Assembly (NCBI GenBank): GCA_028716365.1
Contig: JAQUPZ010000002.1
Location: 124,001 to 188,000 of the forward strand
Source of the DNA: Kiritimatiellia bacterium
GTDB taxonomy: Bacteria; Verrucomicrobiota; Kiritimatiellia; UBA8416; YA12-FULL-48-11
Length of the DNA: 64,000 nucleotides
Reading direction: 5' to 3'
Part shown: positions 1 to 64,000 of the stretch, one piece after another
Numbering within the stretch: position 1 is the stretch's first letter
How the letters are laid out: the number at the start of each line of letters is the position of its first letter
Translations under genes and position numbers: made by a program
Notes under the pieces: generated by a model
The model's database searches: none
The model's input: the letters and a program-made list of their open reading frames with translations, nothing else
What the model was told of the DNA's origin: nothing

Positions 1-3000
1 GATGGATTCCGGACTTCGCATGAGGTCCAGAAGATCGAGGAGATTTCACGCGACTTGATGCGCAAGATGATTGATGAGGAATTGGTTCTTGCCCATCGCA
101 AACGCGCATTGAGCCCGGACAATCCCGTTCTCCGCGGAACGGCGCAGAACCCTGATGTTTATTTCCAGGGCAGAGAAACGGTCAACAAGTACTACCAGGC
201 CGTACCCGGCATCGTCCAGAAATACATGGATAAGATGGCCTCGCTTTGCGGCAGGCAGTACAAACTGTTTGAATATGTCGGCGCAAAAGATGCTGAAAAG
301 ATCATTGTCATAATGGGATCAGGCGCAGAAACAGTCCATGAAACGGTTGATAACCTGGTTTCCAAGGGCGAGAAGGTAGGCGTGCTCAAGGTGCGGCTTT
401 ACAGGCCATTTGACACCAGGGCATTTGCGGAAGCATTTCCGGCGTCAGTCAAGGCGATTGCAGTCCTTGACCGCACAAAGGAGCCCGGCTCCATCGGCGA
501 ACCTCTTTATACGGATGTTCGTACCGCGATCGGCGAAGCGATGCAGGAGAAGTGGTGGAAGACCAGCACTTATCCGCAGGTGCTGGGCGGCCGTTACGGA
601 CTCGGCTCAAAAGAATTCACACCGGCAATGGTAAAGGCGGTCTTTGACAACCTGTTGTCGAAGAAGGCAAAGAACCATTTCGCCGTCGGCATCAATGACG
701 ATGTAACAAACTGCAGCCTGGCCGTTGATAATTCATGGCATATCGAGCGCGATGTGTTCGAATGCATGTTCTATGGACTGGGTTCTGACGGCACAGTAGG
801 CGCCAACAAGAACTCCATCAAGATCATCGGCGATGATACAAACAACTATGCGCAGGGATACTTCGTGTATGACTCGAAGAAAGCCGGTGCGATGACTGTC
901 TCGCATCTTCGGTTCGGCCCTGGAATCATCAGGAGCCCGTACCTGTGCACAAAGGCGAATTTCGTGGCATGCCACAACTTCTCGTTCCTCGAGAAGTACA
1001 ACATGCTTGCCACCGCAAAACCCGGCGCCGTGTTCCTGCTGGCCAGCCCGTTTTCGGCGGCAGAGATATGGGACCACATGCCGGACGAAGTCGAACAGCA
1101 GATAATCGACAAGAAAATCAAGTTCTACGTGATTGATGCAATAAAGCTTGCCACGGAGCTCGGGCTCGGCGCACGCATCAACACAATCATGCAGACCTGC
1201 TTCTTCGCGATCTCCGGAGTTATTCCGACAACTGAAGCCGTTGAAGCGTTGAAGAAAGCGATCAAGAAGACTTACGGCCGTAAGGGCGAAGATGTCGTCA
1301 AAAAGAACTTCCAGGCGGTGGATGCCGCCGTTGCGGCGTTACAGCAGGTTAAAGTGCCTGCCAAACCGGCCGGCAAGATCAAGATGCCGCCAACGGTGCC
1401 TGTTGACGCTCCGAAGTTCGTACAGACCGTCACAGCCAGGATAATGAGGCAGGAAGGCGATGATGTGCCGGTAAGCGCCATGCCGGAGGATGGATCATGG
1501 CCCACGGGAACGACACAGTACGAGAAACGCAATATCGCGGTGGAAATCCCGAAATGGGAGCCCACGCTCTGTATACAGTGTGCCCAGTGCTCGATATCAT
1601 GCCCTCACGCGGCAATCCGCGCAAAGGTATATGACGCCAACCTGCTGGAAAAAGCGCCCAAAACCTTCAAGTCGGCTGACGCAAAAGGCAAGGAATTCGA
1701 AGGGAAGAAATTCACAATCCAGGTTGCGCCGGAAGACTGTACCGGTTGCGGTGCGTGTGTCGAAAGATGCCCTGCCCGCGAAAAGGATGCCGAGAAAAAG
1801 GAAACAGGCCGCCGTGCAATCAACATGGCCGACCAGCTCCCTCTTCGCGTACCGGAAGCCGAGAACTTCAAGTTCTTCCTCAGCATTCCTGACCTCGATA
1901 CGAAGCTCTACAACAGGGCAAGCGTCAAGGGCAGTCAGCTGACAACGCCTTTGTTTGAGTTCTCAGGCGCGTGCGCAGGCTGTGGAGAGACACCTTACGT
2001 CAAACTGCTGTCCCAGCTGTTTGGCGACAGGGCCATGATTGCCAATGCGACAGGTTGTTCTTCGATCTATGGCGGTAACCTGCCAACCACGCCTTACGCG
2101 AAACGCGCGGACGGACGCGGGCCGGCATGGTCGAACTCGCTGTTCGAAGATAATGCTGAATTTGGCTATGGAATGAGACTGGCTGTTGACAAGTTCAATG
2201 CTTATGCGCTCGAACTGGTTGACAAAATAATCAACGGGGCATGCAACTGTGCTGATGCGAAAGACCTTCTCACGGCCATCAAGAACGCCGACCAGTCCAC
2301 ACAGGCATTGATCGAAGAGCAGCGCGAACGCGTTGCCCAGCTCAAGGCCAAACTCAGCAAATGCGATGCCGATATAGCCAGACAACTCCTGTCTGTTGCC
2401 GATTACCTGGTCAAAAAGTCGGTCTGGATACTTGGCGGAGACGGCTGGGCTTATGATATCGGGTACGGCGGACTGGACCATGTTCTCGCCTGCGGCAGGA
2501 ACGTCAATATTCTTGTCCTCGATACCGAGGTTTACTCGAACACCGGCGGACAGGCATCGAAGTCAACGCCCATGGGCGCAGTGGCCAAGTTTGCCGCATC
2601 AGGCAAACCCATTAACAAAAAGGATCTGGGTATGATTTCCATGACCTATGGCAACATTTATGTCGCCACCGTGGCCCTGGGTGCAAATCCGAACCAGACT
2701 GTAAAAGCTTTTGCCGAGGCGGAAGCTTACAATGGGCCATCCCTGATCATCGCATACAGCCACTGTATTGCGCACGGTATAGACATGAGAACAGGATTCA
2801 ACGAACAGAAGGAAGCCGTCGCATCCGGACACTTCCCTCTCTACAGGTACAATCCTGAGCTCACGAAACAGGGCAAAAACCCGCTCACACTTGACAGCAA
2901 ACTTCCCACAATGAAGTTCAGCGAGCATGCTCTCAAGGAAAACAGGTTCAAGATACTGACAAAAACTGATCCTGAGAATTCCAAGAAACTATTGGCCCAG

Positions 3001-3069
3001 GCAGACGCCCTGTTCTCGGCGAAATTCAATCTGCTCGAGAAACTGGCGGCAATGGAGCCCTGTAAGTAA
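1..3069 (+). CDS. nifJ: pyruvate:ferredoxin (flavodoxin) oxidoreductase, 5' truncated by window edge
   Basis: Oxidises pyruvate and CoA to acetyl-CoA and CO2 while reducing ferredoxin; a cytoplasmic anaerobic enzyme. The frame is open from base 1 and reads DGFRTSHEVQKIE, a conserved stretch of the family, so the true start lies upstream and about 1022 codons are visible out of the usual roughly 1200. Two 4Fe-4S motifs are seen: CIQCAQCSISC near 1567-1605 and CTGCGACVERC near 1735-1773. A third-cluster cysteine pair, CAGCGE, begins the C-terminal thiamine diphosphate domain, whose GDGWAYDIGYGG lies near 2440-2475 and NTGGQASKSTP near 2530-2570. This is the single-chain multidomain form. It is followed by a strong terminator, so it ends its transcript. 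Confidence 0.97.
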   Translation, partial: DGFRTSHEVQKIEEISRDLMRKMIDEELVLAHRKRALSPDNPVLRGTAQNPDVYFQGRETVNKYYQAVPGIVQKYMDKMASLCGRQYKLFEYVGAKDAEKIIVIMGSGAETVHETVDNLVSKGEKVGVLKVRLYRPFDTRAFAEAFPASVKAIAVLDRTKEPGSIGEPLYTDVRTAIGEAMQEKWWKTSTYPQVLGGRYGLGSKEFTPAMVKAVFDNLLSKKAKNHFAVGINDDVTNCSLAVDNSWHIERDVFECMFYGLGSDGTVGANKNSIKIIGDDTNNYAQGYFVYDSKKAGAMTVSHLRFGPGIIRSPYLCTKANFVACHNFSFLEKYNMLATAKPGAVFLLASPFSAAEIWDHMPDEVEQQIIDKKIKFYVIDAIKLATELGLGARINTIMQTCFFAISGVIPTTEAVEALKKAIKKTYGRKGEDVVKKNFQAVDAAVAALQQVKVPAKPAGKIKMPPTVPVDAPKFVQTVTARIMRQEGDDVPVSAMPEDGSWPTGTTQYEKRNIAVEIPKWEPTLCIQCAQCSISCPHAAIRAKVYDANLLEKAPKTFKSADAKGKEFEGKKFTIQVAPEDCTGCGACVERCPAREKDAEKKETGRRAINMADQLPLRVPEAENFKFFLSIPDLDTKLYNRASVKGSQLTTPLFEFSGACAGCGETPYVKLLSQLFGDRAMIANATGCSSIYGGNLPTTPYAKRADGRGPAWSNSLFEDNAEFGYGMRLAVDKFNAYALELVDKIINGACNCADAKDLLTAIKNADQSTQALIEEQRERVAQLKAKLSKCDADIARQLLSVADYLVKKSVWILGGDGWAYDIGYGGLDHVLACGRNVNILVLDTEVYSNTGGQASKSTPMGAVAKFAASGKPINKKDLGMISMTYGNIYVATVALGANPNQTVKAFAEAEAYNGPSLIIAYSHCIAHGIDMRTGFNEQKEAVASGHFPLYRYNPELTKQGKNPLTLDSKLPTMKFSEHALKENRFKILTKTDPENSKKLLAQADALFSAKFNLLEKLAAMEPCK

Positions 3070-3094
3070 CAGTTCATAATATAGCCAACAAGGA

Positions 3095-3127
3095 CAGCGC
3101 CCCGACCGGTCGGGGCGCTGTTTTTTT
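3095..3127 (+). terminator. intrinsic terminator after nifJ
   Basis: A perfect 26-base palindrome at 3095-3120 (arm CAGCGCCCCGACC) is followed directly by seven T residues at 3121-3127. It lies 25 bases after the nifJ stop codon. The reverse strand lacks a T-run, so it serves the + strand. Confidence 0.93.
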
Positions 3128-3291
3128 GACTCTGTCCGTTAAGTCACGACAAAGCAAGGTTTGCGAATACAATGGTGCCTTATTTATCAACTATTTTATG
3201 GCTTTCATGGCCGTCAGATGGGCTGTTCACCACATAAACTAACATTCTACGTTGACAATAAATTCAGTCCGGAATACCGTACCTGCCCATC

Positions 3292-4176
3292 ATGAAACGC
3301 AGATTTTCCACCTTTTGCCTGGTTATGGGAACAGTGTGTATATTCGCGCTGACACAGGGTAATACGGCTACTAATAGTGTATCGACCCAGGCGGTTGTTT
3401 CCGCAACGTCAACCCAGGCAGTCCCCTCTGCAACGTCGACCCAATCGGTCATTTCTGCAACCTCAACGCAGGCGGTTCCCTCCATAACGTCAACCCAGGC
3501 CGTCTCTTCCGTAACGTCAACCCAGGAGGTTCTTTCTGTAGCAACATCGGTCGATACTGTTCCAACCAGTTATAAACGTCTTTCCTTTGACGAAAAGAAA
3601 TATGCAATTGCCGCAGCGATCCAGCTCTTACTGCCTGCAAGCGGTGATGAATGGGACAGCGGTATGGGTGGTGAAATTCAATTTAAATGGTGGATTAACG
3701 ACAGATGGGGATGGATGTTTGCGGCCGGTTACCAGAGCTGGAAGTTGTCGGACACAATGCCGATAACCATGGATGCTTATTTCAATCCCGAGTTCACGGC
3801 CGGCGACGTTACGCTGGCACCACTCGGAGTATCCCTGCTCTATAAGATTCCAAGGAAAAGCGAGTCCCGCCTTTCTTTTATTCTCGACGGTGGAATACGA
3901 TATGTTTTCGTCCAGTCCGATGCTGAAGTGACCTTCGATTATGTCAACCATTACGGAGAATCGTGGCATATCAACAGCCCGATAGCGGTGGATGACAAGT
4001 TCATGGCTGTTGTAAACGCCACTGCAGATCTGAATATCTCGGAGAGATTTTCATGGTTTGCCGGAGCCGGGTACCAGTTTGATTTCGGCGGTGATGAGGA
4101 GACATGGCTCTATCAAAGCATCGGTAGTGACATAAGCGGTGCGATAGTTCAGACAGGTTTGAACTTGAAATTTTAA
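3292..4176 (+). CDS. outer-membrane beta-barrel protein with Thr/Ser-rich repeat spacer
   Basis: 294 residues. Residues 1-25 form a signal peptide (MKRR, hydrophobic core, then polar). Residues 31-84 are six near-identical nine-residue repeats (STQAVxSxT), an extended low-complexity spacer. From about residue 95 the sequence alternates polar and hydrophobic residues, rich in Trp, Tyr and Gly, and ends in LNLKF; a C-terminal Phe is typical of outer-membrane barrels. The exact family is not recognised; it resembles small OmpW/OprF-like barrels only in general texture. No good ribosome binding site precedes the ATG. A TTGACA at 3252-3257 with a weak -10 (TACCGT, 3275-3280) would give a very short leader. 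A lipoprotein gene follows after 11 bases and is probably co-transcribed. Confidence 0.75.
   Translation: MKRRFSTFCLVMGTVCIFALTQGNTATNSVSTQAVVSATSTQAVPSATSTQSVISATSTQAVPSITSTQAVSSVTSTQEVLSVATSVDTVPTSYKRLSFDEKKYAIAAAIQLLLPASGDEWDSGMGGEIQFKWWINDRWGWMFAAGYQSWKLSDTMPITMDAYFNPEFTAGDVTLAPLGVSLLYKIPRKSESRLSFILDGGIRYVFVQSDAEVTFDYVNHYGESWHINSPIAVDDKFMAVVNATADLNISERFSWFAGAGYQFDFGGDEETWLYQSIGSDISGAIVQTGLNLKF
3382..3543 (+). repeat. 27-bp in-frame tandem repeat, about six copies
   Basis: The coding DNA repeats every 27 bases, with units reading STQAVVSAT, STQAVPSAT, STQSVISAT and so on. The copies differ at several positions, mostly synonymous or conservative, so the array is not freshly expanded. Being a multiple of three, copy-number change would lengthen or shorten the spacer without breaking the frame. 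Confidence 0.9.
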
Positions 4177-4187
4177 GGAACAAATTA

Positions 4188-4595
4188 ATGACCATCAAGA
4201 CAAACAAAATTATCCTGCTCATATCAGCGATGACAGGACTTCTTGTTCTGCTCGGATGCGAAAACAGTGAAACCGAGTCAGCCATCGGCCCCGACATCAG
4301 TGGCGACTGGACCGGCAATTATGCAAGGCCGGGTGCGACCACTCCCCTGAAGGCGCATGTCGAACAGGATGGTGACTCGATCGTCATGGAAGTAGTTAAA
4401 ACAGGCGACACCCGTATTCTGATAGGCAAAATCGGTCTTGACGGAAACATGCAGTTGATGGACGTATCCAACAAACAGACCTGGACCTCGAGGGAGCGGG
4501 CAACACCCAATAGTATATATCTGCACGATTTTCTCATGCAGTACTGGGATGCTACCAATCACTCGGCGGAACAGGCGATACAACTGATCCGATAA
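4188..4595 (+). CDS. small predicted lipoprotein
   Basis: 135 residues. A type II signal peptide ends in the lipobox LLGC, with the lipidated Cys near residue 23, followed by acidic residues. The mature part begins with GPDISGDWTGNY, a pattern often seen at the first strand of small lipocalin-like or copper-resistance-like beta proteins, but I cannot assign a family. It starts 11 bases after the outer-membrane protein gene, so both are probably made together. The function is unknown. Confidence 0.7.
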   Translation: MTIKTNKIILLISAMTGLLVLLGCENSETESAIGPDISGDWTGNYARPGATTPLKAHVEQDGDSIVMEVVKTGDTRILIGKIGLDGNMQLMDVSNKQTWTSRERATPNSIYLHDFLMQYWDATNHSAEQAIQLIR

Positions 4596-4915
4596 CATTC
4601 AACATGATCTAGAAACCTGTAGACACAACACACTGCAGGTAGTCGCGAACCGGTTTACAGTTAGCTCCTAAACACTTAGAGGACAACCTTTTACAAATGA
4701 ACCAATTTCACCGGCAGATACGGATGGACAACTTGTTTACCTGAGTGTATTGTGTAACCACTTAAGGCTTAAGTGTGTGTAAGTCAAGGATCAAGCGGTC
4801 CCGATTTCCAGTAAAGGCGGGATGCGGCCGGGCCTGTAATGCAAAGGCAGCGGGAACAATAATTGCCCCGTGGGACTAACATTCTCACGGGGCCTTTTTG
4901 TTCGCGAGGGAAAAT
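4596..4915 (+). promoter_or_regulatory. 320-base non-coding leader upstream of the CDF transporter gene
   Basis: No gene is seen here. It holds a 17-base palindrome at 4759-4775 (CACTTAAG-G-CTTAAGTG). A GC-rich stretch with several short complementary segments lies at about 4795-4856. A terminator hairpin sits just before the ribosome binding site (separate entry). The arrangement resembles an operator followed by a transcription attenuator. By eye I could not match the GC-rich stretch to the cobalamin, Mn (yybP-ykoY) or NiCo riboswitches. Confidence 0.45.
4865..4899 (+). terminator. intrinsic terminator hairpin just upstream of the CDF start
   Basis: Arms GCCCCGTGGGA (4865-4875) and TCTCACGGGGC (4883-4893) pair over 11 bases with one wobble and a seven-base loop, then CTTTTT. 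The T-run ends only 16 bases before the CDF ATG. It would therefore stop transcription into that gene unless an alternative fold forms, as in an attenuator, or it terminates an upstream RNA. Confidence 0.75.
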
Positions 4916-5881
4916 ATGGCCGATCATCCGAATACAAAGAGAAAAACGCGGGTCGCACTGCTGTCCGTTTTCTCCAACACGATCCTCGTTGTTCTGAAAC
5001 TGGTCGTCGGGTTGATTATCGGGTCAGTGTCAATCATCTCTGAAGCAATCCATTCAGGCATCGATTTACTGGCGGCAGTAATTGCTTTCCTTGCAGTTAA
5101 AATATCCGGTCAACCGGCAGACAGTGAACACCCTTTCGGCCACGGAAAATACGAGAATATCTCAGGCGCTATTGAAGCAGTACTCATTTTTGCGGCGGCG
5201 ATCTGGATCCTGCATGAGTCATATAATAAACTCATGAATCCCAAGCCGCTGGAGCTGGCCGGTATGGGTGTGGTAATAATGTTAATTTCGGCAATTGCAA
5301 ATGCCTTTGTCTCGCAAATGCTCTTTAAAGTGGGCAATGACACGGAATCTATCGCACTGACAGCCGATGCATGGCACCTGCGAACTGATGTTTATACATG
5401 CCTCGGTGTCATGTTCGGGCTCGGGGTCATATGGCTTGGTAAACTCTTCATTCCCGGTTTGAATTTGTCATGGATTGACCCTGTGGCTGCAATATTCGTC
5501 GCCATCCTCATCACAAAAGCCGCATGGGACCTTACTGCAGATTCCGTAAAGGATCTTCTGGATACCAGTTTGTCAACGAGTGAAGAGGAACTGATTCGCA
5601 GCCACATAAAGGACATTTCCCCTCCTGTACGGGGCTTTCATGGTTTAAAAACCAGGAAAGCGGGAGGTCACAGGTTTGTAGAATTTCACCTGATGTTCGA
5701 TCCGGATTTGTCGATCAAAGAATCCCATTCCATCTCCGACAAACTGGAAGCCCTTATACAGGAACATTTTCCTGCTTCAAATGTCACAATACACATGGAA
5801 CCATGCGATGACATCTGCGATGTGGAATGTGTAAGCGGATGCATGGCTCCGGACAAACAGAAGAAAAAAGAGCAGGCCTGA
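4916..5881 (+). CDS. cation diffusion facilitator (Zn2+/divalent metal efflux)
   Basis: Inner-membrane metal/proton antiporter of the CDF family, 321 residues. ATG 4916 is preferred over TTG 4898 because GAGGG lies properly spaced before it. There are six hydrophobic segments in the first 200 residues. Metal-site motifs are HxxxD in TM2 (HSGID) and HxxxD in TM5 (HLRTD); a His/Asp pair at both sites is typical of Zn/Co-type members. A cytoplasmic C-terminal domain follows. The tail is unusual: cysteines at about residues 297, 301, 305 and 309 form a regular C-x3-C-x3-C-x3-C before a lysine-rich end. The leader carries an attenuator-like terminator. Convergent with the Kef antiporter. Confidence 0.92.
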   Translation: MADHPNTKRKTRVALLSVFSNTILVVLKLVVGLIIGSVSIISEAIHSGIDLLAAVIAFLAVKISGQPADSEHPFGHGKYENISGAIEAVLIFAAAIWILHESYNKLMNPKPLELAGMGVVIMLISAIANAFVSQMLFKVGNDTESIALTADAWHLRTDVYTCLGVMFGLGVIWLGKLFIPGLNLSWIDPVAAIFVAILITKAAWDLTADSVKDLLDTSLSTSEEELIRSHIKDISPPVRGFHGLKTRKAGGHRFVEFHLMFDPDLSIKESHSISDKLEALIQEHFPASNVTIHMEPCDDICDVECVSGCMAPDKQKKKEQA

Positions 5882-5920
5882 TTATCAACCTGTTCCCATT
5901 TTGTAACCCCTTCAAAGACA

Positions 5921-7954
5921 TTACTTTAACGTGCCATCAAGCAGGCTTTTCGCACCGTCAAGCTGGTCCTGCAGGCCAAGCAGAAGAACCTTATCTCCGG
6001 GGGCAAGAACTTCTTCAAGAGCAGGGTTGGTGATCATGTCTTCGCCCCTCCTGATTCCTATTATTGTGGCGCCGGTACGCGATCTTATTCCAAGCTGCTG
6101 AACAGTCTGCATGGCGACTGGAGAATCCCGGAGAATTTCGACAGAAGATAATTTCGCCTCGCGAAACAGATAAGGCAGGGCGGTAAGCGGTTCAACATAA
6201 AGCGGCGTAGATGGGCCTGTAAACGTTTCGATAACAAGGTTCTGTGCTTTGGAATATAACTTGATCTGAAACTTCCACAGAAGTGCAGTGATGATTCCGA
6301 TAATTACGAGCATGATTATAAGAACGTGAAAAGATGGAAACAGGGCTGAACTGAGCATCAAGGTATAAAAAGCCAGGAGTGTTATACCGGCAAACATTAT
6401 AAATTTCTCGGAAAGCGTCCTTGCAATTGCGTTACGCGAGATGCCTGAATCAACAGGGAATCGCATTTCTGCAGCAACCATGCTTATTGCCTGCCATTTC
6501 CGGATGGTGGCAACATAAAGAGGGATTGTCAGCAGGGCCCCGCACAACCAGAGGATCGCGCTGGTTCCGCCAAGATAGTCAGGCACCTGAAACGGCATCT
6601 TCGCCTCATAACGGGACAACACTTTTACGGTTATGAAAACTGTTGTGATCAGCACCAGGTTAACGGCAATAGTAATCAAAGATCTTCTGATGATTTTTCT
6701 AACGGGATCAGCCATCCTGTGAGGTGAAACGTTTTGCAACCAATTAACATAAGCAGTCATCGCCCCCCCGATCCTGGCGGGTGTCAATCGGTCAACTATC
6801 CGGTAAAGAACATCTGCATTCCTGAGCATATGGGGATTTATAACCATGGTCGCAACAGATACAGTAACGGATATTGAATACACCGAATCACTTGTAATAT
6901 TCAGAGATCTCCCCAAAGCAGCAATAATTAACGCAAATTCACATATCTGGGCCATTCCAAGCCCCACACGAAATGAAGTTTCCCTATCGTTGCCAGAGAT
7001 AAATGCACTAAATGAACTCGCGGTAATCTTTCCGAAAATTACAATGCCCGTAATCAATATTATCACCCAGATATTGCGGAAAATCATTAAAGGGTCAACA
7101 AGCATGCCTATAGAAATAAAGAACATAGGGGCAAAAATATCGCGGATCGGCTGACTGAAAAACGCGATTCGGTCCGCTGAATGGGATTCCGCAATCACAG
7201 CGCCCACAATGAAAGCGCCCAAGGCAAGACTGAACTCAAGTTTAACTGCTATCAGAGACACAGCGAAACAAGTCGCCAGTGCAATCATCAGGAGCAATTC
7301 ATCATTTTTGTACTTGGAAATATAGTTTATGATCGGTCGTAAAAGGAAAAAACCAGCAAGTAGCGTCACCACCATGAAAGCCAGAAGTTCGCCTATGCGC
7401 AAAACAATGTCCCCTGCCTGAACAGAACCCGTAGCGCCGATACCCGAAAGAAACGCAATAAGCACAATTGCCACAAGATCTTCGATGATCGTTGATCCCA
7501 TAATCAAGGCAGCATAACGCGATTTTAAATGCCCAAGCTCGTTGAGCACCTGCAGCACTATCGTAGTAGAAGAATCACATATGATAGCTCCGAGAAACAA
7601 GCTTTCCAGCGCACCCCAGCCCAGCACACGTCCTGCCATGAAACCAAGCCAGAAGGTAAAAGTAACGTCAATACACGCAATAATAAAAGCGGAAAGTCCC
7701 ACAGAAGTCAGACGCCTTAGGTTAAAATCAAACCCCATGCAGAACATCAAAAATATCACACCGATGTCAGCCAGCGCGTGAATTGACATGTCACTAACAA
7801 CAAATGAGAACGGAGGCGTATGAGGACCAATGATAAGTCCGGCAATAACGTAGCCAATAATTTTAGGCTGTTTCAGCCACTGGCAGACAAAAGCGGCTAT
7901 CCCAGCCGCCACCATAACAACCGCCAGATCTTGAATAAAACTTATGTTATTCAC
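5921..7954 (-). CDS. Kef-type cation:proton antiporter (CPA2) with TrkA-C domain
   Basis: 677 residues, starting at GTG 7954 with AGGGA upstream. The N-terminal about 390 residues form the Na+/H+-exchanger-like membrane domain, with conserved GYVIAGLIIGP near residue 34. There follow a linker, two further hydrophobic segments and a C-terminal RCK_C/TrkA-C domain (about residues 590-677), which usually binds a regulatory ligand. No nucleotide-binding TrkA-N domain is evident, unlike KefB/C. Probably moves K+ or Na+ against protons; the substrate is not fixed by sequence. It is separated from the upstream RND genes by about 120 bases. Confidence 0.88.
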   Translation of the reverse strand: MNNISFIQDLAVVMVAAGIAAFVCQWLKQPKIIGYVIAGLIIGPHTPPFSFVVSDMSIHALADIGVIFLMFCMGFDFNLRRLTSVGLSAFIIACIDVTFTFWLGFMAGRVLGWGALESLFLGAIICDSSTTIVLQVLNELGHLKSRYAALIMGSTIIEDLVAIVLIAFLSGIGATGSVQAGDIVLRIGELLAFMVVTLLAGFFLLRPIINYISKYKNDELLLMIALATCFAVSLIAVKLEFSLALGAFIVGAVIAESHSADRIAFFSQPIRDIFAPMFFISIGMLVDPLMIFRNIWVIILITGIVIFGKITASSFSAFISGNDRETSFRVGLGMAQICEFALIIAALGRSLNITSDSVYSISVTVSVATMVINPHMLRNADVLYRIVDRLTPARIGGAMTAYVNWLQNVSPHRMADPVRKIIRRSLITIAVNLVLITTVFITVKVLSRYEAKMPFQVPDYLGGTSAILWLCGALLTIPLYVATIRKWQAISMVAAEMRFPVDSGISRNAIARTLSEKFIMFAGITLLAFYTLMLSSALFPSFHVLIIMLVIIGIITALLWKFQIKLYSKAQNLVIETFTGPSTPLYVEPLTALPYLFREAKLSSVEILRDSPVAMQTVQQLGIRSRTGATIIGIRRGEDMITNPALEEVLAPGDKVLLLGLQDQLDGAKSLLDGTLK

Positions 7955-8076
7955 TACACATTCCCTGCTTTAATAACACGAATTATTAATACCACAGGGA
8001 AATTGTAACGAGCATCACAAGAAGGTTCAACTGCAAATCCAGAAAATGCAGGACACCCGATCACAAGGCAAAAAAG

Positions 8077-11000
8077 TTAACTGTTTCCGTGCCCTTCAAA
8101 TTTCGATTCCACAATGGCATATATCACCGGTAGTACAATCAACGTCAGGAAAAGGGACGAAATCAGTCCGCCAAGCACCACAGAAGCCAGCGGCCTCTGG
8201 ATCTCTGAGCCATTGCCGGTGGCATAGAGCATCGGAACCAGTCCCAACAACATCGCCAGTGCTGTCATAAGAAGCGGTCTGAAACGCAAGTCACAACCTC
8301 TTCTCACCGATTCGATCACGGACACGCCCTGTTGACGCAGTTGATTGAAAAATGCGACAAGCACAATGCCATTGCCCACAGCCGTACCGAATAACGCGAT
8401 AAAACCAATTACCGCCGGTACGCTGATATTGATTTTCAACAGGAATACGGCCAGGATCCCGCCTACCAGCGCAAATGGCAGATTTGCAAACACCATCAGC
8501 GCACTCCTCATCGAACCCAGCCCCGAAAACAGCATAAGGAATATCAGTACAACGGAAATGGGCACAACAATACCAAGCCGTTTCATGGCTCTCTGTTGGT
8601 TCTCAAACTGGCCACCGTAATCAATAAAATAACCAGGCGGCAATTTTGCCTCCACGGCCCGGATATTACGCCTGACTTCAGCCACGAATGTACCCATGTC
8701 CCTGCCCCTGATATTGCATTCCACAACGACCCTTCGCATCCCCTTCTCCCTGCTGATCTGCGAAGGACCCTCAACTTCTCTGATCTTTGCAAGCTGGCCC
8801 AATGGCACCTGCACGCCTTCCGGTGAAGGAACCAGGATTCTTTCAAGCGCCTTTATATCTGCCCTATCCTTCTCAGGATACCTCACCACCACTGCAAATC
8901 GCATCTGCCCCTCGACCACAGTGGTCGCCATCTTGCCTCCAATTGCTGTCTCAATAACCTCGTTGACATCCGAGAGATTGATCTTGTACCGGGCAATGGC
9001 CTGCCGATCCACAACAACTTCAACCTGCGCAGCACCGGAAATCTGCTCAACCTTGACATCCTCGGCTCCTCGAATCCCGCGGATAATAGACGCTATGCGG
9101 TCTGCATCAGGCTTGATAACATCCAGGTCCGGACCGAACAGCTTCACGGCGAGGTCACTCTTAACGCCTGAAATCAATTCATTTACCCTGAGCGCTATCG
9201 GTTGAGAGAAAGAAAGCCTGAGCCCCGGAATCACACTCATCTCCTCCTTGATTGCAGTCACCAGCGCTTCCTTTGTCCTGCCGGTTTTCCATTCTTTTTC
9301 CGGATGGAGCATGATGACAACATCATTCTGTTCAGGTCCCATCGGGTCCTCCGAGATTTCGGCGCGACCGGTTTTAGTGACAACAGTCATCACTTCAGGG
9401 AATTTTCTAAGCCTTTGCTCGATTGCCGTGCCGACTGCAACCGATCCTTCAAGCGATGCCGAAGGCAGGCGTACGCAATTGACCGCGATGGCTCCTTCAT
9501 CGAGTTGCGGCAGGAACTCGGTACCGAGCCGCGGCATAAGCGTCATTGTTGCGGCAAACACAATTATGGCCGTAATGATTGTCGCCCGCCTGTGTTCCAG
9601 GGCCCATGACAATACAGGCAGGTAACCACGTTTCAGAAAACGAATGCTTACATTATCCTCTGTTGTTTTATGCCCGCGCAGGAACAACGAACACAAGACA
9701 GGCACAATAGTGAGCGCCACAATAAGCGAACCGAGCAACGCAAAACACATCGTTGTGGCAAGAGGCCTGAACATCTTTCCCTCCATCTGTTCAAGCGTAA
9801 AGAGAGGAAGAAAGACAATGATAATTATCAGGATCGCAAAAATGACCGGACGGGCAACTTCAATAACCGCTTCAAGGACAATCACCGATCTGGGTGTCGT
9901 TGAATTATTCTTTTCGGTCAAATGACGCGCTATGTTTTCGGTGACAACAATCGACGCATCAACCACCATTCCTATCGCTATGGCCAGCCCTCCGAGGCTC
10001 ATGAGATTTGCAGTCACACCCTGCCACCCCATAAGGATGAAAGTGATGAATGCCGTCAACGGAAGCGACAAGGCAACAATCAGCGCTCCGCGGAAATTTC
10101 CAAGAAGCAGGAAAAGAATTATGATTACAAAGATCGCTCCATCTCTAAGCGCATCAGCAACGGTCTTTATACAAGCCTGGATCAATGCGGTACGGTCATA
10201 GAAACAATTGATATTTACTCCCTTCGGCAGGCTTGCCTGTATCCTGGGAATCGCCTTCTTGACCGCGTCCACCACAATCTTTGAATTTGAGCCGCGAAGC
10301 ATGATGACCATGCCTGCAACCGCCTCGCCCTGCCCATCCTTGGTAACTGCACCCTGCCTCGTTTGCGAACCGATTTTTACCTCGGCCACATCCTTTAGAA
10401 ATACGGGGGTACCGTCCTTTGCATGGAGAACAATGTTTTCAATATCAGGAATGCCCTGGATCATTCCGACGCTGCGTACGTAGGCCTGTTCCCATCCTTT
10501 CGTTATAATATTGCCACCGGCATTTGCATTGTTTTTTTCCAACCCGGAAAGGATGTCCTGTAAAGTCAGCTTGTACTTTAGGAGACGGTTTGGATCAACG
10601 ACGACATGATACTGCTTTAAAAACCCGCCAAAACTGTTTACCTCGTTTACACCGGAAATCGATCGTAACTGCGGGGCAACAACCCAATCCTGTATTGTCC
10701 TGAGCTCAAGCGGCGAGAGTTTTTCACTTTCAAGCGTATACTGATAGATCTCACCCAGTCCGGTGCTGATCGGACCAAGTTCAGGTTCCACCCCTTCGGG
10801 AAGCTCGCCCTTCGCATTTTGCAGTCGTTCAAAAATAAGTTGACGCGCAAAATAAATATCAACCCCATCCTCGAACACGACAACCACCTGGGCAAGTCCT
10901 GACTTGGACATTGAACGCATCTGAATGACCCGTGGCAAGCCCTGCATCGCCAGCTCCATCGGGAATGTCACGCGCTGCTCGACGTCAATCGCCGCCAGGC

Positions 11001-11163
11001 CCGGCGCTTCTGCGAGAATCATCACCTGTACATTTGTTACATCAGGAAATGCATCAATGGGTAACGTTTTCCAGGCGATCACGCCCACAACTGACAACAT
11101 GACGAATAAAACACAGACAAGCAGTCTCTGTTTCAGGATAAAATTTATCAAAGTATTAAGCAT
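8077..11163 (-). CDS. czcA: heavy-metal efflux RND pump, inner-membrane subunit (CzcA type)
   Basis: 1028 residues, the usual length. Proton-driven pump of a tripartite complex spanning the envelope. It shows two sets of transmembrane helices with large periplasmic loops, and the TM4 motif GMVVDASIVVTEN, containing the essential acidic residue. The periplasmic segment ALRVNELISGVKSDLAVK matches the CzcA/CnrA/NccA pattern. It lacks the methionines CusA uses for Cu(I)/Ag(I), so Zn, Co, Ni or Cd is the more likely substrate group. ATG 11163 has AAGGAG upstream. Third gene of a C-B-A operon, 28 bases after the fusion-protein gene. Confidence 0.93.
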   Translation of the reverse strand: MLNTLINFILKQRLLVCVLFVMLSVVGVIAWKTLPIDAFPDVTNVQVMILAEAPGLAAIDVEQRVTFPMELAMQGLPRVIQMRSMSKSGLAQVVVVFEDGVDIYFARQLIFERLQNAKGELPEGVEPELGPISTGLGEIYQYTLESEKLSPLELRTIQDWVVAPQLRSISGVNEVNSFGGFLKQYHVVVDPNRLLKYKLTLQDILSGLEKNNANAGGNIITKGWEQAYVRSVGMIQGIPDIENIVLHAKDGTPVFLKDVAEVKIGSQTRQGAVTKDGQGEAVAGMVIMLRGSNSKIVVDAVKKAIPRIQASLPKGVNINCFYDRTALIQACIKTVADALRDGAIFVIIILFLLLGNFRGALIVALSLPLTAFITFILMGWQGVTANLMSLGGLAIAIGMVVDASIVVTENIARHLTEKNNSTTPRSVIVLEAVIEVARPVIFAILIIIIVFLPLFTLEQMEGKMFRPLATTMCFALLGSLIVALTIVPVLCSLFLRGHKTTEDNVSIRFLKRGYLPVLSWALEHRRATIITAIIVFAATMTLMPRLGTEFLPQLDEGAIAVNCVRLPSASLEGSVAVGTAIEQRLRKFPEVMTVVTKTGRAEISEDPMGPEQNDVVIMLHPEKEWKTGRTKEALVTAIKEEMSVIPGLRLSFSQPIALRVNELISGVKSDLAVKLFGPDLDVIKPDADRIASIIRGIRGAEDVKVEQISGAAQVEVVVDRQAIARYKINLSDVNEVIETAIGGKMATTVVEGQMRFAVVVRYPEKDRADIKALERILVPSPEGVQVPLGQLAKIREVEGPSQISREKGMRRVVVECNIRGRDMGTFVAEVRRNIRAVEAKLPPGYFIDYGGQFENQQRAMKRLGIVVPISVVLIFLMLFSGLGSMRSALMVFANLPFALVGGILAVFLLKINISVPAVIGFIALFGTAVGNGIVLVAFFNQLRQQGVSVIESVRRGCDLRFRPLLMTALAMLLGLVPMLYATGNGSEIQRPLASVVLGGLISSLFLTLIVLPVIYAIVESKFEGHGNS

Positions 11164-11191
11164 GGGTTACTCCTTCTTTCCGAATCATCCA

Positions 11192-12511
11192 TCAATCCGC
11201 GCACCCGGCACCCATTTTGGAACGTAAAACGTCGGATTTCAGCAGGAATGATCCTTCGGCAACGATGACCTGACCTGGTTCAATTCCCTTGATGATTTCA
11301 ACATCACCGGCAAATTCCCTGCCTTTCCTCACATTCTTGCGCAGGTAGTAATCGTCCTTCATATGTTTAAACACAAAATCAACTCCTTCATCAGAAAGGA
11401 GCGCCACGCTTGGAATGGCAAACACTTCCTCGTTAGATTTCAAGAGAAGTTTACCTTCGCAGAACATACCAGGCCGCAACAGTCCTTCCTTGTTATCCAA
11501 CAGCATGCGTATCTTTATGGTGCGCGTGGATTCATCCATGATGGCCCCGACATAATCGACCTTTCCCGGAAAAGTCTTTCCTGTAAACGCAGGAACAGAA
11601 ATCTCTACCGGCACTGTACCAGCTGAAACATGTTTCAGGACAACGGCAAGATCGCGTTCATAAATTGCACCCCACACCCAGACTGTATTAAGGTCTGCCA
11701 GTACCATCACATCTCTACCAGGTTCTACCATTTCACCAGCCGTGCCATGTCGCTCTATTATATTGCCGCTTATCGGTGCCCGGATTGACAACGAACCACG
11801 AAGCGGGGTTTTGTCTTTAACTGTTCTTATAGAAGAAATTTCGCCGTCGGTCATACCCATGACATGAAGTTTCTGTTCTGCCGCCTTAAGATTGGCCTGA
11901 CTTTCCTGGAGCTTCACCTGCGCCTCGCCCATTTCCATCTCCGAACCGATTTTCTGATCAAAAAGACTCTTTTCCCGCCGGAAATTTCTGGTTATTATTT
12001 CAGCCATGACCAGATTTTTCTGGTAATCACTCAAGGCCTGGCCAAGCTCCACGCTGTCAATAGTGAAGAGCACATCACCTTTCTTAACTTTTGATCCAAT
12101 ATCCACGTTCATCGAACGAACTATCCCGGATATTCGCGGGCCAATATGGACTACTGTATTTTCATTCAGCCGTACTTCGCCGGAGATATTAATAACCGTT
12201 GACACTTTCTTCTTTCCGGTTTGAACGGTCTGAACAAGCCCCGTCTTTGAGTCAGGGTCATTCTTCATTATAGATTTGTCGACCTTTACCACGCCGACCT
12301 CGTATCGACACTCTGCACATTGATAAGTTAATCCGTGGCTGCATTTTGCCGCCATGACCTGTTCCGGTGTCATTGAGCCGACAACACCTTCGGATTTCTC
12401 TTCTCCTTTGCCTTCACCCATAACGCTATCTTCCGCCTTTTTCCCGCATCCTGCAGCAATCATAAGCAGGACTGTTAACATACTGATCATCATTTGCAGT
12501 CGTTTATGCAT
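11192..12511 (-). CDS. czcB: RND efflux membrane fusion protein (CzcB/CusB type)
   Basis: 439 residues. A lipoprotein signal (MLLIAAGCGKK) anchors it in the inner-membrane outer leaflet. Residues about 55-75 carry CSHGLTYQCAECRYEVGVV, a Cys/His metal-capture segment seen at the N-terminus of some metal-RND adaptors. A barrel-sandwich/lipoyl half, an alpha-hairpin (about residues 165-200), the second half and a beta-barrel domain follow. It bridges the pump and the outer-membrane channel and may hand metal to the pump. Start ATG with GGAG; it begins 2 bases after the channel gene. Confidence 0.93.
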   Translation of the reverse strand: MHKRLQMMISMLTVLLMIAAGCGKKAEDSVMGEGKGEEKSEGVVGSMTPEQVMAAKCSHGLTYQCAECRYEVGVVKVDKSIMKNDPDSKTGLVQTVQTGKKKVSTVINISGEVRLNENTVVHIGPRISGIVRSMNVDIGSKVKKGDVLFTIDSVELGQALSDYQKNLVMAEIITRNFRREKSLFDQKIGSEMEMGEAQVKLQESQANLKAAEQKLHVMGMTDGEISSIRTVKDKTPLRGSLSIRAPISGNIIERHGTAGEMVEPGRDVMVLADLNTVWVWGAIYERDLAVVLKHVSAGTVPVEISVPAFTGKTFPGKVDYVGAIMDESTRTIKIRMLLDNKEGLLRPGMFCEGKLLLKSNEEVFAIPSVALLSDEGVDFVFKHMKDDYYLRKNVRKGREFAGDVEIIKGIEPGQVIVAEGSFLLKSDVLRSKMGAGCAD

Positions 12512-12513
12512 GT

Positions 12514-13788
12514 TTATCTCCGATTTGTTTCATTTTTAAATCCTGCAATTCTCTCAACATCGGCAACGGCACCGTGGCAGGAAACCATTGCAGCGATGTA
12601 TTCTCCTCGAACCTCAAATAACGTGCGCCTTGCTTCCAGCACCTCAAGATATGAAAATTTTCCCTGTCGATATCCGGACATCATAGAATCGTAAATCGAT
12701 GTGGCCCTTGGGATAATCTCGGTCTTTAAAATTGTCACTTTGGTGGAAACTGACAGAAATCTCTGATATGCCTCCGCAAGCGCAGTATTCGCCGAGACTA
12801 CCGCAGATAAACGCTGTTTCTCAGCCATTGAAATTAAAGTCGCTGCCTCCCGGACATTCCCCTGGTTGCGGTCAAACAAAGGAAGCGGCAACGATAACCC
12901 CAGTACAAAAGCGTCATCGCCTGTATCATTGAAGCGGCGAACTCCGCCGGCAATTGACACGTCCGGAATACGTACCGCTTTTTCTGTCTTCAAAGCAGCC
13001 TTCCGTTGTTCAAGCTCGGTATTCCAACGTCCGACATCCGGATTGTCTTTTAAACCGATAGTCAAATCCCGTATTGAATTCAGTTGAGGGACTTTAAAGA
13101 ATTCACCGGAAACACGGTCAAATTGTGGCTTAACACTACCCCACATTGCCGATAACTGTACACGGGCAGAATCGAGTTCTCTTTCCGATTGGAATAGTGA
13201 GGCTTTCTGTTGGGCCCACAACATTTTCGCCTTTTCTCCCTCCATTGGAGAAACTTTTCCAGCCTGTACCCGCGCCGATACGGCTTTTAGAAAATCTTCC
13301 GCCAGGGTCATGAATTCCCGGCTTAAAGCGAGTTGCTCCTGTGCACCTTGGACAACAGCAAACCGCCGTGCTGTCTCAGCCTCAACATCAAGTTGACGGG
13401 CCGAAAGATCAAAAAGGCTTAACTGCCTGTCCAGTTCAGCCTTTTGAACACGCTTTGAACGTTTTCCTCCTGTTTCCAGGGTCTGTTCAAGTTGGGCTGT
13501 ATATTCAGCGCTGTCAAAACCCTTCAATTCATTTTTCCCGAGTACATTCTCGGCTTCAAATGAAAGGTTCGGATTCGGGCGTACTCCGGCCTGTGCCTTC
13601 CGGTAAACCGCGGCCTGGAGCTCATACTGTGCAGATAAAATGTCAGGATTACATTCCCGGGCCAGTTTCAGGGCCTGGTTCAAGCCAATTTCACCTACCA
13701 GCCCCTTTGTTTCGTTTCCCGCGTAACCCGGAACGGAAAAAGCAATCAACATCATTATCGAGATATAAAATAATTTGTTTCTCTTCAT
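12514..13788 (-). CDS. czcC: outer-membrane efflux channel (CzcC/TolC family)
   Basis: 424 residues with a cleavable signal peptide (MKRNKLFYISIMML...VPGYAG). Two OEP repeats are visible: the first from about 30, the second from about 225, each with long Ala/Gln/Glu-rich helices. It forms the trimeric channel for the tripartite pump. A strong ribosome site (GAGAGGAAG) precedes ATG 13788. It is first of the C-B-A trio and follows the small Cys/His protein gene. Confidence 0.92.
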   Translation of the reverse strand: MKRNKLFYISIMMLIAFSVPGYAGNETKGLVGEIGLNQALKLARECNPDILSAQYELQAAVYRKAQAGVRPNPNLSFEAENVLGKNELKGFDSAEYTAQLEQTLETGGKRSKRVQKAELDRQLSLFDLSARQLDVEAETARRFAVVQGAQEQLALSREFMTLAEDFLKAVSARVQAGKVSPMEGEKAKMLWAQQKASLFQSERELDSARVQLSAMWGSVKPQFDRVSGEFFKVPQLNSIRDLTIGLKDNPDVGRWNTELEQRKAALKTEKAVRIPDVSIAGGVRRFNDTGDDAFVLGLSLPLPLFDRNQGNVREAATLISMAEKQRLSAVVSANTALAEAYQRFLSVSTKVTILKTEIIPRATSIYDSMMSGYRQGKFSYLEVLEARRTLFEVRGEYIAAMVSCHGAVADVERIAGFKNETNRR

Positions 13789-13929
13789 AACTTCCTCTCA
13801 ATGGAATTAGCCTCTCAGCAAGCGGGATCGCCCAACATGGGTACACCCCGGGCATAAATTGAATGCTTTGCACAAGCTGAACAATTGGCAGAGCATTGCG
13901 GCAGATAAACAGAAATGCCGCAGCCAGCA

Positions 13930-14214
13930 TCAGGCAACAGGCGGGCGGAAGATGGAGGAAACAAGCAATAGAGAATAGTGCGAACAACAAACAGGCAGTG
14001 TCGCCCCCTTATCGTTCGCTGAAATTGAAGTTAGATTTGAAGGAACATCCATGACAAAGGCATGACACAGACAGAAACAGTCATGGCCGGAATCATCTGA
14101 ACAACAGTCAGAATCGTGATCAGCTTGAAACACAATTACCGGGACAAAAAAGCAGGCCACCACTATAATCAGCAGTACCCTTAAACATAACATTATTCTT
14201 CTGTTTCTCATCAT
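13930..14214 (-). CDS. small Cys/His-rich membrane protein leading the czc operon
   Basis: 94 residues: a basic start, one hydrophobic segment (about 9-28), then a compact Cys/His patch, CCSDDSGHDCFCLCH, and a later CCSH. This resembles the short metal-binding proteins often found in front of Czc-type operons. The placement under its own promoter, 141 bases ahead of czcC, suggests a periplasmic metal buffer or sensor accessory. The start is uncertain: ATG at 14214 or the next codon, with no clear ribosome site. Confidence 0.55.
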   Translation of the reverse strand: MMRNRRIMLCLRVLLIIVVACFFVPVIVFQADHDSDCCSDDSGHDCFCLCHAFVMDVPSNLTSISANDKGATLPVCCSHYSLLLVSSIFRPPVA

Positions 14215-14230
14215 TATTTAAGAATATTAA

Positions 14231-14258
14231 CCTATAGTCCATTCCATATCAAGGTCAA
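14231..14258 (-). promoter_or_regulatory. predicted sigma-70 promoter of the czc operon
   Basis: On the minus strand TTGACC (14258-14253), a 16-base spacer and TATAGG (14236-14231), giving a predicted start about 10 bases before the small Cys/His protein gene. It separates the czc transcript from the hgc operon, whose last gene ends at 14306 or 14361. No clean dyad for a MerR-type regulator is seen. Confidence 0.55.
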
Positions 14259-14305
14259 AGCAGCAATCACAGTGATTAATCACGATAAACCGTACAGATC
14301 GCATC

Positions 14306-14410
14306 TTAACACTTGAAAATATATTGATTGCCACACGGGCAACCAGTAGATTTATCGTCGTCAACCAGCTCCCGTGGGACCGGCTGTACCGCAAGCTGAT
14401 CCACAACCAT
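14306..14410 (-). CDS. possible 34-residue CPCG microprotein overlapping the end of the lipoprotein gene
   Basis: In the +1 frame relative to the lipoprotein gene, ATG 14410 opens a 34-residue frame ending at TAA 14308-14306. It overlaps the last 50 bases of the lipoprotein gene. Its C-terminal half reads DDDKSTGCPCGNQYIFKC, with ordinary codons continuing well past the lipoprotein stop, which is why it looks translated. Three cysteines sit in a CPC plus terminal Cys arrangement, plausible for metal binding. Alternatives are a C-terminal extension reached by frameshift, or chance. Confidence 0.4.
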   Translation of the reverse strand: MVVDQLAVQPVPRELVDDDKSTGCPCGNQYIFKC

Positions 14411-15338
14411 CTGTCCCATAAGCCTTTGAAATTGCCGTCTTGGCAACATCATAGGCAAAAGGACGTCTGTCCAGAACCTTCCGGTCCTTGTCCAGAATGT
14501 ACAAGAACGGCACGGCAGGTACGCCGAAATATTTTGTACTCACCGATTTATCAGCATCAATTACAACAATACTTCCGGGTGATTTCTCAGAATAAAAGCC
14601 CTTAACCTCATTCACACCCTGTCCGAAACTTACAATTACACGGCTGAATTTCTTGTCCGCAAAATCTTTTTTAAGTTTTTCAAGATCATTAAGTGCACTT
14701 ACACTGAAAACACATGCTGTAGAACTGAAAAAAAGGACTGACCCATAATTACTGCACAGAGAACTCAGCGAAGTCTCTTTACCTTCCATATCCGGCATTT
14801 TAATGTCAGGGATGATTTCCCCCACATTGACAAGCTGAGGTGTATACATTTTCTTTTCCACACTGGGTCCTTCAGACAGGATTTCTGAAACCATGGTTCT
14901 GACCCTGTCCGGCTCACACCCGCCTGCAAAACGTACAATTCCATCCTTATCCAGAATGTAAAGTGTGGGGTAAAAGAAGAACTCTAATCTGCCGGCAATA
15001 GCGCGGTCATTGTCCAACGCATAATTAATATTCGGGCTGATGTTCCTGGCTTTATCAAGCTTCTCCCCGGGAAACGGGACATCCACGCGACAAACAACAA
15101 CACCTTTTGGTTTGGTTTTGGAATACTCTTCAAGAAATGGAATAGCCTGATCCGTGCCCGGGCATCCCGGTATCCCGAATAATGCCACAATTACATTTCC
15201 TTTATTCTGCGCGATAACATCAGGAACTGGTGCCGCAACCAGCTCCTTTGTCTTGACGCCTTCACGACTGCAGGACGTGACACCAAGGATCAGACACAAC
15301 ACCAGCATTACAGGAGCAATCTTGTGTTCATTGTTCAT
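14361..15338 (-). CDS. lipoprotein with two thioredoxin-fold domains
   Basis: 325 residues from ATG 15338 (AAAGGTGG upstream; a GTG two codons earlier is possible). A lipobox LGVTSC places the lipidated Cys at 23. Domain 1 (about 30-150) has IPGCPGTDQA where thioredoxins have CxxC and keeps a Pro in FFYPTLY. Domain 2 (about 165-310) is TlpA/redoxin-like with SSTACVFSVSAL and VPAVPFLYIL. Both lack a CxxC pair, so disulfide exchange of the usual kind is doubtful. The tail reads CGSACG, like tails elsewhere in this operon. Last full-size gene of the ArsR-headed operon, 84 bases after hgcB. Confidence 0.78.
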   Translation of the reverse strand: MNNEHKIAPVMLVLCLILGVTSCSREGVKTKELVAAPVPDVIAQNKGNVIVALFGIPGCPGTDQAIPFLEEYSKTKPKGVVVCRVDVPFPGEKLDKARNISPNINYALDNDRAIAGRLEFFFYPTLYILDKDGIVRFAGGCEPDRVRTMVSEILSEGPSVEKKMYTPQLVNVGEIIPDIKMPDMEGKETSLSSLCSNYGSVLFFSSTACVFSVSALNDLEKLKKDFADKKFSRVIVSFGQGVNEVKGFYSEKSPGSIVVIDADKSVSTKYFGVPAVPFLYILDKDRKVLDRRPFAYDVAKTAISKAYGTDGCGSACGTAGPTGAG

Positions 15339-15422
15339 AACCACCTTTAAATTACTTCACCATTTACAGATTAACAAGAAAACTATTGCCGGAAATACAG
15401 CGAAATGCGATCCGGTATGATA

Positions 15423-15704
15423 CTACGAACAGCTGCAATCCTTGCTCCCACAACACTCACCACCGCCGAGTACTCCATTAATAATTCCCGTGGCACAGCC
15501 AACACCACTGTTAACCGAAAGTGCACAGACCGGACAGTTTTTTGAACATGCACCACATTCCATACAGGCATCCCGGTCACTTATCAAAGCTTTTCCACCC
15601 TCGATGGAAAAAACGGCATGAGGACATACAATCTCACACATACCGCAACCAATACATTTTTTGTCGTCCAACTTCAAAGTTGTAACATTGGATAAATACT
15701 TCAT
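15423..15704 (-). CDS. hgcB: mercury methylation ferredoxin HgcB
   Basis: 93 residues. It reduces the corrinoid of HgcA during Hg(II) methylation. Two 4Fe-4S motifs: Cys17/20/23/27 and Cys47/50/53/57, the second within CMECGAC, the HgcB signature. Cys70 sits where the strictly conserved extra Cys of HgcB is expected, and the tail has the vicinal pair Cys84-Cys85, thought to bind Hg(II). The tail is richer than usual, with further Cys90 and Cys92 (CCGSKDCSCS). GGAGG precedes ATG 15704, 16 bases after hgcA. The pairing with hgcA and the tail make an ordinary ferredoxin unlikely. Confidence 0.93.
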   Translation of the reverse strand: MKYLSNVTTLKLDDKKCIGCGMCEIVCPHAVFSIEGGKALISDRDACMECGACSKNCPVCALSVNSGVGCATGIINGVLGGGECCGSKDCSCS

Positions 15705-15720
15705 TTAGAAACCTCCGTAA

Positions 15721-16776
15721 TCACAATAAACCGGCTTTAATCCACAAGGCAATACCAATAACCAGTAACAGAATCTGGACGGGAATTGCATAACGCATTT
15801 CACGTTTTACTCCAGATTGCGATGTAAAAGTCGAACAACCGGTAAAATTCATGGCTATGAACGAGATAATTGCCAGAATTATCGGCAACCAAGCCCATGC
15901 TTCCAGCGGAAAATGAATACCCAGGGTGCTTCCACATTCGCTAAGCACAAGAATACCCCAGATTATAAAACCTACCCACATTCCTTTTATTGAAAATGCT
16001 TTCCCCGGCAACCAGGGTAAAAGCGCCGGGCACAGAATACTGCCCGCAAGAAACGTGGAAAGCACGATGATAAGCGCCATAAATCCACGTGTACAAAGAA
16101 GATTTACATCATAGCCTGTCCCGACAATTCCGGACAGGGCAACCATTACCAGACCAAGCAGAAAAACATGCGGAGCCCACTGAATAATCTCAACGGGAAC
16201 CACCACCAGGCGATCGAGGAAATCGAACCGGACACGTCTCATTTCGGGTGTTGTCTTCATTCCAGCCTTAAGAAAATTCTTTATATCGGACGCCCTGACA
16301 GGCCCATAGATGACCTGAAATCCGCAATCTCCCTTTACCTTATGAGCTGCAACACCAGGGGCAGAAAGCTGGGGAAGAATCAACTTGCGATGAGAAACCA
16401 TTTTATCAAGGCCAACACTTCGAACTCGTCCCACTATTTCCTCTGTACCAAATGTGCCCTTCCCCGCCGAACACCAGACATTGACGCCTTTTGTATCCAG
16501 TACAAGTATCCATACATCAAGTCCTTCGAGTTCCTTCCTTAAGTTATCAAAAGAAAGTTTATAATTTGCCGAAACAAGAACCGGAGATGTCGCATCTGGA
16601 CTGCCAACTACATACAGGCCGGGCTCCACAGCATAATCCATCCTGCTTATGCTCAAACGAACCTTTATGGCTCCCATGATATCTTCAGAGGTAAGTGAAG
16701 TCGAGACACGTGGGATCTCCTCACCTTGAGACATAACGGAACCAACAATCCAATGCTGTTGCTGAAAAATATTCAT
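15721..16776 (-). CDS. hgcA: mercury methylation corrinoid protein HgcA
   Basis: Membrane corrinoid protein that transfers a methyl group to Hg(II). ATG 16776 gives 351 residues; a frame-extending TTG at 16833 would overlap the preceding gene and has no ribosome site. The corrinoid-binding domain (about 30-180) carries the cap-helix motif NVWCSAGKGTF, with the cobalt-facing Cys at 102. Published consensus is N(V/I)WCA(A/G)GK; here Ser replaces the first Ala. Four or five hydrophobic segments follow from about 187 to 348, and the conserved FTGCSTFTSQSGVKREM lies near 311-327. CdhD/AcsC-type corrinoid proteins lack this Cys motif and membrane domain. It lies 32 bases after the FGE-like gene and 16 before hgcB. 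Confidence 0.94.
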   Translation of the reverse strand: MNIFQQQHWIVGSVMSQGEEIPRVSTSLTSEDIMGAIKVRLSISRMDYAVEPGLYVVGSPDATSPVLVSANYKLSFDNLRKELEGLDVWILVLDTKGVNVWCSAGKGTFGTEEIVGRVRSVGLDKMVSHRKLILPQLSAPGVAAHKVKGDCGFQVIYGPVRASDIKNFLKAGMKTTPEMRRVRFDFLDRLVVVPVEIIQWAPHVFLLGLVMVALSGIVGTGYDVNLLCTRGFMALIIVLSTFLAGSILCPALLPWLPGKAFSIKGMWVGFIIWGILVLSECGSTLGIHFPLEAWAWLPIILAIISFIAMNFTGCSTFTSQSGVKREMRYAIPVQILLLVIGIALWIKAGLL

Positions 16777-16808
16777 ATTCACCACTAAATGGGGTTGGCC
16801 ATGATTCT

Positions 16809-17531
16809 CTACCCGTTCTTTGATTTTATCCAAACCACGCGGAAACCGAAGTTTTGGGCGCGATCATCCGGCAAGGCGCTGTAGCGGTTGGCTGAGCGGC
16901 AATAGGGCGGCGGACACTTGAAACAGCCGCCGCGCAGAATCCGCTTTTCGCCGTTCAGCGGACCGTCCGGATCTGTCTGCTCGTTTGACGGATAGGGCCC
17001 GTCCCAGTCCTGGCACCACTCGAACACGTTGCCGTGCATGTCATACAGGCCCCAGGCGTTCGTCGCTTTCTTACCCACCGGATGCGGCTGGCCACCGCTG
17101 TTGCCGCTATACCACGCCAGCCGTGCCAAGTCCGCTTCGGTTTCTCCATCGGAAAAAAGTCCCGACGAACCGGCGCGACAAGCGTATTCCCATTCGGCTT
17201 CGGTCGGCAGACGAAAGTACCCGTCCGAAAACGCTTCGGCAAGTTTTGCGATGAATCGTTGCGCATCCATCCAACTGACATCCGTCATGGGGACCTCGGT
17301 GTCCATGGCTCGCGGTGATATATCGCCCACCAGTGCGGCCCATTGCGCACGCGTGATCGGTGTGACGGACATCCGGAAATCGCGGGTCAGCATGATCCGG
17401 CGCTGCGGCGCTTCTTCCGCTTCATGCCCCGCTTCGGTTTCCGGGCTGCCCATGCAAAACGCCCCTGCGGGAATCTCCTGAAAACTCAACGGGATGTGTC
17501 CTTTGAGCGTAAGCATCAGGCGATCGCTCAT
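16809..17531 (-). CDS. formylglycine-generating-enzyme (sulfatase-modifying factor) family protein
   Basis: 240 residues from ATG 17531 (GAAAGGAAG upstream); an upstream in-frame codon at 17615 would overlap ACR3. The FGE-sulfatase fold is clear: FCMGSPETEAG, RLPTEAEWEYACRAG, GLYDMHGNVFEWCQDW, LRGGCFKC and NFGFRVV. Cys206 and Cys211 (C-x4-C after RGG) align with the two copper-ligand cysteines of true FGE, which most FGE-fold proteins lack; Cys203 is extra. True FGE uses O2 and Cu(I) to make formylglycine, which is odd next to an anaerobic methylation system. Base composition differs: two 60-base samples are about 62-65% G+C against about 47% in a sample of hgcA, suggesting later insertion. 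Its substrate is unknown. Confidence 0.85.
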   Translation of the reverse strand: MSDRLMLTLKGHIPLSFQEIPAGAFCMGSPETEAGHEAEEAPQRRIMLTRDFRMSVTPITRAQWAALVGDISPRAMDTEVPMTDVSWMDAQRFIAKLAEAFSDGYFRLPTEAEWEYACRAGSSGLFSDGETEADLARLAWYSGNSGGQPHPVGKKATNAWGLYDMHGNVFEWCQDWDGPYPSNEQTDPDGPLNGEKRILRGGCFKCPPPYCRSANRYSALPDDRAQNFGFRVVWIKSKNG

Positions 17532-17563
17532 GAATCGCTTCCTTTCATAACTTTCTTTTTTGT

Positions 17564-18646
17564 TCAGATGGACGCCGGAGTGAACCAGTGTTTCGTCCGG
17601 TTGCAGACATTGCAAACCGACAACATCACCGGCACTTCAACAAGTACGCCGACAACAGTGGCCAACGCGGCTCCTGATTCGGCTCCAAACAGTGTTATGG
17701 CAACCGCAACCGCCAACTCAAAGAAATTACTGGCGCCGATCAACGCACCGGGTGCCGCAATATTATGCGGTACACGGAACCACTTCATCAGCCCATAGGC
17801 CAATGAAGAGTTGAAATAAACCTGGATCGTAATCGGGACCGCTATCAGGAGAACGTGTGTCCATGTGCGGGTTATATTATCGGCCTGGAATGCGAAAATC
17901 ATAACCAGCGTTGCCAGTAAAGCGATAATGGTGATCGGATGAAAGAACGGCAGATACTTATTTTCGAACCAGTCGTTGCCCATATACTTCAATAGCACGG
18001 TTCGACTTAAACTACCCAGCGCCAGCGGAATAACGATAAAGGCAATCACGCTGTAAAAAAGTACCGGATACGGTACAGTCAGATTGCTGGCCCCACTGAC
18101 AAGCAGACCGACAATCGGAACGAACGCAACCAGCATGATCAGATCGTTAATGGCCACCTGAACCAGCGTGTACGCCGGATCACCTTCGGTCAGGTACGAC
18201 CACACAAACACCATGGCTGTACACGGCGCGGCAGCCAGTATAATACAGCCAGCCAGGTATTGATCTGCCAGATCAGCACCTATTATGGGCAGGAAAAGAT
18301 GCTTGAAGAAAATCCAGCCCAGCAGGGTCATTGAGAGCGGTTTCACGATCCAGTTGACGAAGATTGTAATCAACAGACCTTTTGGCCGCTTTCGAACTCC
18401 AAGGATACTGGTGAAATCAATCTTGAGCATCATGGGATAGATCATAAGCCAGATCAGAACGGCTATTGGAAGATTGATCTGGCTGTTACTGCCGAACTCT
18501 ATGGAACGCACAGCCCCTACGAATCCCGGCGCCATCTTGCCAAGAACCACACCCACCACCATGCATGCGGCAACCCATAGTGTAAGGTAACGCTCAAACA
18601 CATTAGTCAGTTTCCGCTTATTTGCGGAATCCATTTCATTACTCAT
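17564..18646 (-). CDS. arsB: ACR3-family arsenite efflux permease
   Basis: 360 residues, about ten transmembrane segments. The ACR3 hallmark APCTAMVFVWSYL places the conserved As(III)-interacting Cys at 142. NFFELAVAVAI near residue 300 holds the conserved Glu. Extrudes As(OH)3, and in some members Sb(III), using the proton gradient. It shares the ArsR-headed operon, the normal setting for this transporter. It is followed within 32 bases by the FGE-like gene and then hgcAB, which is not a usual arrangement. No arsC arsenate reductase gene is present in the window. Confidence 0.94.
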   Translation of the reverse strand: MSNEMDSANKRKLTNVFERYLTLWVAACMVVGVVLGKMAPGFVGAVRSIEFGSNSQINLPIAVLIWLMIYPMMLKIDFTSILGVRKRPKGLLITIFVNWIVKPLSMTLLGWIFFKHLFLPIIGADLADQYLAGCIILAAAPCTAMVFVWSYLTEGDPAYTLVQVAINDLIMLVAFVPIVGLLVSGASNLTVPYPVLFYSVIAFIVIPLALGSLSRTVLLKYMGNDWFENKYLPFFHPITIIALLATLVMIFAFQADNITRTWTHVLLIAVPITIQVYFNSSLAYGLMKWFRVPHNIAAPGALIGASNFFELAVAVAITLFGAESGAALATVVGVLVEVPVMLSVCNVCNRTKHWFTPASI

Positions 18647-18683
18647 AATTAGATATATCCCCTTCCTTTAGTCTTTCTTGCCT

Positions 18684-19538
18684 TCAGGCTCGTTTCAACA
18701 AGGCGGCTATGTCTTCCATTTCACAAATCTTACTCTTGTCTAGAATATCCACAAAATCTTCCCTGTCTCGAATCGACCGCAAATTATCTGTCATCGCACG
18801 AATGGCAGAAAAGATGGCGATTGCCGGCAGGCTCACTCTTGCGACTCCAGCATCCTTAAGGGCTTTAACAGATAACGTACGAATGTTATAGGGTAGTCCA
18901 GCCGCTATCGTGATTGGTCCCTGAATCTTACTCATAAGGAACCTGACTTCCTCCATCGTTGCAACCGCCGTGACAAACGCCAGGTCAGCACCTGCGGCAA
19001 GATACGCATTGGCACGCTGAACTGCTTCTTTCAACCCCGCTTGGCGATCCGAGACGACCGCCAGCGCATCTGTTCTACCATTGATGACAAGTTCCGAATT
19101 ATTTGACTTCTTCGCGGCCTTCCTTGCATTTGTCAGCTTCTCAACCATCACATCGCACGCTACAATACGTTTTGGGCCAGGCTGTCCGAGAACCTGATCC
19201 TCAAGATTGACTCCAGCCAGACCGGCTTCCACGTAAGCGCAAATAGTGGCGGTAATGGTTTCCGGACCACCAAACCCGTCCTCGCCATCCGCCATGACAG
19301 GAACCTTGACGGCGTTGACAATGGCTCGTGACATGTTCAGATTGGCTTCCATACCAAGGTCGGCTTCCGCGGGCCGGACGGCCGCCACGGCCATACTGAA
19401 ACCAGAACACTGCACGGCCTTGAAGCCAAGGCTCTCGATAATTCTGGCGCTGATAGGATCAAATGCGTCCGGCATCACCAGCGTCGCTTTCGCCAGGATC
19501 AACTCACGCAGACAACGGCTCTTCTCTGTATTGTTCAT
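18684..19538 (-). CDS. isocitrate lyase / PEP mutase superfamily enzyme
   Basis: 284 residues forming one TIM barrel. Metal and substrate motifs: MADGEDGFGG (82-91), GVNLEDQ (109-115) and INGRTDA (152-158). The catalytic KKCGH loop of isocitrate and methylisocitrate lyases is missing, and so is the EDK...NS signature of PEP mutase. The sequence around LEDQVLGQPGPKR is closest in style to carboxyphosphonoenolpyruvate phosphonomutase-like or oxaloacetate decarboxylase-like members. It acts on an alpha-keto or enol acid with Mg2+; the exact reaction is not determined. It sits directly before the arsenite permease gene in an ArsR-headed operon, which makes arsenic-carbon chemistry worth considering but unproven. 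Confidence 0.8.
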   Translation of the reverse strand: MNNTEKSRCLRELILAKATLVMPDAFDPISARIIESLGFKAVQCSGFSMAVAAVRPAEADLGMEANLNMSRAIVNAVKVPVMADGEDGFGGPETITATICAYVEAGLAGVNLEDQVLGQPGPKRIVACDVMVEKLTNARKAAKKSNNSELVINGRTDALAVVSDRQAGLKEAVQRANAYLAAGADLAFVTAVATMEEVRFLMSKIQGPITIAAGLPYNIRTLSVKALKDAGVARVSLPAIAIFSAIRAMTDNLRSIRDREDFVDILDKSKICEMEDIAALLKRA

Positions 19539-19593
19539 ATCTACTTAATTTTTTTCAGGGATCCAACGGATCCCTGACAGATTATCGTTTTCC

Positions 19594-20403
19594 TCAGCCA
19601 AGCCCCTTCGAACCACAACTACTACCGCAAGCTTGCAAAGACTTAACCAGTTGATCCTTACTTGTTACGCCTTTAAACGTACCTGCTATTCTACCCTGAG
19701 AAGTCAGGACTACTGTAACAGCCTCATCTGCTGTCATTGTCACATTAAGCTTCTCCAAGAATGCCTTGTTTTCAGCATTACCGGGATCAATAAATACCTT
19801 ATCGAAAGTATCCTTGTATGCCCCGTCCGCAAGAAAGGTATTCACTGCTTCTACGACTTGTTCCTTGCCCTTGGTAGACTCTCCCTGGATGCACAACACC
19901 ACATTTTTACCGTCCTGCAGCAATTTCAGACATTGGGTGGCTTGCTGTGATAATATCGAGTCAGACAGTTTCTTTTCATCCGGATCAGTTTCGAATACTC
20001 CTGTCACCACATCATTTGGCGCAAAAACTATAAGAAGAGGCATCGGCATTCTTTCGGGAGCCATCCTATACTTCTGTAATAAACTTTCCGATGTAGAGGC
20101 AAGGACATCCGCCATAACAAGCTCCACTTTACCGGCTTTATTCTTCTTGAGAACTTCCACCGCCTTCTGAACTGAACTTACCTTGGCGTTTTTCTCCTTG
20201 TACAACAGAAGACAAACATATTTTCCGTCTTTCTGCAGTTTTTCCATCGTCATAGCTGTGTCACTAACGACAGCACTCGATTGATCAGCAGAAAATACAG
20301 CGGTTGCGCCAATTAAACCTCCCGTTATCAGCCCGCACAGAAGATATACATACAATCCGGTTCTCCAGCGTAGTGATTCAAACACATGTCTTTTCATATT
20401 CAT
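19594..20403 (-). CDS. secreted tandem thioredoxin-like protein with Cys tail
   Basis: 269 residues from ATG 20403 (GAGGGC upstream). A hydrophobic segment (about 16-38) is a signal or anchor. Two repeated thioredoxin-like alpha/beta units follow (about 50-145 and 155-260), with YVCLLLYKEKNAK and NVVLCIQGESTKG in equivalent places, neither with CxxC. A cis-Pro-like MPMPLLIVFAP is seen in unit 1. The tail ACGSSCGSKG resembles that of the operon's terminal lipoprotein. It follows ccdA by 44 bases, so it may receive electrons through CcdA. I do not recognise a named family. Confidence 0.65.
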   Translation of the reverse strand: MNMKRHVFESLRWRTGLYVYLLCGLITGGLIGATAVFSADQSSAVVSDTAMTMEKLQKDGKYVCLLLYKEKNAKVSSVQKAVEVLKKNKAGKVELVMADVLASTSESLLQKYRMAPERMPMPLLIVFAPNDVVTGVFETDPDEKKLSDSILSQQATQCLKLLQDGKNVVLCIQGESTKGKEQVVEAVNTFLADGAYKDTFDKVFIDPGNAENKAFLEKLNVTMTADEAVTVVLTSQGRIAGTFKGVTSKDQLVKSLQACGSSCGSKGLG

Positions 20404-20447
20404 AATTTGCCCTCGAATGATTAACACTTCTAAAATTTTTCCTTTCA

Positions 20448-21146
20448 TCAATGCGCGATATAGATAAGCCAGAGTCCACCTGCCAGGACGAGAACTCCGC
20501 AAATACGCTTGACTATGACAAGCCCTCTGGACTTTTCATTCCAGTGGAGAAAATGCTCAACAACTTCCGTGCTGGTTCCTGCAAGTATAATAACGGAACA
20601 GTGGCCAACCCCATAGGACAGCAATATGGATGCGGCATACAAGGGCGCCTGGGCAGACATCTTGAACGTAACCGCCAACATCGGGGCCATGTATGCAAAG
20701 GTACACGGACCAAGCGCCACACCGAAAACCAGCCCCAGAATAAAAGCCGCCAGAAAACCTTTGCTTTTCATACCCGGCTGAACCGCGTCCGGTAATGGAA
20801 TACGGATAGCATCCAGAAGATAAAGTCCCACTACAAAGAAAATCACGGCAACGAAATAGTTACCATACCGGCCGACATCACCCATCATTCGCCCGGCAAT
20901 GGCAGTAATCACGCCAATGGCCGCAATGGTAATGAGAATGCCCACGGCAAAAAGGGTAGAAGTCCAGAACGCCCTGCGCATTGTGACCACACCCTGCCCG
21001 CTGATAAATCCCACTATGAGCGGTATGCTGGAAAGGTGACATGGGCTCAAAATCACGCTGAGAATCCCCCAGATAAATGAAGCCCCAAGCGCAATCAGCG
21101 GTGAGCCCTCGACCGCATGAGTAAGAGATACGAACAGTTGCTCCAT
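20448..21146 (-). CDS. ccdA: CcdA/DsbD-type transmembrane thiol-electron carrier
   Basis: 232 residues, six predicted transmembrane segments. The two essential cysteines lie in LSPCHLSS (Cys36) and LGPCTFAY (Cys148). The protein carries reducing equivalents from cytoplasmic thioredoxin to thioredoxin-fold proteins outside the inner membrane. The operon offers several exported candidates: the membrane thioredoxin fusion, the tandem thioredoxin-like protein and the lipoprotein. CcdA is also common in arsenic operons with a small thioredoxin. It starts 14 bases after osmC. Confidence 0.9.
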   Translation of the reverse strand: MEQLFVSLTHAVEGSPLIALGASFIWGILSVILSPCHLSSIPLIVGFISGQGVVTMRRAFWTSTLFAVGILITIAAIGVITAIAGRMMGDVGRYGNYFVAVIFFVVGLYLLDAIRIPLPDAVQPGMKSKGFLAAFILGLVFGVALGPCTFAYMAPMLAVTFKMSAQAPLYAASILLSYGVGHCSVIILAGTSTEVVEHFLHWNEKSRGLVIVKRICGVLVLAGGLWLIYIAH

Positions 21147-21160
21147 GGTACTCCCCTGAT

Positions 21161-21613
21161 TTATTCTTCGATAACTATTTCCGGCTCCACAATAATTTCC
21201 GACTTCACAGAATTTGCGACCAGGCTATACTTCTGCGCCGCTTGAAGAGCTCGACGCACCCGGGTTTCGATAACATTTCCGGGGTCACCACCTGCTGAGA
21301 CATGTATCACCGGATGAAAACAAAGACGGGTGAAGATTTCCGTGCGGTCAATCTCGATTAACTTGGTGCCTTCGGTACGGCACTCGTAGGAGATTAATTT
21401 CAACTTGAACCGTTCCGTTGCCCATATGAACATCATCATTACACATGTATTCGCGGCGGCCACAAATGCATCTTCGGGCGTTAAAACCCCTGCATGACCC
21501 TGAGCATCTGGTGGAGCGGAAAACTTCATCTCCGGGCCGTTTCCCATGGTGAGATGTCCCCAATGTTCGCCAGTCCAACGGACTATTGTGGAATATGTTG
21601 CGGTCTTGCTCAT
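21161..21613 (-). CDS. OsmC/Ohr-family protein
   Basis: 150 residues with the OsmC fold. The two family cysteines are present, Cys57 in AANTCVMMMF and Cys78 in ISYECRTEG. OsmC and Ohr reduce organic hydroperoxides using these thiols and lipoyl cofactors; other members have unknown substrates. A lipoyl-domain protein encoded three genes upstream would be a logical electron donor, but that is inference. Its start overlaps the preceding DGC gene by four bases, indicating translational coupling. Confidence 0.85.
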   Translation of the reverse strand: MSKTATYSTIVRWTGEHWGHLTMGNGPEMKFSAPPDAQGHAGVLTPEDAFVAAANTCVMMMFIWATERFKLKLISYECRTEGTKLIEIDRTEIFTRLCFHPVIHVSAGGDPGNVIETRVRRALQAAQKYSLVANSVKSEIIVEPEIVIEE

Positions 21614-22335
21614 AATTTTGCCTCTTGATTCCAGAACCTGGTGTATTCGACTAAAATCTCTTTTCGGTAATTCTCCCCGGACTCCACCGGTACGGGATTA
21701 TAGATCTTTGCCGTTTCCAGTATTTCTTGAGCAACGTTTGCATCCGGTTTACGGCCCGACTCGTAAAACTTCTTAAAAATTAACGGCAATGCCAGCATTT
21801 CGATCGTCTTACCATCAATAAGGAGTTTCGTAACGGGTACACCTGAGCCGCAGGAACATGTCTCCTGCCTCTCTGTCTTTTTTGCAGAAGGAGCGCCTGT
21901 TTTAACGGCCGCTGCTGGATTTCCCTCTATGCCCAGAACCTTATCCACAAGTCCGGCCAGACGCTCAGCAACCACCTCCACCACCAGTCTCCCGGCTTCA
22001 TTGAGACGACGTCGGCCTTCCGGTTTTGCCAATCCCAATTCTGTAACGAGTTCATTAACGACTATACTTGCCGCCGGTTTACCTGAATGCATTTCTGTCG
22101 CACGCGCAGCGCACTTCAAGTCACAGCCGTCCACCGTAATGGTTGGATGGAAACGTGCAAAAGTCCTGTCTCCTTCGCCACCTGCAAGGAAAAGCGGCAA
22201 GCAAATAGTCACGGTGTCATCCGGCCGCAACTCATGCAATACCTTAAGCGCGGCGAGTCGAGTCACTGTACCCTCGGCCAATTCCTCACCCGAACATGCG
22301 ACAATCCCTGCCTTGCGTTCCGGTAAATCAACCAT
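21610..22335 (-). CDS. DGC-domain (putative zinc-binding) protein with C-terminal extension
   Basis: 241 residues from ATG 22335, overlapping the previous stop by eight bases with GGAGACAAC as ribosome site. The N-terminal DGC domain (about 5-145) has Cys14 in VACSGEE, Cys45, and the namesake VDGCDLKCAAR (Cys71, Cys75). A linker with TCSCGSG follows, then a small alpha/beta domain with VTKLLIDGKTIEMLALP, resembling a degenerate redox domain. DGC proteins are of unknown function; their conserved cysteines suggest metal or sulfur handling. One of three DGC genes here. Confidence 0.75.
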   Translation of the reverse strand: MVDLPERKAGIVACSGEELAEGTVTRLAALKVLHELRPDDTVTICLPLFLAGGEGDRTFARFHPTITVDGCDLKCAARATEMHSGKPAASIVVNELVTELGLAKPEGRRRLNEAGRLVVEVVAERLAGLVDKVLGIEGNPAAAVKTGAPSAKKTERQETCSCGSGVPVTKLLIDGKTIEMLALPLIFKKFYESGRKPDANVAQEILETAKIYNPVPVESGENYRKEILVEYTRFWNQEAKL

Positions 22336-22756
22336 TGTTGTCTCCTTTGCCTGACTGAGTAACCTCAACAACAATCTCAGCGACTTCGCGGGCTATTACC
22401 TGCGCAAGCTTGATACCCTGATCGTTCAATTCGGCTATGCCATCGGGTTTTAAGTCTTTATGACGCCGGAAGGCATCAAATACAGTCATCTCCTTGGCAA
22501 TAGTACCGCCACTTTGCCGAACCATTTTAGCGGCGCACATTTTTGTGCACCCATCTATAGTCACAGTTTGGTTCCGGGTGACAATGTCCCTCGCTTCGTT
22601 GTCACCCAACACCAATTTAGACAACGCAACTAGTCGCGTATCACCAGGCTTCATGTTGTCGCAAACCTCGTAAGCAGCTTCGCGGCTTACCGTGCCGAAC
22701 GGCTTGCCTATGCCACTGCAAGGTACAATCACAACCTTTTGTGACCCACTACTCAT
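22328..22756 (-). CDS. DGC-domain (putative zinc-binding) protein
   Basis: 142 residues, a single DGC domain. Conserved cysteines: Cys13 in VPCSGIG, Cys32, and IDGCTKMCAAK (Cys70, Cys74). The start overlaps the GcvH-like stop by four bases (ATGA type), so the two are likely made in fixed ratio. Its arrangement with the lipoyl protein suggests a joint role in thiol-bound metal or sulfur transfer, which is inferred. Confidence 0.82.
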   Translation of the reverse strand: MSSGSQKVVIVPCSGIGKPFGTVSREAAYEVCDNMKPGDTRLVALSKLVLGDNEARDIVTRNQTVTIDGCTKMCAAKMVRQSGGTIAKEMTVFDAFRRHKDLKPDGIAELNDQGIKLAQVIAREVAEIVVEVTQSGKGDNNG

Positions 22757-23214
22757 GATTCCTTTAACTCCTTTTCAACCTGGGATTTCATTACGGAAAC
22801 ATATGATTGCGGATCCAGAAGTTTCGCTTTATCAGCTTCCCACTGGACGGTTTCTATTTCCATTATCCACCCCTTGTCATATGGATCTTGATTGACCAAT
22901 TCAGGATTAGCATCGAGTGCATGGTTTACTTCCACCACAGTGCCATTAACGGGTGACGGCAACACCAGTAATGTCTTAATCGTCTCAACTTCCGCAAGGT
23001 CACCTTCAGTCACGAGCTTGGTGCCTGCAGGTTTTGCCGTTACAAATGCAACATCACCGCTATGCTGCTGCATGTAGTCAGTAAGACCGACCCGAATCCG
23101 GTTCTTATCCTGCGGCTGCATCCATAACACCCATACGCCGTCTTTGCTATAATGACGATCCGTTGGCACTCGGAACGTAAATTTGCCGGAAGTTGTTTCC
23201 AGATAATCAGACAT
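22753..23214 (-). CDS. GcvH-like lipoyl carrier protein
   Basis: 153 residues with the GcvH/lipoyl beta fold. The lipoylated lysine is Lys80 in VETIKTLLVLPSPVNG, aligned with the ESVK site of glycine cleavage H protein. No gcvP, gcvT or lpd genes are present, and neighbours are DGC and OsmC proteins. A role in glycine cleavage is therefore less likely than a dedicated lipoyl carrier, as known for the LbpA proteins of the sHdr sulfur pathway. Dihydrolipoyl dithiols also bind As(III) and Hg(II) tightly. The exact partner is unknown. Confidence 0.85.
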   Translation of the reverse strand: MSDYLETTSGKFTFRVPTDRHYSKDGVWVLWMQPQDKNRIRVGLTDYMQQHSGDVAFVTAKPAGTKLVTEGDLAEVETIKTLLVLPSPVNGTVVEVNHALDANPELVNQDPYDKGWIMEIETVQWEADKAKLLDPQSYVSVMKSQVEKELKES

Positions 23215-23241
23215 AGCATCTCCTGTGTTTCTTTTGCCTCA

Positions 23242-23475
23242 TCATGCCAGCATCTTTTTAATCTCTTCCAATGGTGGTACGCGGCCAGCCACCTTCACCA
23301 CACCGTCCACCACCAAAGCAGGAGTCATCAACACACCAAAAGACATAATTTTTTGAAGCTCCGTTACCTTTTCCAATTTGTATTCAAGTCCCATAGCCTT
23401 GGCCGCCTGTTCCGTTGTCTCCATCAATGCAGAGCATTTGGCACAACCTACTCCGAGAATTTGTAATGTCTTCAC
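23242..23475 (-). CDS. small redox-active thioredoxin (MTH895/TIGR00412 type)
   Basis: 77 residues, a minimal thioredoxin fold. The active site is GVGCAKCSAL (Cys11, Cys14), with cis-Pro in LMTPALVVDG and GRVPPLEEI near the end. Such proteins recur in arsenic operons and next to permeases or CcdA. It is cytoplasmic and a possible donor to CcdA. It lies 27 bases before the lipoyl protein gene. Confidence 0.88.
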   Translation of the reverse strand: MKTLQILGVGCAKCSALMETTEQAAKAMGLEYKLEKVTELQKIMSFGVLMTPALVVDGVVKVAGRVPPLEEIKKMLA

Positions 23476-23522
23476 GACTCCTCCTTCTTAATTAGCAATG
23501 TTAGTTTCAATCTGCTTTAAGG

Positions 23523-24992
23523 TCATTTCGGGATGCACTCACCTATTTTACAGGCTTTTTTGATTTGCTCTTTCGAAAGTGCCATCTTGTCTGCAAGGGC
23601 TTTATGAATCGTGATCATCTCCCCAGTTTCCAGCGGGTTCGCTTCGACCCACTTCTTCAGATTTTCAGGTGTGGTAAAGAATCCCTGATGGAAACATCCG
23701 GCCGAAACCCGCTTGCCATCAGGTTTCGTACGCTGTCCAAACCAGGCCACTGCCGTATCCGGATCCAACGATGCCACACTGCCGCTGAGAATCTTTATGA
23801 TAACTTTTTCCCCTGTCAATCGGTCCTTCTCATGTATTTCAATACTTTGACCAGTACGCGCAGCCACTCCCAGGGCACAATGTGAACAACAACCCCATAT
23901 CTTCGCATCATCTTCAGTAACTTCTGGAGCCTTAGTAACTCCCGAAGCATCAGTAACCTCTGGAGCCTCTACTGATTCTTGCGAACAACAACCTGCGAGC
24001 TTCCCTTCAAGCGTAATTTTCGCGGCATCTTCATAATAAACAGCGCGATCGCAAAATCCACACTTGTTCGCCAATTCCTTCTTTTGAAGTTCAGCCAGGT
24101 CCAATATATTCCCTCCACTTGACTGACGTTCTTTCTCCGCAGCTTCTTTACCTGCAAATGCTTTTATTGTGGGTCGTCCTGCCTTCGCATCTATGCCATA
24201 CACATAGACCGCATCACTGATCGGGACAAGATTGCCAGTGGCCCAATCGGTCACCGATACCTTCTTCTCGAACCCTGTCTTGTTCTCTGTCAGGCATGAG
24301 TACATGACAAAGTAGTGGTGCATACCGCACAACCGTACGTCGCCCTTTGCGGTCTTTACAACAACCTTCGTCTTCCCGTTTAAATCACCGTCGCACATGA
24401 AACAGATGGTATCTTTAGCGCGGGTGTCCTTTTGTGCGGGTTCCCACCGGCTGAACGACGGCGTTTCCTTAACACCAAGATCGACCCCAAGCTCTTTCCA
24501 CTTTGCCAGGATATCTTCCCTGGAAAAGAACCCCTCATGGCGGAACAATTCCTTGCCAGTCGCATCATAAAATATCTGTGTAGGGATAAGATTGATTTTA
24601 TATTTATCCCCGGCACCCGGATTTTCCCATACGTCAATAAACTGCACGTCCATTTTCCCGGCATAAGTTTTCTTGAGCTCTTTCAGAATCGGAGCCATCA
24701 ATTTGCAGGGAATACACTTCGTCGCACCCAGGTCCACCAGGCGCGGTATTTTCTCTGTCTGCTCTGTCCCCAGAACATCCGTTTTTTTCGCACCGTAGTC
24801 AGCCAACGAAGGTACTATCAAATCAGCAGGTTTTGAGCTCGATACCTTTTGGCGGGCATTCTTGACAATAAATACCCCAACAACGGCCACAATCAGTATT
24901 ATCCAAATCCATTTGCCTGGCCCGTTACAACAACTACCGCCACCACAACTGCAGGCAGGACGTTCATTCTTGTTATCTTTTTCGTCCGTCAT
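23523..24992 (-). CDS. membrane fusion protein: thioredoxin + NosL-like + MerB-like (organomercurial lyase) domains
   Basis: 489 residues from ATG 24992 (AAAGGAG nine bases upstream; ATG 25001 is too close to it). In order: a Cys-rich N-terminus (Cys14, 16, 21, 22); a transmembrane helix 28-43; a thioredoxin domain about 82-172 with TKCIPCKLMAP (Cys93, Cys96) and cis-Pro137; and a NosL-like domain about 193-302 with CFMC (197/200), CGMHH (222-226), Cys233 and a GGNILDL end. A short Cys segment follows (311/314, 335/336). The C-terminal domain about 361-472 follows MerB: CSHCALG (Cys372 at the Cys96 position), AGCFHQGFF (Cys433 at Cys159) and ITIHKALADK. MerB Asp99 is replaced by Gly375, so C-Hg cleavage is uncertain. 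The MerB match is from memory of the family. Confidence 0.75.
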   Translation of the reverse strand: MTDEKDNKNERPACSCGGGSCCNGPGKWIWIILIVAVVGVFIVKNARQKVSSSKPADLIVPSLADYGAKKTDVLGTEQTEKIPRLVDLGATKCIPCKLMAPILKELKKTYAGKMDVQFIDVWENPGAGDKYKINLIPTQIFYDATGKELFRHEGFFSREDILAKWKELGVDLGVKETPSFSRWEPAQKDTRAKDTICFMCDGDLNGKTKVVVKTAKGDVRLCGMHHYFVMYSCLTENKTGFEKKVSVTDWATGNLVPISDAVYVYGIDAKAGRPTIKAFAGKEAAEKERQSSGGNILDLAELQKKELANKCGFCDRAVYYEDAAKITLEGKLAGCCSQESVEAPEVTDASGVTKAPEVTEDDAKIWGCCSHCALGVAARTGQSIEIHEKDRLTGEKVIIKILSGSVASLDPDTAVAWFGQRTKPDGKRVSAGCFHQGFFTTPENLKKWVEANPLETGEMITIHKALADKMALSKEQIKKACKIGECIPK

Positions 24993-25018
24993 GGCATCCA
25001 TCTCCTTTCATTATTCCT

Positions 25019-25396
25019 TTAACAAACCAGTTTTGGGACTCCAGCCGCAGTCACTTTGACTATCGCTTCCGGTACAGGCGGCGTTTTCCCCTTCTCCATT
25101 CCCAGATCAGCAAGCTGCAGGTGTTCGAATTTCTTGAATCCAGCCTCTTCCAGTGTCTTCTTAACGCAATTCAAAGGACAACCGTCAATCGCAAGGATCT
25201 TCGCGGCACTTCTGGTCGTTTCCATGATCCCGGATACGCGGCCGCCTATTCCGGCAAGGCAGAACATTTTCCCGGCCCCGTCTTTCGCAAGTTTCCGCGC
25301 AGCCTGATCGGCAATTGCCCCCACATCAGCCGCTCCTGAACATGCAAAAATCAATTTCGGAGCAGTACCACATGCACATGCTTTGTTCTCACTCAT
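25019..25396 (-). CDS. DGC-domain (putative zinc-binding) protein
   Basis: 125 residues. The N-terminus adds ACACG (Cys7, Cys9) before the DGC domain, which has FACSGAADVG (Cys19), Cys46, and AIDGCPLNCVKK (Cys73, Cys77). It is the first gene after arsR, 49 bases on, and the shortest of the three DGC proteins. Function unknown; metal or persulfide binding is inferred from the cysteines. Confidence 0.85.
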   Translation of the reverse strand: MSENKACACGTAPKLIFACSGAADVGAIADQAARKLAKDGAGKMFCLAGIGGRVSGIMETTRSAAKILAIDGCPLNCVKKTLEEAGFKKFEHLQLADLGMEKGKTPPVPEAIVKVTAAGVPKLVC

Positions 25397-25445
25397 TTTT
25401 GGACTCCTTTTTACACCAATAATTTCTTTAACTCTCTGTCCGTAA

Positions 25446-25763
25446 TCATACCGCCTTCAGGTTTGTATCCCTTATTTTCGCCTCCGCCCTGACAACTTCT
25501 ACAGCGCATTCAAACGCCTTCAGAATGCAAGGTGTCTGAAGATGGTAGAAAACCTTCATCCCGTTCCGCCTGTCGCTCACAATTCCCGCTTTTTTCAGCA
25601 TTGCCAGATGCCGGGAGATGTTCGACTGGTCGATATCCGCCAGTTCATTCAGTTCACATACACACCGGTCCCCATCGGTCAGAGCATTAACAAGCAAGAC
25701 GCGCACAGGATGAGCCAGCGCCTTCAGAATATCCGCTCGAACTTTTGCCTGTTCATATTTCAT
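25446..25763 (-). CDS. arsR: ArsR/SmtB-family metal(loid)-responsive repressor
   Basis: 105 residues, winged helix-turn-helix. The recognition region reads QSNISRHLAMLKKAG (46-60). The first helix of the DNA-binding unit carries GDRCVCELNEL, with Cys34 and Cys36 in the CxC that binds As(III)/Sb(III) in classic ArsR (ELCVCDL). Cys79 and Cys86 near the C-terminus could add ligands. Binding of the thiophilic ion would release the operator. It heads the operon, and its own promoter contains a matching dyad (separate entry), so it should repress itself and all downstream genes including hgcAB. The mRNA is predicted to be leaderless. Confidence 0.93.
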   Translation of the reverse strand: MKYEQAKVRADILKALAHPVRVLLVNALTDGDRCVCELNELADIDQSNISRHLAMLKKAGIVSDRRNGMKVFYHLQTPCILKAFECAVEVVRAEAKIRDTNLKAV

Positions 25764-25769
25764 TTAAGT

Positions 25770-25798
25770 ACTATATGCGCATAAGCGCATAAGGTCAA
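25770..25798 (-). promoter_or_regulatory. arsR operon promoter with operator in the spacer; predicted leaderless start
   Basis: Minus strand: TTGACC (25798-25793), a spacer of exactly 17 bases, and TATAGT (25775-25770). The predicted +1 is the A of the arsR ATG at 25763, so there is no room for a ribosome site. The dyad TATGCGC-N4-GCGCATA (25774-25791) fills the spacer and touches the -10, where a bound ArsR dimer would block polymerase. Confidence 0.8.
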
Positions 25799-25907
25799 TA
25801 ACAAAATAAGCTTTTCCCCGTAATGTATTCCATGTCATTATTTGCTTTTCTTTGGCGTAATATTCCATTACTCCAGCATTCCATCGTATATGTCTGGAGG
25901 GTTCCTG

Positions 25908-27566
25908 ATGAAGATTGTTATTATTGGCGGTGTCGCAGGCGGTGCATCTGCAGCGGCACGCGCACGACGGCTTGATGAGAAAGCGGAAATAATTGTCCTC
26001 GAACGCGGTAAACATGTGTCGTTTGCCAACTGCGGGTTGCCATACCACATCGGAGGAATAATTGAAGACAGGGATGACCTTATTTTACAAACCCCGCACA
26101 GCCTCAAGGCTTCGCTCAATCTCGATGTCAGGGTTGGTCATGAAGTAACGGGCATAGACAGAACTAAACATACCGTAACTGTCAAGGAACTTGAAACAGG
26201 TCGTTCTTATATTGAACCCTACGAGAAACTTGTGTTGTGTCCGGGTGCAAGCCCGATAACACCGCCCCTGCCGGGAATCGATCATCCATCAATTCTGGTT
26301 CTTCGGAACATTGATGACATGGATAAAATCAAGGCAAAGATAGATGCCGGGGTAACAAGCGCCGTGGTAATCGGCGGCGGCTATATCGGCATTGAAATGG
26401 CTGAGAACCTCAGTGGACGCGGACTGGAAGTTGAACTGGTCGAAATGGTTGACCAGCTTATTCCACCTCTCGATCGCGAAATGGCACGCGAGCTGGAAAA
26501 TCACGTAACCGCTCATGGTATCAGACTTCATCTCGGAACAGCCGCAACGGCATTTCGAGATATATCAGGTAAACTTTCAGTTGAACTCAAGAACGGGGAA
26601 CTCCTCAAGACAGACCTTGCGATTCTGTGTGTTGGAGTACGACCGGAAACACAGCTCGCCAAACAGGCCGGTCTCAAAATCGGTTCATGCGGCGGAATTA
26701 AGGTCAACAGCCAGATGCAAACTTCAGATCCTGACATTTATGCGGCAGGAGATGCCGTTGAAGTTGTCGATACAATAACAGGTTTACCTGCATTAATTCC
26801 GCTTGCTGGACCTGCGAACCGGCAGGGCCGGATCGTTGCTGATAACCTGATGGGTATTGCCAGCAAATACACGTCAACCCAGGGCACAGCTATTGTTAAG
26901 GTCTTCGACATGACCGCAGGAATGACTGGCGCAACAGAAAAAACTTTAAAACGAACCGGCATAAAATTCTGCAAGATTTATATTCATCCATCCAGCCATG
27001 CCGGTTACTACCCGGGTGCAACGCCAATGCATATCAAGCTCCTGTTTGATCCCGACAATGGGTTAGTACTTGGTGCCCAGATAACCGGTTTTGATGGTGT
27101 TGATAAACGTCTCGATGTTTTCGCGATTGCGATTCGGGCTGGCATGACAGTATATGATCTCAAGGACCTTGAACTTGCTTATGCCCCACCCTACGGATCT
27201 GCCAAAGACCCTGTAAACATGGCCGGATTCGTTGCCGAAAACCTTCTCAAGGGTAATGTCGAATTCTGGTATGCCGAAGATTATCCCGGTAAAACCAAAG
27301 ATGGATTGATCATTGATGTACGCGGTCCACAGGAGTTTGAATCGTGGCACATACCAGGAGCCGCCAATATGCCACTTGGAAAATTACGTAAACAACTTAC
27401 AGAATTATCTAAAGCGAAATCCATATATCTTTACTGTAAGGTGGGTTTCCGCAGTTACCTTGCCTACAGGATTCTCAAGCAAAATGGGTTCAAAAGCGTT
27501 GCTACCCTTGCCGGTGGTTCAATGACATTCTTTTGTTATCACAATACCAAAATAAATAAACTCTGA
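25908..27566 (+). CDS. CoA-disulfide reductase / NADH oxidase-like flavoprotein with C-terminal rhodanese domain
   Basis: 552 residues from ATG 25908 (GGAGG at 25896-25900). It has the FAD motif IIGGVAGGASAA, the redox Cys in SFANCGLPYH, the NAD(P) motif VIGGGYIGIEMAE, the FAD motif IYAAGDAVEV and a dimerisation domain to about residue 455. The last 95 residues are a rhodanese domain with active loop CKVGFR. CoADR-rhodanese fusions reduce CoA disulfide, CoA persulfide or polysulfide. It is transcribed divergently from arsR with 144 bases between the start codons; the arsR operator might also affect it. It supports the thiol-redox theme of the neighbourhood. Confidence 0.93.
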   Translation: MKIVIIGGVAGGASAAARARRLDEKAEIIVLERGKHVSFANCGLPYHIGGIIEDRDDLILQTPHSLKASLNLDVRVGHEVTGIDRTKHTVTVKELETGRSYIEPYEKLVLCPGASPITPPLPGIDHPSILVLRNIDDMDKIKAKIDAGVTSAVVIGGGYIGIEMAENLSGRGLEVELVEMVDQLIPPLDREMARELENHVTAHGIRLHLGTAATAFRDISGKLSVELKNGELLKTDLAILCVGVRPETQLAKQAGLKIGSCGGIKVNSQMQTSDPDIYAAGDAVEVVDTITGLPALIPLAGPANRQGRIVADNLMGIASKYTSTQGTAIVKVFDMTAGMTGATEKTLKRTGIKFCKIYIHPSSHAGYYPGATPMHIKLLFDPDNGLVLGAQITGFDGVDKRLDVFAIAIRAGMTVYDLKDLELAYAPPYGSAKDPVNMAGFVAENLLKGNVEFWYAEDYPGKTKDGLIIDVRGPQEFESWHIPGAANMPLGKLRKQLTELSKAKSIYLYCKVGFRSYLAYRILKQNGFKSVATLAGGSMTFFCYHNTKINKL

Positions 27567-27673
27567 CGGATTCAGAATTTCAGCAAGATTCTCGTAATTT
27601 GGGCTTGATCGAAGAAGTCATAACAAAGTAATATTCCGGTGATTAGTAAAGCATTAGCCAATGGAGGATAGAC

Positions 27674-27970
27674 ATGAAGAAAGTTCTGATCGCGTGTTTT
27701 GTCGTAGCGCTTATTCTTACGCTTAATCCGGTAACATCCGAAGCCAAGACAAGTACTCAACCAGGCGGATTGCCGGCTTTCGTAGTAGGATGCTGCTGGG
27801 GATTAAGGGAAGGTACTGAGTGGAATGAAGGCGCGGGAATGCACTGGCGCGAATGGGTCAGAATCGTTCCCTTCGTTGGCGCCGTAATCGCAGTATGGGA
27901 TGGTGTTGAATGTTACCAGGGCATAAAAGCCCATGATTGGGCCAAACAAAACGGCGCAGACTGGTATTGA
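27674..27970 (+). CDS. small secreted protein, first of a tandem paralogous pair
   Basis: 98 residues with a signal peptide (MKKVLIACFVVALILT...SEAK). The mature part is highly ordered: GGLPAFVVGCCWGLREGTEWNEG, HWREW, WDGVEC and a closing DW plus WY. Three cysteines and many tryptophans are conserved with the next gene. GGAGG-like sequence precedes the ATG. I do not recognise the family. The gene group that follows suggests a role in envelope assembly or a small membrane-associated structural protein. Confidence 0.75.
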   Translation: MKKVLIACFVVALILTLNPVTSEAKTSTQPGGLPAFVVGCCWGLREGTEWNEGAGMHWREWVRIVPFVGAVIAVWDGVECYQGIKAHDWAKQNGADWY

Positions 27971-27992
27971 TTTTTAATTACGGAGGAAATTA

Positions 27993-28289
27993 ATGAAGAA
28001 AGTAATTATTACAGTGCTTCTTGCAGGCGCTCTACTGTCACTTTTGCCCATGCAGTCGGATGCAAAAGTAAGCCGTGAACCAGGCGGAATACCTGCATTT
28101 TTAATCGGCTGCTGTTGGGGCCTCCGGGAAGGTACAGAATGGAACGAAGGCGCAGATATGCACTGGCGCGAATGGTGTCGTATAATTCCCTATGTCAATA
28201 TTGTGATATGCATATGGGACGGGGTTGAATGTGCCCAGGGCATCACAGCCCATGACTGGGCCAAGAAGAATGGAGCAAATTGGTATTGA
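27993..28289 (+). CDS. small secreted protein, second of the tandem pair
   Basis: 98 residues, the same length and layout as its neighbour 22 bases upstream; a GGAGG site precedes the ATG. Signal peptide to about residue 25, then GGIPAFLIGCCWGLREGTEW and a WDGVECAQG segment. Differences cluster in the signal peptide and in the hydrophobic patch (IIPYVNIVICIW against VRIVPFVGAVIAVW). Most of the mature part is identical, so the pair arose by duplication and is under constraint. Function unknown. Confidence 0.75.
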   Translation: MKKVIITVLLAGALLSLLPMQSDAKVSREPGGIPAFLIGCCWGLREGTEWNEGADMHWREWCRIIPYVNIVICIWDGVECAQGITAHDWAKKNGANWY

Positions 28290-29166
28290 TCGTGTGATCA
28301 ATTTAACTTTTTTTCCGAAATTCAGAGGAAAGGTTTCGCTTGCGGTAAGTGGAACCTTTCTTTTTTTATTGATTCTTGTATTCCCTCTGAAATGCACGGG
28401 AGAAACCTGCCCGGAATCCCTTGCAGTTGACCTGTTCGCCGAAGGCAATTTCGGCGTCTGTATTCAGGAATGCTCGCGGCTCATTGCAGAAGATAAAGGA
28501 AATGAAACGGTACTTCTTTTACAGGCTGTTGCAAAAATGCGTTCCGGCAAGGATAATAAAGTCGAACTGAAGAATATTACAGAATCACCACATTATTCAC
28601 CTGCGACGGCAAACATGGCCCGTTACGAACTGGCGCGCGCTCATTGGAAATCAGGAAACATTAGAAATGCACTTGAACAATTCAAGAAACTCTTTGAGTC
28701 TTCAGATCAGGGCCCTTTATTTTTACGCGCAGGTTGTTCAATCAATCTTCTCATAAAACAATATCCGGAACTTGCCGAACATGTCTGTGATATTAAAAAT
28801 CAGCTGGACACATGTTCATCACTGTGGTCCGGGAAAATAATAGACGAATGCAGAATATCACCTGCAGGTAAAAAGGAATCGATTGCCGGCACACCGGTAC
28901 AATGGATGATATCCTTTTACCGTAGTCAGATAAGTCCTGCCCTGGGCCGGCGATGCTCTCTGCAACCTTCATGTTCTGAATATGGCATGCAATCCTTGAA
29001 GAAACACGGCCTTCTCGGTTTAGCAATGATTGGTGACAGGACCGTACGTGAACCGGATGTTGTGGCAAATAAACCATCACCAGTAAGAATCGGAAACCGC
29101 TGGTGTTATAAAGACACTGTTGAGGAACACGACTGGTGGATGACACCAGGCAGAAATCGAAAATAA
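28273..29166 (+). CDS. TPR-like protein with C-terminal YidD (membrane insertion efficiency factor) domain
   Basis: About 297 residues from ATG 28273, which overlaps the preceding gene by 17 bases; a GTG near 28294 is an alternative. An N-terminal hydrophobic segment (about 24-42) precedes helical repeats of TPR type (about 50-190). The last 90 residues carry the YidD/DUF37 pattern: FYRSQISPALGRRCSLQPSCSEYG, read here in two halves, then HGLLGLAMIGDRTVREPD. Free-standing YidD helps YidC insert proteins; fusion to a presumably exported TPR region is unusual. Seven bases before the next gene, so co-transcribed. Confidence 0.7.
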   Translation, partial: EQIGIDRVINLTFFPKFRGKVSLAVSGTFLFLLILVFPLKCTGETCPESLAVDLFAEGNFGVCIQECSRLIAEDKGNETVLLLQAVAKMRSGKDNKVELKNITESPHYSPATANMARYELARAHWKSGNIRNALEQFKKLFESSDQGPLFLRAGCSINLLIKQYPELAEHVCDIKNQLDTCSSLWSGKIIDECRISPAGKKESIAGTPVQWMISFYRSQISPALGRRCSLQPSCSEYGMQSLKKHGLLGLAMIGDRTVREPDVVANKPSPVRIGNRWCYKDTVEEHDWWMTPGRNRK

Positions 29167-29172
29167 CAGCTG

Positions 29173-30072
29173 ATGAATATCGACAAACACAGATTTGGAT
29201 CATTATTAACCCTTCTGTTTTTCATTACTTGCGCCATTTGCACGGGTTCATCCGTTACAGACGGGACCAGCCAGCTGGCGAGGGAACTGGCTTCAGAAGG
29301 AAAACACGAATCTGCGGCAATCGAGTACAGGAGACTGGCACTGCTTGAAGAACAACAGAATCGACGTGCCGGCTATTACTGGGCATCTGCTTATGAATAT
29401 CTGAAGGCGACAAAATATGATCTTGTACAGAAGATGCTCGACCGTGCGGAGGACAATTCATCAGATATTATCACTGAATCACTTCTGATTCGTGCCGAGG
29501 CATCGATTGGCGCAGATAAATTAACAGAAGCAGAGTTCTATTTGAAAAGTATCATTGAAGACATGGAACAGACAAAGAAATCTCCTTCAAAAATCAAAAC
29601 AATTGCAGCAAAAAAAATGGCAGGAGTATTGATTGCGAAGGGAAATACCGGTGAAGCCAGAAAAGCACTGAGCCAATCCCCTGTTCCATGCCCTGAATCA
29701 ATCAGGGCCGTTGCAAGTTATGAAAAGGGGCGTAATCGAAATCCAAAAGTTGGCGGGATTCTTGGGCTTATACCCGGCCTGGGATATATCTATTCAGGGG
29801 AATATGCAAATGCAATCAGGTCATTTATTCTGAACGGTATATTTATATATGCCATGGCAGATACTGCAGACAGGGAGGAATGGGGCGCGTTTACTGCCCT
29901 TACTTTCTTCGAGTTGACCTGGTATACCGGCAGTATATACGGGGGAATAGACGCCGCACACAGGTTCAACAAGAACCGCCTGAATTCCTGTATAGAAGCA
30001 ATAAACTGCAAATCAGCGTTTGCGCCAGACTTAAGCCAGTTACCTGTTATATCCTTGAAGTTTGAGTTCTGA
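29173..30072 (+). CDS. TPR-repeat protein with C-terminal membrane domain
   Basis: 299 residues. An N-terminal signal or lipoprotein-like segment (LLFFITCAICTGSS) leads into TPR-like helices to about residue 185. Next comes NPKVGGILGLIPGLGYIYSGEY, a Gly/Pro-rich re-entrant pattern also seen in DUF5683-type proteins. Two or three hydrophobic helices and a C-terminal VISLKFEF follow. It forms a group with the YidD-domain protein and the small secreted pair. No enzymatic motif; I infer an envelope-assembly or scaffolding role at low confidence. Confidence 0.65.
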   Translation: MNIDKHRFGSLLTLLFFITCAICTGSSVTDGTSQLARELASEGKHESAAIEYRRLALLEEQQNRRAGYYWASAYEYLKATKYDLVQKMLDRAEDNSSDIITESLLIRAEASIGADKLTEAEFYLKSIIEDMEQTKKSPSKIKTIAAKKMAGVLIAKGNTGEARKALSQSPVPCPESIRAVASYEKGRNRNPKVGGILGLIPGLGYIYSGEYANAIRSFILNGIFIYAMADTADREEWGAFTALTFFELTWYTGSIYGGIDAAHRFNKNRLNSCIEAINCKSAFAPDLSQLPVISLKFEF

Positions 30073-30152
30073 ACTTCTTCTACCAACATTGGGGGAAAAA
30101 GAGCAGACTTCTCATTTAAAAGCCTGGCCCTTGAAAGGCATTGAAAGAACAG

Positions 30153-30929
30153 ATGAAAATGAACTGTGATATTCTGTCGTCGAAAGGTTTATGGGGTGGC
30201 AGACTCCTTCACTTTGATTCTCTGTCATCCACAAACCTGTGGGCCATGGAAAATATCAAAACTCTGGGACATGGCGATGTCGTATGGGCATCCATGCAAA
30301 CAGAGGGAAAAGGACGATTCGGTCGCAAATGGATTTCGCCGAAAGATTTGAACCTCACTGTCTCTGTAATAATCAAACACGGAAAAGCCGGTGAACTATT
30401 CACCTCAACCATCACTCAGGTTGCAGCGATCACTATTGCAGAAACTCTAAGAGATGTATCATTACCAGCCATGGTAAAGTGGCCTAATGATGTTCTCGCA
30501 AATGGCAGAAAAACAGCAGGTATCCTTGCCGAACGTGACACAGAAACAGGAACCATCGTTCTGGGTATCGGATTGAATGTAAATATGACAATGGAAGACT
30601 TTGAAAACCAGAATCTTCTCCAGCCTGCAACATCAATCAAGGTGGAAACGGGGAATAATCATGTTGTCGGCGAGATTCTCAACACCTTGTTGATGCACCT
30701 CGATAAGCAGTTAAGTTTTACATCCAGCGAAGAATACGTTTTCCCCATGGATGAGTGGGACAAGATTGATTTCCTTAAAGGCAAAACCATCACCGTTTCA
30801 TCCGGCGAAGTACAAACAAGTGGACATTATGATGGCATGGATAAAGCCGGCAGACTCATAGTCACAGATCAGGCAGGGAAAAGACATGAATTCTGGAGTG
30901 GCGATGTATCGGTAAGAGCGAACAATTGA
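30153..30929 (+). CDS. birA: biotin--[acetyl-CoA carboxylase] ligase, monofunctional
   Basis: About 258 residues, taking ATG 30153 (a TTG at 30141 is possible). The ligase core is clear: a DSLSSTNLWA substrate loop, EGKGRFGRKW for biotinyl-AMP binding, KWPNDVLAN and the catalytic KTAGIL, and a C-terminal SH3-like domain. The N-terminal DNA-binding domain of E. coli BirA is absent, so this enzyme does not act as a repressor. It biotinylates carboxylase carrier proteins. It stands alone, ending against a shared terminator with pckG. Confidence 0.93.
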   Translation: MKMNCDILSSKGLWGGRLLHFDSLSSTNLWAMENIKTLGHGDVVWASMQTEGKGRFGRKWISPKDLNLTVSVIIKHGKAGELFTSTITQVAAITIAETLRDVSLPAMVKWPNDVLANGRKTAGILAERDTETGTIVLGIGLNVNMTMEDFENQNLLQPATSIKVETGNNHVVGEILNTLLMHLDKQLSFTSSEEYVFPMDEWDKIDFLKGKTITVSSGEVQTSGHYDGMDKAGRLIVTDQAGKRHEFWSGDVSVRANN

Positions 30930-30938
30930 CATAAAAGA

Positions 30939-30967
30939 GCGGCCCTTCGCCGAAAGCAAAGAGCCGC
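30939..30967 (-). terminator. hairpin terminator between birA and pckG
   Basis: Arms 30939-30950 and 30956-30967 pair over 12 bases around a five-base loop. Two positions are C/A mismatches on the + strand but G-U wobbles on the minus strand, where the hairpin is followed by TCTTTTAT. It therefore mainly ends the pckG transcript, with weaker use for birA. Confidence 0.65.
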
Positions 30968-30994
30968 CTTGTTTTACTCAGATCTTAATTTCTC

Positions 30995-32803
30995 TCAGGC
31001 CTTTTCCAGCCTTCCCTTTAATCCTTCAAGTTCCTTCTTTAATGCTTCTGGAAACCTGTTGCCAAACTTACTATAAAACTCCTCGGTATCGGCAAGTTCC
31101 CGCTTCCAACCCTCGACATCAACTTCCAATAACTCATTGATATCTGCCTCACTCATCCCAAGGCCTGAAACATCCAGGGCATCAGGCGCAGGAAGATTGC
31201 CAATGGCTGTTTTGACAGCCCTTCCGGTTCCTTCAACACGTTCGCATATCCATTTCAGGACACGACTGTTCTCGCCATAGCCAGGCCAGAGCCACTTCCC
31301 GCTGGCATCCTTACGGAACCAGTTAACGAAGAAAACTTTCGGTAATTTCTTCCTGTCGGTACGATCTGCCATTGAAATCCAATGTGCGAGGTAATCACCC
31401 ATGTGATAGCCACAGAATGGCAGCATGGCAAAAGGATCACGGCGGAGTACTCCGGCCTTTCCCAGTGCGGCCATGGTTGTTTCGGACCCTGCCGCAGCCC
31501 CCATGAATACCCCGTGCTCCCAGTTAAATGCTTCATTCGCCAGTGGAATGGTCGACGGTCGACGGCCACCGAAAAGGAATGCCGATATCGGAACACCTTT
31601 TGGATTTTCCCATTCCGGGTCAATGACGGGACACTGTCCTGCCGGTGCAGTAAATCTCGAATTTGGATGCGCCGCTTTTCTACCGCATTCAGGCGTCCAT
31701 TCGTTGCCCTGCCAGTCTATGGCTTTAGCAGGTACCGGAACACCCATATCTTCCCACCAGATGTCGCCATCAGGAGTTAAAGCAACGTTTGTAAATATGC
31801 TGTTTTTAGTAACCGTTGCCAGCGCGTTGGGATTGGATTTTCTTGAAGTTCCCGGAGCAACACCGAAAAACCCGTATTCGGGGTTTATTGCATATAACCG
31901 GCCATCTTCTCCTACTCTTATCCACGCGATATCATCGCCGAGACAACGCAAAGTCCAACCTGGAATTGCAGGTTGCATCATTGCCAGATTGGTTTTACCA
32001 CACGCACTCGGGAACGCGGCACAAATGTAATATTTCTTTCCCTGTGGTGAGGTAAGGGCCAGAATCAACATGTGTTCCGCCATCCAACCTTCATTGCGGG
32101 CCAAAACTGATGCAATCCTCAACGCCAGGCATTTCTTACCCAGCAAAGCATTACCACCATATCCTGAACCAAATGACCAGATGGCCCCTTCTTCCGGGAA
32201 ATGAACAATATATTTGTTTTTCGGGTCTGGAACACAAGGCCATGGCACATCTTTCTGACCCGGTTTCAAAGGCGCCCCAACAGAATGAAGACACGGTACA
32301 AAATCACCATTCTCGCCAAGGGCATCGAGAACTTCTCGTCCCATCCTGGTCATGATACGCATATTGGCAACAACATAAGGAGAATCCGTAATCTCAATAC
32401 CGATCTTTGCCACCGGAGAACCAAGGGGTCCCATCGAGAAAGGAATAACATATAGAGTCCGGCCTTCCATACTCCCTTTAAAGAACGCCTTAAGCTTGGC
32501 CTTCATTTCAACCGGATCGGCCCAGTTATTTGTCGGGCCGGCATCTTCTTTATTCCTTGAACAGATATATGTTCTGTCCTCAACACGCGCCACATCACTT
32601 TCATGTGAACGCGCCAGGAAACATCCAGGGCGCTTTTCCTCATTTAGTTTTATGAAGGTCCCGCTCCCGACCATCTGCGAGCAAAGACCGTCGTACTCCT
32701 TCTGAGAACCATCGCACCAGTGTACAGCCTTTGGACGGCAGAGTTTTACAATTTCATCAACCCATGAAATCAGTTTCCGGTTTTTTGCTGGTATTGCAGA
32801 CAT
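30995..32803 (-). CDS. pckG: phosphoenolpyruvate carboxykinase (GTP)
   Basis: 602 residues, the normal length of the GTP-type enzyme. It interconverts oxaloacetate + GTP and PEP + GDP + CO2, cytoplasmic. Motifs: the hyper-reactive Cys loop [12 protein letters not shown] (P-loop), [20 protein letters not shown] for metal binding, and SNPNALAT with the guanine-site region near [11 protein letters not shown]. Together with nifJ this supports an anaerobic central metabolism running through PEP, oxaloacetate and pyruvate. Single gene, with a terminator downstream. Confidence 0.97.
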
Positions 32804-33001
32804 AGACTTCCTTTTTTAGTTATTCTCATCAGACGGGACACTCCCTATTATAAACTTGGGGCGGCAGATTAGAACAAAGTTCTTATCCGAATCAAGAAAA
32901 ATACAAAATACACTTTAATTTTCAAGGTTTATACTTGATAATTTTCAAATAGCAGCACCAGCATATGGGTTTTATTGTTCCCGACGTTCAGGAGCATCAT
33001 A

Positions 33002-34012
33002 ATGAAATCGAGAATATGGTCCATTATTGTTATCGGCGGACTAATACTTCTCGGCGGACTTACAGTTGTTCTCACCCGCAGTCTCTTTAAAATGTCCATC
33101 GATAGCAACAGGATAAAAACCGGAGAAACAGCAAACGTTACACAAAAATCTCTTATTGATACCATTATTGAAATTGGCAAAGAACCGCGGGAAAATGCCC
33201 CCTCAAGGACAACAGATCGTCCAAAAGTAACCCAGTATTCTTCCGGTCAAATGTCAGGACAGCAAAAACCTGCAGTACGCGGACCGATTGGTAAAGTAAC
33301 GTATCTTTCCGGTATCGCTTCCGTTGCCGACCAGACAGGAAAAGCATATTTATTAATGCTTAATAATGATATTTCGCAAATGGACCGGATAGAGACCGGG
33401 CCGAATACCAAACTTGAAATTAAATTCGTTGATGGCACTGTAGTTTCCCAGGGTGAAAAAAGCGTCATTATTATTGAAGAATGTATGTTCAATCAGGGTT
33501 CACCGGCAGGATGTGGTTTCGTCTTACGATTTAACAGGGGAATTTGCAGGGTTGTCACAGGACTTATCGCCGATGTCAATCCATACCGTTTTAAGGTCAG
33601 GACAAAAACGGTAACTGTCGGGATCAGGGGGTGTGATCTCGTATTTAAGAGTACTCCATCGCGTGATGACATATTTGTTCTCGATATGGCACGCACCAAG
33701 TCCATTGAGTTAGAAACAACATGTGACGGCACACCCATAACAGATACTGATACCGGCGTTGATCTGGCAGTTGACGACACTAATAAACGACATATATCCC
33801 TTACCGCGCCGCAAACAGCTGTTTCCATAGTCAGCGGCAAAGAACCGGAAAAACGTAATATTGGAACAGACGAAATCAAGAGGTTGATTTCCGAAACATC
33901 GCGACTGAGGCCTGCACGCTACGAACTCCAGCAGAAAGCAAACGGTGCCATATTTACGATTACACCGGACAAAACTGCCGATCAGACAGACTCATCATCC
34001 AAAAAGGAATAG
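33002..34012 (+). CDS. FecR-domain membrane-anchored protein
   Basis: 336 residues from ATG 33002, preceded by AGGAG at 32990-32994; a TTG at 32975 is less likely. One transmembrane helix (about 4-26) then a linker. A FecR domain spans about residues 95-225: VTYLSGIASVAD, NDISQMDRIETGPNTKLEIK, VRTKTVTVGIRGCDL, the last being the family's GVRGT-like motif. The C-terminal region is low in features. FecR domains usually sense or bind surface polymers; without adjacent sigma factor genes, a signalling role is not supported here. Confidence 0.8.
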   Translation: MKSRIWSIIVIGGLILLGGLTVVLTRSLFKMSIDSNRIKTGETANVTQKSLIDTIIEIGKEPRENAPSRTTDRPKVTQYSSGQMSGQQKPAVRGPIGKVTYLSGIASVADQTGKAYLLMLNNDISQMDRIETGPNTKLEIKFVDGTVVSQGEKSVIIIEECMFNQGSPAGCGFVLRFNRGICRVVTGLIADVNPYRFKVRTKTVTVGIRGCDLVFKSTPSRDDIFVLDMARTKSIELETTCDGTPITDTDTGVDLAVDDTNKRHISLTAPQTAVSIVSGKEPEKRNIGTDEIKRLISETSRLRPARYELQQKANGAIFTITPDKTADQTDSSSKKE

Positions 34013-34100
34013 CTGTATTATCTCACTGCATTGTTTTATCCCGTATTAAAGTCGTTCAAGAGTTGGAATATTCCTGTTTTTTTACTACCGTTGAAGGATC

Positions 34101-35975
34101 ATGAATAAAAAAGAAAACTCTTATCGCTACAATCGTCCTCTGCCAATGACACGACGCGAAATGGACAATTTAGGCTGGGACAAATGCGATATCATCCTGA
34201 TATCAGGTGATGCATATGTTGATCATCCATCTTTTGGAATTGCACTGATCGGACGTCTTCTTGAATCTCTGGGATACCGGGTTGGAATCATTGCCCAACC
34301 CTATATCCGTAACATTGAATGCTTCCGCGTCCTTGGCATCCCCCGCCTTTTCTGGGGAATAACCGCTGGAAACGTTGACAGCCAACTCGCACGATTAACT
34401 GTTATGCGGAAACTACGCAGGGATGATGCTTATTCTCCTAATGGCATCTCGGGCGCAAGACCATCCAATGCTTCAATAGTCTATGCTTCGATGGCTCGCC
34501 AGGCATTTAAGGGGATACCTGTCGTCATCGGTGGTATAGAGGCCTCATTGCGTAGATTCGCCTACTACGATTACTGGACCGATAAAGTCAAGCGATCGCT
34601 GATATTTGACGCCAAAGCAGATCTCATTGCCTTCGGAATGGCAGAACACGCTATTGCCGAAATAACACAAAGACTAGATCAAGGGAAAAACCTTCATGGC
34701 ATAAGAGGAACTGCTGAAATACGAAAAGACACCAGCGGTATTGACGATCTCATCGTGCTTCCATCCTACGAAGAGGTTTTGTCGCCTGATAATAAAGGCA
34801 AATCATCATACATTGCCATGAGCAGATTGATCCATGATCATCACCATGTCAACAGCAAGGCGACACTTGTACAAAGGCACGCTGATCGATGGCTTGTTGT
34901 AAATCCACCCGCCCTGCCTTTGACTACTGATGAACTTGATCACCTGTACTCACTCCCTTTTACAAGGCGCCCACACCCATCATATGGAAAAGCTTCTATT
35001 CCTGCATACGAGATGATAAAGGATTCAATAACAACTCACAGGGGTTGTTATGCCGAGTGCAGTTTCTGTGCAATAACATCCCATCAGGGTCGCACGGTTA
35101 CATCACGAAGCAAACAAAATATTCTTCGTGAAATTGAAATGCTTTCCGCCGATCCTGCATTTCATGGAACTATCAGCGACATTGGTGGACCGACGGCCAA
35201 TATGTATGCCACAGGTTGTAAAACCGGTTATTCCGGCTGCCAAAGGCATAACTGTCTTTTTCCTGCTATATGTAAAAATCTTGAAGTCGACCACAGTCCT
35301 CTCCTCGATTTAATGAGGTCAGCCAGACAGATCAAAGGTATTAAACACGTTTTTGTAACCAGCGGCATCAGATTCGATCTTGCACTTGCGGGAGGAGGTG
35401 AAAAGTACATCGAGGAACTGGTTCGACATCACGTGTGCGGCCTTCTCAAGATCGCCCCTGAACATATTTCTGAATCAGTTCTTGCCGTCATGCACAAACC
35501 ACCCCAAAAGCTTTATCGCGATTTTGTTGACATATTCTACAGGCAAGTCAGAAAAGCCAACCGTAAATACGCCATTGTAGAGTATTTCATGAGTGGACAC
35601 CCTGGTTGTACGCTTAATGACATGATCGAACTCGCAATTTATTTACGTAAAACAGGCATCAAACCGGAACAGATCCAGGATTTCTATCCTGCCCCACTTA
35701 CCCTGGCAAACTGCATGTTCTATACCGGCATTGACCCTCTGACCAACAGGAAGATGCATGTCGCACAGACCGACCGCGAGAAAGCACTGCAACGCGCCAT
35801 ACTGCTTTCACATTTGCCGGAATTTCACAGAAAAGTCCGTGAAGCCCTGATCGAAGCCGGACGTCCGGATTTGATCGGCAATGGGCATGACCATCTTGTT
35901 ACGCCAAGCCGTGGTTCAGGTTCAATGCGCAGATCCAAAACAGGAACATGGAGAAACCACGAGCAACATCACTAA
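34101..35975 (+). CDS. ygiQ: YgiQ-family radical SAM protein
   Basis: 624 residues, near the family's usual length. An N-terminal YgiQ domain contains [10 protein letters not shown] and [16 protein letters not shown]. The radical SAM cluster motif is [15 protein letters not shown] (C-x3-C-x2-C). [16 protein letters not shown] lies in the C-terminal region. The cluster cleaves SAM to start radical chemistry, but the substrate of YgiQ proteins is not known. The last four bases overlap the stop of the convergent gene. Confidence 0.93.
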
Positions 35976-36703
35976 CCCTTGATTTCAAAATCACACACCA
36001 ACGGTAAGTGATCTGATAACTTAATTTGAGGCATATCAAAATTAGTTATTCTGATTCCCGGACTGTGCAGGATGAAATCAAGTTGACGTCGTGGCGCCCA
36101 ACTGGGGTATGAAGGCATCCCGTTCGGTCCAGCACTGGTCAATTTGGTTGCAGCAAGAAACAGCCTAATCTCACGATCACCCCATCTGGCATTGAAATCA
36201 CCAGCCACGATATGAGGTTTTTTTGTATGTTTAACCATTGAATATAGATCACCAAGCTGGTGGTGCCTCGCTTTAAAACTCAACGCGAGATGAACAAGAA
36301 ACACGGTTAAGTCTTTGAGATCTAACTGGATAACAAGACGTTTTACACCCTTTTCAAAATAATGGAAATGGGCACCAATAACTGTATCCCTTGTCAGAAA
36401 CGCATTTCCCTGTTTACTCATAAAAGGAAGCATATGCACAAGCGAAGATTCATGGTATTTACACTTGTAAGTGTGTTCATGACTGAGGGCAGAAGCCATA
36501 ACTGCCGCTTGATTCCGTCTCTTCGATCTGTAAGAACCTGCATCCACTTCGGCGAGGCCAACTATATCCGGATCAATGGTACTTATAAAACTGATTATGG
36601 ACTGCAAATTTTTTGTTGTTTTTCGTAAATACCTGCTCCATGAAAAAAGGAACCTGCTGCCACCAGTTGCATAACGAATATTATAAAAAAGAAATCTCAT
36701 CAT
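35972..36703 (-). CDS. endonuclease/exonuclease/phosphatase-fold protein
   Basis: 243 residues. Fold motifs: [11 protein letters not shown] (metal ligand Asn), [11 protein letters not shown] (Glu ligand), [23 protein letters not shown] (catalytic Asp/Asn pair) and [11 protein letters not shown] (catalytic SDH). No signal peptide. The family covers DNA repair nucleases, sphingomyelinases and inositol phosphatases, and the sequence does not decide among them. Convergent with ygiQ; no obvious operon partner. Confidence 0.87.
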
Positions 36704-36926
36704 CAGCCGCTTATAACAAATTCAATCAATTCTGATTTTTCTTATTCTCATACTTGATCATATTCGCATGATTGTGAAAGAAAAGAGAGAAAATAAGCAA
36801 AGATATTAAATTCAAGTCGGTATTCTCCATCATAATTGTCTAATAATAATCAGAAAATCATTTTTTCTGTTTATCACTACAAACCAATTCAATCTACTGG
36901 CATTAATTGTGCTCAATATACAATAA

Positions 36927-37046
36927 CCTGTCAGTTGGTTTGATCTGCTGGGACGACGAAAGTAAGAAAAGGAAAATTTGCCTGTGAAGGGCAAAGACAC
37001 CCCTAAAGGGTCCATAAATGATCGAACTGACTGACGGGCTTTTTTT
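36927..37046 (+). ncRNA. candidate structured RNA with intrinsic terminator
   Basis: A long closing helix joins 36927-36945 to 37020-37037: 18 pairs including wobbles, with one bulge. It encloses smaller hairpins TTTGCC-GGCAAA and ACCC-GGGT, and a TTTTTTT run follows at 37040-37046. A possible promoter, CTGGCA (36897-36902) with TACAAT (36919-36924), would start the RNA at about the first base of the helix. No gene follows on the + strand, so it would be a free RNA rather than a leader. The rest of 36704-37058 shows no convincing gene. Compact rod shape recalls 6S RNA, but I cannot confirm a family. Confidence 0.45.
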
Positions 37047-37058
37047 GTTTGCAAAGCC

Positions 37059-38246
37059 TCACTTTCCCACCACTTGAGTCAATGCAATAATAGGCATCAA
37101 TACTGACAATGTTACAAGCAGAACAAATCCACCTATTAGTAAAATCAAAAGCGGTTCAAGAAAACCCAGACATGTACCAATATAACGGTCCCACTGCGAC
37201 TGATACCTCTGGCCGGCATTCTCCATCAAGCTATCAATACTCCCGCTGGCTTCTCCGACCCTGAGCCAGCCCGGTAAAGAACCGGAAAGTGGCGATATCT
37301 GTCGAATAGCATCAGCCAGATTTCCGCCATGCCGAATAGATTCGGCCGCACCTTCCGTAAGCCGACCTATCCATGCACTACCGGTGGCCCGCCCGGCCAG
37401 GATAACTGCATCTATCAGAGATACTCCTCCCTTGAGGAGAACAGCCATCGTACGCGAAAATCGAAGATTAACAAGTAACGTACGTCCCCTGCCAATCAAA
37501 GGGAACCTGAACAGTTTCTTGTCCCAGTTCATCCGGAAATCATCGTCTGCAGCCAGTCTTCTTTTAAAATACACAGCGCAGGCAACACCTGCCACAACAA
37601 CAAGCCAGCCCCATCTCACAACAGCTCCACCAAACCATATCATTGAACGAGTCAACATCGGCATAGGCATATTATTCCCGGCAATTATCTCCCGCGCCCT
37701 GGGTATAAGTACCCCAAGCATTATCATGGCAACACATATCCCAAGAGTGAACACGATAGACGGGTATAAAAGCGCGGCTTTTATACGTTCTCTGATTTTT
37801 TCCTGTTCTTCAAGAAAAGCTGCCAGGCGTTCCAGCATTGTTTCAACAGTTGCAGAACGTTCAGCTGACTGAATAATCGCACGCTCAAAAGGTGTCACAG
37901 ACTTGCTGGCTGCCGATAATGCATCCGCCAACGAACTGCCTTCTTTTACTTTATCACGCACACCGGCAACAAGAATATTGGAGTCTGCCATCTCCGGTGA
38001 TGCTATCAGGATGTCAAGAGCACGGACGAGAGGGAAACCTGCTCCAAGAAGTGAACTTAACTCACGATACAAAACTGCTCTATCACCAAGCCGAAGTACC
38101 AGTTTGCGTCCCGTCACAAAAATACGTTCAGCAAGAATACCATCGGTGATCAGTTTCTCCCTGGCCTCCTTCAGGCTGAGAGCTTCCACCAATCCCTTAC
38201 AAGGGCGCCCATTTCGATTAAACCCTTTGTATTCATATGTTTTCAT
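37059..38246 (-). CDS. gspF: type II secretion inner-membrane platform protein
   Basis: 395 residues. Two T2SSF domains (about 60-185 and 260-385), each with a conserved SLLGAGFPLVRAL-type segment, separated by a transmembrane pair; a final helix ends the protein. It anchors the secretion ATPase at the membrane. Four bases after gspE. No gspG-type pseudopilin gene follows in this window; the rest of the system must lie elsewhere. Confidence 0.93.
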   Translation of the reverse strand: MKTYEYKGFNRNGRPCKGLVEALSLKEAREKLITDGILAERIFVTGRKLVLRLGDRAVLYRELSSLLGAGFPLVRALDILIASPEMADSNILVAGVRDKVKEGSSLADALSAASKSVTPFERAIIQSAERSATVETMLERLAAFLEEQEKIRERIKAALLYPSIVFTLGICVAMIMLGVLIPRAREIIAGNNMPMPMLTRSMIWFGGAVVRWGWLVVVAGVACAVYFKRRLAADDDFRMNWDKKLFRFPLIGRGRTLLVNLRFSRTMAVLLKGGVSLIDAVILAGRATGSAWIGRLTEGAAESIRHGGNLADAIRQISPLSGSLPGWLRVGEASGSIDSLMENAGQRYQSQWDRYIGTCLGFLEPLLILLIGGFVLLVTLSVLMPIIALTQVVGK

Positions 38247-38249
38247 TAC

Positions 38250-39836
38250 TTATACGGCAACACTCATCACTTCCGTCAAACTCGTAATACCTGCCAGTAC
38301 TTTTTTCAATCCATCATCGCGCAGGTTTATCATTCCTCTCTTCTCAGCCAAATTACGTAATTCATCAATACCAGCATTACCTGTCCTGACTATGTCCTGC
38401 ATTTCACGATCAAGAACCATGAGCTCGAAAATACCACTTCTCCCCCTGTATCCCTCAAGGCAGGAAGAACATCCCGCAGGAACCCATACCTGCCGACCAG
38501 CCATATTTTTTCCACTAAGTCCAAACGATACGATTTCCCGCTCCTGCACAACTGCTGTTTTCCTGCACTCACGGCAAAGATTTCGAACCAGTCGCTGGGC
38601 GAGAATCCCCCTCAAACATGAAGCCAGAAGATAAGGTTCAACACCCATATCAACAAGACGCAGCACTGCACTTGGCGCATCATTGGTATGAAGTGTCGTA
38701 AAAACAAGATGTCCGGTCAGTGAAGCCCTTACGGAAATTGATGCAGTCTCACTATCCCTGGTTTCTCCGACAAGAACAATATCCGGGTCCTGGCGCAATA
38801 TATGGCGCAATCCCGTGGCAAACGTGAGACCGATCTTAGGTTTTACCTGAATTTGCCCTATATTTGGAAGCTGGTATTCTATTGGATCTTCGATTGTCAT
38901 GATATTTTTGCGCGATGCATCGAGTTGCCCAAGTGCTGCATAAAGAGTGGTAGTTTTCCCTGAACCGGTCGGTCCTGATACAACGATAATTCCGTTAGGC
39001 TCGTGCAACAGAGATTCAAAAGATCGCAGAGCGACGTCAGACATTCCCAATATAGACAGGGGCAATAAAGATGAGTCACGATTTAAAAGCCTCAAAACAA
39101 CACGCTCCCCTTCAGCCACAGGAATAGTTGATACACGAACATCAATCTCACGTTCCCCCACCCTGACTCGTGCCATTCCATCTTGTGGCAGTCTTTTTTC
39201 TGCAATATCCATATGGGCCATAACCTTAAGCCTGGAAACCAATGATTCTTCAACATGTTTTGGAGGAGATGCCTGTTCGTACAGAATGCCATCTATCCGG
39301 TAACGCACACGAAGTCTTTCTTCAAGCGGTTCAAAATGAATATCCGACGCATTTCTTTTGACGGCCTCCAGAAGAATGAGATTTACCAGTTGTGTTACCG
39401 GCGCCTTTTCGGCCACTTGAAGAAGATCATCGGTTGTGGTTACTGTCCTGCTCACGCTTCCATTATCAGCGGCAAGATCACGCAGAAAGTCATCTGGAGA
39501 ATCATCCTTGCTGTAGTAACAACGCTCGATACTCCGTGTAATAAGAGACCTGGACGCCATTACAGGACGCAAATCCCGTCCGATAAGCAACGCGAGGTAT
39601 TCCTGCTGACTGACACTTGCAGGATCAGCAGTAAGTACACACACTTCCCCCCCGATCCTGACAGGAAGAAGATAATTTGCCCGCGCCCATTCAACCGGCA
39701 ACTTAGCAACCAGGACTGGATCCAGAGAATCATCAGCAAGAATATCGATAAATTCTACCCCATATTCCCTGGCAATCTTTCGCAACTCAACGATCTCTGT
39801 ATCGGAAGGTTGTTGAAATGGGAGATCATTTTTCAT
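38250..39836 (-). CDS. gspE: type II secretion ATPase
   Basis: 528 residues. An N-terminal N1E/MshEN domain (about 20-150), then the ATPase: Walker A GPTGSGKTTTLYAAL, the Asp box with TIEDPIEYQLP, Walker B DPDIVLVGETRDSET and the His box. A C-terminal zinc loop has CRECR and CSSC pairs about 31 residues apart, typical of GspE/PilB. Powers pseudopilus assembly. Its start overlaps the gspD stop by 11 bases, so translation is coupled. GspE rather than PilB is chosen because gspD and gspF flank it. Confidence 0.94.
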   Translation of the reverse strand: MKNDLPFQQPSDTEIVELRKIAREYGVEFIDILADDSLDPVLVAKLPVEWARANYLLPVRIGGEVCVLTADPASVSQQEYLALLIGRDLRPVMASRSLITRSIERCYYSKDDSPDDFLRDLAADNGSVSRTVTTTDDLLQVAEKAPVTQLVNLILLEAVKRNASDIHFEPLEERLRVRYRIDGILYEQASPPKHVEESLVSRLKVMAHMDIAEKRLPQDGMARVRVGEREIDVRVSTIPVAEGERVVLRLLNRDSSLLPLSILGMSDVALRSFESLLHEPNGIIVVSGPTGSGKTTTLYAALGQLDASRKNIMTIEDPIEYQLPNIGQIQVKPKIGLTFATGLRHILRQDPDIVLVGETRDSETASISVRASLTGHLVFTTLHTNDAPSAVLRLVDMGVEPYLLASCLRGILAQRLVRNLCRECRKTAVVQEREIVSFGLSGKNMAGRQVWVPAGCSSCLEGYRGRSGIFELMVLDREMQDIVRTGNAGIDELRNLAEKRGMINLRDDGLKKVLAGITSLTEVMSVAV

Positions 39837-41739
39837 TGGCTTTCAAATCTGTCTTTTTTTCCCAGTCTTTCATGACACTCTCAGCCTTGTTCATATCACT
39901 AACAATTCTTGGCGTCACAAAAATTAAAAGGTTGGTTTTCTCATTTGCATCAGAAGTTCGCCTGAACAGTATGCCAAGAACAGGTATGGAGCCAAGAATC
40001 GGGACCTTTCGTACACTCTTGGTTTTGTCCTCGCGTGTAAGTCCTGCTATGACTATTGTTTTACCATCTTGTACCGTAACCGTAGTAGAAACATCTCTCT
40101 TGGCGATAATTGGCGCAAACTGCGTACTGGAATCAATAACTGCCTCAATACTGGGATTCAACACCATCCTGACCTCCCCCCCTGGAATGATGTAAGGCGT
40201 CAGCTTGAGTTTTATTCCAACATCTATTCTGTCAAGGTTCTGGATGACATCACGAGATGTCCCGGACCCGCCCTGTATCGTTGATTTGAGGACAGGAATT
40301 TCATTAACAATATTAACACTGGCCTCTTTATTGTTCTGCGCCTCCAAGGCTGTTTGAGAACGAATTTTCACTTTGCCTTTTTTCTTCAGCGCATCAATAT
40401 TAATTGCCCCGGGGAAGCCAGTGGTTATCTTGCCATCGGATCCCACACTTGTCCCCTGGGCCACTCCCACGGAAATACCACGCGGAAACACTCCACTCTG
40501 TATTGAATTCAGAAGGCTGTCAGCACCATCTGTCAACCTGCTGCTACCTTGAAGGACAACATCTCCAACCTTCGAAGGCATATCCAGCGCCGCCATTTCA
40601 ACGCCAATATCAAGACTGTCAGTTTGACTAACTTCAATAATCATTACTTCTATATGAACCTGCTGAGGCATCTGATCCAGCTGTTCAACGAGTTTCCGAA
40701 CCACTTCAAAATCACCCACAGTTGAATCCACAATCAATGCGTTATTAGCTGTATTTGATTCAACTGCAATTCTCCGTATCGATATTCCTGTTTTACTATC
40801 TTTTTCCGTCGTCTTGGCCAAAAGGGCATTTATACTTTTTGCAGCCTCATCCGCAGCCATGTACTTCAAAAAGATAGCATTAAGACGGCCGCGACCTGAC
40901 GGCATATCAACATCCATCATCTGTATAATGCGCTTTAGTTCCTCTATCTGGGCTGAAGAACCAACGAGGATCAGGCTGTTAGAATGCGGCGCAGCAACAA
41001 CAACTGCACTTTTTTTCCTTTGTTCCGACATTCCCTGAACAGAAGGCAACCGGTTACGAAGCTGCTCCGCTCTCGTCTCGCCTTCCGAAACAGCCTCATT
41101 AAGCTGGGAAGCAATATCTTCGGCACCTGCAAACTTGAGAGGAATCAACTCAGTCATTCTTGAAAGACCGGGTTGATCTACTTCCGACACTATTTTTTCG
41201 ATCTGCCTGACAGCGTCAGCCGTATCCGTTACAATAAGGTGATTTGATTCATCTATTGCACCAATTGATCCTGTTTTCCCCCCGCTTACTTTTGACTCAA
41301 GAAGTTTCCGCAATTCCATTGCAGAAACATAAGTGGGACGCAATACTTTGGTTATCATCCCACTTTCAGGAGTTTTTTCCTTAGGTCCTATTACAGGGGC
41401 AGTGGGTGTCAGGCGGGGGAAAGTTTGAATAACCCGCGAAATTCCCTCCTGTTCGGCGACCGTACATCCAACTGACTCCAGAATGGAGACAAAGAGCGGA
41501 TAAACATTACTTTTCTTTACACGTGGAGAAACCACAGTGATTTTTCCTGCCACATTATCTGCAACAACAAACTTCTTGCCTGTAATATCACCTACCAGCT
41601 TTACAAAGGATCGGACATCAACCTGATCAAAACTGAAATTGACAAGGCTCTCATCGCTCTGCGCCCGTAACATGGCACACACCGTTGTTAAGATCACAAC
41701 AAAGGTCAAAACCAATCTGATAAAACAACGATCTTTCAT
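39826..41739 (-). CDS. gspD: type II secretion secretin
   Basis: 637 residues with a signal peptide (to about residue 27). Periplasmic N0 domain (about 30-110) and three N1-type repeats (about 130-350) with ANNALIVDST-like motifs, then the secretin beta-barrel domain with VPILGSIPVLGILFRR and LLIFVTPRI. It forms the outer-membrane exit channel. No pilotin-binding S-domain is obvious. Between lpxA and gspE; the position next to lipid A genes is unusual but the genes are collinear and close. Confidence 0.94.
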   Translation of the reverse strand: MKDRCFIRLVLTFVVILTTVCAMLRAQSDESLVNFSFDQVDVRSFVKLVGDITGKKFVVADNVAGKITVVSPRVKKSNVYPLFVSILESVGCTVAEQEGISRVIQTFPRLTPTAPVIGPKEKTPESGMITKVLRPTYVSAMELRKLLESKVSGGKTGSIGAIDESNHLIVTDTADAVRQIEKIVSEVDQPGLSRMTELIPLKFAGAEDIASQLNEAVSEGETRAEQLRNRLPSVQGMSEQRKKSAVVVAAPHSNSLILVGSSAQIEELKRIIQMMDVDMPSGRGRLNAIFLKYMAADEAAKSINALLAKTTEKDSKTGISIRRIAVESNTANNALIVDSTVGDFEVVRKLVEQLDQMPQQVHIEVMIIEVSQTDSLDIGVEMAALDMPSKVGDVVLQGSSRLTDGADSLLNSIQSGVFPRGISVGVAQGTSVGSDGKITTGFPGAINIDALKKKGKVKIRSQTALEAQNNKEASVNIVNEIPVLKSTIQGGSGTSRDVIQNLDRIDVGIKLKLTPYIIPGGEVRMVLNPSIEAVIDSSTQFAPIIAKRDVSTTVTVQDGKTIVIAGLTREDKTKSVRKVPILGSIPVLGILFRRTSDANEKTNLLIFVTPRIVSDMNKAESVMKDWEKKTDLKANEK

Positions 41740-41765
41740 CCAATCTCCGATGCCGGGACAGTTAA

Positions 41766-42536
41766 TTATTTTATTATACCACGTTCAGAACTATCTATGA
41801 ACGCGAGCAAATGCATGATCTCCGGACATAACTCAAGCTCAGCCTTGATTTTTTCTACAGCCTGACTTGTGGACAAACCTTCTCGATAGAGAATACGATA
41901 AGCCTCTTTGATTAATCGCTGGGCATTCTCATCTACATTTCTCCGTTTTAAACCTACACTATTGGGACCCCTTACTTCAGCAGGATTGCCCTCTACAATC
42001 ATAAAAGGAGGGCAATCCTGGGTAATTTTTGTAAGTCCGCCCACCATACACATTTTCCCAACTCTAGTAAATTGATGCACAGCACTTAACCCGCCCATAA
42101 TGGCCTGATTTTCAATGATAACATGGCCAGCAAGGGTTGCACAGTTAGACATGATTACTTCATTCCCAACCACACATGCATGAGCTACATGGCAATAAGC
42201 CATGATATGGCATCCTGAACCAACAATGGTTTTTTCCCCCTCATTCGTCCCTGAATTTATGGTAACATACTCACGGATCGTCGTCCGGTCACCGATCTCG
42301 ACAAAGGTCTTGCTGCCCTTATACTTCAGATCCTGTGTCTGAGTGCCAATGCAAGCAAATGGGAAAACAGTACAACCACGTCCAATAACGGTCCAACCAT
42401 CAATAACAACATGTGGCATGATCCGCGTATTCTCGCCTATCCGTACGTTGGAGCCAATAACACTATAAGGGCCAACATCAACACCTGCACCCAAAACAGC
42501 TCCTTTATCGATTATTGCAGTAGGATGGATAGCCAT
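41766..42536 (-). CDS. lpxA: UDP-N-acetylglucosamine acyltransferase
   Basis: 256 residues. First committed step of lipid A synthesis. Left-handed beta-helix hexapeptide repeats run from residue 5 to about 190 (IHPTAIIDKGAVLGAGVDVG and on), with the catalytic His in the MAYCHVAHACVVG region and the LxA signature GGLTKITQDCPPFMIVEG. A C-terminal helical domain follows. Starts at the base after the fabZ stop. fabZ-lpxA pairing is conserved across Gram-negative bacteria. Confidence 0.96.
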   Translation of the reverse strand: MAIHPTAIIDKGAVLGAGVDVGPYSVIGSNVRIGENTRIMPHVVIDGWTVIGRGCTVFPFACIGTQTQDLKYKGSKTFVEIGDRTTIREYVTINSGTNEGEKTIVGSGCHIMAYCHVAHACVVGNEVIMSNCATLAGHVIIENQAIMGGLSAVHQFTRVGKMCMVGGLTKITQDCPPFMIVEGNPAEVRGPNSVGLKRRNVDENAQRLIKEAYRILYREGLSTSQAVEKIKAELELCPEIMHLLAFIDSSERGIIK

Positions 42537-42983
42537 TTATGCTCCTGCAGATTGATCCGTAATCATACAAAGCAATTCCGCTTCTGATGCGACCGCACCA
42601 TCAACAAGCGTTTTTGCCTCAAGCTTTACCGTCTTGGAACGCAGATTGGTAATCTCCACTTCAATCCTCAACTGATCCCCCGGTTTCACAACTTTCCTGA
42701 ACTTTGCTTTGTCGATTGCCATGAAATACGGAATTTTCCCCGCCATATTAGCCAGGCGGTTCAAAAGGACACCCCCAGCCTGAGCCATAGCTTCTATTTG
42801 CAGGACCCCCGGCATTACCGGAACTCCGGGAAAGTGCCCCTGAAAAAATGGTTCATTTACCGTTACGTTCTTGATCGCTACAATTCGCTTCTGATCATCA
42901 CATTCAATTATCCTGTCTATCAGAAGCATGGGATATCTATGTGGTAGCAGCTTCATTATCTCATCTATACTCAATGTAGGCAT
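42537..42983 (-). CDS. fabZ: 3-hydroxyacyl-ACP dehydratase
   Basis: 148 residues from ATG 42983, which has AGGGAGAT upstream; a longer frame to 43019 lacks this. Hot-dog fold with LLPHRYPMLLIDRI, the catalytic His in FQGHFPGVPVMPGVLQIEAMA, and KFRKVVKPGDQL. Dehydrates 3-hydroxyacyl-ACP in fatty acid synthesis and competes with LpxA for hydroxymyristoyl-ACP. Directly abuts lpxA. Confidence 0.96.
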   Translation of the reverse strand: MPTLSIDEIMKLLPHRYPMLLIDRIIECDDQKRIVAIKNVTVNEPFFQGHFPGVPVMPGVLQIEAMAQAGGVLLNRLANMAGKIPYFMAIDKAKFRKVVKPGDQLRIEVEITNLRSKTVKLEAKTLVDGAVASEAELLCMITDQSAGA

Positions 42984-43083
42984 AAAATATCTCCCTATAG
43001 TTAATATCTTGTATATCAAAATCCACTTTGATTGAAAACACCAAATATCCCTGCGGTTTGCGATGCTTTTGCGTCAGTGTTTT

Positions 43084-44181
43084 TCAGTTTGTGCGCTCAA
43101 CAAGGTACGAACCCAGCGCGACCGCTATGACAACAGGCATCCATATAATTAAATCGGGCCTGAATTCCGGTTTGTTTGCGATTGACTCCGCAATAATGAC
43201 AAAAAGATAGAAGTTGAAAACAAGAAAAAGACTGATACCAATACCTGTCGAAGATTCTTTTCTCTGCGCCGTAACGCCAAGCGGTATACCGAGAAGCACA
43301 AATGCAAAACAAGAAACGGCAAGGACAATTCTCTTGTTAAGTTCAACAGCAAAAGCCATTTTCTGTCGCTGTTGGTCAACAGGATTCAAGTTTGGATAGG
43401 AAACAGCCGGATTTCTCATGCCTTCAATCAATCCCAAGAACGTCAGATCGTTTTCACTTTTTTTGTAAGTACGATTTCCCAACGGATTACCTATCTTCAG
43501 TGGCCACTTTTCACAGAAGACAGGAAATGGCGAGTCTTTAGAAAAGCGATTAATACGCACACTATACAGATCCAAGACAACTTCCTTGGTATTTGGATCA
43601 GCCGACACCAAACCCCATTTAGCCTGAATCTCTCTTTTAAATCTCTTATCCCTTAAGTCATATATTCTGACATTGAATACACGTTCTTTCCTTTTTTTCC
43701 CTATAAATAGAATAAACCCGTTAAAGTCCTGAATAAACCTGCCTTCATCCAGAAGCTGCAGAGCAGATCCGCTACCAAGTTCTCTCATGATTTGCCTGCT
43801 CCGATAATGGCCCAACGGCGCCAGTTCGTCGCTTAAATACAGACACACAGACATCATTATCAGTGATAGAACAAGAGGCATCGCCACAATCTGCCACATG
43901 CTGATTCCACACGCCTTCATTGCCGCGGTTTCAGCATCAGCCGACAAGCGACCAAAAACCAGAAGACTGGCCGTCAACGCACTAACGGGCATGGAAAATG
44001 TCAATGCCACAGGAATGCCACACAAATACATGTTAAGTACAGCGCGCCACGATATACCTCGGGCCAGTAAATCGGTTACCCTGAAGATCACCCCCATCGA
44101 AATAACAAAAGTCACAATAACAAGCGTGACAGCAAACGACACGAAAAAGGTTGATGCAATATACTTATGAATTGTTTTCAT
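43084..44181 (-). CDS. LptF/LptG-family lipopolysaccharide export permease
   Basis: 365 residues from ATG 44181 (TTG 44190 is an alternative). Three transmembrane helices in the N-terminal 110 residues, a periplasmic beta-jellyroll (about 125-270) and three C-terminal helices, the YjgP/YjgQ layout. Works with LptB (encoded at 54305-55042) to extract LPS from the inner membrane. Only one of the usual pair is in the window. Whether this is F or G is not decided from sequence. Confidence 0.9.
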   Translation of the reverse strand: MKTIHKYIASTFFVSFAVTLVIVTFVISMGVIFRVTDLLARGISWRAVLNMYLCGIPVALTFSMPVSALTASLLVFGRLSADAETAAMKACGISMWQIVAMPLVLSLIMMSVCLYLSDELAPLGHYRSRQIMRELGSGSALQLLDEGRFIQDFNGFILFIGKKRKERVFNVRIYDLRDKRFKREIQAKWGLVSADPNTKEVVLDLYSVRINRFSKDSPFPVFCEKWPLKIGNPLGNRTYKKSENDLTFLGLIEGMRNPAVSYPNLNPVDQQRQKMAFAVELNKRIVLAVSCFAFVLLGIPLGVTAQRKESSTGIGISLFLVFNFYLFVIIAESIANKPEFRPDLIIWMPVVIAVALGSYLVERTN

Positions 44182-44195
44182 ATTACCCAAAAACG

Positions 44196-44987
44196 CTACT
44201 TCTTACCGGCATTTTTTGCCCATGCATCTTCACCTGGTCCTTCGACACCTGATAAAACGGCTTTCAGGCTGGCAAACGACAGTTTGCCTGCCATTCTGGT
44301 ACAAATACGTCTCTCATCTTCCGAAAACCAAAGTGTCACCCGGCCCTTTCTGACAAATATAGCGCCAAACCTTGCTTTTGGTTCAATAGTCAGACATTTA
44401 ATTTTTCCGAAATCTTCAATGTCCATTTCCTCATACCCTAATCCCGTGACCTGAAGGTCATATATCTTATCATCAACAAGCACACGAAAATTCTCCGTCT
44501 GACCGACAGAAAGTCCCCTGGATCTCATGAAATATGTCAGGCAGAGAACGTCTCTTGTGTCAGACTCGATTTTAATATCTTTCGTTACGCTTGATCTCCC
44601 AGACTTCGCCGACTTCCAATGGGCAATCCCGTTTTTATGGTTGAATGTTAATAAATCGTTTCTCACATGACGTCCTTCATGCAACTTTTGAGTGTACTGA
44701 TCCGGAAGAAACGATTCAGGCTTAATAATGGTTTCGATATAATCATCCACGGGGTATATCTTCGATACAACCGAGGTTGTTTTTGCAATTGCCTTGATGG
44801 CAAGCATTTTATTTCCGCCGTGTTCGACCCACTCTGTTGTAATTTCACAGCTTCCCACAGGAATAACGCCCCAGTACAGCCTGTATATCAGCTTCTCCCC
44901 AACCGGAAACCAGAAATCATTTGTTGATGCATGCGACACTGAAGAAAAACCAATAATAAATAAAAGCGGCAAAAATGATATTTTCAT
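44196..44987 (-). CDS. DUF3108 exported protein
   Basis: 263 residues with a signal peptide ending near SHAS. The body matches DUF3108: FPVGEKLIYRLYWGVIPVGSCEI, DDYIETIIKPESFLPDQYTQ, TRDVLCLTYFMRSRGLSVGQ and LTIEPKARF...VTLWFSEDERR. The family is periplasmic and of unknown function, often near envelope genes, as here between a permease of the Lpt system and a membrane glycosyltransferase. Confidence 0.85.
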   Translation of the reverse strand: MKISFLPLLFIIGFSSVSHASTNDFWFPVGEKLIYRLYWGVIPVGSCEITTEWVEHGGNKMLAIKAIAKTTSVVSKIYPVDDYIETIIKPESFLPDQYTQKLHEGRHVRNDLLTFNHKNGIAHWKSAKSGRSSVTKDIKIESDTRDVLCLTYFMRSRGLSVGQTENFRVLVDDKIYDLQVTGLGYEEMDIEDFGKIKCLTIEPKARFGAIFVRKGRVTLWFSEDERRICTRMAGKLSFASLKAVLSGVEGPGEDAWAKNAGKK

Positions 44988-45028
44988 TATTATCCACCAA
45001 GAAATGCTAAAATAGCATCATCGCATTT

Positions 45029-46612
45029 TTAGAAAGCCGGTGCAATACCGTTAAAATCATGACACCGTACCATATAGAACGACCTGACTTCCTTTCCTTC
45101 CAAAATTACTGGATAATATTCAGGTTCACCAACTGATACGAAATACATCCTGAGATGAGGGATAACCGCCGAAACATTCCCCCTGACCTTGGCCAGGAAA
45201 ATGGCATCCATATGTTTCATTGAGGAATAATTATCCCAAAACCTGTAATTTTCACCATGCACCTTCCTTGAAACCCAAAGATGTGTATCCATTTGATCAG
45301 GGGTATAAAACGCAACACTGGAAGCCAGTCCATATTGATTACAAATGACAAAAACACCCCTTTGCTTTTTCTGTTGTGACAACATCTCCTTCTTTACATC
45401 ATAAACTTTTTGCCCAAGCTCGCGCCAACCAAACCTTTCAACAGATTTTCCCAGATTAATTCTTTCCGGATCACCCCAGTAACTCCAGCCGGATTCAATC
45501 CATCGTTGAGGTATGTGTACAAGGAGATACAGACTTATGGTGATAAAAAGACAAATTATAATGCCAATTTTCTCAATACGACGCGCATATTTCCGGTCAA
45601 CCCAATCCATGGAAGTATAACAGGACCATAAGACCACAGCCCCAATCCAACCTGCTGTCGGCCAATGAAGACCAACTTGTCTGCGAAACCCCACACAAAA
45701 AAAATAAATCAACGGAACAATCGATGTTAGAGCAAGAAACAGCGATGCTCTATCCTGTGAAATCTTCCACTTCTTCAATGCCCACCACAGGCTTGCAATA
45801 GCACAACCAAAAATTACCGGCGACAATGCTAACGCCTGTCCTCCGACAAATTCAATCGCCTTTTCCGGATGGAAACCCGTATGCGCCTGCCTGTAGATAA
45901 AATTAAACATGAAAGTAGGCCAGCCATTCTGCATATTCCAGATCACAAAAGGCAAAATCACGAGCAGGCATACACCGCCTGCGGCATACATTTGCCATTG
46001 TCCCAACCACTTCCTGTCTTTCACTGAGATCAAAATGAAAAGGAAACTTGCCGGTATGATAAAGAAAGCCAGGAATTTACTCATCACAGCAAACCCAAAC
46101 GCCATTCCTGCCAGAATCCATGCCAGATAAGTGCCTTTCGAAAAAGCCCGGTACAACAAATACAAACTCAGCGTCCAGAAAAAGATCAACGGAGGATCCG
46201 TACTGATATATGTGGAGAATGCGGCATATATGGGTATTATCAGGATTAGAAAGCCACCAATAAATCCAGCTCGTTCAGCCTGTATATCAGTGCCACCTCT
46301 ATCTCTTGTAACAGACCGGGCCAGGAGGAAGACAACAATTGCCGTCAACGTAAGCATCACCAAGGCCACAAACCTGACACTTATCTCGGTACTTCCATTG
46401 AATAGAAACGTTGATAATCTAATCAAATAAGCAGTAAGACCCGGGTGATCATAGTAACCAAGGGCAAGATGCCGGGACCATTCCCAGTGATAAGCCTCAT
46501 CTCCTGAAAGCGGCAACGTTCCTGAAAACCATAAACGAAAAAAGAATAGCGTCAGTATAACCAGGCAAAACCATACCCGGTAACGCCTGACGCTATTCTC
46601 AATTTCAACCAT
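45029..46612 (-). CDS. ArnT/PMT-like GT39 membrane glycosyltransferase
   Basis: 527 residues with about 11 hydrophobic segments. The first periplasmic loop carries GDEAYHWEWSRHLALGYYDHPGL, split here by an Asp/Glu catalytic pair typical of GT-C enzymes of the ArnT/PMT clan. A second loop has STDPPLIFFW. The last 130 residues are a soluble periplasmic domain. Such enzymes move a sugar from a polyprenyl carrier onto lipid A or proteins; the acceptor is not known. Confidence 0.87.
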   Translation of the reverse strand: MVEIENSVRRYRVWFCLVILTLFFFRLWFSGTLPLSGDEAYHWEWSRHLALGYYDHPGLTAYLIRLSTFLFNGSTEISVRFVALVMLTLTAIVVFLLARSVTRDRGGTDIQAERAGFIGGFLILIIPIYAAFSTYISTDPPLIFFWTLSLYLLYRAFSKGTYLAWILAGMAFGFAVMSKFLAFFIIPASFLFILISVKDRKWLGQWQMYAAGGVCLLVILPFVIWNMQNGWPTFMFNFIYRQAHTGFHPEKAIEFVGGQALALSPVIFGCAIASLWWALKKWKISQDRASLFLALTSIVPLIYFFCVGFRRQVGLHWPTAGWIGAVVLWSCYTSMDWVDRKYARRIEKIGIIICLFITISLYLLVHIPQRWIESGWSYWGDPERINLGKSVERFGWRELGQKVYDVKKEMLSQQKKQRGVFVICNQYGLASSVAFYTPDQMDTHLWVSRKVHGENYRFWDNYSSMKHMDAIFLAKVRGNVSAVIPHLRMYFVSVGEPEYYPVILEGKEVRSFYMVRCHDFNGIAPAF

Positions 46613-46635
46613 TCTTCAACCAAGGATCAATTCTA

Positions 46636-48051
46636 CTATTTTTTCTCCGGAACTGGCGGGGTCGGATCCACCTCAGGAATCACGTAGCCTTCACTTTCCA
46701 ACTGTGCCTTGGTTTTGTCAACTCCCTTAATGTATATTTCAACACGTCTGTTTTCAGGATTACCATTGACCAGGTCAACCTTTTTGGGATCTTTTGGCCG
46801 TTCAAAACCATAGCCATTTGAGGATAAACGACCAGATGCAATCTGGCAGTTACTGATCAGATACTCCACAACAGCCTTGGCTCTATCCTTGGAAAGTTTC
46901 TTGTTATGGGGTGCGAGGGAAATATGACCCGTTGTTTTGAACTGGTCACAATGTCCTTCAACTTTGGCCGTAGCTTTCGAATGACGAGCAAGCACTTTCC
47001 CGATTACATCAAGTTGTTTGTAATATTCAGTTTTGATAATGGCCTTGTCGTATTCAAACTGGATATACAACTCAAAAAGAACCAAGTCATCATTGCCATG
47101 TCCAGCCCGTGGATCAGTATTATCTTCAAGGACCTCATGACCATCAACAACTCCGCCATCATCAGTATCCGCATCCAATGGATCTGTGGTATGTTTGTGG
47201 ACTTCATCCCCATCCTTTAGACGATCTGCATCAGTATCAGGATTCAATGGATCAGTTTTATAGGTATAAACTTCTTCACCATCCTTGAGACCATCTTTGT
47301 CAGTGTCAGGATCATATGGATTTGTTTTCCATTTCTCCTCTTCAACATCAGTCAAACCATCACGGTCACTGTCCAGCGGCCCACCCGTTGCAACTATTTT
47401 CGCAGGCACTCTGGCACCCCATGTCCAGACAACTCCGGCATCTATCATTGAGTTAGCCTCTGTATCGTTACCAACAAGGAATGCACGGAAATCGCCACGA
47501 ACGGCCCACTCGTCGTTGAAATGCCACATGACACCGCCGCCACCACGAATTGCAACATCAAAATTATGTCCATTGATCTCATCCCCATACCACGATGCTG
47601 CTAGACCCAATGTCAAGTAAGGATCAAGTCTCTCCCAACGTGTGAAATGGAACAGTGCATCACTCCCCACTGCTGCCATAAAAGTATCGCCGAACTTCTC
47701 TCCAGGTGTACCATCAACCATCGATACTTCCCGGTAAGAACCATTCGGATCATTCTTGGGATACCAGCGGTTCCTCATCTTTTCTTTGATATAAGGTGCG
47801 GTATAGAAGAAACCTTCAAAACTCCACCACTCGTTGTAGTCATAACCCAGTCTGGCATCCAGAAGGAAAGCATCATCACACTCTTCATCCCCCTGCCAAT
47901 CCTGCCAGCCAATTCCAGGCGAAAAATACCATTTTGCCTCGTTGCTGGGCTCAACTTTCTGCTGCGCATACACAAAACTGCTTTGTAAAATCAATCCGGC
48001 CACAATAAAGACCATCCCACCCATCAATAAACGTGATACTGCTTTTCTCAT
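46636..48051 (-). CDS. OmpA-family protein with thrombospondin type 3 repeats
   Basis: 471 residues. Signal peptide to about residue 29; a beta-barrel region (about 35-215); four or more calcium-binding type 3 repeats (DSDRDGLTDVEE, DTDKDGLKDGEE, DTDADRLKDGDE, about 225-310); and an OmpA peptidoglycan-binding domain (about 330-450) with DVIGKVLARHSKATAKVEGH and NRRVEIYI. The second aspartate-rich repeats act as a rigid Ca2+-loaded spacer. Links the outer membrane to peptidoglycan. Confidence 0.93.
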   Translation of the reverse strand: MRKAVSRLLMGGMVFIVAGLILQSSFVYAQQKVEPSNEAKWYFSPGIGWQDWQGDEECDDAFLLDARLGYDYNEWWSFEGFFYTAPYIKEKMRNRWYPKNDPNGSYREVSMVDGTPGEKFGDTFMAAVGSDALFHFTRWERLDPYLTLGLAASWYGDEINGHNFDVAIRGGGGVMWHFNDEWAVRGDFRAFLVGNDTEANSMIDAGVVWTWGARVPAKIVATGGPLDSDRDGLTDVEEEKWKTNPYDPDTDKDGLKDGEEVYTYKTDPLNPDTDADRLKDGDEVHKHTTDPLDADTDDGGVVDGHEVLEDNTDPRAGHGNDDLVLFELYIQFEYDKAIIKTEYYKQLDVIGKVLARHSKATAKVEGHCDQFKTTGHISLAPHNKKLSKDRAKAVVEYLISNCQIASGRLSSNGYGFERPKDPKKVDLVNGNPENRRVEIYIKGVDKTKAQLESEGYVIPEVDPTPPVPEKK

Positions 48052-48165
48052 AACAACCTGTCCTCCATTAATGAATTACATTGATTAAACTTTAATTACG
48101 CTAGCATAAATGCATTCAAACGCAACAAATATCTGCCCATTTGACCTGGTACTGTAACAAAAGAA

Positions 48166-49605
48166 TCAGTACCTGTATGTGTCAAGTTTGAAAGGGCCAC
48201 CCTGTGCCACTCCCAGATATGTAGCTTGTTTTTTTGTCAATCTGTCTAATTTAACACCGAGTTTATTCAGATGGAAACGCGCAACTTTTTCATCCAGTAA
48301 TTTTGGAAGCACATATACTCCCAACGGATACTTCCCGGTGTTTACAAACAACTCAATCTGGGCCATAACCTGACATGAAAAACTGTTTGACATTACAAAA
48401 CTGGGATGCCCTGTAGCACACCCAAGATTAACCAGCCGTCCCTTGGCAAGCACTATGATGCTCTTACCGTTGGGAAATGTAACTTTGTCAACCTGAGGCT
48501 TGATCTCCTCCCACTTGTATTTCGTCAGTTTTTCGATCTCTATTTCGCTGTCAAAGTGACCAATATTGCATACAATCGCGAGGTTTTTCATCCTGCGCAT
48601 CTGTTTCTCAGTTATAATATCGCAATTACCGGTAGCTGTCACAAATATATCGCCTATTGCACAGACCTCATCCATGGTTCTGACTTCATATCCTTCCATC
48701 GCCGCCTGTAATGCACATATAGGATCGATCTCGGTCACAATAACCCGTGCTCCCTGCCCTCTCATAGACTGGCAACAGCCCTTGCCGACATCACCATACC
48801 CGGCAACAACAACGACCTTGCCGGACAGCATTATGTCGGTTGCACGCGCAATTCCGTCTACAAGCGAATGACGACATCCATAAATGTTATCAAATTTCGA
48901 CTTGGTAACCGCATCATTCACATTGAATGCAGGAAAAAGCAACTCACCACGTTCATGCATCTGGTAAAGACGCTTAACACCTGTTGTAGTTTCCTCTGAC
49001 ACTCCGCGTATACGCGGCGCAATTCTGCGGAAGCGTTTCGGATCTTTTTTTATGGATTTTGCAATCTGCGCCAGAAGAATACGTTCCTCCGTGCTTCCTG
49101 GTTTTTTTGCAAGAATATCTCTGTCCTCTTCAGCCTTGTATCCAAGATGAATCAACAGTGTAGCATCCCCTCCATCATCCACAATCATGTTTGGACCTTG
49201 CCCGTTTCCCCAGTCAAGGATACGGTCAGTATACGCCCAATAGTCTTCGAGAGATTCACCTTTTCTAGCAAAAACAGGTGTACCGGTAGCCGCTATAGCA
49301 GAAGCAGCGTGGTCCTGTGTTGAGAATATATTACAGCTTGCCCAGCGGATTTTTGCGCCAAGTTCTTTCAGGGTCTCTATCAATACTGCCGTCTGTATCG
49401 TCATGTGCAGAGAACCGCTGATACGCGCCCCTTTTAGAGGCTTCAACTTGCCATACTGCTTCCTCAACATCATCAGGCCGGGCATTTCATCTTCGGCCAG
49501 ATCAATCTCACGACGACCCCATCCGGCCAAGTTGATATCAGAAACCACATAATCTCTGAAACCTTTGGGCGGCTTGATACTTTTTACATTTCTTCTGTTC
49601 TTCAT
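48166..49605 (-). CDS. ahcY: adenosylhomocysteinase
   Basis: 479 residues from ATG 49605 (CTGGAG upstream; TTG 49629 rejected). Splits S-adenosylhomocysteine to adenosine and homocysteine with tightly bound NAD. Motifs: [11 protein letters not shown], the catalytic [12 protein letters not shown], the NAD site [24 protein letters not shown] and [14 protein letters not shown]; ends in the conserved YRY. It lies 42 bases after metK, so SAM synthesis and recycling are linked. SAM turnover is also needed by the radical SAM protein and any methyltransferases. Confidence 0.97.
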
Positions 49606-49647
49606 TATTTGTTTTTGCTCCAGATACAACGCCGCTACAGCAAGTAA

Positions 49648-50808
49648 CTAGATGGCTGCAAGGAGTGCCGCTTTCCTGTCGGTTCGCTCCCAGGTGAAAA
49701 CATCCAGATTATCATTACGGCCAAAATGTCCGTATGACGAAGTTGCTTCGTAAATGGGTCTTAAGAGCTTCAATTCCCTGATTATTTCTGCAGGTTTTAA
49801 ACCAAAGACCTTCCGTATTGCTTTCTCGATTTTTCGATCAGAAACCTTGCCAGTCCCGAAAGTATCGACATATACCGATACCGGCTCAGGAAATCCTATT
49901 GCGTAAGCCAATTCAACTTCGCAACGCCTGGCAATCTTTGCCGCTACAATATTTTTCGCAATATAACGGGCCATATAACTGGCGCTCCGATCCACTTTCG
50001 AGGGGTCTTTACCCGAAAAAGCACCGCCGCCATGTCTCCCCATTCCGCCATACGTATCAACAATAATTTTTCGCCCAGTCACGCCCGAATCGCCCTGCGG
50101 TCCTCCAACTACAAAGCGACCGGTAGGGTTGACAAAATACCTGGTATTTTTTGTGAGAAGTTTTGCAGGGATTTCCTTTTTGATGACTTCTTCAATAATA
50201 CCATCCCTGATTTTCTTGTAGGACACATCCGGTGAATGCTGGGAAGAAACCACCACAGTATCAATACGAACTGGTTTATGATCTTCGTAAACAACCGATA
50301 CCTGGGACTTTCCATCCGGACGAAGGAAAGGAAGTTTACCACTCCGTCTTACAGCCGCCAGTCTCCTTGTCAACTGATGTGCATACATGATCGGCATTGG
50401 CATCAATTCCGGCGTTTCATCGCAGGCATAACCGAACATCATCCCCTGATCACCAGCCCCCTGTTCCTTGAAAAGCCCCTTACCGACAGTAACACCCTGA
50501 GAAATATCAGGAGACTGCCTGTCAAGCGCAACGAGAACCGCGCATGTATCCCAGGAAAAGCCAAGATCTATATAACCAATCTTCTTAATTTTCTCCCTTG
50601 CGATGTCGGCATAACTGACTTTTGCTTTGCTGGTTATTTCACCCGCAATCACGACCATACCGGTACTGACCATAGTTTCACAAGCCACGCGGCTCATCTT
50701 GTCCAGCGCCAGATGGGCATCAAGCACGACATCAGAAATTCCATCTGCAACTTTATCAGGGTGTCCTTCTGTCACAGATTCCGACGTAAACACAAAAGTA
50801 TCAGACAT
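49648..50808 (-). CDS. metK: S-adenosylmethionine synthetase
   Basis: 386 residues from ATG 50808 with AAAGGAG upstream; the frame extends to 50862 but without a ribosome site. Makes SAM from methionine and ATP. Conserved: [29 protein letters not shown], the P-loop-like [21 protein letters not shown] and [19 protein letters not shown], each within the three repeated domains. No SAM riboswitch is recognisable in the 99 bases upstream. Followed by ahcY. Confidence 0.97.
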
Positions 50809-50907
50809 ATTTCTCCTTTGATTATTTCTCACTAACCCGTTTCTTCCAGTCTGCAAAACCATAAAATCAGCTGTTGCCCCGGAAGGTTGGAAATAATTAC
50901 ACTTTTT

Positions 50908-52704
50908 TCAGACCAATTCAAGGATTTCTGGCGCCACTTCATTCATCATTCTTCGACAATGACTTAACACCTCAACAGCAGATTTGCATGACAATGCAAT
51001 TTTGGCAAGTTCCTTGGCCCCACTGTGTCTTACACATCTTACTGCATCTTTTACGAGGGGCACGACTGCCGATGACACGCTCAACTCGTCAACCCCCATC
51101 CCAAGCAGAAGCGGTGTCATTAAAGGATCAGCTGCCATTTCTCCGCAAACCCCCACCCATATACCATTACGATGCCCTGCATCAATCGTCATTTGAATGA
51201 GCTTGAGGACCGCCGGGTGAGTAGGCTCATAAAGATATGCAACTCGTTCATTTCCCCGATCAACGGCAATTGTATATTGGATCAGGTCGTTAGTCCCAAG
51301 GCTGAAAAACTTGACATGTTTTGCAATAACGTCCGCCGTAAGAGCTGCAGCTGGAATCTCAACCATGGCTCCGACTTCAATGTCTTTCTGGAACGGGACA
51401 CCCATGGCGGCAAGTTCACCTTTTGCCTCTTCAAGCAGTTCATTTGCCCTAACGACCTCACCAGCACTACTGATCATCGGGTACATGATTTTTACATTAC
51501 CATGCACACTCGCGCGAAGTATGGCGCGCAACTGTCCCTTGAAATGTTTGGGTTGCAGGAGAGACAACCTGATGGAACGACAGCCGAGAAATGGATTCGT
51601 TTCAGCAGGAAGTTCAGCACCGGGCAAGAATTTATCGCCACCAAGATCGAGGGTCCTGATGATTACAGGCCTGGGGGCAAGTGTTGCAGCTACTTTTTTG
51701 TATACTTCAGCCTGTTCTTCTTCCGAAACTATCGTTCCCTTGGAAAGATAAAGATACTCAGTACGAAAGAGCCCAACACCCTGCGCACCATATTTGATGA
51801 CAGATTCAACTTCACTGGCCTGTCCTATATTAGCAGAGAGAACGATCCTATGACCATCCGCCGTTTCTGCAGGTTCTGACTTGAGACTCGTCAATCCACG
51901 TTCAATATTCTTTCTCGCTTCGGCAACCCTTCCATATTCCTCCAATTGCTTTGGCGTAGGACGGAAAATCACAATCCCCTTGTTACCGTCTATCAGAACT
52001 TCATCTCCGGTTGCGACCTTTTCCGTTATCTCGCGGAGCCCGACAATTGCCGGAATCTCCAAAGCACGCGCCATAACAGCCGTATGCGAAGTTGGACTTC
52101 CAAGGTCAGTCGCAAAACCAATAACCATATCTTTTCGAAGAGATGCAGTTTCAGAAGGTGCAAGGTCACGCGCCACAATTATATGTTTATGTTGAAGTTC
52201 TTCCCTGGAAGGTGCCGTGTCACCTGAAAGATTCCGAATAATTCTGCGTATGACATCCCTTATATCGGCGATACGCTCACGGATATAATTGTCCTCAACC
52301 GAAGCAAGAGCCCCTGCATACCCATCAGCGGCTTCCTTTACTATAAGCTCAACATTCTTTTTTTTGGTTTTGATTCCGGAGATAACCGATGAAATAAAAG
52401 TAGCATCATCAAGAACCATCAAATGGGCATCAAATATACCAGCATCGCCTTTCACCGTCCTTACACCGAGATTCTCCTGTATTTCTTGTATCTGTCTTCG
52501 TGTCTCTATCAACGCATCTTCAAACTTACTTATCTCGGCCTCTATTTCTTCCAAAGGTATATCTCTCTCAACCACCTGAATCACCTTGGCAACCACAACC
52601 AGAACAGGACCGATCACCACGCCGGGAGAAACGCCAATCCCCACCAGCACCTCCCCCTGCTTGGCATCTTTAATGCGTTCAGATGTTTCAGAATCACTCT
52701 TCAT
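50908..52704 (-). CDS. ptsI: PTS enzyme I (phosphoenolpyruvate-protein phosphotransferase)
   Basis: 598 residues from ATG 52704, overlapping the ptsH stop. N-terminal HPr-binding and phospho-His domain with GSPTSHTAVMAR; C-terminal PEP-binding barrel with GLFRTEYLYL, GTNDLIQYT and the active Cys in WVGVCGEMA. Passes phosphate from PEP to HPr. No sugar-specific enzyme II gene is in the window, so here it may serve regulation through HPr rather than transport. Confidence 0.95.
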   Translation of the reverse strand: MKSDSETSERIKDAKQGEVLVGIGVSPGVVIGPVLVVVAKVIQVVERDIPLEEIEAEISKFEDALIETRRQIQEIQENLGVRTVKGDAGIFDAHLMVLDDATFISSVISGIKTKKKNVELIVKEAADGYAGALASVEDNYIRERIADIRDVIRRIIRNLSGDTAPSREELQHKHIIVARDLAPSETASLRKDMVIGFATDLGSPTSHTAVMARALEIPAIVGLREITEKVATGDEVLIDGNKGIVIFRPTPKQLEEYGRVAEARKNIERGLTSLKSEPAETADGHRIVLSANIGQASEVESVIKYGAQGVGLFRTEYLYLSKGTIVSEEEQAEVYKKVAATLAPRPVIIRTLDLGGDKFLPGAELPAETNPFLGCRSIRLSLLQPKHFKGQLRAILRASVHGNVKIMYPMISSAGEVVRANELLEEAKGELAAMGVPFQKDIEVGAMVEIPAAALTADVIAKHVKFFSLGTNDLIQYTIAVDRGNERVAYLYEPTHPAVLKLIQMTIDAGHRNGIWVGVCGEMAADPLMTPLLLGMGVDELSVSSAVVPLVKDAVRCVRHSGAKELAKIALSCKSAVEVLSHCRRMMNEVAPEILELV

Positions 52705-52990
52705 CAAATTTATTCTCTACAAGCGCTTGCAGTTCATTCATTGCTTCCTTGGCATCTATTCCTTTGGCAGAAACCTTTATCTTGGATCCCTTCGATGCCT
52801 CAAGGGTCATGAGGCCCATAATACTTTTACCTGAAACCCTGTTTCCATCTTTCTCAACGTATATGTCGGCATCATAGCGGGATGCCGTTTTCACAAACAG
52901 TGCTGCCGGTCTCGCGTGTACGCCATACTGGTTAAGAATTACAAACTCCCTGGTAATAATAATATTCGCAGTCTCTTTATTCACTTCCAT
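52694..52990 (-). CDS. ptsH: phosphocarrier protein HPr
   Basis: 98 residues from ATG 52990. The active His lies in NQYGVHARPAALF, and the regulatory Ser in VSGKSIMGLMTL, so both enzyme I phosphorylation and HprK phosphorylation are possible. A ten-residue N-terminal extension precedes the usual start of the fold. Its start overlaps the hprK stop and its end overlaps ptsI, tying the three genes tightly. Confidence 0.94.
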   Translation of the reverse strand: MEVNKETANIIITREFVILNQYGVHARPAALFVKTASRYDADIYVEKDGNRVSGKSIMGLMTLEASKGSKIKVSAKGIDAKEAMNELQALVENKFDEE

Positions 52991-53948
52991 CAAGTCCCTT
53001 GTTCATCAAAGTCATCAGTTTCTCATCCAGTTCTTTTGCCGCATCATGGCCGAGCCGCCTTAATCTCTGATCAAGAGCCGCAGTTTCAACAACATTTGTC
53101 AGATCACGCCCCGGTGCCACGGGAAGGAAAATCTGAGGAACTTCAACACCCATCAAAGTCCGGGTGACTTTCAGATCCCCTCCCCGGTTCTCCTCGTCTT
53201 TTGTTCCCGGCTGGCAGAGTGTAACCACCAGATCAAGTCTCTTCTCTTCACGCACAGAAGCCACACCGAAAAGACTCGGCACATGGATTATTCCCAACCC
53301 CCTGATTTCCATATGGTAACGCGTAACGTCAAGCGGCGATGCAATGATCGAACCGGAACTGTCAACCCTGAGAGCCGTAACATCGTCAGCCACCAGGGCA
53401 TGCCCCTTTTTAAGAAGACTTAGAGCCGTTTCGCTCTTTCCCATGCCTGGCTTGCCCTCAATCAGAACACCTATGCCGAGTATCTCGACCATGGTGCCTT
53501 GTATCGTCAATCTGGGCGCCATAAGGTTCTCCATGATAATCGTTGCCGCATTGACAAAATGTTTTGTGACCATCCTTGTCTTCAAGACCGGAATGTTGAA
53601 TTCCTCCGCAAGTCCTTCAATCTCCGGAAATGCTTTCTTGCCCCGTGTCAGGACAACACAGGGAATCTTGCTGACAAAGAAATCTCTGAGCCTTTTCGCA
53701 CGGTCAACATCACTCATCGAAGACAGATAAGCATGTTCAGCCAACCCGATAACCTGTATCCGCTTGTATGCGAAATGTTCAAAGAATCCTGACAAAGCCA
53801 ACCCGGGCCGGTTCAATGTAGCTTCTATGATGTAATTATCCAGTCCTTTTGTCCCGCAAACCAAGTCAATGATCAGGGGCTTTTTCCCTGTTTCAAGGAA
53901 AGTTCCAACGGTTACTTTTTCTATTTTTCCATCTTTCTCCGTACTCAT
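52977..53948 (-). CDS. hprK: HPr kinase/phosphorylase
   Basis: 323 residues. N-terminal domain (1-130), then the kinase domain with Walker A GKPGMGKSETALSL, the base ADDVTALRVD, the HPrK signature MEIRGLGIIHVPSLFG and a C-terminal NRGGDLKVTRTL loop. It phosphorylates or dephosphorylates HPr on Ser. In Gram-negative bacteria hprK often sits next to raiA and lptB, as here, and controls enzyme levels rather than classic catabolite repression. Confidence 0.95.
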   Translation of the reverse strand: MSTEKDGKIEKVTVGTFLETGKKPLIIDLVCGTKGLDNYIIEATLNRPGLALSGFFEHFAYKRIQVIGLAEHAYLSSMSDVDRAKRLRDFFVSKIPCVVLTRGKKAFPEIEGLAEEFNIPVLKTRMVTKHFVNAATIIMENLMAPRLTIQGTMVEILGIGVLIEGKPGMGKSETALSLLKKGHALVADDVTALRVDSSGSIIASPLDVTRYHMEIRGLGIIHVPSLFGVASVREEKRLDLVVTLCQPGTKDEENRGGDLKVTRTLMGVEVPQIFLPVAPGRDLTNVVETAALDQRLRRLGHDAAKELDEKLMTLMNKGLDGSE

Positions 53949-53953
53949 TGGCC

Positions 53954-54295
53954 CTAGAATCCTTTCATTACCTGCCTTTTAGTTTCGGCTTTCTTCATTA
54001 CAGTCTTATGGTCATGAGACCTGTCAGAAAGCTTCCGTAACTGCCTTTCAACCTTATACACTGCCAGATCTATTGATGCCTTCATGTCGTCCGACATCTC
54101 CTTGGCCTCGACTCGGACATGTTTCTTCGCCTGGGCAAGAACTTCCGCTATACAACGGTGTTTCTCAACATCAAGTATTACGTGAACATATTCAACTCTA
54201 GGAAAATCTTCAATAAGCATCTCTGCCTTGCTTCTTGCATAATCCTGAATACCACCTTTAGCATCCATATGCCTTACAGTCACTTCTATAGACAT
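53954..54295 (-). CDS. raiA: short-form ribosome hibernation promoting factor
   Basis: 113 residues, beta-alpha-beta-beta-beta-alpha fold of the HPF/YfiA family: VTVRHMDAKGGIQDYARSK, VHVILDVEKHRCIAEV, ASIDLAVYKVERQLRK. It binds the decoding centre of idle ribosomes. The C-terminal dimerising domain of long HPF is missing. It occupies the place of hpf in the lptB-rpoN-hpf-ptsN order of proteobacteria, with rpoN absent. Confidence 0.93.
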   Translation of the reverse strand: MSIEVTVRHMDAKGGIQDYARSKAEMLIEDFPRVEYVHVILDVEKHRCIAEVLAQAKKHVRVEAKEMSDDMKASIDLAVYKVERQLRKLSDRSHDHKTVMKKAETKRQVMKGF

Positions 54296-54304
54296 CTGTA
54301 CCTC

Positions 54305-55042
54305 CTACATAGTAAACCTTGAACCCAGATATAATTCCCTGCTCATTTCATCGTTAACGAGAAAAGAACTCTCTCCTTCCCTCAAAACTGTCCCTTCATA
54401 CATCAGATAAGCCCTGTCAACCACTGCCAGTGTCTCGCGGACATTGTGATCAGTAATCAGAATACCAAGGCCACGATTCTTAAGTCCCTTCAGAATTTCC
54501 TGGATATCATTCACGGCAAGCGGATCAACGCCGCTAAACGGTTCATCCAGCATCATCATGGAAGGACTTGTTACCAATGCCCTGGTTATTTCCACTTTTC
54601 TTCTTTCTCCGCCGCTTAAAGTATAAGCCTTCTGCTTTGCCAACCCGGCAATATTGAGTTCATTAAGAAGGACATCAAGCCGCCGTTTTCTTTCTTCCGG
54701 AGTCAAATCAAGCGTCTCAAGTACTGCCATGACATTTTCTTCAACAGTGAGTTTCCTGAATACTGACGGTTCCTGCGCCAAGTAACCTATCCCCATCCTT
54801 GCGCGTTTGTACATCGGTACATGAGTAATATCCTGTCCGTTGAATAGAACCCGGCCGGCGTCCGGCCTGATAAGCCCGACAATCATGTAGAAAGACGTTG
54901 TCTTACCGGCCCCGTTTGGCCCCAACAATCCGACAATCTCCCCGCTGTTTACATGCAGACAAACTTCATTTACGACCGTCTTGCTTCGGTAAATCTTTAC
55001 GATCCGGTCAGCTTCCATCAACCTGTGGCCATCATTCGTCAT
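54305..55042 (-). CDS. lptB: LPS export ABC transporter ATP-binding protein
   Basis: 245 residues. Walker A GPNGAGKTTSFYM, signature LSGGERRKVEI, Walker B MMMLDEPFSGVDP, H-loop ITDHNVRETL. The text YLAQEPSVFRKLTVEENV is typical of LptB. Partner of the LptF/G permease at 43084-44181. Start overlaps the lptA-like stop by four bases. Confidence 0.96.
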   Translation of the reverse strand: MTNDGHRLMEADRIVKIYRSKTVVNEVCLHVNSGEIVGLLGPNGAGKTTSFYMIVGLIRPDAGRVLFNGQDITHVPMYKRARMGIGYLAQEPSVFRKLTVEENVMAVLETLDLTPEERKRRLDVLLNELNIAGLAKQKAYTLSGGERRKVEITRALVTSPSMMMLDEPFSGVDPLAVNDIQEILKGLKNRGLGILITDHNVRETLAVVDRAYLMYEGTVLREGESSFLVNDEMSRELYLGSRFTM

Positions 55043-55551
55043 TTTTTCTCTGCTGTACTTTTCTTACCACCGACGTCCAACAACGGAATACCCGAATTTT
55101 TCGTAGGTATAATCACCAGATTCCCGGGTTCACAAGTCATTCTGTCTTCATTGATCCAGAATGTAATTTTATCCCCCTTTACCACATCGTTACCACGTTT
55201 TAATTGTGCGTCACCAACCAACAGTATTTCACCTGTTTTGGCAATAAAAATGGCCTTCTGACAAGTCCCAACCTTGTCCTGCTGTAATATGCGAACATTC
55301 CCGATGGCTATCGCCTGTTTCATGTTACTTTCGTTGTCAAACACAACGTTCAACTTGTCGGCATGCAAACGCATATTGGCATCAACAACCACCACATTCT
55401 TTTCAAACTCGGCAGTAAACCGCTGATAATCAAAAGTCAACGGTCCATCGGATGTTATCGTCGTTTTGTTGGTCGCAACCGGTTCTTCTGCCAGGACCAT
55501 CACCAATGCAGCAAAATGAATAATCATGCAAATTAAAAATATTCTTCTCAC
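55039..55551 (-). CDS. lptA: LptA/OstA-like periplasmic LPS bridge protein
   Basis: 170 residues with a signal peptide ([21 protein letters not shown]). The OstA-type beta-jellyroll reads ITSDGPLTFDYQRFTAEFEKNVVVVDANMRL in pieces, with ADKLNVVFD and DKITFWINEDRM. It forms part of the filament that carries LPS across the periplasm. Located between the lptC-like and lptB genes with four-base overlaps at both ends. Confidence 0.88.
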   Translation of the reverse strand: MRRIFLICMIIHFAALVMVLAEEPVATNKTTITSDGPLTFDYQRFTAEFEKNVVVVDANMRLHADKLNVVFDNESNMKQAIAIGNVRILQQDKVGTCQKAIFIAKTGEILLVGDAQLKRGNDVVKGDKITFWINEDRMTCEPGNLVIIPTKNSGIPLLDVGGKKSTAEKK

Positions 55552-56042
55552 TTCTTTTTCCCTTTCAACATGTTCTTAATATTTACGTTCATCATTGACC
55601 GGGTCATAACAACATTGACGTTGCTTACCACCGTCACAACCTGTTCATTCATATTCCAGTCAAGCCCTTTTCCTGTGATAGTTAAACCTTTCTTTTCAAG
55701 ACGGACATTGGAATCATCTGACTTGGCTGTCTTTGCCATTTTGTCATACGTACAGTTCTCCGAGATCATTACAATGTCAAGTTGACCTTCCACGGTAAAA
55801 AACTCAGATGTAATATTAACCGCATATATCGGCCCGTTCTCCTGCATTGTCGCTTTCTCGGCTTTCAATTGTGACTTGAGTTGTCCATTGTCATAATAAC
55901 CCAATGGAAGCCGCAGGCCGGTAACGGTTCCAGAAATGCCAGCTGAATCCATATTTGTTTGTGCAAATACGGTGGTAAACAACGCTATCACAAAAACACC
56001 AAGTAAATATACCAACCAATACCTGTTAACCAGTAATCTCAT
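55548..56042 (-). CDS. lptC: LptC-related membrane-anchored protein
   Basis: 164 residues: one N-terminal transmembrane helix (about 7-27) and a beta-jellyroll with [24 protein letters not shown], the usual 'x-G-x-L' entry of LptC, and [10 protein letters not shown]. The C-terminus is basic (LKGKKK). Sequence similarity is weak, and the assignment rests on fold texture and on its place before lptA and lptB. Its start lies inside the end of kdsA. Confidence 0.72.
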
Positions 56043-56844
56043 CTATTCTCCTCAATACCCGCCAAATATCCGCAAGATCACTCACCGGTACAGCATTATC
56101 TGCATCAGACATTGCCTTACGCGGATCCTGATGCGTCTCCATAAAAACTGCATCACAACCTGTTGCCACGGCTGCCCGCGCCAGCGCAGGTGCCCATTTA
56201 CCATCACCTCCAGATCGATTTCCCTCTCCACCAGGTTTCTGAACACTGTGTGTGGCATCAAAAACCACAGGATAACCGAATTCCCTTAATACAAGCAGGC
56301 TCCTCATGTCGGCCACCAGGTTGTTATATCCGAAACTTACACCGCGTTCAGTCAAAAGTATTTTCCTGTTCCCGGAACTTTCAATTTTCTCAACAACGTT
56401 CGATACATCCCATGGCGCAAGAAATTGGCCCTTCTTTACGTTAACTATCCTACCGCTTTCAGCTACTGCAACAACAAGATCCGTCTGCCTGCAAAGAAAC
56501 GCCGGGATCTGAATCACATCTGCAACAGCGGCAACAGGTCCCACTTCTGCCACTGAATGTACATCTGTCAAAATCGGCACACCATATTTGTCCTTCACCT
56601 CTGCTAAAATCTCCAGCCCTTTTGCCATTCCTGGCCCGCGATAGGACTTGATTGATGACCTGTTTGCCTTGTCATAAGACGCCTTGAAAATAAACGGGAT
56701 TTCCTCTTTACGTGACAAACGTGCCAGACGCCCCGCAAGAGACAGGCATGATTGTCGCCCCTCTATCACGCATGGGCCGGCAATCAATACAAGTGGATTA
56801 TTTCCTCCCACCCTCACTTTGCCGATATTTATTGTTTTTATCAT
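56026..56844 (-). CDS. kdsA: 3-deoxy-D-manno-octulosonate 8-phosphate synthase
   Basis: 272 residues. Condenses PEP and arabinose 5-phosphate. TIM-barrel motifs: [57 protein letters not shown]. Cys25-region (GPCV) and the DATHSVQ Asn/Asp positions suggest a metal-type enzyme, though I do not rely on that. Overlaps the lptC-like gene by 17 bases, so Kdo synthesis and LPS export are coupled. Confidence 0.96.
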
Positions 56845-56863
56845 CTTCTGCCTGTTTTACATA

Positions 56864-57616
56864 TTAACGTCGTGCCGCTTTGCGCAGTTCTCTTTCAACG
56901 TATTTAACATCTGCCGGAGTGTCAACGCCAATTCCAGCGCGATCAGTCTTTAAAACCAGTATTTTACCGCCGATATGAAGCGCCCGCAACTGTTCCAGTT
57001 TCTCTGCTTTCTCAAGGGTACACTGAGGGGTTTTGACAAGGGTTCTAAGGAATCTCGCACGATAAGCATAAATACCTACATGCCGCCAGTATAATGCTCT
57101 GGCATCAACGTCGGCATCACGAAGAAACGGTATTACAGACCGCGAAAAATACAATGCCCGTCCTTCTTTATCCCAAATAACTTTCACTACCGATGGATTG
57201 TTTAATTCCTTCTTGTCCGTCAGCGGTGCTGCCGCAGTTGCCATATCCCATTCCTTTTTCGATAACATGGCGCTTGCAAGCCTGTCAATCAGAGCAGGAT
57301 CTATCAACGGTTCGTCACCTTGAATATTAATGACAACATCAGCTTTCATCCCTCCAATCGCTTCTGCAATTCTATCAGTACCGGAAGGATGATCGGGACG
57401 CGTTATAACAGTCCTGACGCTTGTTTCATTAACAGCATCAGCTATTCGTACATCATCCGTGGCAACAAGCAAATCATCAAGACGGCGAGCCCTAAGTGCA
57501 CGCTGAATAACCCAATAGATGAGAGGCTTGCCACAAATGGACACCAAACTCTTCCCGGGAAACCTTGTGGAACCCCATCGAGCAGGAATGACCCCTATGA
57601 TTCTTTTGTCTGACAA
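56864..57616 (-). CDS. kdsB: CMP-Kdo synthetase
   Basis: 250 residues. Activates Kdo with CTP. N-terminal IGVIPARWGSTRFPGKSL, then NIQGDEPLIDPALI, YFSRSVIPF and HVGIYAYRARFL, ending in GIGVDTPADVKYVE. The start appears to be TTG at 57616; there is no ATG or GTG close to the nucleotide-binding motif, so the rare start is likely real. Between rfaE1 and kdsA. Confidence 0.95.
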   Translation of the reverse strand: MSDKRIIGVIPARWGSTRFPGKSLVSICGKPLIYWVIQRALRARRLDDLLVATDDVRIADAVNETSVRTVITRPDHPSGTDRIAEAIGGMKADVVINIQGDEPLIDPALIDRLASAMLSKKEWDMATAAAPLTDKKELNNPSVVKVIWDKEGRALYFSRSVIPFLRDADVDARALYWRHVGIYAYRARFLRTLVKTPQCTLEKAEKLEQLRALHIGGKILVLKTDRAGIGVDTPADVKYVERELRKAARR

Positions 57617-57635
57617 CTGGAAACCTGCACACTTA

Positions 57636-58634
57636 TTATTCGATATAATTTAAAAGCTCAGTCGGAGTACATGTTGCAGTACCGACTTTACCGACAACCA
57701 CACCTGCTGCATAATTCGCTATAGAAGCCGATTCATAATAATCTGCGCCTGTCGCATGCGCAAGCATGACTGTCGCAATCACTGTATCTCCGGCCCCGCA
57801 CACGTCAAAAACTTCCCTGGCTTTAGCCGGGAGAAATCGAGGATCATCACCCTTATTGATAAGGTACATACCGTGTGCCCCAAGGGTAATTATCAAAATC
57901 TGAGGGTGCCATTTTTTCATCAGGATATCTCCTGCTTTCTTCAATCTGGCATCATTAATTGGGTCTCCAGACAAGGGCGTATCAGACAACCCCGCCGCAA
58001 TCATGGCCTCCTTATAATTCGGAGTAGCTATCGTAATTCCGGAAATCTTCAACTCGCAATTGTCTTTCGGGTCGAATCCTACAGGAATACCTTCTTCGCT
58101 GGTAACCCTGAGGATGGTGTCCACCACTTCCTGACAGACAACACCCTTACCATAGTCTTCAATTATGATACCATTCACTTCCCCTGCCAGTTCAGAAATC
58201 CTCTTACAAAAATCATTAAGAAGAGCCGCCGTGGCCTCAGGCGGATCCTCTTTATCCACTCTCACAACCTGTTGACGATCGGCCATGATACGTGTTTTCA
58301 CTATGGTTTTTGTATGACTGCTCGTTAAAAGCCCGTCCGCAAAAATTCCCCGGCATGTCAGGGCAGATATCAATTCTTCCCCTTCTTTATCTTTACCTGC
58401 TATTCCGGCAACAATCGCCTGACCGCCAAGCGACTGGATATTCAACGCCACATTCGCCGCACCTCCCGGCCGGTTGTTCTCCTCTGTCACAAGGACAACC
58501 GGCACCGGAGCCTCAGGTGAAATCCTGTTGACCACACCGTAAACATACCTGTCAAGCATCATATCGCCTACGACAAGTATCTTTTGATCTTTGAACGATC
58601 CCATGATTTTTTTTGCACGTTCAACGCTAATCAT
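57636..58634 (-). CDS. rfaE1: D-glycero-beta-D-manno-heptose-7-phosphate kinase
   Basis: 332 residues, a PfkB/ribokinase fold: VVGDMMLDRYVYG, the SPEAPVPVV and RPGGAANVALNI substrate loops, and the catalytic FDVCGAGDTVIA. It corresponds to the kinase half of HldE; the nucleotidyltransferase half is absent, so a separate rfaE2 is expected elsewhere. Shows that the cell makes heptose-containing LPS core. Shares one base with the gene upstream. Confidence 0.94.
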   Translation of the reverse strand: MISVERAKKIMGSFKDQKILVVGDMMLDRYVYGVVNRISPEAPVPVVLVTEENNRPGGAANVALNIQSLGGQAIVAGIAGKDKEGEELISALTCRGIFADGLLTSSHTKTIVKTRIMADRQQVVRVDKEDPPEATAALLNDFCKRISELAGEVNGIIIEDYGKGVVCQEVVDTILRVTSEEGIPVGFDPKDNCELKISGITIATPNYKEAMIAAGLSDTPLSGDPINDARLKKAGDILMKKWHPQILIITLGAHGMYLINKGDDPRFLPAKAREVFDVCGAGDTVIATVMLAHATGADYYESASIANYAAGVVVGKVGTATCTPTELLNYIE

Positions 58635-59395
58635 TACTTTATCTCCCAGAAACCATTAGCTGGAACTATCACCTGCGGACTCAGCTTGTCCGCTGCAACA
58701 TAATCCACCGCATCAGATGCCAGCCATTTACGTTCAATATTATGAAGGTTTGTATTGTCTGCGCCAAGCACATTATACGCTTCAAGTCTGTAAAAATAAA
58801 TATCCCGTTCAGGCAGTCTCAATGGCTTCATATCAAAGGACAAACCATTTACAGCCGTCAAAAGAACACCATCAACGCCAATCCAGGATATGAAACAGTC
58901 AGTCAGATGAAGATTTAACCGCTTCCTGAAACTTCCCGTCAGCTTCGACAGTTCACCCATATGTTTCTCCGGCAGATTACCGAGTTTTCCGAATACATTT
59001 GGCGTCCATCCACCACTCTTGCCGGGAGTCAGATTTAACACAGCTTTGTGTGCCGAGACTCGATAGGTTCCGTCAAATCGCAAACCTACCTTCAACTCCT
59101 TCACCTTGAAAACCGGTGTACCATTTACATCAGTATCTTTTGACACAATATTCTCAACAACCAGTTCGCCCACTCCGCCTATTCTCACGCTACCGACACT
59201 TAATTCCATGGAGAATTGTTTCTCCAGCCAGTCCTGCACTATACACTTCCCACGTTTAGTGTTAAGTCCCAGGGAAACAAGAAAGAAACAAACAACAAAA
59301 ACAATCAGTAGAAATGAAAGCAACCCCGGGAGACATCCTTTTCCTCCTGCCCCACGGCCACCATTCCTTCCGTCCTCTTGTGTTTTATCAGACAT
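58634..59395 (-). CDS. membrane-anchored AsmA-like protein
   Basis: 253 residues: a Gly/Lys-rich start, one transmembrane helix (about 23-44), then NTKRGKCIVQDWLEKQF and LSVGSVRIGGVGELVVENI. That is the N-terminal pattern of AsmA/TamB-related proteins, in which a short amphipathic segment precedes beta-repeats. It is far shorter than typical AsmA. Function unknown; position between heptose kinase and yggS suggests an envelope role. Confidence 0.55.
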   Translation of the reverse strand: MSDKTQEDGRNGGRGAGGKGCLPGLLSFLLIVFVVCFFLVSLGLNTKRGKCIVQDWLEKQFSMELSVGSVRIGGVGELVVENIVSKDTDVNGTPVFKVKELKVGLRFDGTYRVSAHKAVLNLTPGKSGGWTPNVFGKLGNLPEKHMGELSKLTGSFRKRLNLHLTDCFISWIGVDGVLLTAVNGLSFDMKPLRLPERDIYFYRLEAYNVLGADNTNLHNIERKWLASDAVDYVAADKLSPQVIVPANGFWEIK

Positions 59396-60120
59396 TAAAG
59401 TTCCTCTTCACCCTTGCCACTTGAGGCCTTCCACGGTTTCCTTTCTCCCAGCAAAACAGATCCCAACCGTATCCATGTTGCACCTTCTTCTACGGCAATT
59501 TCAAAATCTCCGGACATACCCATCGACAACTGATCCAACGAAAAACCTGTCTTTTCCCGGCACTTGTCACGTAATTCCCTTAAAGTCCGGAAAAACGGCC
59601 TTGCATCCCGGGGATCAGCAGTAAAAGGCGGAATTGTCATTAAACCTTCAACATCAACATTCATAAACTTGTTGCTATATTCAAGAACAGGAATCAATTC
59701 ATCGGGTTTCATGCCGAATTTACTTCCCTCGCCTGAAACATTCACTTCCAGGCATACCGGCATTCTTACCCCCGCCGCCTTGCTCGTTTCATTTATTGTT
59801 TCCAACAGTCTCAATGAATCGACTGAATGAATCATTTTAAACAATTGGACCGCATCTTTAACCTTGTTTCTCTGTAAATGCCCGATCATGTGCCACTCAA
59901 GATTGCCCGGACACAGTGGAATCTTCTGTTTGGCTTCCTGGATCCTGCTTTCACCAATAACAGTCAAACCACACCTTGCAACCTCAGCGACATCTTCAGG
60001 CCCGAAGGTTTTTGTCACTGCAACAATTCTTACATCCGAAACATTTCTTCCTGCCCTGGCGCATGTTTCCGCTACACGTTTCTGTACCTGTGCCAACCTG
60101 GTCTGTATATCCCCGCTCAT
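59395..60120 (-). CDS. yggS: PLP homeostasis protein (YggS/PROSC family)
   Basis: 241 residues, a single-domain PLP-binding barrel. The PLP Lys lies in VRIVAVTKTFGPED; IGESRIQEAKQK, EWHMIGHLQRNKVK and LSMGMSGDFEIAVEEGATWIRLGS are the family signatures. Buffers pyridoxal phosphate and affects amino-acid metabolism. One base overlap with the AsmA-like gene. Confidence 0.94.
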   Translation of the reverse strand: MSGDIQTRLAQVQKRVAETCARAGRNVSDVRIVAVTKTFGPEDVAEVARCGLTVIGESRIQEAKQKIPLCPGNLEWHMIGHLQRNKVKDAVQLFKMIHSVDSLRLLETINETSKAAGVRMPVCLEVNVSGEGSKFGMKPDELIPVLEYSNKFMNVDVEGLMTIPPFTADPRDARPFFRTLRELRDKCREKTGFSLDQLSMGMSGDFEIAVEEGATWIRLGSVLLGERKPWKASSGKGEEEL

Positions 60121-60155
60121 GTTTTTAAATCTGTAATCTCAAATTTAAATTACAC

Positions 60156-60758
60156 CTACATCCCCTGTCGCCCCTTGATGGCTTTTGCCAGGGTTATGGC
60201 ATCGGAATACATTATTCCGCTCCCGGCCGGTAAACCAGATGCCAGTCTGGTGACCTTGACATTTTTCTCCTTGAGTAACTCTGCAATATAACTTGCTGTT
60301 GCATCACCCTCAACATCCGTGCTCAAGGCAAGAATTATTTCCTCTATCTTCTCGCTTTCAATACGACTCAACAGGGAATCAATCCTCAACTGTTTTGGCC
60401 CATCACCCCGCGCTGGCGCCATTTTGCCCATTAACGCATGATACCGCCCGTGATAACTGCCCGATTTATCTATCGCCATTATATCGCTTGGATCTTCAAC
60501 CACGCATAGTATCCGCCCGTCTCTGGTGATATCTGTACACAGACGGCAGGGGTTTTCATCATTTGCGGTAACGCTTCCACACCGTGAGCAACAACATATT
60601 TTCTCACGGGTTTCGCGCAACGCAGCCACCAGCTCATCCACGATCCCGTGGGTGTCTCGCGCCAGTTTGAGAGCCATGCGTTCCGCCGAACGGCGGCCAA
60701 TCCCTGGCAACCTGGCTAAACAGACTGCAAGCCTGTTGAGAATTTCAGATGAATTCAT
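60156..60758 (-). CDS. recR: recombination mediator RecR
   Basis: 200 residues. Helix-hairpin-helix RLPGIGRRSAERMALKL, the zinc finger CCSRCG...CRLC and a Toprim domain with CVVEDPSDIMAID and LALSTDVEGDATA. Loads RecA with RecF and RecO. Follows ybaB and dnaX in the classic dnaX-ybaB-recR order, here on one strand with 30-base gaps. Confidence 0.96.
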   Translation of the reverse strand: MNSSEILNRLAVCLARLPGIGRRSAERMALKLARDTHGIVDELVAALRETREKICCCSRCGSVTANDENPCRLCTDITRDGRILCVVEDPSDIMAIDKSGSYHGRYHALMGKMAPARGDGPKQLRIDSLLSRIESEKIEEIILALSTDVEGDATASYIAELLKEKNVKVTRLASGLPAGSGIMYSDAITLAKAIKGRQGM

Positions 60759-60788
60759 TCGGTTATAGTTTTATCCGTTCGATCTCAA

Positions 60789-61106
60789 TTACATCCCGAA
60801 TATGTCAGGTAATCCCATACCGGCGGTAAGTTTGGACATTTCTTTACCAGCTTTTTCTTTTGCACAGAGCAATGCACCATTTACCGCCGAAACAACTTCC
60901 TGCTCCAGACGTCCTGTATCAGCGGCATTAATCAGCTGCGGATCAATTTTCATGCTTTCTATTGTCATATCTCCCCGCGACACAACTTTAACCAACCCGC
61001 TTTTACCGGCATATTCAATCGTCTGTTTCGCAAGCTGTTTCTGTACATTCTTCAAATCTTTCTGCATGGACATAGCCTGTTTCATCATTTCAAACATATT
61101 CGCCAT
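60789..61106 (-). CDS. ybaB: YbaB/EbfC nucleoid-associated protein
   Basis: 105 residues. Central beta-sheet region VKVVSRGDMTIESMKIDPQLI flanked by long helices, ending TAGMGLPDIFGM, the usual YbaB tail. Forms dimers that bind DNA. Between dnaX (five bases) and recR. Confidence 0.94.
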   Translation of the reverse strand: MANMFEMMKQAMSMQKDLKNVQKQLAKQTIEYAGKSGLVKVVSRGDMTIESMKIDPQLINAADTGRLEQEVVSAVNGALLCAKEKAGKEMSKLTAGMGLPDIFGM

Positions 61107-61111
61107 TTCTC

Positions 61112-62836
61112 TTACTCCCTCACGTCAAGAATAGTTCCATCAAAAACATCCAAAGCCTTCTGAACCGTTGGATCGTCAATCAAATCACGTTTTCCCTTTG
61201 GCTGTCCCTTGGCAGGCGCTGATCCCGCCGGTTTATGTTTTAAAACCGGAGAAATACCTTCCATATTCTTTTTTGCAACCTGATCGGATACAATAAACGT
61301 CGCATTTACCTTTCGCTTCAGAATCATGCCGAGTACATGTTCAACTGCCTGACGATTTCTCGTCGTTGCAAAACTTTTAATTTCATCTGCAAACTCAGGA
61401 TCAAATCCTATCGTCACCTTCACCCCATCAACTGTCAACGGCCTTGCATCCAGAAGTAAACTCTTTGTTCCAATCGCCATTTTACCGACTTTATCAACAA
61501 TCTCACGCCAGTTTTCCGTTAAAAGTTCCACTTCGTTTCCAACCGACACAGCGGACTCCTGTACAGCGATTTCTTTTTCCGGACCCTCTGTTTCAGTCTT
61601 CGATATCCGAGTTTCCGCAACTGCAGGATTCCCGTCTTTCTCCTTCGGTATCCCAGCGTCTCCACGTCTCCGTGTCCCTGTATCCTCATTCCCGTCTATT
61701 CCCGTTCGAAGCATATTGATATGCTTTAAGATATCTTCTATTGAAACGACCGTAGCAGCGCGCACACATCGAATAAGAGCCATTTCAAGCAGGGTTCTCT
61801 TGGATAATGCGTATTTCATTCTATTTTCTGCTTCACCCAGGATATCGGCAATTCTGAGCACACGTTCGGAATTCGTCAACGCAGCTTGTTTTTTCAACGT
61901 CGCAATCTGGGATTCCATCAACTCCAGGCTCGATGCGTCGTTTACATGCATCCATACCAGCAGGTTCCTGAAATGATCCATAAGCTCAATCACAAATCGC
62001 TGCATGTCCTTGCCTGACTCATCCAGACTGGCTATCGACTCAATTACCGATTTCACGTCTCCCTGCAATATCTTATCCACAACATTTTCCAGCAAACTGC
62101 GAGATGCCAGACCAAAAACTGAAAGCACGTCTTCCTCTTTGATCTCCATTCCCTTGAAAGAAACAAGCTGGTCCAGCGCCGACACAGCATCCCTCAATCC
62201 GCCCTCACACCCCCTGGCAATGGCAAGCAGGGCATCCGGCTCAACTTTTATCTTTTCTTTTGAGGCAATCAGCTTCAGGCGTTCGACGATCAGGCTAACG
62301 GAAATCCGTCGTAAGTCAAACCGCTGGCACCGCGAAAGAATTGTCGGAAGAATCTTTTCAGGCTCGGTAGTGGCAAAAATGAACTTTACATGCGGCGGGG
62401 GCTCTTCAAGAGTTTTCAAGAGCGCATTAAATGCTGCCGTGCTGAGCATATGCACTTCGTCGATGATGTATATCTTGAAATTACCACGGGACGGCATGTA
62501 CTTGACAGTATCCCGGAGTTCACGTACCTGCTCAACACCGTTGTTTGATGCACCGTCAATTTCCAGGACATCCAGACTTGTTCCGGAAGTTATTTCACGG
62601 CAGGCATCACATTTGTCACAGGGTGTTAGTGTCGGGCCATTTACGCAATTCAATGCTTTGGAGAATATACGGGCCAGTGAGGTTTTCCCAATTCCGCGGG
62701 GACCAACAAAAAGATAGGCATGCGCAATGCGGTTGGACGTTATCGCATTCTTGAGAGTCTGCGTAACATGGTTCTGTCCCACAACATCATCGAACTGACG
62801 CGGTCGCCATTTTCTTGCCAATACTTCATAAGCCAT
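61112..62836 (-). CDS. dnaX: DNA polymerase III subunit gamma/tau
   Basis: 574 residues. AAA+ clamp-loader ATPase: Walker A GPRGIGKTS (45-53), zinc-binding Cys64, 73, 76 and 79, the IIDEVHML box, TTEPEKILPTILSRCQRFDLR with the SRC motif, then helical domain III. After residue about 370 a Glu/Thr-rich linker leads to a tau-type C-terminal domain ending FDGTILDVRE. I see no clear slippery heptamer for a gamma product. Confidence 0.96.
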   Translation of the reverse strand: MAYEVLARKWRPRQFDDVVGQNHVTQTLKNAITSNRIAHAYLFVGPRGIGKTSLARIFSKALNCVNGPTLTPCDKCDACREITSGTSLDVLEIDGASNNGVEQVRELRDTVKYMPSRGNFKIYIIDEVHMLSTAAFNALLKTLEEPPPHVKFIFATTEPEKILPTILSRCQRFDLRRISVSLIVERLKLIASKEKIKVEPDALLAIARGCEGGLRDAVSALDQLVSFKGMEIKEEDVLSVFGLASRSLLENVVDKILQGDVKSVIESIASLDESGKDMQRFVIELMDHFRNLLVWMHVNDASSLELMESQIATLKKQAALTNSERVLRIADILGEAENRMKYALSKRTLLEMALIRCVRAATVVSIEDILKHINMLRTGIDGNEDTGTRRRGDAGIPKEKDGNPAVAETRISKTETEGPEKEIAVQESAVSVGNEVELLTENWREIVDKVGKMAIGTKSLLLDARPLTVDGVKVTIGFDPEFADEIKSFATTRNRQAVEHVLGMILKRKVNATFIVSDQVAKKNMEGISPVLKHKPAGSAPAKGQPKGKRDLIDDPTVQKALDVFDGTILDVRE

Positions 62837-62963
62837 AATTCATCACTCGCGGATTCTTTAATGTATTATCACTCAGTACCGTAATGAATTTTTATGGTCT
62901 CACTTCTTGTGATATTTGACAAGAATATACCGACGATGAAATCTGTCGATTGACACGTATTGC

Positions 62964-63842
62964 CTACATACCGGATTTCTTTTCCAAGACACTTTTCAGC
63001 CAGTCCCGGAGCATTCGCCTCTCTGGAATATCACGCAATACCCAGCTATCAGTATGGTTCCTGTACGGCAGGTCAAGAAAAGTGAACGCACCTTTAACCC
63101 CTGTACATTCCAGGTAACCTTTTGTCTGATTAGCCGAGACTTCGTGACTGATAAACTGCGCCCTGCCATGTAACCGCTGAAGGCGCACAAGCGCAGATTT
63201 TTCATCATCTTCCGCATATCCCCAACGTCTTACTCCGTCATAATGACTGTGCACGATAAAGGCACGCCAGATGTCGGCAATCTCATCATCGTGCAAACCG
63301 ACGTAATTACAGGCAATTGCCCCCCTGGAAAAACCAGCAAGAATTACTGAAGACCGGTCGCCTCCATAAACGGCGCAGATCTCACGAACAGCTTTTTTAC
63401 AGTAGTCTACTGTTGCGTCAACATCACCCCACCACTGAAGTTGATTCCTTTTATGGTCTTTGCTGATATATGGAAGGCAAACCCAGATAAAACCTTTTCC
63501 CCCGCTCACCCCATAACCCAGCTTGGAGTGTTCCGGCCTTCCCGTTGATATATCACCAAATTTATTGCTGTAAGATCCATTACCGGCGTATTCAACAATC
63601 ACAGGAAATTGTTTGTTCTTTTCCCAGTCTATCGGGAGGTAAAGGACATGGTAAATTTCCGTACCGCGATATTCAGGCAAAGTCTGTTTTACCCGTTTAC
63701 CAGATACAGGTTCCCCATCCGTCATACAGGGTACAGTTAGATCTTGTTGAATGGCATGGATATCCGGCAACTCACTGCCGGCGAATACGGAATTCAGCAT
63801 CAATAGAAAAAACAAAAAGAATATTACGACCCGGCTTTTCAT
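62964..63842 (-). CDS. secreted alpha/beta-hydrolase (esterase-like)
   Basis: 292 residues with a signal peptide (to about residue 22). Alpha/beta hydrolase features: FPVIVEYAGNGSYSN near the oxyanion region, nucleophile ILAGFSRGAIACNYVG with GxSxG, and a late His in YRNHTDSWVLRD. Similar to secreted esterase/PHB-depolymerase-like proteins of PVC bacteria, which act on ester groups of polysaccharides. Substrate unknown. Single gene, 120 bases from dnaX. Confidence 0.75.
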   Translation of the reverse strand: MKSRVVIFFLFFLLMLNSVFAGSELPDIHAIQQDLTVPCMTDGEPVSGKRVKQTLPEYRGTEIYHVLYLPIDWEKNKQFPVIVEYAGNGSYSNKFGDISTGRPEHSKLGYGVSGGKGFIWVCLPYISKDHKRNQLQWWGDVDATVDYCKKAVREICAVYGGDRSSVILAGFSRGAIACNYVGLHDDEIADIWRAFIVHSHYDGVRRWGYAEDDEKSALVRLQRLHGRAQFISHEVSANQTKGYLECTGVKGAFTFLDLPYRNHTDSWVLRDIPERRMLRDWLKSVLEKKSGM

Positions 63843-63921
63843 AACACAATTCCACCTGCATTCATGATGTCAGATGCCGTTATATTTGACAAGGACATGC
63901 TTATATCCCACACTGAATCTT

Positions 63922-64000
63922 ATGACCAAAGACCACAAATATTATATGCGGCTTGCCATCAAGCAGGCCGAATTGGCAAAAGAAAAAGGGGAAGTCCCAA
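63922..64000 (+). CDS. tadA: tRNA adenosine deaminase, first 26 codons
   Basis: ATG 63922 opens a frame reaching the window edge: YYMRLAIKQAELAKEKGEVP is the conserved start of TadA (HAE-type deaminases begin with this helix and a GEVP turn). The catalytic motifs lie beyond the edge. No ribosome binding site is visible. TadA makes inosine at the wobble base of tRNA-Arg. Confidence 0.72.
   Translation, partial: MTKDHKYYMRLAIKQAELAKEKGEVP

Follow-up and report, generated by a model that had tools for sequence, protein, structure and literature searches.

Why genes for mercury methylation should lie in the same tightly packed gene run as an arsenite exporter is the question raised by this locus of a Kiritimatiellia bacterium, and the role of HgcAB beyond methylmercury formation is itself a long-standing question. 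In the window (the whole stretch of 64,000 nucleotides that was analyzed), open reading frames named by Pfam and NCBIfam revealed 16 tightly spaced minus-strand genes headed by arsR; the original prediction had placed the run correctly and on the correct strand but had counted 15 genes. In order, they encode ArsR, DGC1, a thioredoxin-NosL/MerB fusion, a small thioredoxin (Trx3), a GcvH-like lipoyl carrier, DGC2, DGC3, an OsmC-fold protein, CcdA, TrxX, a PEP-mutase-like protein, ACR3, an FGE/SUMF1-like protein, HgcA, HgcB, and a redoxin. Coordinates below refer to the minus strand unless otherwise stated. With our start choices, the intergenic gaps were -47 to 78 bases, compatible with the predicted -8 to 84, as a gap of -8 arises when DGC3 starts at the ATG at 22335 and a gap of 84 when the redoxin starts at the ATG at 15338.

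The 16-gene run is predicted to form one operon, and an ArsR gene and an arsenite exporter gene lie together in this single co-directional run, as in an ars operon. The predicted ArsR-operated promoter (25770..25798; TTGACC-17-TATAGT) contains within its spacer the near-palindrome TATGCGCTTATGCGCATA at 25774-25791, and no other site with three or fewer mismatches to this operator-like sequence was present in the window (0.03 expected). The same layout precedes the first ArsR gene in loci L120 and L124, the only two in which it was clear; other palindromes were present in a second copy of the gene set in the same genome. Promoter-like sites in the region numbered 20 versus 15.0 (sd 3.9) in shuffled sequences and were not clearly in excess. 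For the separate czc promoter proposed at 14231-14258, a site at 14252-14224 matched the promoter consensus at 9 of 12 positions. As for internal terminators, which had been named as possible evidence against a single transcript, a strong hairpin (-17.3 kcal/mol) was seen between the TrxX and PEP mutase genes, followed by A rather than T residues. A terminator-like hairpin also lies past the last gene (14325..14345), one of 13 such sites in total versus 12.1 in shuffles, which is no excess.

The arsenic-type genes were assigned as follows. The ArsR-family repressor (25446..25763, 105 aa; Pfam HTH_5, 59.3 bits) has C34, C36, C79, and C86, which were kept in 27, 21, 23, and 27 of 33 aligned rows, respectively. 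The arsenite efflux transporter ACR3 (17564..18646, 360 aa) passed the NCBIfam acr3 cut-off (364.4 versus 282.8 bits), and Pfam detected no ArsC, ArsA, or ArsD among the 16 genes. The PEP mutase/isocitrate lyase superfamily protein (18684..19538, 284 aa; Pfam PEP_mutase, 193.9 bits) reached no NCBIfam equivalog cut-off, and its gene has no match in the second copy. The FGE/SUMF1-like gene (16809..17531, 240 aa; Pfam FGE-sulfatase, 153.9 bits) was probably inserted later, because its GC3 is 0.69 versus 0.40-0.58 in the other 15 genes. Among 30 hgcA loci of the class, an FGE-like match was found only in the window locus; in the Verrucomicrobia metagenome-assembled genome L088, an FGE-like match lies near hgcA on the opposite strand.

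HgcA (15721..16785) and the ferredoxin HgcB (15423..15704, 93 aa) passed the cut-offs of NCBIfam HgcA_corrinoid (445.9 versus 275 bits) and HgcB_ferredoxin (113 versus 99 bits), respectively. The cap-helix Cys motif of HgcA, N-V/I-W-C-x-x-G-K, was present as NVWCSAGK in the window protein; the 24 remaining rows of the 25-row alignment have NVWCAAGK. By these curated cut-offs, HgcAB is a predicted Hg(II) methylation pair.

The middle of the run encodes the GcvH-like lipoyl carrier (22753..23214, 153 aa; Pfam GCV_H, 104.5 bits). Its K80, present in 43 of 43 rows and aligned with the VESVK site of the H protein 1onl, is predicted from this alignment to be the lipoylation site. The carrier fell below the NCBIfam gcvH cut-off (97.1 versus 115.85 bits), and no GcvP or GcvT was found among the 16 genes by Pfam; two GcvH proteins above this cut-off are encoded elsewhere in the genome. 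Genes for LipA and an LplA/LipB-type protein lie side by side in this genome. Three DGC-domain proteins were identified: DGC1 (25019..25396, 125 aa; Pfam DGC, 107.1 bits), DGC2 (22328..22756, 142 aa; 54.1 bits), and DGC3, in which a second domain follows the DGC domain (21610..22335, 241 aa; 56.8 bits). C13, C70, and C74 of DGC2 were kept in 43 of 44 rows, the remaining row being a gap, and C14, C45, C71, and C75 of DGC3 were invariant in 40 of 40. The AlphaFold2 model of DGC3 had a pLDDT of 88.6, and no solved fold matched the DGC model at E<=0.001. Rather than As(III)/Hg(II), the ligand of the four Cys residues of DGC3 might be zinc or an Fe-S cluster. The OsmC-fold protein (21161..21613, 150 aa) retains the peroxidatic Cys (C57) and catalytic Glu (E47) of Ohr enzymes.

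The remaining products are mainly related to thiol redox chemistry. The fusion protein (23523..25001, 492 aa, or 488 aa if started at the ATG at 24989) consists of an N-terminal membrane helix and Pfam Thioredoxin, NosL (at its cut-off), and MerB domains; its AlphaFold2 model had a pLDDT of 81.9, and the top PDB match by E-value was MerB2 (5c17). The catalytic residues of MerB are C96, C159, and Asp99. Alignment to 5c17 and 5c0t placed C372 and C436 at the two Cys positions, and these were kept in 120 and 121 of 121 rows, respectively (the query plus its 120 best matches out of 1947). At the Asp99 position, the window protein has C375, with Cys in 120 of these 121 rows and one gap; in the solved MerB chains used for alignment, namely MerB2 and 5c0t as displayed, this residue is Ser. 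The MerB-like domain passed Pfam PF03243 (65 versus 27 bits) and missed both NCBIfam MerB cut-offs (31.5 versus 200 and 28.9 versus 193 bits). The proposed cleavage function is weakened by these scores and because Cys occupies the catalytic Asp position. Trx3 (23242..23475, 77 aa, GTG start; Pfam Thioredoxin_3, 85 bits) has a CxxC motif with both Cys kept in 33 of 33 aligned rows, and the CcdA/DsbD transmembrane electron carrier (20448..21146, 232 aa) scored 51.7 bits against Pfam DsbD_TM. TrxX (19594..20403, 269 aa), with a hydrophobic N-terminal segment and a CGSSCG tail, was named for its thioredoxin-like appearance and matched no Pfam family. The redoxin (14361..15344, 327 aa; Pfam AhpC-TSA, 62.5 bits) has thioredoxin-fold domains and, by eye, a lipoprotein-like N-terminus, and has no match in the second copy.

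That second, diverged copy of the gene set also includes hgcAB. Its products were identical to those of the window copy at 70% (fusion), 85% (DGC1), 92% (Trx3), 84% (GcvH-like carrier), 88% (DGC2), 85% (DGC3), 90% (OsmC), 90% (CcdA), 86% (TrxX), 93% (ACR3), 70% (HgcA), and 75% (HgcB). It encodes a lipoamide dehydrogenase (dihydrolipoyl dehydrogenase, Lpd) between Trx3 and the GcvH-like carrier (491.6 bits, cut-off 408.8), an ArsA (775.1 bits, cut-off 650), and an ACR3 above the acr3 cut-off (368.4 bits), together with an ArsC-like protein below its cut-off (156.6 versus 174.3 bits). No Lpd gene was found in the window copy. Neither the second copy with its Lpd nor the PEP-mutase-like gene and the FGE-like gene of unusual composition had featured in the original prediction.

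A module of the GcvH-like carrier and two DGC proteins, often with OsmC, was present in 42 of the 44 named loci retrieved. These span about 12 phyla by record titles, which gives a clear context for DGC-domain proteins, for which our literature search found no known function. The genes for the carrier, DGC2, and DGC3 were co-stranded in all 41 testable loci and directly in that order in 34. The examined flanks of the 42 loci contained ArsR-type genes in 33, small thioredoxin in 31, OsmC in 29, ACR3 in 24, and Lpd in 10 (hence no Lpd in 32); Lpd was above the cut-off in all four tested (the second copy, L089, L109, and L127). No ACR3, ArsC, or ArsA match was found in the examined flank of 18 loci, some on short contigs. 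ACR3, ArsR, GcvH-like, DGC, OsmC, HgcA, small thioredoxin, and Lpd were all absent from 20 arbitrarily placed 20-kb control stretches, drawn from relatives and the same genome; the genomes that carry the 42 loci contributed none of these stretches. The neighborhood search suggested earlier for hgcA with DGC and MerB-like genes retrieved the second copy and L088, in which ArsR, Trx3, the GcvH-like carrier, both DGCs, OsmC, the MerB-like fusion, CcdA, and HgcAB are encoded on one strand. The possibility that no other genome keeps these genes together was therefore rejected, and the recurrence bears out that they belong together. The idea of one metal(loid) pathway holds for the gene association; its core, however, is the lipoyl-carrier/DGC/DGC/OsmC module, not mercury methylation.

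We tentatively propose, at somewhat under an even chance, that this ArsR-headed, ACR3-bearing predicted operon, which unites the module with hgcAB, serves as a lipoyl-dithiol relay for As(III) and perhaps Hg(II). Binding of the metalloid to the ArsR cysteines would release the repressor. The lipoyl arm would be kept reduced by lipoamide dehydrogenase in the second copy. In the window copy, an enzyme from elsewhere or possibly the CoA-disulfide-reductase-like flavoprotein with a rhodanese domain, encoded divergently from ArsR (25908..27566, plus strand; Pfam, NCBIfam; 489.4 versus a CoA_CoA_reduc cut-off of 578.8 bits), may act as the disulfide reductase. The dihydrolipoyl dithiol would capture cytosolic As(III) and exchange it with the three-Cys site of DGC2, the four-Cys site of DGC3, and the OsmC-fold protein, and ACR3 would export it. 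The fusion, Trx3, TrxX, and CcdA would hold membrane-side thiols reduced, and HgcAB would be supplied from this common pool of thiol-bound metal. Lipoate is a classic arsenic victim, and this locus appears to enlist a dedicated lipoyl protein in arsenic defense. According to passages of PMC6453569, reduced lipoate is the presumed arsenic target in PDH/KGDH. A further step, which we regard as a long shot, is that the native HgcAB substrate is a thiol-bound metal(loid) delivered from the lipoyl arm. The GcvH-like, DGC, and OsmC proteins would then form a dedicated line of dithiol carriers that is loaded with As(III) or Hg(II) and supplies both export by ACR3 and methylation by HgcA, and HgcAB would be an arm of a lipoate-based arsenic defense.

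The module could instead be a lipoyl-dependent thiol peroxidase system running from lipoamide dehydrogenase through the lipoyl carrier to OsmC, with the DGC proteins as accessories, co-induced with the arsenic genes in response to the oxidative stress that arsenite brings about. Lipoylated proteins reduce Ohr enzymes, as passages of PMC5962072 report, Lpd directly precedes the GcvH-like gene in 6 of the 42 loci and in the second copy, and C57 and E47 were invariant in all 31 module OsmCs. However, the same 31 proteins have His17 for the catalytic Arg and Ser130 for the resolving Cys, the first position resting on a low-confidence 6mjn alignment (E 0.43) and the second on 2d7v (E 0.0014), and the R19A variant of Ohr retained only residual activity in the same paper (PMC5962072). 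Moreover, OsmC was unmatched in 13 of the 42 loci, whereas DGC2 and the GcvH-like carrier were each present in 41. We consider the peroxidase system unlikely. Transport of sulfane sulfur rather than metal by the lipoyl carrier and DGC proteins, with thiolated arsenic or sulfide detoxifying As/Hg and the rhodanese flavoprotein as feeder, would suit the divergent gene opposite arsR. Sulfur oxidation uses GcvH-like lipoate-binding carriers. A function of lipoate in dissimilatory sulfur oxidation is described in PMC10332631. Nevertheless, a CoA-disulfide-reductase match occurred in just 1 of the 42 loci, a rhodanese gene is no regular neighbor, and no sHdr or Dsr protein was found among 20 window proteins scanned. 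We consider this alternative quite improbable.

It is also conceivable, with a rather low probability, that hgcAB is a mere neighbor, an hgcAB unit having come to lie next to an arsenic operon without shared chemistry because both are often mobile or ArsR-controlled. The hairpin upstream of the PEP mutase gene divides the run, hgcA was absent from the examined flank of 35 of the 42 module loci, 24 of 30 hgcA loci of the class had no module, and HgcA and HgcB are only 70-75% identical between the two copies versus 90-93% for ACR3 and OsmC. On the other hand, hgcAB adjoins the module in 7 of the 42 loci, as in both copies of this genome, and the linkage was clustered and repeated, requiring at least three changes on the HgcA tree and at least four on the module tree, from which we infer that hgcAB joined such modules more than once. 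Within the class, hgcA was present in 5 of 6 module genomes versus 27 of 345 genomes overall, but the module genomes with hgcA are not independent because 4 of the 5 come from one family. In another species, hgcAB has been published to be ArsR-controlled and responsive to arsenic (cited in passages of PMC10349881). Together with the repeated, clustered linkage and its retention in both copies, this argues for shared regulation at least. Under the proposed relay, the repeated tie of hgcAB to arsenite export and a dithiol carrier offers a testable answer as to what HgcAB does, namely that it acts on metal held by a protein dithiol.

Earlier work has already placed hgcAB next to ars genes: passages of McDaniel 2020 (PMC7438021) and PMC10349881 describe acr3, arsC, arsM, and arsR as its neighbors in several methylators, in line with the link to ArsR-like regulators that the original prediction gave as known for some methylators. 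The window resembles those loci in that ArsR, ACR3, and hgcAB lie only a few genes apart and differs in its lipoyl carrier, DGC, OsmC, MerB-like fusion, and second copy, none of which is mentioned in these passages; "thioredoxin" in those of McDaniel 2020 (PMC7438021) denotes arsenate reductases. The new part is the core module, on which our literature search found no paper. The carrier shares with glycine cleavage GcvH a lipoyl domain with the lysine of the modification site but scores below the gcvH cut-off and lacks GcvP/GcvT partners in the run. The fusion shares with MerB organomercurial lyase the fold and both Cys equivalents, and differs in the Cys at the Asp99 position, the NosL-like and thioredoxin parts, and the low NCBIfam scores. 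Systems of Ohr/OsmC with a lipoylated protein and lipoamide dehydrogenase are similar in OsmC fold, lipoyl carrier, and, in some loci, an adjacent Lpd, whereas the module OsmCs have other residues in place of the catalytic Arg and resolving Cys. Finally, the run is like ars operons (ACR3, ArsC, ArsA) in its ArsR head and ACR3, to which the second copy adds ArsA and the ArsC-like protein, but its middle is formed by the lipoyl/DGC/OsmC module.

The run under study comprised 16 minus-strand genes (25763–14361); the original prediction had counted 15, and its minus-strand run stood while its count did not. Pfam and NCBIfam matches named ArsR, three DGC-domain proteins, a thioredoxin-NosL/MerB fusion, a small thioredoxin (Trx3), a GcvH-like protein, OsmC, CcdA, a PEP mutase superfamily protein, ACR3, an FGE-like protein, HgcA, HgcB, and a redoxin, among which HgcA, HgcB, and ACR3 exceeded their curated cut-offs. 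TrxX, as we call a thioredoxin-looking protein of the run, matched no Pfam family. The FGE/SUMF1-like gene (16809–17531, minus strand) lay between ACR3 and HgcA with a GC3 of 0.69, versus 0.40–0.58 in the other 15 genes. Only the window locus had an FGE-like match among 30 hgcA loci of the class; one was also found near hgcA, on the opposite strand, in L088, a locus from another genome. In a diverged second cluster of the same genome (the second own copy), a methyltransferase occupied the place of this gene. The PEP mutase superfamily gene (18684–19538, minus strand) had counterparts near ACR3 in the loci L089 and L113, and L045 contained a C-terminal piece; its reading as an arsenic enzyme was set aside, as it had no match in the second own copy and passed no NCBIfam equivalog cut-off.

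The second own copy was located on contig 1 (about 441.5–459.4 kb) of the 5.8-Mb genome, the window lying within contig 2. Its order was ArsR, ArsR, DGC1, fusion, Trx3, lipoamide dehydrogenase (Lpd), GcvH-like, DGC2, DGC3, OsmC, CcdA, FMN reductase, ArsR, AhpD-like CMD protein, Trx, CcdA, ArsA, zinc-ribbon protein, ArsC-like, TrxX, CMD, ACR3, methyltransferase, HgcA, and HgcB. Lpd, ArsA, and ACR3 passed NCBIfam cut-offs, the ArsC-like protein stayed below its own (156.6 versus 174.3), and no match to PEP mutase, FGE, or redoxin was found in this cluster. Most shared genes of the two copies were 84–93% identical, with lower values for the nearer ArsR, the fusion, HgcA, and HgcB (61, 70, 70, and 75%, respectively).

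A promoter-like site with a near-palindrome within its spacer was found at 25798–25770. This layout recurred in the loci L120 and L124; L122 and L123 had the −35/−10 spacing with weaker symmetry, and the palindromes of the second own copy differed from those of the window. Among 33 ArsR rows, C34, C79, and C86 were kept in 27, 23, and 27, respectively. Terminator-like sites were not in excess (13 observed versus 12.1 from shuffles), and one stood directly after the last gene. A hairpin of −17.3 kcal/mol with an A-rich tail was present between TrxX and PEP mutase (19540–19600, minus strand), at the point where the gene content of the two own copies diverges. The terminator scan did not call it as an intrinsic terminator, since A and not T follows; it is possibly a processing or attenuation site. 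The whole run is thus likely, but not certainly, a single transcript. A CoA-disulfide-reductase-like flavoprotein with a rhodanese domain (25908–27566, plus strand) pointed away from the ArsR gene, with about 144 bases between them, and the two may share a control region. It was followed by two tandem, nearly identical 98-aa secreted-type proteins, both with GCCWGLREGTEWNEG (27674–28289, plus strand). Separate from the run, a small protein of 94 aa with nine Cys preceded metal-efflux-type genes (HlyD-like and TolC-like; 11192–14214, minus strand); in L196 and L202, TolC and HlyD matches also adjoined hgcA.

To define the module, loci were collected from genome contigs with a DGC3 alignment of four sequences. 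Among the 44 named loci, 42 were true relatives, one of them archaeal; record titles and NCBI ranks assigned them to about 12 phyla, although MAG bin labels may be wrong; L129 and L130 were excluded for a weak match (E 1e-5) without GcvH-like and DGC2. At E ≤ 1e-6, matches in the 42 loci were DGC2 in 41, GcvH-like in 41, ArsR-type in 33, small Trx in 31, OsmC in 29, ACR3 in 24, ArsC in 13, CcdA in 13, Lpd in 10, HgcA in 7, HgcB in 7, and ArsA in 5. In 18 of the 42, some of which are short contigs, none of ACR3, ArsC, and ArsA had a match. Twenty control stretches of 20 kb, placed arbitrarily in the own genome and in four related ones, gave no match to any listed family and one thioredoxin-domain match. 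The GcvH-like, DGC2, and DGC3 genes were co-stranded in all 41 testable loci (L128, a contig-end piece counted among the 42, was outside this test). They were in direct order in 34, where the distances between gene ends reached 555 and 908 bases at most; five loci had GcvH-OsmC-Trx3-DGC2-DGC3, and in two the GcvH-like gene was downstream. With L125, L126, and L127, the range of the three genes extended to a Lokiarchaeota MAG and to Bacillota (Syntrophomonas and Candidatus Formimonas warabiya DCMF, the latter being L127, from a complete genome), and OsmC had no match in these three loci. In a Planctomycetaceae MAG, four consecutive TrxX-like matches lay near the module (L111, 6232–9000).

The structural model of the fusion drew on 47 of the 120 listed relatives. 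By alignment, C372, C375, and C436 of its MerB-like domain stood for the catalytic C96, Asp99, and C159 of MerB; each was kept in no fewer than 120 of the 121 rows, which comprised the query plus the 120 best of 1947 matches. The pathway of the original prediction included cleavage of thiophilic metal(loid)s; we lowered the reading of the fusion as a demethylase because a Cys occupies the Asp99 position, the NCBIfam MerB cut-offs were missed, and no MerA in the own genome was over its cut-off.

The predicted lipoyl lysine of the GcvH-like protein was kept in 43 of 43 rows, and C13, C70, and C74 of DGC2 in 43 of 44, the remaining row being a gap. The four cysteines of DGC3 were kept in 44, 44, 44, and 43 of 44 rows, the last with one gap, and in 40 of 40 in the alignment A3, which lacks L108, L117, and L128. 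An AlphaFold2 model of DGC3 (pLDDT 88.6) placed these cysteines at or just beyond the ends of strands 9–13, 41–45, and 65–69, from which we infer that they form one site; the model had no fold match in the PDB at E ≤ 0.001 (best 0.02). Lpd immediately preceded the GcvH-like gene in L088, L089, L090, L092, L093, L109, and the second own copy, and all four Lpd tested passed the lipoamide_DH cut-off. Elsewhere in the genome, LipA (356.3 bits) was over its cut-off and adjoined an LplA/LipB-type protein (match at contig 2, 684136), and two GcvH passed the gcvH cut-off. In addition to the Lpd of the second copy, contig 3 had a further strong match to a flavoprotein disulfide reductase, which scored 332 bits against the MerA model and so stayed under that cut-off. 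A PF03099 match beside the operon (30141–30929) was dropped as a dedicated lipoyl ligase because its motif presumably marks a biotin ligase.

A dedicated lipoyl protein with two poly-cysteine partners, in some loci with its own reductase and often near ACR3, is best read, tentatively and at slightly under an even chance, as a dithiol relay for As(III). The dithiol of the lipoyl protein would take up As(III) and exchange it with the cysteine sites of the DGC partners. PMC6453569 describes arsenic as presumably inhibiting PDH and KGDH via reduced lipoate. Alternatively, the module may be a modified lipoyl-dependent peroxidase. The OsmC-fold protein kept C57 and E47 in 31 of 31 rows and, in equally many, had His17 and Ser130 at the positions of the catalytic Arg and resolving Cys of Ohr (roles described in PMC5962072), in weak alignments (E 0.43 and 0.0014); we consider this reading unlikely. 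A sulfur carrier, built from the same lipoyl and cysteine-rich proteins, seems distinctly improbable.

A simple "mercury methylation operon" was rejected because 35 of the 42 module loci are without hgcA, which lay within the flank of L088, L093, L114, L120, L122, L123, and L124 (the last four taken as contigs of the class genomes G065, G398, G400, and G118). That hgcAB is a mere neighbour seems unlikely to us. Of the 345 class genomes searched, 27 carried hgcA (E ≤ 1e-40) and six the module (E ≤ 1e-15); hgcA was close by in five of the six (G145 was the exception); the hypergeometric value was 1.2e-5 with kinship ignored, and four of the five belong to one family. In a 387-genome phylum sample overlapping this set, four genomes had the module, and hgcA adjoined it in three of them. 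The 30 class hgcA loci (stretches of 3 to 50 kb) contained ACR3 in 18, ArsC in 18, CcdA in 14, small Trx in 13, and the module in six. Module linkage needed five changes on the HgcA tree (25 rows, without L047 and L049, judged by equal length to duplicate the contigs of L124 and L120, respectively), at least three forced by well-supported branches; hgcA linkage needed four on the module tree (43 rows), all forced, with gains indistinguishable from losses. The neighbourhood search suggested with the original prediction recovered the complete fusion, module, and hgcA together in both own copies and L088; the complete fusion adjoined the module with hgcA absent in L087, L098, and L099. In L193, L194, and L197, hgcAB occurred with Trx3, DGC1 (78–81%), Trx, and CcdA, and GcvH, DGC2, and DGC3 were absent; these genes may represent another thiol set, simpler than the first, that goes with hgcAB.

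Among the matches listed from the open-licence literature, no description of the lipoyl/DGC/OsmC module was found, and those for the DGC domain were mainly diguanylate cyclase papers. hgcAB beside acr3, arsC, arsM, and arsR is already published (PMC7438021 and PMC10349881), and the latter cites work on Pseudodesulfovibrio mercurii in which ArsR controls hgcAB. The neighbourhood of hgcAB and ars genes is known, and the lipoyl/DGC/OsmC module appears to be new as far as we found.
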